A stretch of DNA of 46,064 nt. Origin: Gallionella sp. (GTDB taxonomy: Bacteria > Pseudomonadota > Gammaproteobacteria > Burkholderiales > Gallionellaceae). The stretch is taken from assembly GCA_030645775.1 (NCBI GenBank), contig JAUSLX010000053.1, positions 1 through 46,064 on the forward strand, in the 5' to 3' direction. Below are positions 1 to 46,064 of the stretch, piece after piece (positions within the stretch are counted from its first letter, which is position 1; every line of letters begins with the position of its first letter). The translations under genes and the position numbers were made by a program. The notes under the pieces were generated by a model. It did no database searches. It was not told where the DNA came from and saw only the letters and a program-made list of their open reading frames with translations.

Positions 1-48
1 CGCAGTGCAATATGCGCTGAACTATAAAAACTAAGCAAGGAGGATATT

Positions 49-495
49 ATGGATTTACGCAAACTCAAGACCCTGATAGAACTGGTTGAAGCTTCCGGCA
101 TTGCCGAACTGGAAATCAGCGAGGGCGAAGAACGCGTGCGCATCACTCGCACGGTCGCCTCCGGACAACAGATGTACGCACCCGCTCCGCAACAACAATT
201 CATGGCAGCCCCTGTTGCTGCGGCACCCGTCGCGGCACCGGCGGTGCCCGCCGCCGAGGAAGGCCATGTCGTCAAATCACCTATGGTAGGCACCTTCTAC
301 CGCTCTCCGTCGCCGGGTTCCAGGCAATTTGTGGACGTAGGCCAAAACGTGAACGCGGGCGACACCCTGTGCATCATCGAAGCCATGAAACTGCTCAACG
401 AAATTGACGCAGATCATACCGGCGTAATCAAGGCTATCCTGGTGGAAAACGGTCAACCCGTCGAATTTGGTCAGCCTCTCTTCGTAATAGGGTGA
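49..495 (+). CDS. accB: Biotin carboxyl carrier protein of acetyl-CoA carboxylase
   Basis: 148 aa with C-terminal biotinyl domain containing EAMKLLNEI; Ala/Pro linker; SD aaggagg upstream; followed by accC. Confidence 0.97.
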
Positions 496-603
496 AATGT
501 TAAAAGTGAAATGTGAAACGTAATTCCCCTTCGTGAAGCCCTTGCCAGCGATGCAGGGCGAGCATCACGTTTCACCTTTCACCTTTCACACACAAAAGGT
601 GAA
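492..603. repeat. Convergent 7-bp repeat arrays and SD-overlapping hairpin in the accB-accC intergenic region
   Basis: Left: GTGAAAT GTTAAAA GTGAAAT GTGAAAC (492-519); right: GTTTCAC CTTTCAC CTTTCAC (569-589), inverse orientation; TTCACCTTT(578-586)/AAAGGTGAA(595-603) 9-bp stem. Confidence 0.85.
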
Positions 604-606
604 TAT

Positions 607-1962
607 ATGTTTGAAAAAATACTGATCGCAAATCGCGGTGAAATAGCATTGCGCATCCAGCGCGCCTGCCGCGAGATGGGCATTAAGACGGTTGTCGTGC
701 ATTCCGAAGCGGATGCCGATGCCAAATATGTAAAACTGGCCGATGAATCTGTCTGTATCGGCCCCGCACCATCGAGTCAAAGTTACCTGAGCATTCCCGC
801 CATCATCAGCGCAGCTGAAGTAACCGATGCACAGGCCATACACCCCGGCTACGGTTTTCTGTCCGAGAATGCCGACTTTTCCGAGCGCGTTGAAAAAAGC
901 GGCTTTGTGTTCATCGGGCCACGCGCTGAAACGATACGTCTGATGGGCGACAAGGTAAGCGCCAAGATTGCAATGAAGAAAGCGGGTGTGCCCTGCGTAC
1001 CCGGCGTGGAAGGCGCGTTGCCGGACAACCCTGCCGAGATCATCAAGATCGCGCGCAGCATCGGCTATCCTGTCATCATCAAGGCATCAGGCGGTGGCGG
1101 TGGACGCGGCATGCGCGTCGTGCATACCGAAGCCGCACTGCTGGGCGCAGTCACGATGACCCGCACCGAAGCACAGGCCGCGTTCAACAATCCTGTGGTG
1201 TACATGGAAAAGTATCTGGAAAATCCGCGCCACATCGAATTTCAGATACTCGCCGACCAGCATGGCAACGCCGTATATCTGGGTGAGCGCGATTGTTCCA
1301 TGCAACGCCGCAACCAGAAAATAATCGAGGAAGCGCCTGCCCCGCTGCTCAATGCGCGTCTACGCAACAAGATAGGCGAGCGCTGTGCCGAAGCCTGCCG
1401 CAAGATAGGTTATCGCGGCGCCGGCACGTTTGAATTCCTGTATGAAAACGGCGAATTTTTCTTCATCGAAATGAACACCCGGGTACAAGTGGAACATCCT
1501 GTTACCGAGATGATTACCGGCATAGACATCGTGCAGCAGCAGATACTCATCGCGGCGGGTGAAAAACTGCCTTTCCGCCAGCGCGACATACAGTTTAAAG
1601 GCCACGCCATCGAATGCCGCATCAATGCCGAGCACCCCTACAAATTCACGCCTTCTCCGGGGCGCATCACTTCCTGGCACGCGCCCGGCGGGCCTGGCAT
1701 CCGGGTTGATTCCCACGCCTATAACAATTATTACGTGCCGTCACATTACGACTCCATGATAGGCAAAATCATCGCTTACGGCGACACCCGCGAACAGGCG
1801 ATGGCGCGCATGCGTACCGCCTTGTCCGAAATGGCCGTGGAAGGCATCGATACCAATATCGCACTGCATCGCGACTTGTTGCTGGATGCAGCTTTTATGC
1901 GCGGGGGAACCAGCATTCACTATCTGGAAGAACGCCTCGCCGAACGCAACAAGGGCAAATAA
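607..1962 (+). CDS. accC: Acetyl-CoA carboxylase biotin carboxylase subunit
   Basis: 451 aa, [17 protein letters not shown] start, ATP-grasp motif [14 protein letters not shown]. Confidence 0.98.
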
Positions 1963-2882
1963 TGTCCTGGCTGACACTCATCGTTGACACGGATGCGGTC
2001 CACGCCGAAGCCTTGAGCGATGCCCTGCTCGAACTCGGCGCACTCTCGGTGGATCTGCTCGATGCCGATGCCGATACGCCGGATGAACAGGCCATCTTCG
2101 GCGAACCCGGCGAACCGCCGCCCGGTGTCTGGCAGCACAACCGGGTTAGCGCCCTGTTCGATGCCGACCGGGATGTGGCCGGTATTTTTCGCACCGCACT
2201 CGCCCATATCGGCCTTACACAACTTCCCAGTCACCGCATCGAGACGCTAGCCGACAATGACTGGGTGCGTCTGACCCAGTCTCAATTCGAGCCTATCCCG
2301 ATTTCATCCCGGCTGTGGATCGTGCCGACCTGGCATACCCCGGCCGACCCGGATGCGATCAACATCGTGCTTGATCCCGGTCTGGCCTTTGGGACCGGCA
2401 GCCATCCCACCACGCGCCTGTGCCTGCGCTGGCTGGATGACCATATTCAAGGCGGCGAAAGCGTGCTGGATTATGGCTGCGGCTCCGGCATCCTCGCGAT
2501 TGCCGCGCTCAAACTGGGTGCTGCGCGCGCCGTCGGCGTGGATCTGGATGCGCAGGCGGTAACAGCCAGTCGCGACAATGCCATCGCCAATCAGGTTGAA
2601 AACGTGCGGTTTTATCTGCCCAACGCGGCCCCCCGGGATGACGCCGAAAAACGATTGGCCGGGCACCCGTATGATCTGGTGGTAGCGAACATCCTGACCA
2701 ATCCGCTGCGCCTGCTCGCGCCATTGCTGGCGGATGCCACGCGGCAAGGCGGGCAAATCGTGCTGTCCGGCATCCTGGAATCACAGGCGCAGGATGTGAT
2801 GAACATCTATCAGCAATGGTTTGACTTGAACTTGCCTGTTTTCGAGGATGGCTGGTCATGCCTGTCTGGCCGTAAACGTTGA
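1962..2882 (+). CDS. prmA: Ribosomal protein L11 methyltransferase
   Basis: VLDPGLAFGTGSHPTTRLCL and VLDYGCGSGILAIAALKLGA motifs; start overlaps accC stop. Confidence 0.96.
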   Translation: MSWLTLIVDTDAVHAEALSDALLELGALSVDLLDADADTPDEQAIFGEPGEPPPGVWQHNRVSALFDADRDVAGIFRTALAHIGLTQLPSHRIETLADNDWVRLTQSQFEPIPISSRLWIVPTWHTPADPDAINIVLDPGLAFGTGSHPTTRLCLRWLDDHIQGGESVLDYGCGSGILAIAALKLGAARAVGVDLDAQAVTASRDNAIANQVENVRFYLPNAAPRDDAEKRLAGHPYDLVVANILTNPLRLLAPLLADATRQGGQIVLSGILESQAQDVMNIYQQWFDLNLPVFEDGWSCLSGRKR

Positions 2883-2893
2883 GTGCGGCACTG

Positions 2894-3919
2894 ATGAATG
2901 GCACGACACTCTGCCCGCACTGCGCAACCCGCTTCAAAATTAGCGAAGCGCAACTGGCCGCCCATCACGGCATAGTGCGCTGCGGCCACTGTCTGCAAGC
3001 GTTTGATGCACGCCCAAATTTCGTTCCGGAACAACCCGGCCCGCAACTCGATCTGCTCACCGACGAGGTCACCGATCAGGACGAAGCGGCCGTATTTAAA
3101 GAACAGGACGAACGGGGGCTATCCAGCGTAAATGAGGCGCCAGATACCCGCCCGCCCGATGAAGATGAGCTCTCAACCCGCCCGACTGAAGATGAGGCCG
3201 CTACCACCCGCGAAGACGCCCCATCTGACAGTGTTAGCTCTGATGAATCCGCGTTGCCTGAGTCTGATGACCCACTGGATTTCAGCCATCCGGTTGTATC
3301 CGTTGAGGTACAGGCCGACGATTTTTCCGGAGTGCCGACCGACACCCTGACTTCCGAAGAACGGCCTGCCCGGACACTGGCGGAACAGGTGATCGTGGTA
3401 CACGACGAGATTGAAGACGCGCCCCCTGCCACACCCGAACGACACACCGCGCTCCGGGTCATAGCCGCGTTGGTACTGACCGTATTACTGATGGCGCAGG
3501 CGGGGTATTTTTTCCGCGTCGGCCTTGCCGCACATCTTCCCGTACTCAAACCTGCACTGGTCGGCTACTGTCAGTTACTGAATTGCAGTGTGCCGCTACC
3601 GCAGAATACTGAACTGATGGGCATAGAATCCTCCTCCCTCGTCGCAGAGCCCGAACACGAGAACCAGATTACCCTCAACGCCTTGCTGCGCAACCGCGCC
3701 AGTTATAGCACGGCATTCCCCACGCTGGAACTCACCCTCAATGACAACCAGGATCGACCTCTGGCACGCCGTTTATTCCTGCCTGAGGAATATTTGCCCG
3801 CTGATGAAAACGAACAAACGGGTTTTCCGAAAAACCATGAAATCAATCTCAAGCTGCGCATGAATACCGCCGATCTCAGGCCGGAAGGCTATCGCCTGGA
3901 ATTGTTTTACCCGCGATAA
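2894..3919 (+). CDS. Zinc-ribbon, DUF3426-domain membrane protein
   Basis: N-terminal CPHCATRFKIS...VRCGHCLQAFDA zinc ribbon, acidic linker, single TM, C-terminal DUF3426-like domain; ATG at 2894 preferred over upstream TTG. Confidence 0.85.
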   Translation: MNGTTLCPHCATRFKISEAQLAAHHGIVRCGHCLQAFDARPNFVPEQPGPQLDLLTDEVTDQDEAAVFKEQDERGLSSVNEAPDTRPPDEDELSTRPTEDEAATTREDAPSDSVSSDESALPESDDPLDFSHPVVSVEVQADDFSGVPTDTLTSEERPARTLAEQVIVVHDEIEDAPPATPERHTALRVIAALVLTVLLMAQAGYFFRVGLAAHLPVLKPALVGYCQLLNCSVPLPQNTELMGIESSSLVAEPEHENQITLNALLRNRASYSTAFPTLELTLNDNQDRPLARRLFLPEEYLPADENEQTGFPKNHEINLKLRMNTADLRPEGYRLELFYPR

Positions 3920-3976
3920 CGTCCCATCTACCTGATGGGTCGCCAAAGATCAACCTGGCCTTCTGCGATTCGAGAT

Positions 3977-4840
3977 TTACGCCTGACCAACGACGCTGTC
4001 GTCAAACGCCACATCACCTTCGGCCACTTCCTGGCCCAGCAGCATGCCCTTGAAATCGAACAGTTTCCCGTCCAGCAAATGCGAGGGGGCAACGTTCTGC
4101 ATCGCGGTAAAGATGGTCTGGCTGCGTCCGGGATATTGGCGCTCCCAGTTGGTGAGCATTTCCTTGATATTCTGGCGTTGCATATTTTCCAGCGAGCCGC
4201 ACAGATTGCACGGGATGATAGGAAATTCCATGCCGCGCGCATAACGGGCAATGTCTTTTTCCACGCAATAGGCCAGCGGACGAATCACAATATGGTCGCC
4301 CTTGTCCGTCACCAGCTTGGGCGGCATGGCCTTGAGCTTGCCGGCAAAAAACATGTTCAAAAACAACGTTTCTATCATGTCATCGCGGTGATGCCCCAGC
4401 GCGATCTTGTTCGCACCCAACTCACCCGCCACCTTGTAAATAATGCCCCGGCGCAACCGTGAACACAGGGAACAAGTGGTTTTCCCCTCAGGGATTTTTT
4501 CCTTGACGATGGAATAAGTATCCTGCGTTTCAATGTGATATTCAACGCCGAGCGACTTCAGGTAATTGGGCAATATTTCTGCAGGGAAACCCGGTTGCTT
4601 CTGATCCAGATTCATTGCGACGATGCGAAAATCAATCGGTGCACGTTTGCGCAAACTAAGCAGAATATCCAGCAGGGTATAGGAATCCTTGCCGCCGGAG
4701 AGACACACCATCACCGAGTCGCCGTCTTCTATCATATTAAAATCGAAGATGGCCTTGCCGACCTGATGTTCCAGCCGACTCTTGAGTTTGTTGAAGTTAC
4801 CGGAATGGTCAAAATGGACAGCTTGTGCGATTGCGCTCAT
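3977..4840 (-). CDS. ttcA: tRNA 2-thiocytidine(32) synthetase
   Basis: PP-loop [26 protein letters not shown] cysteine motif, [17 protein letters not shown]. Confidence 0.95.
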
Positions 4841-4852
4841 AAAATTTCCAGA

Positions 4853-5605
4853 CTAAATGTTAATACTACGGCCGCCATCAACTGCAATGACCTGCCCGGT
4901 GATGTAGGGTGCATCCTGTATCAGGAAGGCGACTGTCCGAGCGATGTCATCCGGTTCGCCTTCGCGTTTGAGCAGCGTATGGGCAACAATTTTGCGCCGC
5001 TCCGTTTCATCTTCCCATTGCGCGTTCTCAGGCCAGAGGATCACGCCAGGCGCGACGGCATTCACGCGTACTTGCGGTGCCATTTCCTGCGCCAGACCAC
5101 GCGTTAACGCGACCAGGCCGGCCTTGGCCACGCTGTATAAAAGATGCCCGGACATCGGGCGTTCCGCGTGTATATCGACAATATTGACGATGCAGCCATG
5201 CCGACGACGCAGCTCATCCGCTGCCGCCTGCGCCAGAAACAACGGTGCCCGCAGGTTGGTGCCGAGCAGATCGTGCCAATGTTGTTCATCCACGCTAGCC
5301 AGCGGGGTTGCGTAAAAGCTGGAGGCGTTATTAACCAGTGCATCCAGCCTTCCAAAGCGTGCGATGATTTGCTCAAGCAATGGTGGCAAGGCCGCCAGAT
5401 CGAGCAGATCGGCCGAAAAAACCGCAACACTGTCCGTGCGCAGCGCATTCAGCTCATCCTGCAACAGCAGTGCCTCGTGCGCCGATGATCGGTAATGCAG
5501 CGCGATGTTTGCGCCTGACGCGTGCAGGCGGCGACAAATCGCTGCGCCAACTCGCTTGGCGCCGCCTGTCACCAAGATAACTTTGCCTTGCATCCAACCC
5601 TCCAT
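4853..5605 (-). CDS. SDR-family oxidoreductase, pteridine reductase-like
   Basis: VTGGAKRVGAAICRRLHASGANIALHYRSS, YSVAKAGLVALTRGLA, C-terminal ITGQVIAVDGGRSI. Confidence 0.85.
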   Translation of the reverse strand: MEGWMQGKVILVTGGAKRVGAAICRRLHASGANIALHYRSSAHEALLLQDELNALRTDSVAVFSADLLDLAALPPLLEQIIARFGRLDALVNNASSFYATPLASVDEQHWHDLLGTNLRAPLFLAQAAADELRRRHGCIVNIVDIHAERPMSGHLLYSVAKAGLVALTRGLAQEMAPQVRVNAVAPGVILWPENAQWEDETERRKIVAHTLLKREGEPDDIARTVAFLIQDAPYITGQVIAVDGGRSINI

Positions 5606-5638
5606 TAAACTTGCAAACCCTGCGAATTATACCTGACC

Positions 5639-6805
5639 ATGACCCCATCACCTGCCACTTCACTTCCTGAGCCCGGCACTGAAGCCGCACAACACAGCGC
5701 ACGCCTGATCGACGCGATACGACACGACATCGCCGCACAAGGCGGCTGGATTTCCTTCGCACGCTATATGGAACTGGCCTTATACGCGCCGGGGCTGGGC
5801 TATTACACGGCTGGCGCGCATAAATTCGGCGAATCCGGCGATTTCATCACCGCGCCCGAGCTCTCGCCCCTGTTCGGGCGCACGCTGGCCAGACAAGTTG
5901 CCGAGATCATGGCGGGCAGCACGCCGCATATTCTGGAACTGGGCGCGGGCAGCGGCAAGCTGGCGGCAGACATACTGAGCGAACTGGAACAACTGAATTG
6001 CCTGCCGGACAGCTACGATATCCTTGAGGTAAGTGCCGACCTGCGCGCGCGCCAGCGAACCCTGCTGCACCAGCGCCTGCCGCATTTATCGGATCGTGTG
6101 CATTGGCTGGAAACCTTACCGGAAACATTCAGCGGGGCTATTGTTGCCAACGAAGTACTGGACGCGCTGCCCGTGCATCTGGTGCGCTGGCAAGACAGTG
6201 CGACAACGGAAATCGGTGTCGCGCAACATGAATCCGGTTTCATCCGCGAGGAACGCGTCATCACGGATGAGGCACTGTTACAGGCGGCCCGAAAGATCAG
6301 CGTGCCTGACGGTTATGTCAGCGAAATCTGCCTGGCCGCGCACGGCCTGGTCAACAGCCTGTCCAGCCGATTGACGCAAGGCGCGATGCTGTTCATCGAC
6401 TATGGTTTCGGCGCGCGCGAGTTCTATCATCCACAACGTAACACCGGCACCCTGATGTGCCACTACCGGCATCGCGCCCACGACGATCCGTTTTTTCTGC
6501 CCGGTTTGCAGGACATCACCGCCCATGTCAATTTCACCGACATCGCGGAATGCGGCATAGACGCCGGTCTGGAATTGCTGGGGTACACCAACCAGGCCTT
6601 TTTCCTGATCAACAACGGGATCACTGAACTGCTGGAAGAGACGTCGCCCGAGAACCTGCTCGACTATTTGCCGCTCTCGGCACAATTGCAGAAACTGACC
6701 AGCCCGGCGGAAATGGGCGAACTGTTCAAGGTCATCGCATTGGGGAAAAACATGGCGCATCCCTTATCCGGATTCGCTCGCGGCGATTTGACCCGCTTGC
6801 TGTAG
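5639..6805 (+). CDS. Class I SAM-dependent methyltransferase, MidA/COG1565-like
   Basis: ISFARYMELALYAPGLGYYTAGAHKFGESGDFITAPELSPLFG, ANEVLDALPVHL, FIDYGFGAREFYHPQRNTGTLMCHYRH. Confidence 0.9.
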   Translation: MTPSPATSLPEPGTEAAQHSARLIDAIRHDIAAQGGWISFARYMELALYAPGLGYYTAGAHKFGESGDFITAPELSPLFGRTLARQVAEIMAGSTPHILELGAGSGKLAADILSELEQLNCLPDSYDILEVSADLRARQRTLLHQRLPHLSDRVHWLETLPETFSGAIVANEVLDALPVHLVRWQDSATTEIGVAQHESGFIREERVITDEALLQAARKISVPDGYVSEICLAAHGLVNSLSSRLTQGAMLFIDYGFGAREFYHPQRNTGTLMCHYRHRAHDDPFFLPGLQDITAHVNFTDIAECGIDAGLELLGYTNQAFFLINNGITELLEETSPENLLDYLPLSAQLQKLTSPAEMGELFKVIALGKNMAHPLSGFARGDLTRLL

Positions 6806-6806
6806 A

Positions 6807-7292
6807 TTACTGAGTCGCAGCAGAATCAGCAGCAGCCGCTGAATCCGCATTGCCCTTCGCACGCACATAATCGGCAATTTCCTTCATAACCAATTGTTCG
6901 TCATGATTGCTATCTATCGCGTCAAAATTAGCGCTCATATTGGGCAATACCTTAGCCTCATCGCGTGACAATTTACCGTCTTTATCCTTGTCAGCCGCAT
7001 CCAGATTACGGCTGAATTCACGGCGTCTGTTATCTGACGCCAAAAAAGCATCCTTGATTTCCTTTCTTGTCAGTCCGCCATCGTGATCAACATCAATCTG
7101 ATCAAAGTTTTCTGCTATGGCGGGTGCTTTTGACTCGGCTTCCGCTCTGGATATTTTGCCGGTGTTATTGCTGTCCAGATTACGGAACATCTGGTTAAAC
7201 CTCTGCGCCTGATTGCGGCTGGCGGCCTGCTCTGCCGACCATGCCATGCATGGCATGGCAACCAGTAATACACCCACTACCCATTTACCCAT
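6807..7292 (-). CDS. Exported EF-hand calcium-binding protein
   Basis: Signal peptide MGKWVVGVLLVAMPCMAWSAE; four EF-hand-like loops (DSNNTGKISRAE, DVDHDGGLTRKE, DKDKDGKLSRDE, DSNHDEQLVMKE); ATG at 7292. Confidence 0.88.
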   Translation of the reverse strand: MGKWVVGVLLVAMPCMAWSAEQAASRNQAQRFNQMFRNLDSNNTGKISRAEAESKAPAIAENFDQIDVDHDGGLTRKEIKDAFLASDNRRREFSRNLDAADKDKDGKLSRDEAKVLPNMSANFDAIDSNHDEQLVMKEIADYVRAKGNADSAAAADSAATQ

Positions 7293-8518
7293 GACTGTTC
7301 CTTTCCTTGTTTTTCCATCTGATTTTTTATCGCACCGATGCGCGCCTGCTGGACGGCGACGGGTATTGCGCCCTGGCATGAGCGCGCAATCTCGCCCGCA
7401 TCCAGCGCACGCGCAACCGCCAACAATTGCAGCAAATAGTCAGCTTGCGGATAAGGATCATGCTCACTCCCCCCGCGTCCGCGTGCGTCAGACGCACAAA
7501 CTTGCAGCAATTGCGCAAACCGCTCAGGGCGGCGCCAGGCATCAGCAGACTGAAACAACTTGACTATCGTATCGGCGCGCAGTTCCATGGCGCGATGAAT
7601 ATCACCATGGTAACGCGCTGCCAATAAGGCCAGATCGCGGCATTCCCCCGTCGCACGCAACCGCTGGGCCAGTGTTTTCACCAGACTCACGCTGCGCAAC
7701 TCATGGCCGATATGGCGCGGCCATTCGTGCCTGGGCGTTGTACCCTTGCCCAGATCATGCGTCAGCGCGGCAAAACGCACTTCCAGCGCGTAATCATGGC
7801 GCGCGGCATCGTCAATCACCATCAGCGTATGAACACCGCAATCGATTTCAGGATGATATTTTTCCGGCTGCGGCACGCCAAATAAGGCATCCACTTCGGG
7901 CAATACTTTCGCCAATGCTCCGCAACTGCGCAGCGTGGCAAAAAAAGACGAGGGGGTTTTCTCCATCAGTCCACGCGCCAGTTCCTGCCAGACACGCTCA
8001 GGCACCAGCGCGTCCACTTCGCCGTTGTCTACCATATCGCGCATCAGTGACAGCGTTTCCGCTGCGATGGTAAAGCCGAAACGCGCTGCAAAGCGCGCTG
8101 CACGCAGGATGCGCACCGGATCTTCATTGAATGCACCGCTGACGTGGCGCAGAATTCCGGCGCGCAAATCAGCGATACCGTTATACGGATCGATCAGATT
8201 GCCGTCGGCATCCTGTGCAATCGCATTGACGGTAAAATCTCGACGCAGCAAATCCTGTTCCAGCGTGACATCAGCTGCAGCATGAACGGCAAAACCCTTG
8301 TAGCCGCGCGCCGTCTTGCGTTCGGTGCGTGCCAGGGCATATTCCTCATGGGTATCGGGATGCAGAAAGACCGGGAAGTCCTTGCCCACAGGCTGGAACC
8401 CCTGCGCCACCATCGCGTCAGGCGTGCTGCCCACCACGACCCAGTCATGGTCTTTTACCGGCAAGCCCAGCAAACGGTCGCGCACCGCACCCCCTACGCA
8501 GTAAACGGTAGCGTTCAT
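7277..8518 (-). CDS. cca: Multifunctional CCA-adding tRNA nucleotidyltransferase with HD domain
   Basis: VGGAVRDRLLGLPVKDHDWVVVGSTPDAM; RRDFTVNAIAQD; HD motif ALTHDLGKGTTP. Confidence 0.96.
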   Translation of the reverse strand: MNATVYCVGGAVRDRLLGLPVKDHDWVVVGSTPDAMVAQGFQPVGKDFPVFLHPDTHEEYALARTERKTARGYKGFAVHAAADVTLEQDLLRRDFTVNAIAQDADGNLIDPYNGIADLRAGILRHVSGAFNEDPVRILRAARFAARFGFTIAAETLSLMRDMVDNGEVDALVPERVWQELARGLMEKTPSSFFATLRSCGALAKVLPEVDALFGVPQPEKYHPEIDCGVHTLMVIDDAARHDYALEVRFAALTHDLGKGTTPRHEWPRHIGHELRSVSLVKTLAQRLRATGECRDLALLAARYHGDIHRAMELRADTIVKLFQSADAWRRPERFAQLLQVCASDARGRGGSEHDPYPQADYLLQLLAVARALDAGEIARSCQGAIPVAVQQARIGAIKNQMEKQGKEQSWVNG

Positions 8519-10458
8519 TGCGTCGCACCCGGGGATTTATCTTCAGCGAGCGTATTGTCGCCGGGTTTGCCGGTAATAATCCCCACGCGCTGTTTCAGGG
8601 AACGTGGCGGGTCACCGAATTGTCTGGCGTAATACACCGTGTTGCTCATCACTTTCTTTACATAATCACGCGTCTCGTTGAACGGGATCGTCTCGGCATA
8701 AATTGCGCCTTCCATTGGTATGTCGGTACGCCAGCGCCGTGCCCGGCCCGGCCCGGCATTGTAGGCAGCCGAAGCCAGCACCGGGCTATCGTCCAGCGAG
8801 GACAACATATTTTTCATGTAAAACGTGCCCAGCCTCAGGTTGGTATCCAGCTGGTGTATCAGCGACTCACGATAATCTTTTAAACCCAGCTTCCTGGCTA
8901 TCCAATGTGCCGTCGTCGGCATGACCTGCATCAATCCCGCCGCACCCACCCCGGATTTCGCAGACGTCACAAAGCGGCTCTCCTGACGCATCAGGCCATA
9001 TACCCAGGCTTCTTCCAGACCGTTTTCCTGAATATGTTCGCGCAATGCAGCACGGTAGGGTGCCAGATAGCGCAGACCGAAATCATGTACCAGTACGGTT
9101 TTTTCGGCGGTATTGATGGCGCGATCATACATTTCGTTGCGCCGTGCAATTTCCGCTGCGGCAAGCAACTCCTGGTCGTTAAAATTGCGGATGACCCATA
9201 TCCACTCGCGCATCGCATCGGTACGCAAATTCATGCGATACAACGCCAGCGCGCGTTGCACTCCCGGCAACGCGGCAACGGTAGCCACGTCATTTTTACC
9301 CGGCTGATAAATCGAAGGCAGCGCACTGAGCACAGGCGTGTCAGCCAACTCATCGCGGGCCAGCTGCCCATAGAAATCATATTCCGCGCTTAGTGTCACG
9401 AAGATTTTCGTCGCATCGCCGCCTCTGCCCGAAGCCTGCAGAGCGCGCGCCTGCCAGTATCGCCAGGCTGCCTCATTGCGCTGCGCTGCACTCATCGCAT
9501 TGATGGCTGACAACACTTCGTGCCAATCCTGCGCACGCAGTGCTGCGCGTACCCGCCAGGCGGATTGTTGCTCATTCAGTGATATTTTGCCTGCCTCCCT
9601 GAACCAGTGCGACGCGCGGGCATCATGCTTGCGTGCCCCCTCGTAAGCCAGCCAGCCGAAGAAATAATGCCGTTCGCTTTCAGGAAAATGCAGCGCCAAT
9701 TTTTCCCATTGTCTGGCCGCCAGGTCCGGGGATTGCTTGGCCAAACGTTGCAAGGCAAACAACGCGACTGCACGCTGACCTGCGCTGGCGCTGTCGAGCG
9801 ATTCACGTTCCAGATAGCGACCGGGGTTTTCCATCGCCTGGCTCAGTGCGTCTGGCGAGATTTCACGTTCGCCCACAAGTTGCCCTGCAAGATATTTCGC
9901 TAGCGAAGCGTTGCCAGCTTCCAGCGCCAGGCGCAGCCGCTGCCAGATATCCTGTTGTGTAATCACGCCCGCGGTCAGGGCCGCCTCGAACACCGTGCCG
10001 CAGCCCTCCGGCATATCCTTGCCGCTGAACCACAAGTCACGCGCCTCACGCAACACAGCCTGTTGCTGGCTTCTCAGACGCGATTGCAAGGCGTAACAAG
10101 TCAACGCCGTATCTTCAGCAAGCAGGCGCGGATACTCGCTATCGAACAAATCCCATTGCTGTTTCCTGCCCAGTATTCTGAGCCACTCAGCGCGCATTCT
10201 GTCTATCAGCGGCGTATCATCAGGGCGCGCCAAATAAGCGCGGATAACCCCAGGATCAACCGTTTCCAGCTTCATTCTCAACTGGTAATAGGAAATATAA
10301 ACTTCCAGCGGTGAATGCTGGAGACGCTGTGCAAAAATGGCCAGTTTGGCGGCATCACCCGCCCGGAACGCATCCCGGGCAGCCAGGAAGTCATCATCCT
10401 GCCCCGCCAACGCGGTGCCGGCAATCAGTGACCATAACAACAAAAGGAATTTCATCAA
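8515..10458 (-). CDS. slt: Soluble lytic murein transglycosylase
   Basis: C-terminal lysozyme-like QESRFVTSAKSGVGAAGLMQVMPTTA...ASAAYNAGPGRARRWR after alpha-superhelical N-terminus. Confidence 0.93.
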   Translation of the reverse strand: MMKFLLLLWSLIAGTALAGQDDDFLAARDAFRAGDAAKLAIFAQRLQHSPLEVYISYYQLRMKLETVDPGVIRAYLARPDDTPLIDRMRAEWLRILGRKQQWDLFDSEYPRLLAEDTALTCYALQSRLRSQQQAVLREARDLWFSGKDMPEGCGTVFEAALTAGVITQQDIWQRLRLALEAGNASLAKYLAGQLVGEREISPDALSQAMENPGRYLERESLDSASAGQRAVALFALQRLAKQSPDLAARQWEKLALHFPESERHYFFGWLAYEGARKHDARASHWFREAGKISLNEQQSAWRVRAALRAQDWHEVLSAINAMSAAQRNEAAWRYWQARALQASGRGGDATKIFVTLSAEYDFYGQLARDELADTPVLSALPSIYQPGKNDVATVAALPGVQRALALYRMNLRTDAMREWIWVIRNFNDQELLAAAEIARRNEMYDRAINTAEKTVLVHDFGLRYLAPYRAALREHIQENGLEEAWVYGLMRQESRFVTSAKSGVGAAGLMQVMPTTAHWIARKLGLKDYRESLIHQLDTNLRLGTFYMKNMLSSLDDSPVLASAAYNAGPGRARRWRTDIPMEGAIYAETIPFNETRDYVKKVMSNTVYYARQFGDPPRSLKQRVGIITGKPGDNTLAEDKSPGATQ

Positions 10459-10617
10459 GGGGAAAAGTGACTAACGGAACTGTCGGCAAGCATACCATAA
10501 CGCCGTCGGACACCAGCCTGTGTAAGGCGCAATTTATCAAAGGCGGTGAGCAAAGCCGGTTTACCTGCTTGCGCGCACGTGATAGCCTCCTTGCCACACT
10601 TAAATTAAGGGCAATTC

Positions 10618-11733
10618 ATGATAATCGGCATACCCAAGGAACTGAAAACCAACGAGAACCGCATCTCGCTGACACCCGGCGGCGCGGAGGCACTGGTCGC
10701 GAACGGACATTCCGTTCTGGTCGAAACAGGTGCGGGCACGGGCAGCGGCTTCAGCGACGAACAATACCTGTTCGCCGGTGCACACATTGAAGCAGCAGCC
10801 GCCACGATCTGGGCTGCAGCTGATATGATCGTAAAGGTCAAAGAACCCATTGAAGCCGAGTGGTCACACATCAAGCCCGGCCAGATTATTTTCACCTATT
10901 TTCACTTTGCGGCCAGCGAGCCATTAACCCAGGCGCACATCGCCTCCAATGCGATCTGCATCGCGTATGAGACGGTCGAGCTGCCCTCGCGCGAATTGCC
11001 CTTGCTGACTCCCATGTCCGAAGTTGCCGGGCGCATGGCCGTGCAGGAAGGTGCAAAGTATCTGGAGAAGTTGCAGGGTGGCCGTGGCGTGCTGCTCGGC
11101 GGCGTGCCCGGTGTACCGCCCGCCAGAGTCTTGATCCTCGGCGGAGGCGTGGTCGGGATGAATGCGGCCAAAATGGCAGCAGGTCTGGGCGCTACCGTGA
11201 TCATTCTTGACACATCACTGGAAAAACTGCGCCAGCTCAGCCACACCATGCCCGCCAATGTGCAGCTGGTATTCTCCAACCGGCACAATCTGCTGGAACA
11301 AATCACCAGTGCCGACCTGATCATCGGCGCGGTATTGATACCGGGTGGCGTGACACCCAAATTACTGCGCCGCGAAGATCTCAAACTGATGCGCAAAGGA
11401 ACGGTCATCGTGGACACTTCAATTGATCAGGGTGGCTGTAGCGAGACCATACATTCGACCACACATGAAAACCCGACTTTCATCGTGGACGGCGTGGTTC
11501 ACTACGGCGTGACCAATATGCCCGGCAGCGTGCCGGTCACCTCGACCCTGGCACTCACCAACGCAACCTTTCCCTTCGTGCTGCAACTGGCTGACAAAGG
11601 CTGGCAGCGGGCGCTGAAAGAATCACCCGCGCTGCTCAAGGGACTGAATATCGTCGACGGCAAGGTCACCTACAAAAAGGTGGCGGAAGCGTTCAATCTG
11701 GAATATCACCTTCCCTATACCTTCCTGAACTGA
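10618..11733 (+). CDS. ald: Alanine dehydrogenase
   Basis: MIIGIPKELKTNENRISLTPGGAEALVANGH; Rossmann motif LGGGVVGMNAAKMAAGLGA. Confidence 0.97.
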   Translation: MIIGIPKELKTNENRISLTPGGAEALVANGHSVLVETGAGTGSGFSDEQYLFAGAHIEAAAATIWAAADMIVKVKEPIEAEWSHIKPGQIIFTYFHFAASEPLTQAHIASNAICIAYETVELPSRELPLLTPMSEVAGRMAVQEGAKYLEKLQGGRGVLLGGVPGVPPARVLILGGGVVGMNAAKMAAGLGATVIILDTSLEKLRQLSHTMPANVQLVFSNRHNLLEQITSADLIIGAVLIPGGVTPKLLRREDLKLMRKGTVIVDTSIDQGGCSETIHSTTHENPTFIVDGVVHYGVTNMPGSVPVTSTLALTNATFPFVLQLADKGWQRALKESPALLKGLNIVDGKVTYKKVAEAFNLEYHLPYTFLN

Positions 11734-11795
11734 GCCATATTGAATTCCCCGGCCGTCTTTTAGCTTTTCCGTAGCCAATTTTTTTGGCCGGTCTG

Positions 11796-11801
11796 TATAA
11801 T
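11796..11801 (+). promoter_or_regulatory. Putative -10 box TATAAT upstream of rdgC
   Basis: ctgTATAATcgg about 25 nt before the rdgC ATG; no convincing -35. Confidence 0.4.
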
Positions 11802-11825
11802 CGGCGGTTTTTCGGGAAACCTGCC

Positions 11826-12728
11826 ATGTGGTTTAAAAATATTTTCATTTATCACCTGCCTGCTGATTGCGCCATTACGGCCGCCGCATTACAGGAAAAG
11901 CTGGCGCTCAAGCCGTTACAACCGTGCAGCGGACTGGACAAACAGAGGCGCGGGTGGGTTTCCTGCCGTGGCGATAACCGCCTGGTTCACGCAAGCAACG
12001 GGCAAATCCTGTTTGCACTGGGCGTAGAACAAAAATTATTGCCGGCCAGCATCATCAACCGCTTTGCCAAAGAACGTGTCACCGACATCGAGGCGCAACA
12101 GGGCTACAAAGTGGGCCGCAAAGAACTGAAGGACATCAAGGAAGCCATTACCGCAGAGTTGCTCCCCAGAGCCTTTGCGATTCAACGCACCACCTGCGCA
12201 TGGCTGGACACGGCCAACGGTCGCCTGATCATAGACGCGGCTTCTGCGGCCAAGGCGGAAGAGTTGCTGGAATTTCTGCACAAAACACTGGATGATCTGC
12301 CGGTCAAGCCGTTGCACACCGAACTCTCCCCGGTTGCCGCGATGACTGACTGGCTTGCCGGTGACCATGCACCGGCGGGCTTCACGATAGACCGAGAACT
12401 GGAACTGCGCGCCACAGGTGAAAGCCGCGCTACGGTACGTTATGCCAATCACGCGCTGGAAGGTGAAGAGATTCTTGCTCATATCGCGGCGGGAAAGCGC
12501 GCCACCCGTCTGGGCATGACCTGGAACAGCCGGATTTCCTTCGTCATGACCGAGCAGCTGCAAATCAAGCGACTCGAATTTCTGGATATCATCAAGGAAG
12601 AATCAACCACACTGGCTGATAATGCTGACGAGATGTTCGAGCTTGACTTCACGCTGATGACAGGCGAACTGGCCAGGATGCTGACCGATCTTACCGAGGC
12701 ATTAGGCGGAGAAAAAGCCCACGGTTGA
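11826..12728 (+). CDS. rdgC: Recombination-associated protein RdgC
   Basis: MWFKNIFIYHL start, GRKELKDIKEAITAELLPRAF...LIIDAASAAKAEELLEFL typical of RdgC. Confidence 0.96.
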   Translation: MWFKNIFIYHLPADCAITAAALQEKLALKPLQPCSGLDKQRRGWVSCRGDNRLVHASNGQILFALGVEQKLLPASIINRFAKERVTDIEAQQGYKVGRKELKDIKEAITAELLPRAFAIQRTTCAWLDTANGRLIIDAASAAKAEELLEFLHKTLDDLPVKPLHTELSPVAAMTDWLAGDHAPAGFTIDRELELRATGESRATVRYANHALEGEEILAHIAAGKRATRLGMTWNSRISFVMTEQLQIKRLEFLDIIKEESTTLADNADEMFELDFTLMTGELARMLTDLTEALGGEKAHG

Positions 12729-12779
12729 AGATCGCAGATTTCAGCTTAAATTCAGCTAATGAACAATTCGGGTTTATTC

Positions 12780-12800
12780 AAAAAAATCATTGATTTTTTT
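12780..12800. repeat. A/T palindrome downstream of rdgC
   Basis: AAAAAAATC-ATT-GATTTTTTT perfect 9-bp arms; possible weak bidirectional terminator. Confidence 0.5.
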
Positions 12801-12830
12801 ATAAATTCGTTGAACTTATTTTAAATACGA

Positions 12831-12950
12831 CTGCCTGAGTGTACAGTTAGCGCAAGCTGACGCCTGTCTAGCCCCCTGAACAGGTATCTTAACTCCTCCC
12901 AAATTGTTAAGACATTTGCCCCTGGCCGTCATGGCTCAGGGGCTTTTTTT
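12831..12950 (+). ncRNA. Candidate intergenic small RNA with three stem-loops plus intrinsic terminator
   Basis: GTTAGC-GCAA-GCTGAC (12846-12861); CCTGT-loop CTAGCCCCCTGA-ACAGG (12863-12884); TCTTAAC-loop TCCTCCCAAATT-GTTAAGA (12887-12912); terminator 12918-12950. 5' end uncertain. Confidence 0.6.
12918..12950 (+). terminator. Rho-independent terminator
   Basis: GCCCCTG-gccgtcatggct-CAGGGGC followed by TTTTTTT. Confidence 0.9.
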
Positions 12951-12965
12951 GGATTGCTGCGAACT

Positions 12966-13058
12966 AACGGGCATGGCGAGCAGCCACACCTGATAATGAA
13001 ATGGTTCTAGCAGGGATATTGCCCTCGGGCAATAACTCGCAAACTCGCCATGCCCGTT
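12966..13058. repeat. Palindromic repeat family A, copy 1 (loop expanded)
   Basis: AACGGGCATGGCGAG (12966-12980) / CTCGCCATGCCCGTT (13044-13058) perfect 15-bp inverted repeat; loop contains TATTGCCC-TC-GGGCAATA (13017-13034). Confidence 0.92.
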
Positions 13059-13152
13059 TCCTCCCTTGCAGGGCGCATTTCGGCGGAGCCGAAATCGTTC
13101 GCAAGGCACGGAGCTTGCTCCGCGAAACCCCTTGTTCACCCCCCGCCCCCCT

Positions 13153-13227
13153 CTGATGGAACTACTAGCCATTCCACTAAGCCAGCACACCCTAAAGGGT
13201 ACAAGAGCTGGCAAGTGTCTGGTTATC
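13153..13227 (+). repeat. Hairpin repeat family B, copy 1
   Basis: CTGATGGAACTACTAGCCATTCCACTAAGCCAGC...GAGCTGGCAAGTGTCTGGTTATC, matching the reverse complement of 39886-39942. Confidence 0.85.
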
Positions 13228-13298
13228 CCAAAGGGCGAGGGGTACGGTTCGTCGCTACGCGAGTTTCACGTTATGCGGGCTGCGCCGGAACAACAGCT

Positions 13299-14198
13299 TT
13301 AGGCGTCAGGCCGCGCGCGCCACTGCACGCTGCGCATCATCGGTTCCGGTTGCAGGGTGGCATGATGGATGTGGAAGCGTGCCAGCAGGAGCGCGTGGCT
13401 TGCCGTCATCACCTGTTCCCAGTGCGCCATGTCCTCCACCACCAGGTGCGCGGTAAGCAGGGGTTCATCCGACTTCACCGCCCAGATATGCAGGTCATGC
13501 ACCGAAGCCACACCCGGAACGGCGGCTAACTCTTTGCCCACTGTTTCGGGATCGATGCTGAACGGCGCACCTTCCATCAAACCGTGCAACACCTCCCGCA
13601 ACAGCCGCAGGCTGGAGACCAGAATCAACGCGCCGATGACCAATGACAGAATGGGGTCGATCGGCATCCAGCCGGTATGGGTGATGACCAGGCCGGAGAG
13701 CAGGGCCGCCACCGATCCCAACAAGTCGCCCATCACATGCAGAAACGCCGCGCGCGTGTTGAGATTTTTCTCGCCGCGCGCAAGCAGCCAGGCCACCAGC
13801 AAGTTAATGGCAAGACCGATGGCGGCTGTGACGGATACCGCTTCGCCCATCACCGCTTGCGGCGTTTGCAGACGTTCGACGGCTGTCACCACCAGCCAGA
13901 CCACCAGTGCCAGCAATCCCACACTGTTGATCAGGGCGGCGATGAACTCGGCGCGCCCCAGACCGTAACTGTGTCGCGGCGAGGGTGGCCGCTGCGCCAG
14001 CCATGCCGCTACAGCAGCCAATAACAACGCCGCTGCGTCGTTGACCATGTGCCCGGCATCGGCAACCAGCGCCAGCGAACCGGCCCACAGACCCACACCT
14101 GCTTCCACGGCGGCGAAGCCTAAAGTGAGCAACATGGCCCACAGCAGTGTGGCGCCTGCGGCGACATGACGGTGGTCGTGGTCGTGACTCATATTCAT
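13299..14198 (-). CDS. Cation diffusion facilitator family metal efflux transporter
   Basis: VADAGHMVNDAAALLLAAVAAWLA, HVMGDLLGSVAAL, GWMPIDPILSLVIGALI, cytoplasmic domain VASVHDLHIWAVKSDEPLLTAHLVV. Confidence 0.93.
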   Translation of the reverse strand: MNMSHDHDHRHVAAGATLLWAMLLTLGFAAVEAGVGLWAGSLALVADAGHMVNDAAALLLAAVAAWLAQRPPSPRHSYGLGRAEFIAALINSVGLLALVVWLVVTAVERLQTPQAVMGEAVSVTAAIGLAINLLVAWLLARGEKNLNTRAAFLHVMGDLLGSVAALLSGLVITHTGWMPIDPILSLVIGALILVSSLRLLREVLHGLMEGAPFSIDPETVGKELAAVPGVASVHDLHIWAVKSDEPLLTAHLVVEDMAHWEQVMTASHALLLARFHIHHATLQPEPMMRSVQWRARPDA

Positions 14199-14345
14199 TT
14201 TCTCCGTAACTGCCCTGTCAATTGTGTTCCCGGCGCAACGGTGTTGAACACGGTGCCGTATTTCTTCACGTTCTCGTGCAGCAGCGCCAGCCTCCGTTCG
14301 TCTTCGTCCGTATCCACGATGATTTCGTAGCTGATGGATTCTATC
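14195..14345 (-). pseudogene. OsmC-family protein, C-terminal remnant
   Basis: SYEIIVDTDEDERRLALLHENVKKYGTVFNTVAPGTQLTGQLRRK, OsmC-like C-terminus, no N-terminal domain or start. Confidence 0.7.
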
Positions 14346-15099
14346 TTCGGCTGCACATGTCGTGCGCCTCGCCGATCAGCACCGCGTCGTACTGCCCGCC
14401 CGGAATCAGTCCGCTCTCGGCGGCATCGAGCACGGCCTGCACATTGGCAGCCTGCCGCTCCGTAAAATCGGGAATCTCTTTTTCGGTGGGTATCGGCAGG
14501 CCGTAAGTACGCAGCATTTTGTAGCACCAGGCATGGAAGGTCGAAGTGACCACCTTGTCCTCCACCCCTCTGTCCTGCATCACATTTTCCAGCCGCCCCG
14601 AGATGCCGTTCGCAAAACTCAGCAGCAGCAGCACCGGGCGGCTTGCCGCGCGCGCGATCTGCTCGGCGCGGAACGCCAGAATCAGCGTCTTGCCCGAGCC
14701 CGCCACACCGCGCACGATGCGGTGTCCTTCGCCCATGCTGCGCGCCAGCAACTCCTGTTGCATGTCCATCACGTCCAGTATGCGGAAGATGCGGCTGGCT
14801 TCCTGTTCAAGGTAGGGCGCGCGGCAAAACAGCGAGCCGCCTTTGCTCATATCTACCGTGCGGTACAAGCCTGCCCATTCGTACAGGGTTTCGTAGGTGT
14901 CGCGGTGCAGTGCTTTGAAGTAATTCTCGTCGAAGCGGACGGAGGGTTCGAGTTCGGTGATGAAGCGGGTGTAGGCTTGTTGCAGAAGCGTTGCTTCCAC
15001 TTCATGCAACAAGTCCGGCGCTTCTATTCCCAAGCGGTTTTTGGGAATGTCGGTGCCGGTTAGGTAGATGTCACTTTCTGCGAATTGATACTTGGACAC
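14341..15099 (-). pseudogene. Chimeric ORF: Fic-family toxin N-terminus fused in frame to an internal P-loop helicase fragment
   Basis: Residues 1 to about 106 Fic-like (TYETLYEWAGLYRTVDMSKGGSLFCRAPYLEQEASRIF) lacking HPFx[DE]GNGR; residues about 107-248 helicase-like (MQQELLARSMGEGHRIVRGVAGSGKTLILAFRAEQIA...YDAVLIGEAHD) lacking downstream motifs. Confidence 0.75.
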
Positions 15100-15229
15100 G
15101 GTGCTGTTCCATCAATGCTTTTGCCTGTTTTTGGATTGCGGTGGACTGCACAGGTTTGTAGCCTTCGATCTGCATTGACGTCTGAACAGCTTGGGCGATT
15201 TTCTGGTTCAGGCTGGCGCTGACTTGCAT
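15071..15229 (-). CDS. VbhA-like Fic antitoxin (putative)
   Basis: 52 aa MQVSASLNQKIAQAVQTSMQIEGYKPVQSTAIQKQAKALMEQHRVQVSIRRK with SxxxEG inhibitory motif; GGAGAG SD; overlaps start of the Fic remnant. Confidence 0.65.
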   Translation of the reverse strand: MQVSASLNQKIAQAVQTSMQIEGYKPVQSTAIQKQAKALMEQHRVQVSIRRK

Positions 15230-15247
15230 CGTTCTCTCCCCATCGTG

Positions 15248-15269
15248 TTCGCCTGTATGGCGAATTATA
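15248..15269 (-). promoter_or_regulatory. Extended -10 promoter (TGATATAAT) abutting palindromic operator candidate TTCGCC-N5-GGCGAA
   Basis: ATTATA at 15264-15269 (TATAAT on minus strand) preceded by TGn; inverted repeat 15248-15253/15259-15264; about 20-35 nt upstream of the antitoxin ATG. Confidence 0.6.
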
Positions 15270-15342
15270 TCAGTTCCCCTAGGCTGGTCTGAGTTTGCGA
15301 TGCCCCGAATTAAAGTGGGCGGGTTCGCATTATTTTTTAGAA

Positions 15343-15465
15343 TCACGCCGCCATCTTCAATTCAACTGTCTTTCCCGCTCTGGTCGCCAGCGTGATCAGC
15401 ATGTCCAGACTGAATTTCTCGAATTTGCCGCGTATCAGGTCTGACACGCGTGATTGCGAGATGTC
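15343..15465 (-). pseudogene. XRE/HigA-like HTH antitoxin, C-terminal remnant
   Basis: Reverse-strand translation LDISQSRVSDLIRGKFEKFSLDMLITLATRAGKTVELKMAA*, no start codon of its own; 5' side fused to acr3. Confidence 0.7.
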
Positions 15466-16475
15466 GAGTACCATCCCTGGCTGCGATTCACGATATACAC
15501 CACGGAGAGCATCACTGGCACTTCAATCAATACTCCAACCACAGTGGCCAGCGCCGCGCCCGATTCGAAGCCGAACAAGCTGATGGCAGCCGCAACCGCC
15601 AATTCGAAGAAGTTGGATGCGCCGATCAAGGCGGAAGGTCCTGCCACGCAATGCGCCTCTCCCACGCGACGATTCAGCCAGTATGCCAATCCCGAGTTGA
15701 AATAGACCTGGATGGTGATGGGCACGGCCAGCATCAGGATGATGAGCGGCTGCTCGACGATGGCCTTGCCCTGAAAGGCGAACAGCAGCACCAGCGTGAG
15801 CAGCAGCGCGGAGATCGACCACGGCCCGATCCTGGCTAAAGTCAGCTCAAAAGCAGCTTGCCCTTTTCTGAGCAACAGCTTGCGTAACAGTTGCGAAATG
15901 ATGACGGGAATGACGATATAGAGCAGCACCGACACCAGCAAGGTATCCCAAGGCACGATGATGGAAGAAAGCCCCAGTAGCAAGGCCACCAAGGGGGCGA
16001 ATGCGAACACCATGATGGCATCGTTGAGTGCCACCTGGCTCAGGGTGAACAGCGGCTCGCCGTTCACCAGGCGACTCCACACGAACACCATCGCGGTGCA
16101 AGGTGCTGCCGCGAGCAGGATCAGACCGGCTACGTAGCTATCCAATTGCTCTGCGGGCAGATACGGGGCGAACAGGTGGCGGATAAATATCCACGCCAAA
16201 AGAGCCATTGAGAATGGTTTTACTGCCCAATTGATGAACAAGGTGACGCCGATACCGCGCCAGTGTTTGCGCACCTCATGCAGGGCGCCGAAGTCGATGC
16301 GCAGCAGCATGGGAATGATCATCACCCAGATCAGCAAGCCGACCGGAATGTTGACCTTGGCGATCTCCAGCGTGCCCAGCCAGTGGAACGGTGCAGGGAT
16401 GGTCTGCCCGAGTATCACACCGACGATGATGCACAGAAAAACCCAAAGGGTGAGGTAACGCTCGAAGATATTCAT
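15435..16475 (-). CDS. acr3: ACR3-family arsenite efflux permease
   Basis: MNIFERYLTLWVFLCIIVGVILG, AAPCTAMVFVWSRLVNGEPLFTLSQVALND, VVYIVNRSQGWY near C-terminus; last about 10 residues come from the adjacent HTH remnant in another frame. Confidence 0.95.
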   Translation of the reverse strand: MNIFERYLTLWVFLCIIVGVILGQTIPAPFHWLGTLEIAKVNIPVGLLIWVMIIPMLLRIDFGALHEVRKHWRGIGVTLFINWAVKPFSMALLAWIFIRHLFAPYLPAEQLDSYVAGLILLAAAPCTAMVFVWSRLVNGEPLFTLSQVALNDAIMVFAFAPLVALLLGLSSIIVPWDTLLVSVLLYIVIPVIISQLLRKLLLRKGQAAFELTLARIGPWSISALLLTLVLLFAFQGKAIVEQPLIILMLAVPITIQVYFNSGLAYWLNRRVGEAHCVAGPSALIGASNFFELAVAAAISLFGFESGAALATVVGVLIEVPVMLSVVYIVNRSQGWYSTSRNHACQT

Positions 16476-16500
16476 GTTTTATCCTTGGCTGATTTTCATA

Positions 16501-16572
16501 GGGTGGACACGTTGTATGTGCCCACGCGTTCCTTCATTTGCGCACCGCGTGGGCACAGAAGCGTGCCCACCC
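16501..16572. repeat. Nested palindromic element between arsA and acr3
   Basis: GGGTGGACACG (16501-16511)/CGTGCCCACCC (16562-16572) and GTGCCCACGCG (16518-16528)/CGCGTGGGCAC (16546-16556). Confidence 0.85.
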
Positions 16573-18314
16573 TACCTTGTTAATTTCAGTAACGCCGCAA
16601 TTCCCACCGGTTCCTCCGCATGTACTGGCACGACAGCGATCCGTTTTGCATAGCGCTGCTGGACTGATTCGAGTTGCTTCCATTCTTGTTCTGCCCTCAA
16701 CGCTAACAGACGAGAAGCAGGATGTGCTGCTGCAAGACTTTGATTGACGATCCATGCCCACGGTGCTATGCCCGCACGGCGCAAATCCTCTTGCAGATTC
16801 GCAGCCTCCAATACAGGTGTGGTTTCAGCCAGCGTCACAATGAGGATGCGCGTGTGTTGCTGATTTTGGAGTTGCATCATCGGTGTGGTGAAGCGCGTGC
16901 TGTCTTTCATGTTGCGCGCGACTTCACGATGGTATGCACCAGTCGCATCCAGCAGCAATAAGGTATGTCCGGTGGGGGCGGTATCCATCACTACAAAGGC
17001 GTGATTCGCTTCACGTATGGCACGCGAGAACGCCTGGAATACGGCGATTTCTTCAGTACAGGGTGAACGTAAATCTTCTTCCAACAAGGCGCGACCTTGC
17101 GCGTCCAGATGCTTGCCTTTGGTGTCGAGTACGTGCTGACGATATCGCTCGGTCTCCGCAATTGGATCGATGCGACTCAAGGTGAGATTCGCCGTATCAC
17201 CGCGCAAGGTGTCCTCCAGATGCGCAGCCGGATCGGAAGTGGTGAGTTGCACTTTATGTCCACGTGCGGCCAATTCGACAGCGATTGCCGCAGCCATCGT
17301 GGTTTTACCCACGCCGCCTTTGCCCATCAACATGATCAAGCCATGTCCCGCCTTCTCGATCTCATCGACTAAAGCCGATAGCCTTGGCATATCCGCTGTT
17401 CGATGCTCCACAGCATCAGGCAACTTGACCGGCTCATCGTTAAGCAGCGCACGCAGCGCATCCACTCCCACCAGATTGAATGGCAGCAGGTCGCGCTTAT
17501 CCGTTGGTAATGCGCGCAACACTTCCGGCATGGCAGCCAGTGCACCCTGTTCGCGCTTCAAGATTGCCGATGCCACAGGGTCGCTCGCTTCGCTTTCCGG
17601 CATACACCCATTCACCACCAGATATTGGTGAGAAAAACCGATATGAGCCAATTCTTCACTGGTGCGTGCCGCTTCTATCAAGGTGGAACGCTGTGCGCGC
17701 GCCACCAGCACTAACCGTGTTCGACGCGAATCGGCGAGTACCCCGACCGCATCACTGTAACGTTGGCGCTGTTTTTCCAGACCAGACAATGGGCCAAGGC
17801 AAGAAGCGCCTTCAGGGTTGTCGTCCAGGAATCCACTCCAGGCACCAGGTAATTGCAGCAAACGAATCGTATGTCCCGTAGGAGCCGTATCGAAGATGAT
17901 GTGATCGAAAGGTTCGATCATGGCCGGATTGGTCAGCAACTCAGTGAACTCATCGAATGCTGCAATTTCGGTGGTGCAAGCACCAGAGAGCTGTTCCTCA
18001 ATGCCACGTACAACGGCTTCCGGCAGCACGCCGCGCACCGGCCCCACGATGCGGTCGCGGTAGGCTTGCGCTGCTGCCTGCGGGTCGATCTCCAATGCAG
18101 ACAGATTACCCACCAAAGGGATGTGAGTGATGGCGTTACCAATCGTGACACCGAACACCTGCCCCACGTTCGAAGCAGGATCGGTGCTCACCAGAAGAAC
18201 ACGCTTCCCCTGATCTGCCAAACATACTGCAGCGGCGCAAGCGAGCGAGGTCTTGCCCACACCGCCTTTGCCGGTAAAGAACAGGAATTGAGGAGCATCT
18301 TTTAGCAGTTTCAT
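16572..18314 (-). CDS. arsA: Arsenical pump-driving ATPase, two-domain
   Basis: Two P-loops FFTGKGGVGKTS and LMGKGGVGKTT, two DTAPTGHT signature motifs. Confidence 0.97.
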   Translation of the reverse strand: MKLLKDAPQFLFFTGKGGVGKTSLACAAAVCLADQGKRVLLVSTDPASNVGQVFGVTIGNAITHIPLVGNLSALEIDPQAAAQAYRDRIVGPVRGVLPEAVVRGIEEQLSGACTTEIAAFDEFTELLTNPAMIEPFDHIIFDTAPTGHTIRLLQLPGAWSGFLDDNPEGASCLGPLSGLEKQRQRYSDAVGVLADSRRTRLVLVARAQRSTLIEAARTSEELAHIGFSHQYLVVNGCMPESEASDPVASAILKREQGALAAMPEVLRALPTDKRDLLPFNLVGVDALRALLNDEPVKLPDAVEHRTADMPRLSALVDEIEKAGHGLIMLMGKGGVGKTTMAAAIAVELAARGHKVQLTTSDPAAHLEDTLRGDTANLTLSRIDPIAETERYRQHVLDTKGKHLDAQGRALLEEDLRSPCTEEIAVFQAFSRAIREANHAFVVMDTAPTGHTLLLLDATGAYHREVARNMKDSTRFTTPMMQLQNQQHTRILIVTLAETTPVLEAANLQEDLRRAGIAPWAWIVNQSLAAAHPASRLLALRAEQEWKQLESVQQRYAKRIAVVPVHAEEPVGIAALLKLTR

Positions 18315-18336
18315 GTAACTTACCTTATGGTGTGTC

Positions 18337-18711
18337 CTAGCAGCACTTGCTACCCGAACAACATTCATCGGACTTTACTTCTGTCACTGCCATCGCCCCC
18401 AGGGCTTCAGAAAATCCGGCGAAGCGTGCCAACTCTTTGCGTGTCGGATAGCGTCCAGCCATGACAATTTCCCCGTCGAGCAGGATCAACGGCAGACCTT
18501 CCGCCCCAGAACGCTCAAGAAAACCTTTGACTACTGCACTGTCGGCAAATGCCATCGGTTGCTGCGCGAGGTTGAAGCGTTCGATGTGTCCACCTGCATG
18601 CTTAAGCCAATCCACATCAGCGCTGAAATCCACCAGCGCCTGATCCACTTCAGTTCCACATACGCCCGTGCTGCAACACAAAGCCGGATCGAATACTTGT
18701 AGCTTCTTCAT
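18337..18711 (-). CDS. arsD: Arsenite metallochaperone
   Basis: MKKLQVFDPALCCSTGVCGTEVDQALVDFSADVDWL; C-terminal DECCSGSKCC. Confidence 0.95.
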   Translation of the reverse strand: MKKLQVFDPALCCSTGVCGTEVDQALVDFSADVDWLKHAGGHIERFNLAQQPMAFADSAVVKGFLERSGAEGLPLILLDGEIVMAGRYPTRKELARFAGFSEALGAMAVTEVKSDECCSGSKCC

Positions 18712-18722
18712 GGCAGCCTCTA

Positions 18723-19220
18723 TCAATCCTTAGTACAACCAATTTCGCTCAACCTGTCTTTCAAGGCCAGTTTGTCGAGCTTCTCGATAGGCAATGACAT
18801 GAACAAACCGATACGACGCGCCAACTGTTCCGCTGCTTTGTTGAATGCAGCACGACGCGCATCGTCGCCTTCGATATGTGCCGGGTCTGGTATGCCCCAA
18901 TGCGCAGTCATCGGAGCGCCATACCACACAGGACAAATCTCACCTGCTGCGTTATCGCAAACGGTGAATACGAAATCAAATGCAGGCGCGCCTGGAGCGG
19001 AGAATTCGTCCCAGCTTTTGCTGCGCAGACCTTCGATACTGTGACCATGCGCCTGTAACCACTCGATCGCACCAGGATTGACCTTGCCCGCAGGCTTGCT
19101 ACCGGCGCTGTATGCCTTGAATTTGCCTTTACCCAGGCTATTGAACAGCACTTCGCCCAAGACGCTTCGGGCGGAGTTGCCCGTGCACAGGATCAGTACG
19201 TTGTATTGCTTTTCACTCAT
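18723..19220 (-). CDS. arsC: Arsenate reductase, low-MW phosphatase type
   Basis: NVLILCTGNSARSVLGEVLFNSL, FDFVFTVCDNAAGEICPVWYGAPMTAHWGIPDP. Confidence 0.95.
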   Translation of the reverse strand: MSEKQYNVLILCTGNSARSVLGEVLFNSLGKGKFKAYSAGSKPAGKVNPGAIEWLQAHGHSIEGLRSKSWDEFSAPGAPAFDFVFTVCDNAAGEICPVWYGAPMTAHWGIPDPAHIEGDDARRAAFNKAAEQLARRIGLFMSLPIEKLDKLALKDRLSEIGCTKD

Positions 19221-19241
19221 TTCATTCTTCCTTTGAAGTTA

Positions 19242-19565
19242 TCAACATTTCCTGGTTGGTGTCTTGCATACCGCATCGTTACCGCCACAGCAGTTCTCAG
19301 TCAGATAATCCACCATGCCGTTCATCACCGTAAAATTTGCAGCGTAGTAAACGAAACGGCCATCCTGTCTGCTCTCTACCAGCCCTGCATGGCTGAGCGT
19401 CTTGAAGTGGAACGACATATTGGCGGGTGAAACCTTCAGCGTCTCCGCAATCTGCCCTGCCGCCAATCCTTCCGGCCCGGTTGCCACCAACAGGCGATAG
19501 ATAGCCAAACGAGTCGGCTGCGCCAGTGCCGCTAATGCCTTAACTACCTGTGTCGGTTCCATCAT
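19242..19565 (-). CDS. arsR: ArsR-family As(III)-responsive repressor
   Basis: wHTH VSPANMSFHFKTLSHAGLVESRQDGRFVYYAAN; C-terminal CCGGNDAVC. Confidence 0.93.
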   Translation of the reverse strand: MMEPTQVVKALAALAQPTRLAIYRLLVATGPEGLAAGQIAETLKVSPANMSFHFKTLSHAGLVESRQDGRFVYYAANFTVMNGMVDYLTENCCGGNDAVCKTPTRKC

Positions 19566-19576
19566 TTTAGATTTCA

Positions 19577-19599
19577 ATTATTAAACGATTATTAAAACG
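19577..19599 (-). promoter_or_regulatory. Direct repeat upstream of arsR, candidate ArsR operator
   Basis: ATTATTAAACG (19577-19587) followed immediately by ATTATTAAAACG (19588-19599). Confidence 0.35.
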
Positions 19600-19666
19600 T
19601 CGTGCCATTTAACCACAAAGGATATGCCTATTCAATACCAAGCCTCTTCCAATATGAAATGAGTCT

Positions 19667-19716
19667 AACGGGCATAACAGACCACATATCAGGGGTGGCT
19701 GCTCGCCATGCACGTT
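19667..19716 (-). repeat. Palindromic repeat family A, degenerate copy 2 (inverse orientation)
   Basis: aacgggcat...atatcaggggtggctgctcgccatgcacgtt; reverse complement of 19686-19710 matches catggcgagcagccacccctgata of copy 3. Confidence 0.85.
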
Positions 19717-19724
19717 AGTGCGGC

Positions 19725-19730
19725 TATAAT
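19725..19730 (+). promoter_or_regulatory. Putative -10 box TATAAT for the PfkB-type kinase
   Basis: GTGCGGcTATAATCCGCAC, 34 nt upstream of ATG 19764. Confidence 0.5.
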
Positions 19731-19763
19731 CCGCACATCTCAATCACTTACTCAGACAACGAC

Positions 19764-20702
19764 ATGAAGACTCTCATCTGCGGTTCGATGGCTTACGACA
19801 CCATCATGGTGTTCAAGGACCAGTTCAAGAAACACATACTGCCCGAGCAAATTCACATCCTCAATGTTGCCTTTCTGGTACCGGAAATGCGCCGCGAATA
19901 CGGCGGCTGTGCGGGCAACATCGCTTATAACCTGCAACTGCTGGGCGGCAAGCCGCTGATTATGGCGACCGTGGGCGACGACTTCGGCCCTTATGCCAAA
20001 CGACTGGAAAAACTGGGCATCACCCAGACTCATATCCGCCACATACCGGACAGCTTCACCGGCCAGGCCTTCATCACCACCGATCTGGACGACAACCAGA
20101 TCACCGCCTTCCATCCGGGCGCGATGGGTTTCTCCGAGCAAAACAAGGTCGCTCAGGCCAGCGAAATCACCCTCGGCATCGTCTCGCCTGACGGACGCGA
20201 CGGCATGATAGAACACGCCGAACAGTTCGTCGAAGCGGGCGTGCCATTCGTGTTCGATCCGGGTCAGGGCATGCCGATGTTCGGCAAAAACGATCTGCTG
20301 CGCTTCATCGATCAGGCTACCTATGTGACCGTGAACGATTACGAAGCCAAACTGCTGGAAGAAAAGACCGGCAAGACGCTGAGTGAGATCGCCCAGTCGG
20401 TGACGGCCCTGATCGTCACGCTGGGTGCGGACGGTTCGCTGATTTATGCAGATGGCAAAGAGATCGCCATACCGACACCCAAACCTGCCGCCGTGGTCGA
20501 TCCTACCGGCTGCGGCGACGCCTATCGCGCAGGCCTGATGTATGGCATCCAGCGTGGCTGGGACTGGGAAACCACCGGACGCCTCGCGTCGCTGATGGGT
20601 TCGATCAAGATTGCCAGTCGCGGCGGCCAGAACCACGCGCCCGGCAAGGACGACATCATGGCGCAATTCGAGCGCCACTTCGGCTTCGCAGTTAAGCTGT
20701 AA
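19764..20702 (+). CDS. PfkB-family carbohydrate/adenosine kinase
   Basis: YGGCAGNIAYNLQLLGGKPLIMATVGDDFG and VVDPTGCGDAYRAGLMYG anion-hole motif. Confidence 0.93.
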   Translation: MKTLICGSMAYDTIMVFKDQFKKHILPEQIHILNVAFLVPEMRREYGGCAGNIAYNLQLLGGKPLIMATVGDDFGPYAKRLEKLGITQTHIRHIPDSFTGQAFITTDLDDNQITAFHPGAMGFSEQNKVAQASEITLGIVSPDGRDGMIEHAEQFVEAGVPFVFDPGQGMPMFGKNDLLRFIDQATYVTVNDYEAKLLEEKTGKTLSEIAQSVTALIVTLGADGSLIYADGKEIAIPTPKPAAVVDPTGCGDAYRAGLMYGIQRGWDWETTGRLASLMGSIKIASRGGQNHAPGKDDIMAQFERHFGFAVKL

Positions 20703-20705
20703 GCC

Positions 20706-21146
20706 ATGCGCCGACTGTTACTGGTTTTCGCGCTGTTGCTCGCCGGCTGCGCAGGCGGCCAGCATGGCGTCAACTCGGCGCACAAGGAAGCCATCAAGCT
20801 GGGTGTGATTGAAAGCGTTACGCCCATCGAAATGGACGCCAGTTCCGCTGCGGGCTCGACAGCTGGCAGCATCTTCGGCCAGGTCGGCGGAGCCAGCACT
20901 GGCGACGGGCGCGGCGCAGTGGTCGGCTCGGTATTGGGCACCGTGCTCGGCGGCACACTCGGGCACCAGGCTGGCATCGCCACCCGGCCCGGCCTGGAGA
21001 TTTGGGTAAGGCTGGACGGAGCGGAACAAAGCACTTATGTGATGCAACCCGGCAAACCCGATATATTCAAAGTCGGCGACCGGGTGCGCATCGTGAGTAA
21101 GAAGGGTAGTACGCTGGTCGAACTGGACACACAAACAAAACCCTGA
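20706..21146 (+). CDS. Glycine-zipper 2TM (SlyB/Pcp-like) outer membrane lipoprotein
   Basis: Lipobox LLLAGCAGG; GGASTGDGRGAVVGSVLGTVLGGTLGHQ glycine zipper. Confidence 0.85.
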   Translation: MRRLLLVFALLLAGCAGGQHGVNSAHKEAIKLGVIESVTPIEMDASSAAGSTAGSIFGQVGGASTGDGRGAVVGSVLGTVLGGTLGHQAGIATRPGLEIWVRLDGAEQSTYVMQPGKPDIFKVGDRVRIVSKKGSTLVELDTQTKP

Positions 21147-21171
21147 TGCGGCAAAACCCGCGACTCACATA

Positions 21172-21447
21172 TCAATGCTTGAGATTGCGATAAAAATTCT
21201 CGTGCGTTCCAACCAGTAACAACACACGCGTTGCCGGATCATATTCGTAGGCCAACAAAAACAACTGGTTCACGCAGTCGAATTTGTGAACATAAATCCC
21301 GGCAAGGTCGCCTTTTTTTGCTTCTCCAATGGATGGATCACCCATGATCTCGGCCACGGCCCGATCAACGGCATCCTTCTGGTTATTGTGCAACTTCTTG
21401 TAAGCACGCGAAAATGCGTTGGATTGCTGAATGCAAACTTCAGCCAC
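21172..21447 (-). CDS. RelE/ParE-type toxin
   Basis: 91 aa FSRAYKKLHNNQKDAVDRAVAEI...GDLAGIYVHKFDCVNQLFLLAYEYD...LLLVGTHENFYRNLK. Confidence 0.85.
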   Translation of the reverse strand: MAEVCIQQSNAFSRAYKKLHNNQKDAVDRAVAEIMGDPSIGEAKKGDLAGIYVHKFDCVNQLFLLAYEYDPATRVLLLVGTHENFYRNLKH

Positions 21448-21667
21448 GGAATTGTCCTGGCACGAATGCAGTAAATTGTTTACGATCTTCCGCCTTGGAG
21501 ATCATCAGATCCCGAACAAAATCTATCGGCAAATCCGGATTATCCAGCGCCGCCCTGCCCACCTTCGCCCAAAACTCAAGCTGTCCCGCGATGGTTCGAC
21601 ACTCACCTTGCGATGCATTTTTCGCTTGCTCATACAACTCATCATCAATACGTACAGACATGCTCAT
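21440..21667 (-). CDS. ParD-like antitoxin
   Basis: MSMSVRIDDELYEQAKNASQGECRTIAGQLEFWAKVGRAALDNPDLP; overlaps toxin start. Confidence 0.83.
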   Translation of the reverse strand: MSMSVRIDDELYEQAKNASQGECRTIAGQLEFWAKVGRAALDNPDLPIDFVRDLMISKAEDRKQFTAFVPGQFRG

Positions 21668-21709
21668 GATTTATCTCCGTCACCACAAAGGTGGTAAATC
21701 GTAACCAGA

Positions 21710-23053
21710 TCACCTCTGTAATGCAAGCACCTTGTTGATTACTGCCATCGCCTTGTCGGTCGCACCCTGATGCGCAGCAACGAACTGCACACCTTTTTGA
21801 CCCATACCCGCCAATGTCACGGTATCGTTCAGCAGCTTTCCCGCAACCTGAAATAACTCCTGCGCATCGCTGACCCGAACCGCCGCACCCGCTTCGATGG
21901 CCAGCCGGGTGGCATCGGCAAAATTACAGGTATGCGGGCCGATCAGCACGGGCGTGCCGACCGAGCAGGCTTCGATCAGGTTCTGCCCGCCGAACGGCAA
22001 CAGGCTGCCGCCGATACAGGCGAGATCGGCGGCAGCATAATAGGCAAACATCTCGCCCATGCTGTCTCCCAGCACCACCTGAATTTCTGCCGACACCTCC
22101 CGGTTCTCGCTTCTGCGCTGGTAGCGTAGGCCACGTCTGGCGAGCAGGTCGGCGATTTCGTTAAAACGCTGCGGGTGGCGCGGCACGACGACCAGCAAGA
22201 CATCTTTCATATTGCCCTGCCCTGAAAACGCATCCAGCAGCAGGACTTCTTCGCCCTCACGCGTGCTGGCTGCCAAAAAGACTTTTCGGGTCGCGCCGAA
22301 CTGTCGGCGCAGCGCATTGCCCAGCTCCAGCATAACGTGCGGCGCTTCGATGTCGAATTTAAGATTGCCCATTACCGAAACATTTTGTGCGCCCAGTTGC
22401 GTCAGCCGTGCCGCATCGTCCGGCGTTTGCGCCGCAATGGCGTCGAGTTCAAGCAAGGCATTGCGTGTCAGGCTTGCAACACGCGCATAACCTCGGCCTG
22501 ATTTTTCCGACAGGCGTGCATTGATTAGCAGCATCGGGACACCCGCCGCATGACCTTCATGGATCAAATTGAACCAAATTTCGGTTTCCATCAGGATGCC
22601 GACTGCTGGCCTGAAGTGACGCAGGAAGCGCCGCACCGCGAACGGATAGTCATAGGGCAGATACACCCGTTGCACGCCATCGCCATATAACTGCTCGCTG
22701 GTAGCACGCCCGGTCGGCGTGGTGTGGGTCAGCAGAATTTGATGACCCGGATAAGCTGCGCGCAGTCTGGCGACCAGACTCACCGTTGCACGGGTCTCGC
22801 CGACCGATACCGCGTGCAGCCAAATGACAGTCGGGCTGATGCCGCATGGGCATTCCCACGGAATATAAGGCGACAAATCGCCTATTCCTGAATGAAAGCC
22901 CGACCTACGATGCTCCGTGACAGGGGGCGGGTAAAAGCCGAAGCGCTCAGCCAAATGCCGGAGATATTCCGGTTGGCGACGGGCGCGCAGGGCCAGGCGC
23001 ACAAAAACAAAGGGCAATAACAGCCACAGCAATAATGTATAGAGGAATCTCAC
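21710..23053 (-). CDS. waaA: 3-deoxy-D-manno-octulosonic acid (Kdo) transferase
   Basis: VIWLHAVSVGETRATVSLVARL, PDDAARLTQLGAQNVSVMGNLKFD, IGGSLLPFGGQNLIEACSVGTPVLIGPHTCNF; contains an in-frame palindromic insertion near the N-terminus. Confidence 0.95.
   Translation of the reverse strand: MRFLYTLLLWLLLPFVFVRLALRARRQPEYLRHLAERFGFYPPPVTEHRRSGFHSGIGDLSPYIPWECPCGISPTVIWLHAVSVGETRATVSLVARLRAAYPGHQILLTHTTPTGRATSEQLYGDGVQRVYLPYDYPFAVRRFLRHFRPAVGILMETEIWFNLIHEGHAAGVPMLLINARLSEKSGRGYARVASLTRNALLELDAIAAQTPDDAARLTQLGAQNVSVMGNLKFDIEAPHVMLELGNALRRQFGATRKVFLAASTREGEEVLLLDAFSGQGNMKDVLLVVVPRHPQRFNEIADLLARRGLRYQRRSENREVSAEIQVVLGDSMGEMFAYYAAADLACIGGSLLPFGGQNLIEACSVGTPVLIGPHTCNFADATRLAIEAGAAVRVSDAQELFQVAGKLLNDTVTLAGMGQKGVQFVAAHQGATDKAMAVINKVLALQR
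22830..22904 (-). repeat. Palindromic element inserted in frame inside waaA
   Basis: GTCGGGCT (22830-22837)/AGCCCGAC (22897-22904) outer arms; inner hairpin GGAAT..AGGCGA-CAAA-TCGCCT-ATTCC (22860-22888). Confidence 0.8.
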
Positions 23054-23874
23054 CAGTGCTTGGCCACGGAGGGGTTAGCGCAAGCCGCCTGTATCACCTC
23101 GCGGTCTTGCAGACGGATCGCTGTCATCGGCCCGCCCCACAGACAGCCGGTATCCAGCGCGATGGCGTTTTCCTTAATCATCAAGCCCAGCGCAGACCAG
23201 TGTCCGAATATCACCGTTGATTTCTGACTGGCACGCCCGGGTATGTCAAACCAGGGACGGTAGCCTGTCGGAATCTTGTGCTTCTCCGCCTTGAAATCAA
23301 ACTCCATTTCGCCGCTATCGGTGCAGATGCGCATCCGTGTCAGCGCGTTGGTAATCACCCGCAAACGCTTGTAACCCGTCAACCCGTCAGCCCATGCATC
23401 GGGTTTGTTGCCGTACATGTGCGCGAGAAAGTCCATATAGTCAGGGCCACGCAGCGCCGCTTCGACCTCGCCCGCCAGACGGGCGGCCTGTTCCACCGTC
23501 CAGTCCGGCAACAGCCCGGCATGCACCAGCACGAAATCCCCTTCAGCATGCAGCAAACGCTGGTGGCGCAGCCAGGTCAGCAATTCCTCGCGATCCGGCG
23601 CATGCAGAATTTCATCCAGCGTGTCGCCCCGATACAGCTTGGATGTTCCTGCTGCAACCGCGAGCAAATGCAGGTCGTGATTGCCGAGCACGGTGATTGC
23701 ACTGTCGCCCAGCGACTTGACCAGGCGTAACACCTGCAAGGAATCAGGGCCACGATTGACCAGATCGCCGACCAGCCACAACTTATCCGAACCCGGATCA
23801 AAACGTATTTTTTCCAGCAACTGCACCAATTCCGTGTGACAGCCCTGGATGTCCCCAACTGCATAAACCGCCAT
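23050..23874 (-). CDS. apaH: Symmetrical bis(5'-nucleosyl)-tetraphosphatase
   Basis: MAVYAVGDIQGCHTELVQLLEKI, LVGDLVNRGPDSLQVLRLV, VLGNHDLHLLAVAAG; ATG at 23874. Confidence 0.95.
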   Translation of the reverse strand: MAVYAVGDIQGCHTELVQLLEKIRFDPGSDKLWLVGDLVNRGPDSLQVLRLVKSLGDSAITVLGNHDLHLLAVAAGTSKLYRGDTLDEILHAPDREELLTWLRHQRLLHAEGDFVLVHAGLLPDWTVEQAARLAGEVEAALRGPDYMDFLAHMYGNKPDAWADGLTGYKRLRVITNALTRMRICTDSGEMEFDFKAEKHKIPTGYRPWFDIPGRASQKSTVIFGHWSALGLMIKENAIALDTGCLWGGPMTAIRLQDREVIQAACANPSVAKHW

Positions 23875-23992
23875 CGCACTTTCCCGGCAAAATATCCTGA
23901 TAAAATAGCGTACCAGATTTTTGCGCATCTTCGATGAAATCCATGCTGCTTTTACGTGATAATCTTCCAACCCCCACCCATTTCGCCGCCTG

Positions 23993-25600
23993 ATGTTATT
24001 CAATTCCTACGGCTTTATCTTTCTCTACCTGCCCGTAGTGTTGCTGGGTTTCTTTCAGCTCGGGCGGATAAGTCACACGTATGCAGCGGCCTGGCTGGCA
24101 TTGGCCTCGCTGTTCTTCTACGGCTACTGGACTCCGGCCTACGTCGGGTTGCTGCTTATTTCCATCGTATGCAACTACGCATTCGGGATGTGGATCGCTA
24201 AGGCCAGAGTCAGGGCTGAGCAACGAGGACTGAGGACTGAAACATCAGCACCCGGAACCCAGTCCTCAGCACTTAATCCTCAACGCCTGCTGATCATCGC
24301 GCTCGCCGCCAATCTGGTTTTGCTCGGCTATTACAAATACGCCAATTTCTTTGTCGCCAACCTTAATCCGCTGCTCGGCGCAGACTGGAATATGGCTAAC
24401 ATTATCCTGCCGCTGGGTATCTCGTTCTTTACCTTCACCCAGATCGCTTATCTGGTGGATACCTATCAGGGGAAAGTGAAGGAATACAATTTCGTTCATT
24501 ACCTGTTGTTCGTGACCTATTTCCCCCACCTGATCGCAGGGCCGGTACTGCATCACAATGAGATGATGCCGCAGTTTGCCCGAACTTCAACGTATCGTTT
24601 CAGCTACGAAAACATGTCAGTGGGTCTGACCATCTTTTTCATCGGTCTGTTCAAGAAGGTCATTCTGGCGGATGGGCTTGCCGTTTATGTCGGTCCGGTT
24701 TTCGATGCCTCAGCGTCAGGTGTCGAACTCAGCTTCATTGATGCCTGGGGCGGCGCCTTGTGCTACGCGCTGCAACTGTATTTCGACTTCTCCGGCTATT
24801 CAGATATGGCGATCGGCCTGTCACGAATGTTCGGCGTGACCCTGCCTTTAAACTTTTACTCACCCTACAAATCGGCCAATATCATCGAATTCTGGCGTCA
24901 CTGGCACATGACCCTGTCGCGTTTCCTGCGCGACTATTTGTATATCCCGCTGGGTGGCAACCGCAAGGGCACGGCGCATCGCTACCTGAACCTGATGATC
25001 ACCATGCTGCTCGGCGGCCTGTGGCACGGGGCGGGCTGGACTTTTGTGGTGTGGGGCGGACTGCACGGTCTGTACCTGATCATCAACCACGGATGGCATG
25101 CGCTGCGCCGTGCGCTGGGGCAGGATATCAAGGCGCCGCTCTCCCAACCGGCAAAAGCGGCCGCCGTGCTGCTCACCTTCCTAGCCGTGGTTGCGGCATG
25201 GGTCGTGTTCCGTGCCGACAACCTCAGTGCCGCCACAGCCATGCTCAAGGCCATGTCCGGTCTGAACGGGTTTGTCCTGCCGGATGCGTGGCTGCCAAAA
25301 TGGGGAATATTCGGTCAGTGGCTGTCCGCGCAGGGCGTGACTTTCGGCGCAACCAACGATCTGATCATGGGCGGCGCCCTCAACTGGATATGGATTTCCT
25401 TGCTCATCGTCTGGTTCGCGCCCAACACCCAGCAGATCATGGCAGCTTATAAACCCGCACTGGATATGCCTGAAGGCAGCGCGGCTAGGCGCCTGTTGTG
25501 GCGGCCTTCGGCACCCGCTGCGCTCATCGTCTGGTTGCTCGGCTTTATTGCGATCATAAATTTGAACAAGCAGTCGGCGTTTCTGTACTTTCAATTCTGA
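23993..25600 (+). CDS. MBOAT-family O-acyltransferase (AlgI-like)
   Basis: FNSYGFIFLYLPVVLLGF, LQLYFDFSGYSDMAIGLSRMFGVTLPLNFYSPYKSANIIEFWRHWHMTLSRFLRDYLYIPLGGNRKG, LGGLWHGAGWTFVVWGGLHG. Confidence 0.95.
   Translation: MLFNSYGFIFLYLPVVLLGFFQLGRISHTYAAAWLALASLFFYGYWTPAYVGLLLISIVCNYAFGMWIAKARVRAEQRGLRTETSAPGTQSSALNPQRLLIIALAANLVLLGYYKYANFFVANLNPLLGADWNMANIILPLGISFFTFTQIAYLVDTYQGKVKEYNFVHYLLFVTYFPHLIAGPVLHHNEMMPQFARTSTYRFSYENMSVGLTIFFIGLFKKVILADGLAVYVGPVFDASASGVELSFIDAWGGALCYALQLYFDFSGYSDMAIGLSRMFGVTLPLNFYSPYKSANIIEFWRHWHMTLSRFLRDYLYIPLGGNRKGTAHRYLNLMITMLLGGLWHGAGWTFVVWGGLHGLYLIINHGWHALRRALGQDIKAPLSQPAKAAAVLLTFLAVVAAWVVFRADNLSAATAMLKAMSGLNGFVLPDAWLPKWGIFGQWLSAQGVTFGATNDLIMGGALNWIWISLLIVWFAPNTQQIMAAYKPALDMPEGSAARRLLWRPSAPAALIVWLLGFIAIINLNKQSAFLYFQF
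24217..24282. repeat. Convergent 7-bp repeat arrays inside the MBOAT gene
   Basis: TGAGCAA CGAGGAC TGAGGAC TGAAACA (24217-24244) and inverse GTCCTCA GCACTTA ATCCTCA (24262-24282); TGAGGACTG/CAGTCCTCA inverted repeat. Confidence 0.8.
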
Positions 25601-25602
25601 CC

Positions 25603-26790
25603 ATGAACACACGGCATAAACATTATTTCCAGATACTGACAGCCAGTTTTTGCGCGACGCTGCTGCCCGTTTTCGCCCTGAACATGATTCTGCTCAACGA
25701 CACCCTGGGCAACAACCGGAAAGTGCTGCTCGCCAGCCAGTGGCAGCAGCGTACCCAGGGTGTCACTTACGCACCGACCCTGAGCGACACCCATCTGTTC
25801 AAAACGCTGCGCCTGCTCGATCGACTGCCGGAAATAAACACCGTGGTATTCGGCTCTTCCACCGCTCTGGGCATCGCGCAGCAAGCATTCCCGGACACCC
25901 TGCATCTGTACAACTATGCGCAAACCGGACACGCGCTCAGTTCAGTCATAGGCGAAGCGGAGTATATCCAGCGTCATTCCGCAAACGTGAAATGGCTGAT
26001 CATCCCACTGGACTGGTCACTGGGATTCATCTATCAACAGGGCACCCCGCCCGATGCCGATCTTTCCGCAACAACCGTCAGGCAGGCAACGCAGGCCGAG
26101 GTAAAACCGGCGCCCCTGCCGGAGAGAATGCGTGATGCACTGTCCTATCCGCGCATCAGCAGCCTGTTCGAAATATTGAACAATATCCGTCGCGCCGAGG
26201 ATAAGACTGCCGCCTTCAGCGGCTATTTCCTGCAAGACGCAAGCGATGATTACCGTTGCGCCGACGGCACGCCCGGCAAGGATTTCGACACCATTTATCG
26301 CGGCACCTGCACGGGTTTTCGCCACGACGGCAGCGCCACTTTTGCCAATTCGTCCCGGGTGGGCAATCCGCGTTCACTGATTCTTGCCTCAACCTCATCC
26401 CATTCCCAATATCGCCAGAATCTGCTATCGACTGACGGCTCGCCCAACCCGATTTTTTTGCAGCGCCTCGCTGAACTGGGCAGGCAGGCAAAACAGAACG
26501 GCGGAGGGGTGATTTTATTTTTGCCGCCTCTGTTGCCGGGAGTGGAGGTCGAATTTCTCCGACATCCGCAACTGAGGCCTGCACTGCAAAAAACCAAACA
26601 AACGCTGGCCGACTGGGCCAAAGAAAACAAGCTGACCCTGCTGGACGCGGGACAATCCGAACGATTTGATTGTCAGCCCGATGAATTTCTTGACACGCAC
26701 CATGCCGTATCAAGCTGTTACAACAAAATCTTTCAGTCATTCCGGCGCGATGCACTGCGCCCGGATGGCACCATATCGCTACCGGCCTGA
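25603..26790 (+). CDS. AlgJ/DltD-like SGNH-fold exported protein (putative acyltransferase partner)
   Basis: N-terminal TM anchor; VVFGSSTALGIAQQAFPDTLHLYNYAQTGHALSSVIGEAEYI resembles a GDSL/SGNH block; directly downstream of MBOAT. Confidence 0.6.
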   Translation: MNTRHKHYFQILTASFCATLLPVFALNMILLNDTLGNNRKVLLASQWQQRTQGVTYAPTLSDTHLFKTLRLLDRLPEINTVVFGSSTALGIAQQAFPDTLHLYNYAQTGHALSSVIGEAEYIQRHSANVKWLIIPLDWSLGFIYQQGTPPDADLSATTVRQATQAEVKPAPLPERMRDALSYPRISSLFEILNNIRRAEDKTAAFSGYFLQDASDDYRCADGTPGKDFDTIYRGTCTGFRHDGSATFANSSRVGNPRSLILASTSSHSQYRQNLLSTDGSPNPIFLQRLAELGRQAKQNGGGVILFLPPLLPGVEVEFLRHPQLRPALQKTKQTLADWAKENKLTLLDAGQSERFDCQPDEFLDTHHAVSSCYNKIFQSFRRDALRPDGTISLPA

Positions 26791-26794
26791 AACC

Positions 26795-28192
26795 ATGACA
26801 CACACCCGATCTTTTCTCCTTCTGTGCCTTGCAGCCGCGTTGAGTTTGCTCACCGCATTCAATCATTATTATGTCGGCGAAGAGGCCATCTTTCCGATCA
26901 CCTCCATGGAAATGTGGCAGCGCGGCGCGTGGCTCAAGCAGTATCTGTATGGCGGCGATGTCCAGCACAACCCGCTGTTCAACTGGCTGATCATCGCCAC
27001 CTCCAATCTGTTCGGCTGGCCTCATGTATTGGAGGTCGCGCGCGGACTGACCCTCAGCGCCACGCTGGCCACGGCCGCAGTGTTGTACTGGCTGGTCTTG
27101 CGCTTATTTCTTGAGCGCAGCTTTGCTGTCTTTGCCGCGCTGATTTATCTGACTTTCGACGATGTGCTGATGTACCACGGCTGGCTGGCCTACGTGGATC
27201 CGTTGTTTGCGCTGTTCATCTTCACGTCCATCGCCACGCTGTGGGTCGCTTGCGCGGAACAACGCCGCAGCCTGCTATGGCTCGCGGCCATCGCACTGAC
27301 CTGTGCCTTTTTAAGCAAGGCGTTCACCGCCTATGTATTTTACGGCACCAGCCTGCTGGTGCTGGCACGTGTGTCCGCCTACCGCAAGGTTCTGCTCAGC
27401 CCCGCGTCGCTGGCGGCGCATGCCGTCATGCTGGCTGCACCACTGATCTGGTTTGCGATTATTCCCGCCGGGCATGGACAAAGCGGGCGCATGTTCGATG
27501 AAATCCTCGCCAAACTTGCCCTGCCCAACATCGGCGACTACCTCACCAAACTGTTGCAGTACCCGCTGGAAGTCTGGTCAGGCTTACTGCCAGCCGGCAT
27601 ACTGTTCGCTTACTTCGCCCTGCGCGGAAGAATTACCCAGGAAGAAATCCAGCCTCTGCACTTTCGCAACGCAGTGCTGATCGCAGCGCTGAATTTTCTG
27701 CCCTATTGGCTCGCGCCGCACAGCGGGGTACGCTACCTGATGCCGATCTATCCGCTGTTCGCACTGATTACCGCACGACTGATCTGGCGTGCGGGCAACC
27801 CGGCCTTACTCACCACCCGCCGCTGGCTGACCGCCGCCATCGCGTTCAACTTTGTTCTTGGCCTGGTGGCTTTTCCCTATTACCAGCATCAATACCGGGG
27901 TGAAAACTACGCGCTGACCGCCGCCAACATCATTACCCTCACCCGTGAGCAAGCGCTCTATGTTAACGACGTGACTACCAACGGCCTGAACGTGGCGGCC
28001 TACATCAATCAGCAACGCTATCCGATGCAGGCACTGCAATTCCCTCCGCCCGAGCTGGAATCCGGATTCATCATCTCCATGACAGCTGATCCCGAAGCAG
28101 AAAAAAACGTAAAAGCGTACCAACTCGGGGGAGACAAACTTTATTTGCTGTGTCGCGGGACTGCCTGCCAGACTGGATTAACGATAAAATGA
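26795..28192 (+). CDS. GT39/ArnT-like membrane glycosyltransferase
   Basis: Multi-TM; N-terminal YVGEEAIFPITSMEMWQRGAWLKQYLYGGDVQHNPLFNWLI; PHSGVRYLMPIYPLFAL. Confidence 0.8.
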   Translation: MTHTRSFLLLCLAAALSLLTAFNHYYVGEEAIFPITSMEMWQRGAWLKQYLYGGDVQHNPLFNWLIIATSNLFGWPHVLEVARGLTLSATLATAAVLYWLVLRLFLERSFAVFAALIYLTFDDVLMYHGWLAYVDPLFALFIFTSIATLWVACAEQRRSLLWLAAIALTCAFLSKAFTAYVFYGTSLLVLARVSAYRKVLLSPASLAAHAVMLAAPLIWFAIIPAGHGQSGRMFDEILAKLALPNIGDYLTKLLQYPLEVWSGLLPAGILFAYFALRGRITQEEIQPLHFRNAVLIAALNFLPYWLAPHSGVRYLMPIYPLFALITARLIWRAGNPALLTTRRWLTAAIAFNFVLGLVAFPYYQHQYRGENYALTAANIITLTREQALYVNDVTTNGLNVAAYINQQRYPMQALQFPPPELESGFIISMTADPEAEKNVKAYQLGGDKLYLLCRGTACQTGLTIK

Positions 28193-28217
28193 ACTCATTG
28201 CTCCCTGTGTACGCGCT

Positions 28218-29342
28218 ATGAAACCCATCCCGTTCAACAAACCTTTCATCATCGGCCGCGAACTTTCGCTGATTGCCGATGCCGTGGCACAAGGCCATCT
28301 CTCCGGCGACGGCGCCTACACCAAACTATGCCATCGCTGGTTTGAAGAAAAGCTGGGCTGTCACAAGGCTTTGCTCACCCACTCCTGCACCGGCGCGCTG
28401 GAAATGGCCGCGATACTGTGCGACATCCAGCCCGGCGACGAAGTCATTCTGCCCTCCTACACCTTTGTTTCCACCGCCAATGCCTTCGTGCTGCGCGGCG
28501 CCGTGCCGGTGTTTGTGGACATCCGCCCGGATACGCTGAACATCGACGAGAATCTGATCGAAGCCGCCATCACCCCCAGGACCAAAGTTATCGTGCCGGT
28601 GCATTACGCGGGCGTGCCGTGCGAGATGAATGCCATCATGGACATCGCCCGGCGGCACACCCTGCTGGTTGTGGAAGATGCCGCGCAGGCGCTGCTCTCC
28701 ACCTATCAGGGCCGTGCACTGGGCAGCATCGGGCATTTTGGCTGCCTGAGTTTCCATGAAACCAAGAATATTATCAGTGGCGAGGGTGGCGCGTTACTGG
28801 TGAACGACGCGCGCTTTGCTGAACGCGCCGAAGTCATCCGCGAGAAAGGGACCAACCGCAGCCAGTTTTTCCGGGGCGAGGTGGACAAGTACACCTGGAT
28901 GGATATTGGCTCGTCCTATCTGCCCAGCGAACTGGTCAGCGCCTTTCTCTACGCGCAACTGGAGCGCGCCGGCGAGATCATCGCCAGACGGCGCAGCATC
29001 TGCAGCGCTTACGCGACACAGCTCGCCCCGCTGCAACAACGGCTGCACATCGCAGACTTTGACGAAGACAGCAACGGTCATCTGTTCTACGTCCTGCTCG
29101 ACAGCCTGGACACGCGCAGCCGCTTGATCGCGCACCTCAAGTCACAGGGTATCCACCCGGTATTCCATTATGTGCCGCTGCACTCTTCCCCGGCCGGACG
29201 CCGCTACGGACGCGAGGGCAGCGGCATGCAGGTCACCAACGACCTGAGCGAACGTCTGCTGCGACTGCCACTGTTTTATGAAATGAGCGCGGACGACATC
29301 ACGCGCATCACTGCCGCTATTCGTGAATTCTTCATCGACTGA
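28218..29342 (+). CDS. wecE: dTDP-4-amino-4,6-dideoxygalactose transaminase
   Basis: IPFNKPFIIGRELSLIADAV, HSCTGALEMAAILCDIQPGDEVILPSYTFVSTANAFVLRGAVPVFVDIRPDTLNIDE, SFHETKNIISGEGGALL. Confidence 0.93.
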   Translation: MKPIPFNKPFIIGRELSLIADAVAQGHLSGDGAYTKLCHRWFEEKLGCHKALLTHSCTGALEMAAILCDIQPGDEVILPSYTFVSTANAFVLRGAVPVFVDIRPDTLNIDENLIEAAITPRTKVIVPVHYAGVPCEMNAIMDIARRHTLLVVEDAAQALLSTYQGRALGSIGHFGCLSFHETKNIISGEGGALLVNDARFAERAEVIREKGTNRSQFFRGEVDKYTWMDIGSSYLPSELVSAFLYAQLERAGEIIARRRSICSAYATQLAPLQQRLHIADFDEDSNGHLFYVLLDSLDTRSRLIAHLKSQGIHPVFHYVPLHSSPAGRRYGREGSGMQVTNDLSERLLRLPLFYEMSADDITRITAAIREFFID

Positions 29343-29353
29343 CGGGCTATAAA

Positions 29354-29716
29354 TCAACCCTGGCTCGCTACCGCCAACCCCAGCACAATCAACGCGACGC
29401 CCACGACCTTGAGCAAGGTAACCGGCTCCTGAAAAAAGAACCCGCTGGCCAGCAGCACCAGCACGAACGTCAGCCCCATGAAGGGGTAGGCGTGGCTGAG
29501 CTGCAACCGGGTCATCGCGGCCATCCAGAAGAACGAGGCGAGAAAGGCAGCGGCGAGCGCACTCACGATCCACGGGTTCAGTAACAGATGCAGCATAAAG
29601 CTGATCTTTTCCCACGTTCCTTCAGGCAGCGCGCCGACTTTGAGCACTTGCCATTTGATGGCGATCTGGCCGTACACGGTCAGCAGTATGGTTAAAAAAA
29701 TGTAGAAATAGCTCAT
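29354..29716 (-). CDS. Small 4-TM EamA/SMR-like transporter (ArnE/ArnF-like)
   Basis: 120 aa, four hydrophobic helices, MAAMTRLQLSHAYPFMGLTFVLVLLASGFFFQEPVTLLKVVGVALIVLGL. Confidence 0.82.
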   Translation of the reverse strand: MSYFYIFLTILLTVYGQIAIKWQVLKVGALPEGTWEKISFMLHLLLNPWIVSALAAAFLASFFWMAAMTRLQLSHAYPFMGLTFVLVLLASGFFFQEPVTLLKVVGVALIVLGLAVASQG

Positions 29717-29723
29717 AGTGGAT

Positions 29724-30392
29724 TCACGGCGTCATGCGGTGGTAAATGTCCTGCGGATGGCTGAATGAAAACCCCAGCGAGACATACAGATTAAGGACGG
29801 CGAGATTGCCGGCGGAAATGGAGCTTTTCACTTCTTCATGCCCCAGCGCCAGCAGTTCACCGCACACTGCACTCCACCAGTATTTAGCCCGTCCCTGACC
29901 GCGATGCTGTTCTGCCACCGCGTGCAACACGAGATTATTGCCGCTGTAAGCGATGAATCCCGCCAGCGCGCCCTGCCAGTACAAGCCGTAAACCTGCCCT
30001 GTTTCGAGCAATTGCTTCAGCCAATTGTCATAGCGCAGATCGGCGCTGTCTCTGGACAACATAAAATCCCGGTGAAAACGACCGTGCGCAAACGCGCCGT
30101 GGCAAATCGACAGCGCCTGTTCAGCGCTGACCACTCTGGAAATGGTCGCATCCGTATGCTGCAGCTTGCGCAAGCGGGCCGCATTGCAATGCGGTTCTAT
30201 CAGCGTATCGCAGTAATAAAAACCGTATTCGTGCAGCAGGCGTTTATCCGCCAGAGGATCGACCTTGAGGGTGTGATGGCCTGTAGTCTGCGCCGCCTGT
30301 TGCAGTGCCGCTTCGGAATATTCGAGCAGCTCCCAGGTATTGATGCCGAACGCCGCCGTATCCCACGGCGTGTGCTTAATCAAGGCGCTCAT
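29724..30392 (-). CDS. GNAT N-acetyltransferase, WecD-like
   Basis: TPWDTAAFGINTWEL start and VAEQHRGQGRAKYWWSAVCGELLALGHEEVKSSISAGNLAVLNLYVSLGFSF GNAT core; next to wecE. Confidence 0.75.
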   Translation of the reverse strand: MSALIKHTPWDTAAFGINTWELLEYSEAALQQAAQTTGHHTLKVDPLADKRLLHEYGFYYCDTLIEPHCNAARLRKLQHTDATISRVVSAEQALSICHGAFAHGRFHRDFMLSRDSADLRYDNWLKQLLETGQVYGLYWQGALAGFIAYSGNNLVLHAVAEQHRGQGRAKYWWSAVCGELLALGHEEVKSSISAGNLAVLNLYVSLGFSFSHPQDIYHRMTP

Positions 30393-31323
30393 CAAAGGTA
30401 GCCCGCCTGACGATATACAGTGGCCGCTTCTTGCTTTCATCGAAGGTCTTGCCCAGATAGATTCCGATGATGCCGAGGATGGAGATAATGATGCCGCCGA
30501 TGAAATACAGTGAGACGATCAGACTGTTCCAGCCGGGAATCGGCGAACCGTATAACAAGGCATGCCCCAGAATGTACATGCCGTAGCAAAAGGAAAAGAA
30601 GGCCATCAAAAAGCCGAAACGCACCGCCAGCCGTAGCGGTTTATCGGAATAGGCGATGATGGTCTCGGCGGCGAGCTTCCACAGTTTTGCGAAGGTATAG
30701 GTGGAATTCCCTTCAAAGCGCCCGGCGTGTTCCACCTCGATGCTATCGGTAGGGAACCCCAGCCACTGCACCAACCCGCCGAAGAAACGCAATTGTTCGC
30801 GCATGCGCAAAAAACTCACCACAACCTTGCGCGACATAATGCGAAAATTGCCGGTCTGTCCGTCGTAGTCGATATCTGCAAGATAGCTGAACAGCCGGTA
30901 AAACAGCCATGATGTGAGGCGTTTGAGCAGCGGATCACGCCGCGCGCCGCGCCGCGCCAGCACAACGTCAAAGCCCTGCTGCGCCCGTGCATACAAACGT
31001 GGAATTTCTTCCGGCCTGTCCTGCAAATCGCAATCCATCACCACCACCCAGTCGCCACGACAGTGATCCAGCCCGGCGGTAATGCCATAGTGCTGGCCGA
31101 AATTGCGGCTGAACTGAATGCCGCGCACGCGCGGATCGGCGGCGGCCAGCCGTGTTATCGCCTGCCACGACCCGTCGCCGCCGCAATCTTCGACCAGCAC
31201 GATTTCAAAATCCGGCGAGATGCTCTCCAGCGCGGTTTTAAGACGTCGATACAATTCATCCAGGCAATGCTCGGCCTTGTATACCGGGATGACGACTGAA
31301 AGAAGAGGAGAAGGATGACTCAT
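30376..31323 (-). CDS. GT2 polyprenyl-phosphate glycosyltransferase, ArnC/GtrB-like
   Basis: LLSVVIPVYKAEHCLDELYRRL, GDWVVVMDCDLQDRPEEIPRL, two C-terminal TM helices ending IGIYLGKTFDESKKRPLYIV. Confidence 0.88.
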   Translation of the reverse strand: MSHPSPLLSVVIPVYKAEHCLDELYRRLKTALESISPDFEIVLVEDCGGDGSWQAITRLAAADPRVRGIQFSRNFGQHYGITAGLDHCRGDWVVVMDCDLQDRPEEIPRLYARAQQGFDVVLARRGARRDPLLKRLTSWLFYRLFSYLADIDYDGQTGNFRIMSRKVVVSFLRMREQLRFFGGLVQWLGFPTDSIEVEHAGRFEGNSTYTFAKLWKLAAETIIAYSDKPLRLAVRFGFLMAFFSFCYGMYILGHALLYGSPIPGWNSLIVSLYFIGGIIISILGIIGIYLGKTFDESKKRPLYIVRRATFDERLD

Positions 31324-31333
31324 TTTTACTTAT

Positions 31334-32563
31334 TTACTCCCGCTGACCGCGAAATGTGTTTGACCCTAACGGGCATGGCGAGCAGCCACCCCTGATAATG
31401 AAACTCGCCATGCCCGTTCCCCCCTTTCCAATTGCCCCTCGCTGCGCTCTCCCCCACGCAAGCGAGGGAAAGCGCAAACGAAGCGCTGCGCGAGTTTCAC
31501 GATAAAGCGGGTGTCGCGACGATTGGCCCGCCAAAAATTCCCGGTAAATTATCTCATATTCAAGCGCCACTTCCTGCCAGCTTCGGATGAATCGGGGCGG
31601 CTCGTCGCTGCGCCCCAGTTGTTGTTCCACCGCGCTTGCCCATTCCGCGCTTGAGGCGGCAAGCGCTAACACCCTGCCCGCCCCCGGGGTGACTTGCGGC
31701 GCCGCGCCGCACACATCGGAGATCACCACCGGCACCCGGGCCGCCATCGCCTCGCTGATTACCATGCCGTAAGGTTCTGCCTTGGCGGGGTGCAGCAACA
31801 CGTCGAACTCGGCATAGTGAGCCTGATCGCTCCAGCCCAATAGTCGATAGCCGCCCTGCCAGCCGACAAACAGATGTTGCACCTCTTTAACCTCGGGGCC
31901 CACCACGCACAGTTGCAAATCGGGGCGCGAACGGCGCAATTGCGCAACGATTTCCGCCGCCAGAGGCAGGCCCTTGCGCTGCCACTCTCTTCCGACAAAA
32001 CCGATAATTCCGCCTCCGGCTGGAACACGGTGCGATTCGCGCAGCACCGTTGCCGCCACACCCGGCACGACAGGTTCCGTCAACTTGTGCGCCAGCTCGG
32101 GATAATAATGCGCCAGCTGTTTGCTGATGAATTGCGAATTCGGCACGATATGTGCCGCGACCGAAAGCTCGCGCCGTTCCAGAAACAATTGCATCGCCAC
32201 GCGCAACGAAATCAATCGCCACCACGGTTTTTCAAAAACAGTGGCAAACGGCGGGCCGTGAAAGGTGGTGATGTGATGTGAACTCAAGCGCTCGTGGCTG
32301 TGTATCACACTATCCGGACGCGGGTTCGCCTCCAGCCAGTGCGCCACCCGCTTGCCAAAACGCAGCAAAGCCAGCCAGCGCGGGCGCGGCGCAATCGTGC
32401 CCAGCTCGTGAACGACGATACCTGCGGGTTTTTCGGCCAGGCATATTTCGCACAGCACTTCGACCTGATGACCGAGATCGCGCAGCTCGCGGGTGATTTC
32501 CCACACATAGCGTTCCATGCCGCCGACCGGACCATAGCGGCGCACCACATGCAGCAATTTCAT
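31334..32563 (-). CDS. GT4-fold (group 1) glycosyltransferase with repeat-derived C-terminus
   Basis: MKLLHVVRRYGPVGGMERYVWEI, GFVGREWQRKGLPLAAEIVAQL, LLHPAKAEPYGMVISEAMAARVPVVISD; last 60 or so residues encoded within a repeat element. Confidence 0.88.
   Translation of the reverse strand: MKLLHVVRRYGPVGGMERYVWEITRELRDLGHQVEVLCEICLAEKPAGIVVHELGTIAPRPRWLALLRFGKRVAHWLEANPRPDSVIHSHERLSSHHITTFHGPPFATVFEKPWWRLISLRVAMQLFLERRELSVAAHIVPNSQFISKQLAHYYPELAHKLTEPVVPGVAATVLRESHRVPAGGGIIGFVGREWQRKGLPLAAEIVAQLRRSRPDLQLCVVGPEVKEVQHLFVGWQGGYRLLGWSDQAHYAEFDVLLHPAKAEPYGMVISEAMAARVPVVISDVCGAAPQVTPGAGRVLALAASSAEWASAVEQQLGRSDEPPRFIRSWQEVALEYEIIYREFLAGQSSRHPLYRETRAALRLRFPSLAWGRAQRGAIGKGGTGMASFIIRGGCSPCPLGSNTFRGQRE
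31368..31418. repeat. Palindromic repeat family A, copy 3
   Basis: AACGGGCATGGCGAG (31368-31382)/CTCGCCATGCCCGTT (31404-31418), perfect 15-bp arms, 21-nt loop. Confidence 0.95.
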
Positions 32564-32600
32564 CTCGGTTGTACCCTCATCAGTTTTCAAATAAAGCCGC

Positions 32601-32606
32601 TATAAT
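32601..32606 (+). promoter_or_regulatory. Putative -10 box TATAAT upstream of the acyltransferase-3 gene
   Basis: GCTATAATCCGG; -35 not convincing. Confidence 0.35.
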
Positions 32607-32668
32607 CCGGCCCACCATGCAAAGACCCGAATAGTATGCAATTACCCGCAGAAAAACCACCTTGCTGA

Positions 32669-34711
32669 ATGAATGACATACAGCCTGCTCAAAAACCCGG
32701 ATCGCCCCTCTCTGACTCCCTGACCGCGTCGGCGGGCGTCGATATTTCTACGCGCACACGCCCCGAAAGAAGCGATTACCGTCCCGACATCGACGGCCTG
32801 CGTGCCATTGCCGTGCTTGTGGTGGTGATTTTCCACGCCTTCCCCTCACTGATTCCTGGCGGGTTTGTCGGCGTGGACATATTTTTTGTGATTTCCGGCT
32901 TCCTGATTTCCAAACATATCTGGGAAGAGTTATCTGCCGGAAAATTCAGCATCAAGACCTTCTATGCCCGCCGGGTCAGGCGCATCTTTCCAGCGCTGAG
33001 CGTGGTGCTGCTCGCTTGTGTGGTGACGGGCTGGGTGATTCTGACGCCGGGCGAATATGAGCAACTGGGCAAGCATGTGGTCGCAGGAGTCGCGTTTATA
33101 TCCAATATCGTGCTCTGGAAGGAGGCGGGATATTTTGACAATGCGGCCGACACCAAACCCTTGCTGCATCTCTGGTCACTGGGCATAGAAGAGCAGTTTT
33201 ATATCGTCTGGCCTTTGTTTCTGGCCTTCTTCTGGCGCTACTCCCGGCACCTGGCATGGGCATTTATGGGTGTGCTGGGGATTTCGCTGGCCTACAGCCT
33301 GATGACTGTGCAGCACGATGTCGTGGCCGACTTTTATTCTCCCCTGACCCGCTTCTGGGAACTGGCGCTGGGCGCCGGATTGGCGCATTTGGCCGCACAT
33401 AAACCCGCAACGAGCGCAATGAATCGCTCACTCATCTCCTGGGTCGGGCTGGGCCTGATACTGAGCGCCGTCATCATCGTCAACCGCGACGATCCTTTCC
33501 CCGGTGCCTGGGCGTTGCTGCCCACGCTGGGTGCAGCCTGCCTGATCTATGCCGGAGAGGGAGCGTGGCTGAACCGGCAAGTGTTGTCGCACCGATTGCT
33601 GGTCTGGTTCGGGCTCATCAGTTATCCGCTTTACCTGTGGCACTGGCCGTTGCTTTCTTACGCGCGGATCATGGAATCCGGCACACCCCCGGTTGCAGTC
33701 CGGTTCTGGCTGGTGACGGCGAGTATCCTCCTCGCCTGGCTGACTTACCGTTTGGTGGAACGCCCGATACGCTCCGGCCCCCGATCCCGGAAGATCATAT
33801 GGATGCTTTGTTTGAGCATGCTGGCGCTCGGCGCTGTCGGACTGACGATCAAAAAACAGGATGGTTTTAAATCCCGCCAGTTTTCAATGTTGAGCGGCGA
33901 TTACGACTCCATGCAACTCGGCGCAGATCGTGGAAAATTGCACCACGAGTGCGGACTTTCCGGGGCGCAAAAAACGGCTTTCCAATATTGTCTGAGGGGC
34001 GGCACGCAACCGCCACGCTACGCGCTACTGGGCGACAGTAAGGGCGAAGCGCTTTTCTACGGACTGGTACGAGAATCGAAGCCGGACAGGCAGTGGATGA
34101 TGATAGGTTCTGTTTTCCCTCAGGAACTGGAGGCGGCAACCGATGACCACCAGCAAATGAAAAACCGGCTCGCGCTGGAAACGGTTGTTCACAACCCGGC
34201 TATCGAGGTCGTTGCCCTGACTGTGGCATTGCGCGGCATTTTTCCGGTCGATAGCAACACGGGATTCATCACTACCGCCCCTGCCCCCGATAAAACGGCT
34301 AGCTATAGTCGAACCATACAGTTGCTGGAACAGGCGGGGAAGCGCGTGGTATTCGTCATCGACAACCCGACCTTCCCCGATCCCACCAGCTGCATCAGCG
34401 GTGGCATGACCTCCAGCTCATTCCTGAACCAGTTCCTGCGCCGCAAGGCAAATCCGCTTTGTACCCTGCGCTATACCGATCACCTTGCCGGAACGCGGGC
34501 CTATCGGCAGTTTATCGGGGAATTGCAGCGGCTCCATCCCGCCCTGACCGTTTACGATCCCACGCCCTTGCTGTGCGATATTCCCCGCAACCTGTGCACC
34601 ATCACCCATGAAGGAAAATTCCTGTACAGCTATGGCGACCATATCTCCGACTACGCCAACACCCTGATCGCACGGGATATGTTGACGGTTATCGGAAAGC
34701 TGACACCCTGA
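32669..34711 (+). CDS. Acyltransferase-3 (OafA/YrhL-like) with C-terminal SGNH domain
   Basis: YRPDIDGLRAIAVLVVVIFHAFPSLIPGGFVGVDIFFVISGFLIS, FYARRVRRIFPAL, LHLWSLGIEEQFYIVWPL, periplasmic YALLGDSKGEALFYGL. Confidence 0.93.
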   Translation: MNDIQPAQKPGSPLSDSLTASAGVDISTRTRPERSDYRPDIDGLRAIAVLVVVIFHAFPSLIPGGFVGVDIFFVISGFLISKHIWEELSAGKFSIKTFYARRVRRIFPALSVVLLACVVTGWVILTPGEYEQLGKHVVAGVAFISNIVLWKEAGYFDNAADTKPLLHLWSLGIEEQFYIVWPLFLAFFWRYSRHLAWAFMGVLGISLAYSLMTVQHDVVADFYSPLTRFWELALGAGLAHLAAHKPATSAMNRSLISWVGLGLILSAVIIVNRDDPFPGAWALLPTLGAACLIYAGEGAWLNRQVLSHRLLVWFGLISYPLYLWHWPLLSYARIMESGTPPVAVRFWLVTASILLAWLTYRLVERPIRSGPRSRKIIWMLCLSMLALGAVGLTIKKQDGFKSRQFSMLSGDYDSMQLGADRGKLHHECGLSGAQKTAFQYCLRGGTQPPRYALLGDSKGEALFYGLVRESKPDRQWMMIGSVFPQELEAATDDHQQMKNRLALETVVHNPAIEVVALTVALRGIFPVDSNTGFITTAPAPDKTASYSRTIQLLEQAGKRVVFVIDNPTFPDPTSCISGGMTSSSFLNQFLRRKANPLCTLRYTDHLAGTRAYRQFIGELQRLHPALTVYDPTPLLCDIPRNLCTITHEGKFLYSYGDHISDYANTLIARDMLTVIGKLTP

Positions 34712-34753
34712 TTACGCCAAGAAATTTCTTCGCGTTGCTCGTAATGACAGGTT

Positions 34754-34836
34754 GTAGCCCGGATGAAACGAAGTGGAATCCGGGGGGGGGGGCGTTGAAT
34801 ACAGTCCCGGATTCCATTGCATTACATCCGGGCTAC
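34754..34836. repeat. Palindromic GTAGCCCGGATG-type repeat with an 11-G tract
   Basis: GTAGCCCGGATG (34754-34765)/CATCCGGGCTAC (34825-34836); GGAATCCGGG (34775-34784)/CCCGGATTCC (34806-34815); G11 at 34782-34792. Confidence 0.92.
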
Positions 34837-34924
34837 GCTGGCTGATTACAGCAAAGTAGCCCGTAAACAATCAACCCGAAAACGGCAGCCAAGGTCGATG
34901 CAGGTGCAAATTAGTTTTTCAGGA

Positions 34925-35668
34925 TCAGCGCTGCTGTTTCAACCAGAGTTTGATGTAGCGGTAATAGCTGTTCTCGGCATTCATCACGGCCAGCATGAAA
35001 CCTTCCTGCCCGTCCATGAAACCCGCGCGCAGGAAATAGGTACGGAAAAACGCCCACCCGCCATGCAGCACAGCCCGGGCCAGGCTGCCTCTTTTTCCCT
35101 TGCGTTCGAGCATGACAGCTGCGGCGCCGGAGTAGTTGTTCAGTTTGGCAAGCACATCCTCAAAGTCCCGGTAACTGTAATGCTGCAAGCGCTGTTGCAA
35201 GCGCGCGGTGCTGCCCTGCATCTGTACCGACTCATGCACCAGCGCATCGCTGAACCGCCCCTTGCCGCGCCTGAACAGACGCAGCACATAATCGGGTGAC
35301 CAGCCGGAATGCAACATGAAGCGACCGCAAAAGCTGGACAGCCGCGAAATTTCATAGCCGTCTGCCTGCGGAGCTTGCAACACGGATTCAATCTCGGCGC
35401 GTAATTCCGGCGTGACCCGCTCATCCGCATCGATGGAAAACACCCAATCACCGGTCGCGTAGTCCAGTGCGCGATTTTTTTGTGGCCCGTAGCCCGGCCA
35501 GTCATGCACGAACACCTTTGCGCCCAGCTCGCGACAAATTTCCACGGTCGCATCGCTGCTGCCCGAATCCACCACGATGATTTCCTCTGCCCACGCGACC
35601 GATGCTATACACGCGCCGATGTTGTCTGCCTCATTCTTGACTATGATGATAACTGAGAGCTGAGTCAT
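34925..35668 (-). CDS. GT2 LPS core glycosyltransferase, WaaE/KdtX-like
   Basis: LSVIIIVKNEADNIGACIASVAWAEEIIVVDSGSSDATVEI...GYGPQKNRALDYATGDWVFSIDADERVTPEL. Confidence 0.9.
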   Translation of the reverse strand: MTQLSVIIIVKNEADNIGACIASVAWAEEIIVVDSGSSDATVEICRELGAKVFVHDWPGYGPQKNRALDYATGDWVFSIDADERVTPELRAEIESVLQAPQADGYEISRLSSFCGRFMLHSGWSPDYVLRLFRRGKGRFSDALVHESVQMQGSTARLQQRLQHYSYRDFEDVLAKLNNYSGAAAVMLERKGKRGSLARAVLHGGWAFFRTYFLRAGFMDGQEGFMLAVMNAENSYYRYIKLWLKQQR

Positions 35669-36951
35669 GCCACTCCTTCGACAGCACGTCGGCGTAACTT
35701 GAGGCCGGCAAACAGCACAGCCGCCATGAACGCAAAAAATAGCCCGTCGGCATGATCGTGCAAGGCAGAATTAAACGCGCCGTTGACCATGTAAGCCAGC
35801 ACCAATCCGCGCGCCGCATCCTGCTCAAAAACCGTGCCCAGCAAGGGCGCATAGCGCCACAGGGTGTAGAACAAATAAAGCAGCAATACCAGACCGATCA
35901 CACCGCTCTGCGTGGTAATCATCAGATATTCGTTATGCGGATTGGGCGTTTGCAGCACTTCTGTGCCTTGCGTCTGATTAGCGAATGCCGCAGCAAATCC
36001 CCCCGTCCCCACACCAAAAAATGGTTGTTGTTGCACAATTTTCAGGCTGTTGTAGTAAAAATCCAGGCGCTGGCCGGTCGAAGTATCCTTGCCGTGATTC
36101 GGTTGCCACGCCTGAAACTCGGAGAAAATCAAACTCACCCTGTCGTGCAGACGCGGAGAAGCGGAGAAGGTGGCCGCCATCAGGCCGACCGACACCAGCA
36201 TAACAACCGCACCCTGTTTCCAACCCCATGCTCTGCCACGCCCTCGCACATAACGCGCCAGCGTACTCCAGGCAAACCAGCCCAGCAACACCAATAAAAC
36301 AAGGTAACCCGTTCTACCCTGCACCATGAACAGCACATTGATGCCCGCCAGTACGGCGAACAGACCCCATACCCATTGAACAGCGCGCGAAGTAGAGTCG
36401 CGCAGATTGAGCAATGCGAGAAATACGGCGAAGGCCATCATGTTGTTTTGCGTAATGTGGCTATGAAATATCGCCGGATTATCAACGACTGTATTCACGT
36501 TCATCCACGGCTGAACCGGCAGCCATTGCAAACCGACCAGATACGACAACAGCAGGGTCAGCCCCATCGCCGCAAGAAAAGCCCACTGCGCCCGACGCCT
36601 CAAGGCCTCATTGGTCAACATCAACATGAACATCGGGATAAAAACCAGGTCGATGTATTTTCCCAAAGCCCCCGCAGCTTCGCGCAAGGGAGTTGCACCA
36701 TAGAACAGGGCTGCAAACAGCGCGATAAACAGCAAACACGCGGCGCGCGCGACCGGATGTTGCGTGACGATCTGCCAGACCGCACGCGCATTGAACAATA
36801 AACCCAGCAGCAGGACAGCCAGCAGTACGTTGTCCAGCGCTACGGAGATCGGCACGCTAAACCCCAGCAGTATCGTGCTCGCGCGCAACGGCGCAATCGC
36901 GTGGCCTTGCAACCAGCTCACTGCTGACCCCTCGACCTGACTAGGCTTCAC
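35665..36951 (-). CDS. O-antigen ligase/polymerase family (WaaL-like) membrane protein
   Basis: Multi-TM, TSTGQRLDFYYNSLKIVQQQPFFGVGTGGF...PNPHNEYLMITTQSGVIGLVLLL. Confidence 0.85.
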   Translation of the reverse strand: MKPSQVEGSAVSWLQGHAIAPLRASTILLGFSVPISVALDNVLLAVLLLGLLFNARAVWQIVTQHPVARAACLLFIALFAALFYGATPLREAAGALGKYIDLVFIPMFMLMLTNEALRRRAQWAFLAAMGLTLLLSYLVGLQWLPVQPWMNVNTVVDNPAIFHSHITQNNMMAFAVFLALLNLRDSTSRAVQWVWGLFAVLAGINVLFMVQGRTGYLVLLVLLGWFAWSTLARYVRGRGRAWGWKQGAVVMLVSVGLMAATFSASPRLHDRVSLIFSEFQAWQPNHGKDTSTGQRLDFYYNSLKIVQQQPFFGVGTGGFAAAFANQTQGTEVLQTPNPHNEYLMITTQSGVIGLVLLLYLFYTLWRYAPLLGTVFEQDAARGLVLAYMVNGAFNSALHDHADGLFFAFMAAVLFAGLKLRRRAVEGVA

Positions 36952-38789
36952 AACCGACCCTGCGAGTCAGGCTGATACTCGGGCAGCCACTCTTCCAGCG
37001 CCGCCTTCACCGCTGCATCGGGCATGGTGGCAACATCAGTCCATTTCAGCAATTCTTCCAGCCACGCCGCATCTGCCGCACGCGCCTGAGCAATGCGCAA
37101 TTTCGGATGCGGAGTCGGCAGAGTGTGTTCACTGTCCGCCAGCAACTCTTCATAGAGTTTCTCGCCGGGACGCAGGCCGGTAAATTCGATCCTGATGTCA
37201 TCCTCGGTAAAACCGGACAAGCGTATCAGTTGCTTCGCCAGCTCTACAATTTTCACCGACTCCCCCATATCCAGCACGAATATTTCGCCGCCCTGCCCCA
37301 TCAATCCAGCCTGCAAGACCAGTTGCGCCGCCTCCGGGATAGACATGAAATAGCGGGTAATTTCAGGATGGGTGACGGTAATCGGGCCGCCCTGTGCAAT
37401 TTGGGCCCGAAATTTCGGAATCACGCTGCCGGTGCTGCCCAATACATTGCCGAAACGCACGATGACAAAATGAGTACTGGCAGAAGGTTGCAATGACTGA
37501 CAGACCATTTCGGCCAGACGCTTGGAAGCCCCCATCACGTTGGTCGGATTCACCGCCTTGTCGGTTGAAATCATCACAAATTTGGCTACACCCTGTTGCT
37601 GCGCGGCGCGAGCCACCGTCCAGGTACCCAGCACGTTATTGCGGATGGCCTGCCAGGCATTGTGCGTTTCCATCATCGGCACGTGTTTGTAAGCGGCGGC
37701 ATGAAACACCACCACGGGCCGATGGAGTTGCATGACTTCGCCCACGCGCTCCGCATCGCGCACATCGCCCATCAGGCACACGTAACCCAAGGCCGGGAAC
37801 GCCTGCTGCAACTCCTGTTCCAGCGTATAGAGCGCGAATTCGCTCTGCTCAAACAGCACCAGTCTGGCGGGAGAAAAACGGGCAATCTGACGACATAGCT
37901 CGGAACCGATCGAACCGCCCGCGCCCGTCACCATCACCACCTTGCCGGTCAGCAGCCCATGCAGTCCATCTGTATCCAGCACCACCGGATCCCGCCCCAG
38001 CAAATCGTCCAGCTCGATCGCGCGCAGTTGCGACACCGCCACCTTACCGCTCATCAGATCGTCAAAGGAGGGTACGGTGAGTACCTGTACCCGCGCCGCG
38101 TTACACAATTGAAGAGCGCGCTGGCGCTGCTGATGAGAACTCGACGGCATGGCAATGATCACGCGTTTAGTACCGAAATGATCAACCCAACGGTTCAACT
38201 CATCCAGTGGCCCCAGCACTTTTACACCATTCAGAATGCAGTTTCTCTTATCGGCATCATCATCCAGAAAACCCACCAGTTGCCAGGCCGGATTTTTCGC
38301 CAGATCCTTGGAGAGAGTGACTGCCGCATCGCCGGCACCCAGCACCAGCACCGGTTCGCTGGACAGTTTCATTCGCCCGTGAAATCGGGTTTCTTTCCAC
38401 ATCCGGTACACAATACGGCTGCCGCCCATGAATAAAATCAGCAGCAGTGGATTCAATACCAATACGGAGCGCGGCACGACCAGATTACTGCGCAACATCC
38501 ACAATACAAAAGGAATAATAGACGCCGCCAGCAGAACAGCCAGTACGATGCGGCGCAAATCGTTCAGGCTGGCGTAATGCCAGATACCGCGATACAAGCC
38601 GAATTTCCAGAATATCGCAATCTGCAGCGGGACAATCCACAGCAGGGTCTGTTGCATTTCAGCACCAAACTTTACTGGCAAATCAAAATTGAAGCGCAGC
38701 AAATAGGCAAGCATCCAGGCAATGATGGCTGCGGCGATGTCGTGCAATATGGCCAGCACGGTACGTACATTCGAGTTAGGCAACATCAT
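36948..38789 (-). CDS. CapD/WbpM/PglF-like polysaccharide 4,6-dehydratase
   Basis: N-terminal TMs, KVVMVTGAGGSIGSELCRQIARFSPARLVLFEQSEFALYTLEQEL, TDKAVNPTNVMGASKRLAEMVCQSL. Confidence 0.93.
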   Translation of the reverse strand: MMLPNSNVRTVLAILHDIAAAIIAWMLAYLLRFNFDLPVKFGAEMQQTLLWIVPLQIAIFWKFGLYRGIWHYASLNDLRRIVLAVLLAASIIPFVLWMLRSNLVVPRSVLVLNPLLLILFMGGSRIVYRMWKETRFHGRMKLSSEPVLVLGAGDAAVTLSKDLAKNPAWQLVGFLDDDADKRNCILNGVKVLGPLDELNRWVDHFGTKRVIIAMPSSSHQQRQRALQLCNAARVQVLTVPSFDDLMSGKVAVSQLRAIELDDLLGRDPVVLDTDGLHGLLTGKVVMVTGAGGSIGSELCRQIARFSPARLVLFEQSEFALYTLEQELQQAFPALGYVCLMGDVRDAERVGEVMQLHRPVVVFHAAAYKHVPMMETHNAWQAIRNNVLGTWTVARAAQQQGVAKFVMISTDKAVNPTNVMGASKRLAEMVCQSLQPSASTHFVIVRFGNVLGSTGSVIPKFRAQIAQGGPITVTHPEITRYFMSIPEAAQLVLQAGLMGQGGEIFVLDMGESVKIVELAKQLIRLSGFTEDDIRIEFTGLRPGEKLYEELLADSEHTLPTPHPKLRIAQARAADAAWLEELLKWTDVATMPDAAVKAALEEWLPEYQPDSQGRL

Positions 38790-39759
38790 GGCTTTCTTTG
38801 TTTGCGTCTTGATATAAACACCAGCGTCGGTCTATCCAGATGCTCAAGCCCAGATAAATCGCAGCCCAGCAGACCAACAAGCCGCCCTGTCCCCAGACAT
38901 CCAGACCGATACCCAGCAAGGCCGACACGCCCGCCAGCAGCATCAGCGCATATTCCGTAATGGCGGTATTGCGGTGTCCCCAGCCCATTTGCACCAGACG
39001 CTGGTAATAATGGCTGCGATGCGCATCGGTGAGTTTTTCCTTATTGTGTGCGCGTTTGAGCAGCGTCAGGGTGGCGTCCATCACAAACGGCGAGAACACC
39101 AGAACCGGGAACCAGAATGGCCAGTATCCCTGTTGCCAACCCCATACACCGAAAGCCGCCGCGAGAAAACCAAGCGGAATGGAACCTGCATCGCCCAGAA
39201 ACACCTTGGCCGGATAGAAGTTGTGATAAAGAAAACCCAACGCCGCTGCACCAACCGAGAAACTCATCATGGCAAAGGCTAGATCGCCGTTCATCCATCC
39301 GGCCAGGCCATAGCAAGTGAAACCGGACAGCGCCATGCCGCCTGCCATGCCATCCGAGCCATCCATGAAGTTATACAGATTGGTCATCCATACGATATAC
39401 AACAACACCGGCAGCCACCCTATCCAGCTTATTCCGGCGCCCAGCAAGACACACGAGGCGGCAAGGAAGTGGCCTATCAATCGTATCCCGGGCGTCAGAC
39501 CCCGCACATCATCCAGCAGCGATAAGACAAACAACCCCAGGACGGGCACGACTATCCACCACAGCCAGGACTGGGATAACAACATCCAGCCCGCCAATAT
39601 GCCCGCCATCAAGGCGACGCCCCCGGTACGAGGAACGGGCTCGACATGCAAGGAACGTTCATTGGGAATGTCCTGAATCATGCGATGCTTGTGCAAAGTC
39701 AGCACCAGCGTCAGCAGCAATGCGACCAATGCGGAGATCAGCGGGGAATAGTAGGTCAT
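38776..39759 (-). CDS. WecA/WbpL-like polyprenyl-phosphate sugar-1-phosphate transferase
   Basis: IPNERSLHVEPVPRTGGVALM, NLYNFMDGSDGMAGG, FPAKVFLGDAGSIPLGF-like motif, AHRSHYYQRLVQMG. Confidence 0.9.
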   Translation of the reverse strand: MTYYSPLISALVALLLTLVLTLHKHRMIQDIPNERSLHVEPVPRTGGVALMAGILAGWMLLSQSWLWWIVVPVLGLFVLSLLDDVRGLTPGIRLIGHFLAASCVLLGAGISWIGWLPVLLYIVWMTNLYNFMDGSDGMAGGMALSGFTCYGLAGWMNGDLAFAMMSFSVGAAALGFLYHNFYPAKVFLGDAGSIPLGFLAAAFGVWGWQQGYWPFWFPVLVFSPFVMDATLTLLKRAHNKEKLTDAHRSHYYQRLVQMGWGHRNTAITEYALMLLAGVSALLGIGLDVWGQGGLLVCWAAIYLGLSIWIDRRWCLYQDANKESHDVA

Positions 39760-39854
39760 GCAGCACTACCGTAGAGTAAACGGGCGGATTTTAACAGTTT
39801 GTTCATACACACTCATAAATTCTTAAGAAGCTGTCCACGAAATACACAAAATGA

Positions 39855-40240
39855 TTTAAGGAAACGCTGATTAAATCGTCTTTGCGATAACCAGCGACTT
39901 GCCAGCTTGCTGGCTTAGTCGAATGGCTAGTAGTTTCATCAGGAGCAACCTTTAGCCGCGAACAAAGTGTAGTGACCGTCATTGCGAAGCCCGTAGGGCT
40001 GCGGCAATCCAGAGGTTTTGCTTAACCCCGGCAGTCCATTAGAGCCGACCAACCCCTTCCCCCTCCGGGGTGAGGTTAGGATGGGGGGTATTCGTTGGAG
40101 TAGCCACGTTTCTACCCCCACCTTAGCCCTCCCCCTGCATGGGGGAGGGAATATTCCGGAAAATGGATTTTTGGATTAACCTGACTGGATTGCTGCGGCC
40201 TCCGGCCTCACAAAGACGATTTAATCAGCGTTTGCTTAAA
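39855..40240. mobile_element. MITE-like composite palindromic element with 30-bp terminal inverted repeats
   Basis: TTTAAGGAAACGCTGATTAAATCGTCTTTG (39855-39884) / CAAAGACGATTTAATCAGCGTTTGCTTAAA (40211-40240), one mismatch; no credible transposase ORF. Confidence 0.75.
39886..39942 (-). repeat. Hairpin repeat family B, copy 2 (inside the composite element)
   Basis: Reverse complement CTGATGAAACTACTAGCCATTCGACTAAGCCAGCAAGCTGGCAAGTCGCTGGTTATC aligns with 13153-13227. Confidence 0.85.
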
Positions 40241-40344
40241 GGCATGACAGTTCGGGCAAATGAATTAGCCCCTCCTTAAACAGGCAGTCCGCATCGTGAA
40301 TACTCACAAAATTTCACAAGACAATCTTTTCAACGTACAAAATT

Positions 40345-41445
40345 TCACCATCCATTTTTCGTGTCTTTCGTGTCTTTCGTGGACAAAGTCTTTTGAGCTG
40401 TTGATTCCATCAGCGCCAAGCACTGCTGAAAAACCCGTTGCACACTGATTTCCTGCTGGCAGGGCGGAACGCCTGCTTTTGATTCAAGTCTTGGGCAATC
40501 ACGCTTGAAACAGGGTGAGCAATCAAGACCGCTGCTAATGTGCTGACAGGATTTGTCCAGAATACCACTGTAGCCCGGATCTGTCGGGCCATGCAGCATG
40601 ATGCCCGGAATATTCAGCACGGTGGCCAAGTGGCCTATGCCGGATTCAACGCTGACGAAGGCCTGTGCCTGCAACAGCACACTCATCAATTCAGTCAAGG
40701 TCAGTCCGGGCAGGACCTGCGCGTTTGTGCCTCCGGCAAGCTGTAAACGCTGCGCACGCCGCCGCTCATCCTCATTTCCCCAGGGCAACAGACAGTTCCA
40801 GCCTTGTTCGGCCAGCAAGCCCACCAGCTCCAGCCACGATGACTCCGGCCAGTATTTGCTGTTCCAGGTTGTCCCGTGCAACAGCACGATACGGCGCTGG
40901 CCAGCCACGTTCTCAAGCCCGCCCGGCAGGCCCGTTGCCACTTGCTTTTGACGAAACTCATCCAGCCCGAAGTCCGCTGCTTGCCGGACATCAGCGCCGA
41001 ACAACTGCGCCACCAGTTGGCGGTTTTTCTCGATGACATGCAGCCCGGGCGCGACGCGGGCAGTCTGCCGATAGAACTTTGCCGCCAAGGATTCGCGCGC
41101 GCTATCGGCATGAAAACCGTATATATCCACCCCGGCCAGACGCGCCAGCAGCGCGCTTTTGAGCAACCCCTGCGCATCCAGCACCAAGTCGTATTTTTCC
41201 GCCTTGAGTTGTTGCTTCAAACCACGCAGCAGGCGCGGAAGTCTCCACCAGTTTTTCTTGTGGCTGCGAAGCGGCACCGTAATCACTTTATTGACCGCCG
41301 AGTGCCAGCCCACCATTTCAGCAAAGGCGGGTTCCACCAGCCAGTGAATTTCCGCATCGGGGAAATGGCGACGCAAATCGCTGATAGCCGGGAATAAATG
41401 CAAAATATCGCCCAGCGACGACAATCTGACGATAAGAATTTTCAT
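40345..41445 (-). CDS. waaC: Lipopolysaccharide heptosyltransferase I
   Basis: MKILIVRLSSLGDILHLFPAISDLRRHFPDAEIHWLVEPAFAEMVGWH, VLLHGTTWNSKYWPESSWLELV, SVESGIGHLATVLNIPGIMLHGPTDP. Confidence 0.94.
   Translation of the reverse strand: MKILIVRLSSLGDILHLFPAISDLRRHFPDAEIHWLVEPAFAEMVGWHSAVNKVITVPLRSHKKNWWRLPRLLRGLKQQLKAEKYDLVLDAQGLLKSALLARLAGVDIYGFHADSARESLAAKFYRQTARVAPGLHVIEKNRQLVAQLFGADVRQAADFGLDEFRQKQVATGLPGGLENVAGQRRIVLLHGTTWNSKYWPESSWLELVGLLAEQGWNCLLPWGNEDERRRAQRLQLAGGTNAQVLPGLTLTELMSVLLQAQAFVSVESGIGHLATVLNIPGIMLHGPTDPGYSGILDKSCQHISSGLDCSPCFKRDCPRLESKAGVPPCQQEISVQRVFQQCLALMESTAQKTLSTKDTKDTKNGW
40357..40384. repeat. TTTCGTGTC nonamer tandem repeat forming the 3' end of waaC
   Basis: tttcgtgtc tttcgtgtc tttcgtgga; encodes STKDTKDTKNG. 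Confidence 0.8.
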
Positions 41446-41598
41446 AAGCGATTCAACCCGGCTACCTCATATCAGCCAACATCAACGAACCACGCTGCAA
41501 GATAATAAAGTCGCGCCGCTTAAACTGAATCACCGCGTGGTTCTGGCGTGCGTCTGACCGCAGATCGCTCAAACGTCCCCTTGTTGCAACCCTGCCCT

Positions 41599-42732
41599 TC
41601 ATGCCGACAAGCCCATAAGCCAGTTAGCGGCATCAGTAATCCTGATCCCATTGCGGAACTCTTCCTGACGCAATCCATAAACGATCTGAACAGACTCCGT
41701 ATCAGGAAACTGTCCGGCAAATCGCAACAGGCCTCGATGCGGCTTATTGTCACCCAACTTGCATTCAATCATTTGTGTCAACGCACCTGCCTCGCTGAGT
41801 GCAAAATCGACTTCCGTGCCATCTTTGGTGCGAATGTAATGCAGGCCAGCCGTTTTCCCCGCGCTATCCTGTAAAAAATGCACATGCTTCAGCAGCATTC
41901 CCGCTACCGCATTTTCAAGGCGCACCCCCTGATCCCCTCGAACCAGCCCTGTATCAAAAAAATACACTTTAGGACTTTGCAAAATAGCGCGGGCAATATT
42001 GTGATGCCATGGCTGAACGGTGAAAACGATATACAACGCCTGCAGAATATCCAGATAGCGCTTCAATGTCGCAGGTGAAACTGCCAGATCGCGCGCGATA
42101 GATGCCAACGAAAGCGGCGACCCTACGCGTTCGCGCAACAACTCCACAAACAGGCGCATCGTATTGATTTCGTGCAGACGTGAAAATTCCAGCACATCTT
42201 CACGAATCAGATCGTTGAAATACTGAGCACGCCAGCGATCAGCCTGCACGATGTCAGTAGCCAAGCATGGCTCGGGAAAGCCGCCTCTTTCCAGCAAATG
42301 ATCCAAGGCATCGGCGGGCGTCACCTGCCGCTGTTCACTCCACTCGCGCACCGAAAACGGGTGCAAACGGAATGCAAAATAACGACCCGCCAGTGAATCT
42401 CCACCTTGCCGAAATGTTTCCATGCGCGCACTACCCGTCACCAGCAGAGCCTGCTCCGGCGCACGCCCATCCACCACTCCCTTCAGCCAACCTTTCCAGT
42501 CACGCATTTTGTGAATCTCATCCATGACGAGCAGCTTGGCGCGTGGATTCCATGACTGTCGCTGCAACACAACCCGGTCCGGCAACACATCCCAGTTGAG
42601 GTATTGAGCATTCCCGAACAACTGCGTCAACTGACGGGCAAGCGTGGTTTTCCCCACCTGCCGCGGGCCAGTCAACACCACCATCTTGGCGGTCAAATCC
42701 TTCAATACCAATTCGTCGAGATAGCGTTTCAT
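41599..42732 (-). CDS. AAA ATPase with DUF4143 domain
   Basis: MKRYLDELVLKDLTAKMVVLTGPRQVGKTTLARQL, LLVMDEIHKMRDWKGWLKGVVD, TKDGTEVDFALSE C-terminal nuclease-like motif. Confidence 0.9.
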   Translation of the reverse strand: MKRYLDELVLKDLTAKMVVLTGPRQVGKTTLARQLTQLFGNAQYLNWDVLPDRVVLQRQSWNPRAKLLVMDEIHKMRDWKGWLKGVVDGRAPEQALLVTGSARMETFRQGGDSLAGRYFAFRLHPFSVREWSEQRQVTPADALDHLLERGGFPEPCLATDIVQADRWRAQYFNDLIREDVLEFSRLHEINTMRLFVELLRERVGSPLSLASIARDLAVSPATLKRYLDILQALYIVFTVQPWHHNIARAILQSPKVYFFDTGLVRGDQGVRLENAVAGMLLKHVHFLQDSAGKTAGLHYIRTKDGTEVDFALSEAGALTQMIECKLGDNKPHRGLLRFAGQFPDTESVQIVYGLRQEEFRNGIRITDAANWLMGLSA

Positions 42733-43029
42733 GGACTAAGCGTACTATAAAATGCAATTAAGTCGCAACTTTATTGCCAAGCGCTGCGTAAAAGTCGAAA
42801 AAATCTGTCCAGATAACCGGACAACCATGCCAACAAAGCGATTTTCAACAAACCCTGCGCGACGGATTCCACACTAACTGAATTATGAAAAAAGATAATC
42901 GATCATAATTTGACCGGGTTAGCCACCGAGCAATCCGATTGGCTGCGTCACTTTCTAAAAATCCGCTTATTCAACTGCGGCCAATGTCACTGGCAAAAAT
43001 TTTCATGCGCGGCTCAATAGCAATAGATT

Positions 43030-43575
43030 TCACTCGAACAGCTCCGCTTCAGCGAAAACTCTTCCTTGCGCATCTTTGGCAGAAAGCACCGGCGCTGCCG
43101 TCAGCTGCCAGTCTATCGCCAATTCGGCATCGTCCCAACGCAGGCAGCGCTCGTGTTCCGGGAACCAGTAATCCGTCGTCTTGTAGAGAAATTCCGCCAT
43201 GTCAGACAACACGACGAAACCGTGCGCAAACCCTTCCGGTATCCAGAACATGCGCTTATTCTCGGCTGACAATTCCAGTGCCACATGCTGCCCGAAGGTA
43301 GGCGAGCTTTTGCGTATATCCACTGCGACATCCAGCACAGCGCCCTGTACCACACGCACCAGCTTGGCTTGCGTATGCTGAATCTGATAGTGCAGACCCC
43401 GCAACACATTTTTCGCAGAACGCGAATGATTGTCCTGCACAAAGTCCACATCACGACCGATCAGCTCAGCAAATTTGAGCCGATTGAAACTCTCATAAAA
43501 GAACCCCCTGTCATCGCCAAACACGCGGGGTTCGATGATCAGCAGGTCTGGAATGCTGGTTTGAATCGCTTTCAT
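43030..43575 (-). CDS. rmlC: dTDP-4-dehydrorhamnose 3,5-epimerase
   Basis: [51 protein letters not shown]. Confidence 0.97.
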
Positions 43576-44459
43576 GCTATTTTGCCTTCTCTGAGTACCT
43601 GCATCAGATACGCGCCGTAACCGCTCTTGATCAGCGGCATGGCCAACCTTTCCAGCTGAGCTGCATCAATAAATCCGTTGCTGTAGGCGATTTCTCCCGG
43701 GCAGGCGATTTTCAGCCCCTGGCGTTGTTCTATGGTCTGAATGAACTGACTGGCGTCGAGCAAGGACTCATGCGTGCCGGTATCCAGCCAGGCAAAACCG
43801 CGTCCCATGGTTTCCACCGACAGGCGATTCTGCGCCAGATAGAGGCAGTTGATATCGGTAATTTCCAGCTCGCCGCGCGGCGAAGGTTTGAGACTGGCTG
43901 CCATGTCCAGCACGGCATTATCGTAGAAATATAACCCGGTGACGGCATAGCTGGACTTAGGCTTCAGCGGCTTCTCTTCCAGCGAAATAGCCTGTCCATC
44001 CTTATTGAACTCTACGACGCCATAACGCTCCGGATCGCGCACATGGTAGGCAAAAACGGAGGCACCCTGCTTGCGCTGCGCGGCATTGCGCAACTGTTGC
44101 TGAAAATCGTGGCCGTAAAAAATATTGTCGCCCAGCACCAGTGCCGAAGGATCGCGGCCTATGAATTCACGGCCTATGATAAAGGCCTGCGCCAGCCCGT
44201 CCGGTGAGGGTTGAACGGCATATTGCAGATTCAATCCCCAGCTGCTGCCATCCCCCAGCAACTGTTGAAAACGCGGCACATCCTGCGGCGTCGAGATAAT
44301 CAGAATGTCGCGTATTCCGGCCAGCATCAGCGTGGAGAGCGGATAGTAGATCATCGGTTTGTCATATACCGGCAACAGTTGCTTGGAAACTGCCAGCGTG
44401 ACCGGATGCAATCGCGTACCCGAACCGCCGGCGAGGATGATGCCCTTCCTTTGAATCAT
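43572..44459 (-). CDS. rmlA: Glucose-1-phosphate thymidylyltransferase
   Basis: [53 protein letters not shown]. Confidence 0.98.
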
Positions 44460-45340
44460 GATTGTTTCTCCAAAATTTCAGTAAGCATCCGCTCCACACC
44501 TGGCTGCCAGTGCGGCAAATGCAGGTCGAAGGTACTTCTTAACTTAATCGTATTCAGACGCGAGTTATGCGGGCGTTTGGCGGGCGTTGGAAAGACTGAG
44601 GTCGGCACAGCTTCAATCGTTGCTGCCTTGAGCGACATTCCTGCCTGCCTGGCATAGTCGAGTACGAAACGGGCATAGCCGTGCCAGGAGGTCTCGCCAC
44701 TTGCTGTCAGATGATACAAACCTGAAACTGCTTCGTTATGTTGTGCTGTACGGATGGCGTGAGCAGTCACATCGGCCAGCAAATCCGCGCCAGTTGGCGC
44801 GCCGATCTGATCGTCGATGACCTTCAGACTGTCGCGCTCTTGCGCCATTCGCAGCATGGTTTTGGCAAAATTCCCGCCGCGTGCGCCATAAACCCAACTG
44901 GCACGGAAGATAAGGTGACGGCAACCCGATTGCTGAATGAACTGTTCGCCCTCCAGCTTGGTCGCGCCGTACACACTCAAGGGGCCGGTAGCATCTGTTT
45001 CCAGCCAGGGCTTGTCGCCGCTACCGTCGAACACGTAGTCAGTTGAATAATGAATAAGCAATGAATTCAGTAATTTAGCCTCATTCGACAGTGCGGCAGG
45101 AGCTAACGCATTGATCGCCCGCGCCAGATCAGGTTCGCTCTCGGCCTTGTCCACCGCGGTATGCGCGGCGGCATTGACAATGACATCGGGCGCAACCGTA
45201 CGCACCGTCCGGGTTATAGCATCCAGATCAGTCAAGTTTAAATCATCGGAACCCAGCGCGACCACGTCACCCAGCGGCGCCAGGCTGCGCTGCAACTCCC
45301 AGCCCACCTGACCGTTTTTACCGAGCAGCAGTATTTTCAC
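44456..45340 (-). CDS. rmlD: dTDP-4-dehydrorhamnose reductase (GTG start)
   Basis: [59 protein letters not shown] at 45340 abuts rmlB stop. Confidence 0.96.
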
Positions 45341-46064
45341 TACGCACGCTCTGCGTAGTTTTTTTCGACCCACTGCCGGTAATTCCCCGACAGCACGTTG
45401 TTCACCCAGTCCTGATTGTCCAGATACCATTGCACTGTCTTGCGGATGCCGGTCTCAAAGGTCTCGGCCGGCTTCCAGCCCAGTTCGCGCTCGATCTTGC
45501 GTGCGTCAATGGCGTAGCGGCGGTCATGACCGGGTCGGTCGGTGACGAAAGTGATAAGACTGCGGTAAGTGGGGGAATGGTGAGTGGTGAGTGGTGAGTG
45601 GTGAGTTTCCCCACTGACCACTTCCAACTTACCACTGAGCGTAGTGGTCGCAGCGCAGGCTGCGGGCACCGCACGGCCTACCCCTTGCGGGCATACTACT
45701 TTCAACTCACTACTTGCCAGTTTCATGGGGCGCAGCTCATCCAACAGGTCGCAGACGATGTGCACGATGTCGAGATTGGCCTTCTCGTTCCAGCCGCCGA
45801 CGTTGTAGACCTCGCCCGGCCGCCCCTTTTCCAGCACACGACGTATCGCGCTGCAATGGTCCTTGACGTACAGCCAGTCGCGGATCTGCTGACCATCGCC
45901 ATACACCGGCAACGATTTGCCCGCGAGTGCATTGACAATCAGCAGCGGAATCAGCTTTTCTGGAAAATGATAAGGGCCGTAGTTGTTGGAGCAATTGGTA
46001 GTTAGTACCGGCAAACCATAGGTGTGATGATAGGCGCGCACCAGATGATCGCTGGCGGCCTTGC
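45340..46064 (-). CDS. rmlB: dTDP-glucose 4,6-dehydratase, 5' end outside window
   Basis: [67 protein letters not shown]; contains in-frame repeat insertion. Confidence 0.96.
45564..45715. repeat. Convergent 7-bp repeat arrays inside rmlB
   Basis: Four exact GGTGAGT units (45579-45606) flanked by GGGGAA/TTCCCC; inverse CCACTGA CCACTTC CAACTTA CCACTGA (45611-45638); ACTACTT TCAACTC ACTACTT (45695-45715). Confidence 0.88.

Follow-up and report, generated by a model that had tools for sequence, protein, structure and literature searches.

A locus of Gallionella sp., an iron oxidiser, probably encodes a three-component periplasmic glycosylation system (GtrB-type glycosyltransferase, flippase and GT-C transferase) that carries its own sugar supply, and whose donor would be Und-P-(N-acyl)-Fuc4N, an N-acylated aminosugar on undecaprenyl phosphate (Und-P). 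The observations behind this reading are family assignments, protein folds, co-conservation across genomes, and the mutual exclusivity of alternative genes within single slots of the cluster. The locus is neither an Arn operon nor a cluster for enterobacterial common antigen (ECA).

There is also a good probability that the locus represents a widespread, modular and undescribed kind of surface glycosylation, in which a WecE cassette with exchangeable acylator, flippase and GT-C enzyme places an Und-P-linked N-acylated 4-amino-4,6-dideoxyhexose; if so, WecE would serve mainly this purpose, and not ECA-type repeat units, in the bacterial order of the window. Some steps of the route have known counterparts in E. 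coli. For the combination, no description was found in the open-licence literature, where searches for WecE with GtrB, ArnC/ArnT or GT39, or for Fuc4NAc on Und-P, returned only papers on ECA and general papers on Und-P and LPS; a prior description elsewhere is possible.

Gene content and proposed pathway

The window, that is, the whole stretch of DNA analysed, comprises 46,064 nt (assembly GCA_030645775.1, contig JAUSLX010000053.1, positions 1-46,064, forward strand) of a 2.28 Mb genome that is 92% complete. Eight open frames lie at or very near the coordinates given for them in a first-pass annotation (23993-32563), and the family matches agree with those assigned there. The start positions of the SGNH-like gene (25498, now about 25603), the GNAT gene (30440, now about 30392) and the GT4 gene (now about 32560) have been revised. 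The start of the GNAT gene overlaps the stop of the GT2 gene by about 17 bases.

Table 1. Features of the window, with strand and basis of assignment.
Feature	Position	Strand	Basis
MBOAT O-acyltransferase (DltB/AlgI type)	23993..25600	+	PF03062, 123 bits
SGNH-like periplasmic partner of MBOAT	25603..26790	+	weak DUF1574 match, motifs
GT-C glycosyltransferase (GT39/ArnT-like fold), predicted terminal periplasmic transferase	26795..28192	+	predicted structure, profile
WecE, dTDP-4-keto-6-deoxyglucose 4-aminotransferase	28218..29342	+	NF008687, TIGR02379, PDB 4piw
4-TM SMR/EamA protein, probable flippase for the Und-P-linked sugar	29354..29716	-	ArnF/ArnE-like score, slot shared with GtrA
WecD-like GNAT N-acyltransferase	29724..30392	-	PF13673/PF00583; hhalign; predicted structure
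GT2 polyprenyl-phosphate glycosyltransferase (GtrB/ArnC type)	30376..31323	-	PF00535; PDB GtrB, ArnC
GT4 glycosyltransferase, LPS-region neighbour	31334..32560	-	PF13692/PF00534
rmlC, rmlA, rmlD, partial rmlB	43030..46041	-	PF00908, PF00483, PF04321, PF16363

In the pathway that we infer, every reaction is a prediction, as are the stereochemistry of the sugar, the acyl group, the direction of flipping and the acceptor. RmlA and RmlB would make dTDP-4-keto-6-deoxyglucose, which WecE would aminate at C4 to dTDP-Fuc4N; the WecD-like GNAT would then N-acylate this product, most simply to dTDP-Fuc4NAc. The GT2 enzyme would move one N-acylated sugar onto Und-P, the SMR protein would flip the lipid-linked sugar across the membrane, and the GT-C enzyme with its ArnT fold would transfer it, on the periplasmic side, to a glycan of the envelope, with the LPS core or O-chain as the likeliest acceptor. 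The product may be O-acylated by MBOAT/SGNH. A route of this kind had been put forward in the first-pass annotation, and the present analysis supports it in silico, with ArnT and WecD as top folds and with the families co-conserved.

Sugar supply and N-acylation

The assignment of WecE is firm. As a dTDP-4-amino-4,6-dideoxygalactose transaminase it passes curated equivalog scoring, with 596 bits for NF008687 against a cut-off of 375 and 561 bits for TIGR02379 against 435, and the closest PDB structure, 4piw, is itself WecE. At the right end of the window, where rmlA and rmlB had been noted correctly, the set is in fact fuller (partial rmlB with rmlA, rmlD and rmlC); judged from their families, these genes would be the source of both dTDP-4-keto-6-deoxyglucose and dTDP-L-rhamnose.

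The GNAT protein aligns collinearly with E. coli WecD over 198 columns (hhalign E 2.9e-6). Its AlphaFold model (pLDDT 95) has the WecD fold over the full length, with WecD 2fs5 as the top PDB match (E 1e-12, TM 0.76/0.77), in keeping with its earlier description as WecD-like. The resemblance is seen only by profile and fold: single-sequence phmmer gave no WecD match, and the window protein has no NCBIfam match and hence does not reach the curated WecD equivalog score. The acylator of one relative, L113, likewise scores 24.6 bits with the WecD model (cut-off 219). Across relatives, the acylator slot is occupied by a WecD-like GNAT, a hexapeptide enzyme or a formyltransferase, with overlap in only 1 of 66 loci. 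All three enzyme types are known routes to N-acylated 4-amino-4,6-dideoxy sugars. In a class-wide sample that was not picked by GT2, both GNAT genomes carried the gene within such cassettes. A methyltransferase is frequent in related cassettes and none is found near that of the window; the sugar may therefore differ between genomes.

Lipid carrier, flippase and GT-C transferase

The GT2 protein is of the polyprenyl-phosphate glycosyltransferase (GtrB/DPMS) type. Its best solved structures are GtrB sll0501 (209 bits) and then ArnC (161 bits), and the alignment shows a DxD motif and, towards the C-terminus, two hydrophobic helices. The small membrane protein expected of a flippase is present as the SMR gene, for which similarity to ArnE/F had been suggested; the resemblance is real, but both curated cut-offs are missed (ArnF 51 bits, cut-off 99; ArnE 34 bits, cut-off 92). 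In 59 of 86 distinct loci this slot holds either an SMR protein (43) or GtrA (PF04138; 16), never the two together.

The sequence match of the GT-C protein to GT39 is weak, with PF02366 at its cut-off. PDB searches with the protein and with its profile gave no matches, and structure prediction was therefore used. The AlphaFold model (pLDDT 91) has a GT-C fold; its top PDB matches are ArnT, ALG12, AglB and PglB, the first being ArnT 5f15 with Und-P (E 3e-9, TM 0.70), which bears out the proposed relationship. The GT-C profile also matches an ArnT homologue elsewhere in the same genome (E 4e-8).

The MBOAT protein finds DltB as its best NCBIfam model (183 bits, below the cut-off of 375), and its gene adjoins that of the GT-C enzyme in many, although not all, relatives. 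The SGNH-like protein has a weak DUF1574 match alone, with FGSS and D-x-H-H motifs read from the sequence, and relatives pair such a gene with MBOAT. The two are probably an optional accessory.

Conservation of the cassette

Loci were gathered by GT2 similarity alone, and only those with 4.5 kb or more of downstream sequence, 64 distinct loci, were counted. Within 6 kb of GT2, in a sample that is biased towards the WecE-associated subfamily (seven of the eight GT2 seeds were taken from WecE loci), WecE is present in 53 of these loci, an N-acyltransferase in 55 and a flippase in 48; all three occur together in 38. For comparison, the chance of meeting WecE in a random 12-kb stretch of the Gallionella genome is about 1%, as estimated from its two WecE genes in 2.28 Mb. 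The gene set thus recurs far above chance, and the families are strongly co-conserved, contrary to what would be expected of a fortuitous neighbourhood. The recurring cassette consists of GT2, N-acylator, flippase and WecE, and is found in Proteobacteria, Cyanobacteria and one Bacillota genome (L113). Its cultured carriers include Methylophilus aquaticus VKM B-3159 and Pseudoduganella lurida. Cassettes that lack the GT-C family of the window are adjoined by multi-TM GT-C-like proteins of other families. The convergent layout remarked on earlier is confined to Gallionella-type genomes; elsewhere the genes form one operon.

The GT4 gene, previously grouped with the route, lies outside this conserved module: it occurs in only 16 of 88 GT2 loci, mostly in Gallionella-type genomes, and is rejected as a pathway member on that basis.

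In the converse search, 22 genomes of the order carried WecE, and about 14 of them had a GtrB/ArnC-type GT2 beside it. This association, together with a joint occurrence of the four cassette genes that crosses phyla and mostly takes the form of a single operon, makes it very improbable that WecE and GNAT instead feed a cytoplasmic O-antigen repeat unit (Und-PP, Wzx/Wzy) while GT2, SMR and GT-C serve a different sugar, even though WbpL-like, WbpM-like and Wzy_C genes lie in the same window and some WecE genes of the order are in loci without such a GT2.

Relation to known systems

Gtr three-component O-antigen glucosylation employs GtrA, GtrB and a Gtr-type GT-C enzyme (PMC11127046). The cassette would be alike in that a GT2 enzyme puts one sugar on Und-P, followed by a small flippase and a variable periplasmic GT-C, and GtrA itself occupies the flippase slot in some relatives. 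It differs in its predicted sugar, a dTDP-4-amino-4,6-dideoxyhexose made by cassette enzymes, and in the SMR flippase of the window. The three-component systems for pentofuranoses, namely mycobacterial DPA and that of Citrobacter youngae O1/O2 (PMC11127046), similarly combine one lipid-linked sugar, a small exporter (SMR in the mycobacterial case) and a GT-C transferase, but their pentofuranose is made on the lipid from PRPP, without a nucleotide sugar.

The Arn/Pmr pathway for L-Ara4N shares a DegT-family 4-aminotransferase, a GT2 acting on Und-P, an SMR-type flippase and an ArnT-fold transferase, and in its logic the locus is Arn-like, as first described. The description does not extend further. 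The window would use a dTDP-6-deoxyhexose in place of a UDP-pentose, and WecD-like N-acylation in place of formylation by ArnA and its removal by ArnD; neither a formyltransferase nor a deacetylase is among the annotated genes of the locus. A single SMR gene, below the curated cut-offs, stands where Arn has both ArnE and ArnF, and the GT2 enzyme is nearer to GtrB than to ArnC.

WecE is routinely annotated as an ECA enzyme. The locus has WecE and WecD-like enzymes for dTDP-Fuc4N(Ac) in common with ECA, but its sugar is predicted to be carried on Und-P alone and not on a lipid II intermediate. Moreover, WecF (PF07429) and WzyE (PF06899) are absent from the 92% complete genome, while both were found in the E. 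coli control; ECA membership is rejected on this ground, and with it an intact ECA set elsewhere in the genome as the explanation of WecE and the WecD-like enzyme.

The acceptor

In the window and in its closest relatives, the cassette lies among LPS genes (waaA, a heptosyltransferase and an O-antigen-ligase-family gene), and in many betaproteobacterial copies the cassette has an msbA-type gene next to it. This setting, and a fold ranking in which ArnT comes before oligosaccharyltransferases and PMTs, argue against the unlikely alternative that the same Und-P-aminosugar pathway ends in a GT-C enzyme acting on proteins (PMT-like O-glycosylation) or on some polymer other than LPS. Such an enzyme would be consistent with the PF02366/PMT_2 matches, and acceptors clearly vary, as seen from the Gram-positive cassette and from several unrelated GT-C-like families; because the Bacillota copy exists, the acceptor cannot be LPS everywhere.

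Lipid A is a possible acceptor. It is not favoured, because no Arnt_C domain (PF18583) is present in the GT-C protein of the window, while a better ArnT homologue that bears one is encoded on another contig of the genome, along with SMR and DegT genes of its own. A true Arn-type variant, in which GT-C decorates lipid A phosphates and surface charge is lowered, is accordingly improbable: the top fold, the ArnF/ArnE-like flippase and the msbA-type neighbours of some relatives would fit it, but an N-acylated sugar would not be positively charged, and the annotated clusters of neighbouring genes include no recurrent deacylase.

Implications, and a rejected reading of locus L024

These results suggest that, in many bacteria, WecE supplies a single lipid-carried aminosugar for periplasmic transferases. 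If so, 4-amino-4,6-dideoxyhexoses would join hexoses, pentofuranoses and Ara4N as known donors of three-component systems, and unreported envelope sugars would be predicted on iron oxidisers, methylotrophs and cyanobacteria. The three acylators, two flippases and several GT-C families would then also provide natural exchangeable parts for studies of sugar recognition by flippases and GT-C enzymes.

One locus of the collection, L024, was considered as a 3-amino-sugar route and rejected as such, the small ORF taken for FdtA resembling a C-terminal piece of RmlA. Its aminotransferase is nearer to ArnB/PseC than to WecE, with scores below the ArnB/PseC cut-offs.

Genomic context

All eight genes that the first-pass annotation had placed at the locus are real and correctly positioned, as judged from frames and family matches, and the convergent arrangement claimed for their two runs is seen, with 11 bases between the stop ends. 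The rmlA and rmlB genes described at the right end are both there (rmlB is partial), in a set that also holds rmlC and rmlD. The gene neighbours and the named genomes nearest to the window's GtrB/ArnC-type glycosyltransferase (GT2), which are Gallionella MAGs (97 and 96% GT2 identity), place the locus among the LPS genes of a Gallionella-type bacterium.

Features of the window and of two further contigs (C43, C94) of the same genome
Feature	Position	Strand	Content
Single frame	14341-15099		Weak matches to Fic/VbhT-type proteins and the start of a UvrD-type helicase; perhaps a degraded or fused gene
Arsenic genes	15435-19220		ACR3 efflux (382 bits, cut-off 283), two-domain ArsA ATPase (902 bits, cut-off 650), divergent ArsC-like protein
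Left of locus			apaH (named by reading its sequence), waaA
Locus	23993-32563		Both runs
First run		+	MBOAT, SGNH-like, GT-C, WecE; gaps of 2, 4 and 25 bases from refined starts
GT-C	26795-28192	+	ArnT-like transferase
Second run		-	GT4, GT2, GNAT, SMR; gaps of ~10 and ~7 bases, one 17-base overlap
SMR	29354-29716	-	4-TM protein
GNAT	29724-30392	-	WecD-like N-acyltransferase
Right of locus			AT3-SGNH acyltransferase, second GT2, Wzy_C protein, WbpM-like dehydratase, WbpL/WecA-like transferase, GT9 heptosyltransferase
Inserted ATPase	41599-42732		AAA_14/DUF4143, between heptosyltransferase and rml genes
Further right			rmlC, rmlA, rmlD, part of rmlB
L121	C43, 1-13214		Methyltransferase, second WecE (635 bits, TIGR02379), PMT_2 multi-TM protein
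L120	C94, 1-5660		Separate cassette: zinc-ribbon SAM methyltransferase, ArnT homologue with Arnt_C, ArnF/E-like SMR, DegT aminotransferase not clearly ArnB, PseC or WecE

Identity of the cassette proteins

The initial assignments of the aminotransferase, GT2 and GNAT hold. WecE exceeds both curated models (596 bits, cut-off 375; 561 bits, cut-off 435), and its closest solved structure is WecE entry 4piw. Among solved structures, the GT2 matches GtrB first (209 bits) and ArnC second (161). No curated model recognises the GNAT sequence, but its profile can be aligned with E. coli WecD along the whole length (hhalign E 2.9e-6), and the first PDB match of its AlphaFold model (pLDDT 95) is WecD 2fs5 (TM 0.76). 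Sequence matches of the GT-C protein are weak, and its suspected kinship with ArnT emerges from the AlphaFold model (pLDDT 91), whose first match is ArnT with bound undecaprenyl phosphate (Und-P; E 3e-9, TM 0.70). It also aligns with the ArnT homologue elsewhere in the genome (E 4e-8) but, unlike that protein, lacks Arnt_C. For the SMR protein, the proposed likeness to ArnF/ArnE stands, at a score below the curated cut-off.

Conservation and exchangeable slots

The GT2 alignment alone was used to scan 84,980 genomes, giving 80 named loci; after removal of two duplicate records, the distinct GT2 loci number 86. Within 6 kb of the GT2, these carry WecE (62), an N-acyltransferase (66), a flippase (59) and a methyltransferase (39), counts that describe one GT2 subfamily rather than GT2s in general, since the search seeds came mostly from WecE loci. 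Where at least 4.5 kb lies downstream (64 loci), the figures are 53 for WecE, 55 for the N-acyltransferase and 48 for the flippase; all three occur together in 38, in favour of the co-conservation that had been put up for testing. The cassette ranges over Beta-, Gamma-, Zeta- and Deltaproteobacteria, Cyanobacteria and a single genome of the Bacillota (L113).

Three enzyme types fill the slot between GT2 and flippase: 51 loci have a WecD-like or related GNAT, 7 a hexapeptide acyltransferase and 7 a formyltransferase; one locus matches two of these types. The flippase is SMR in 43 loci and GtrA in 16, never both. The strongest argument that the WecE product is N-acylated, loaded on Und-P and flipped is this alternation, within a slot, of enzymes that are unrelated but expected to catalyse the same reaction. 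About half of the cassettes (L018/L039, L024, L065, L087 and others) include a SAM methyltransferase whose N-terminus bears a four-cysteine (zinc-ribbon-like) motif; this enzyme may methylate the sugar at O or N.

Of 150 genomes of the order, 17 encode relatives of the window GT-C, and in seven of these (L018, L019, L021 to L025) a close GT2 and a related aminotransferase adjoin the GT-C gene; L018 has GtrA (a family assignment made on a relative) in place of SMR, and an added zinc-ribbon SAM methyltransferase. MBOAT and SGNH adjoin GT-C in only part of the relatives and are thus accessories, as first suggested. Where this GT-C family is missing, the cassette often has other multi-TM proteins, 400 to 800 residues long, as neighbours; size and topology suggest that these are GT-C enzymes.

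Conversely, when 150 genomes of the order were searched for WecE with the curated model, 22 proved to be carriers. Eight (G000, the window's own genome, G024, G010, G037, G046, G082, G124 and G090) have a close GT2 cassette, six have WecE next to a more distantly related GT2 of that type (241 to 300 bits), and one has GtrA and a methyltransferase beside WecE; no GtrB/ArnC-type GT2 was seen in the remaining seven. Among 369 genomes of the class, the GNAT profile found only the window's genome and G153, where the GNAT accompanies WecE, GT2, a methyltransferase and a multi-TM protein. An ECA set elsewhere might have accounted for WecE and WecD; a search of the window's genome, which is 92% complete, turned up neither WecF nor WzyE.

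Proposed mechanism and acceptor

RmlA/RmlB, WecE, GNAT, GT2, SMR and GT-C would act in this order, placing on an envelope glycan a single, putatively N-acylated Fuc4N residue of presumed galacto stereochemistry. Our guess from genomic context is an LPS-related acceptor, given the LPS core genes and O-antigen-ligase-family gene in the window and the msbA-type gene adjoining other betaproteobacterial copies (cluster representative 782 bits against the MsbA model, cut-off 602).

The layout follows three-component glycosylation (GT2, flippase and periplasmic GT-C; PMC11127046), with parts from the Arn pathway and from the ECA pathway. No description of an Und-P-linked 4-amino-4,6-dideoxyhexose from a WecE cassette was found among the open-licence papers searched.

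Related loci

In the Gram-positive Pullulanibacillus pueri (L113), GT2, WecD-like GNAT, SMR and WecE adjoin an rmlA; the acceptor there cannot be LPS, the genome being Gram-positive. Contig C43 carries its own rmlB, rmlA and rmlC, and its GT2 may lie off the contig, which begins within the methyltransferase gene.
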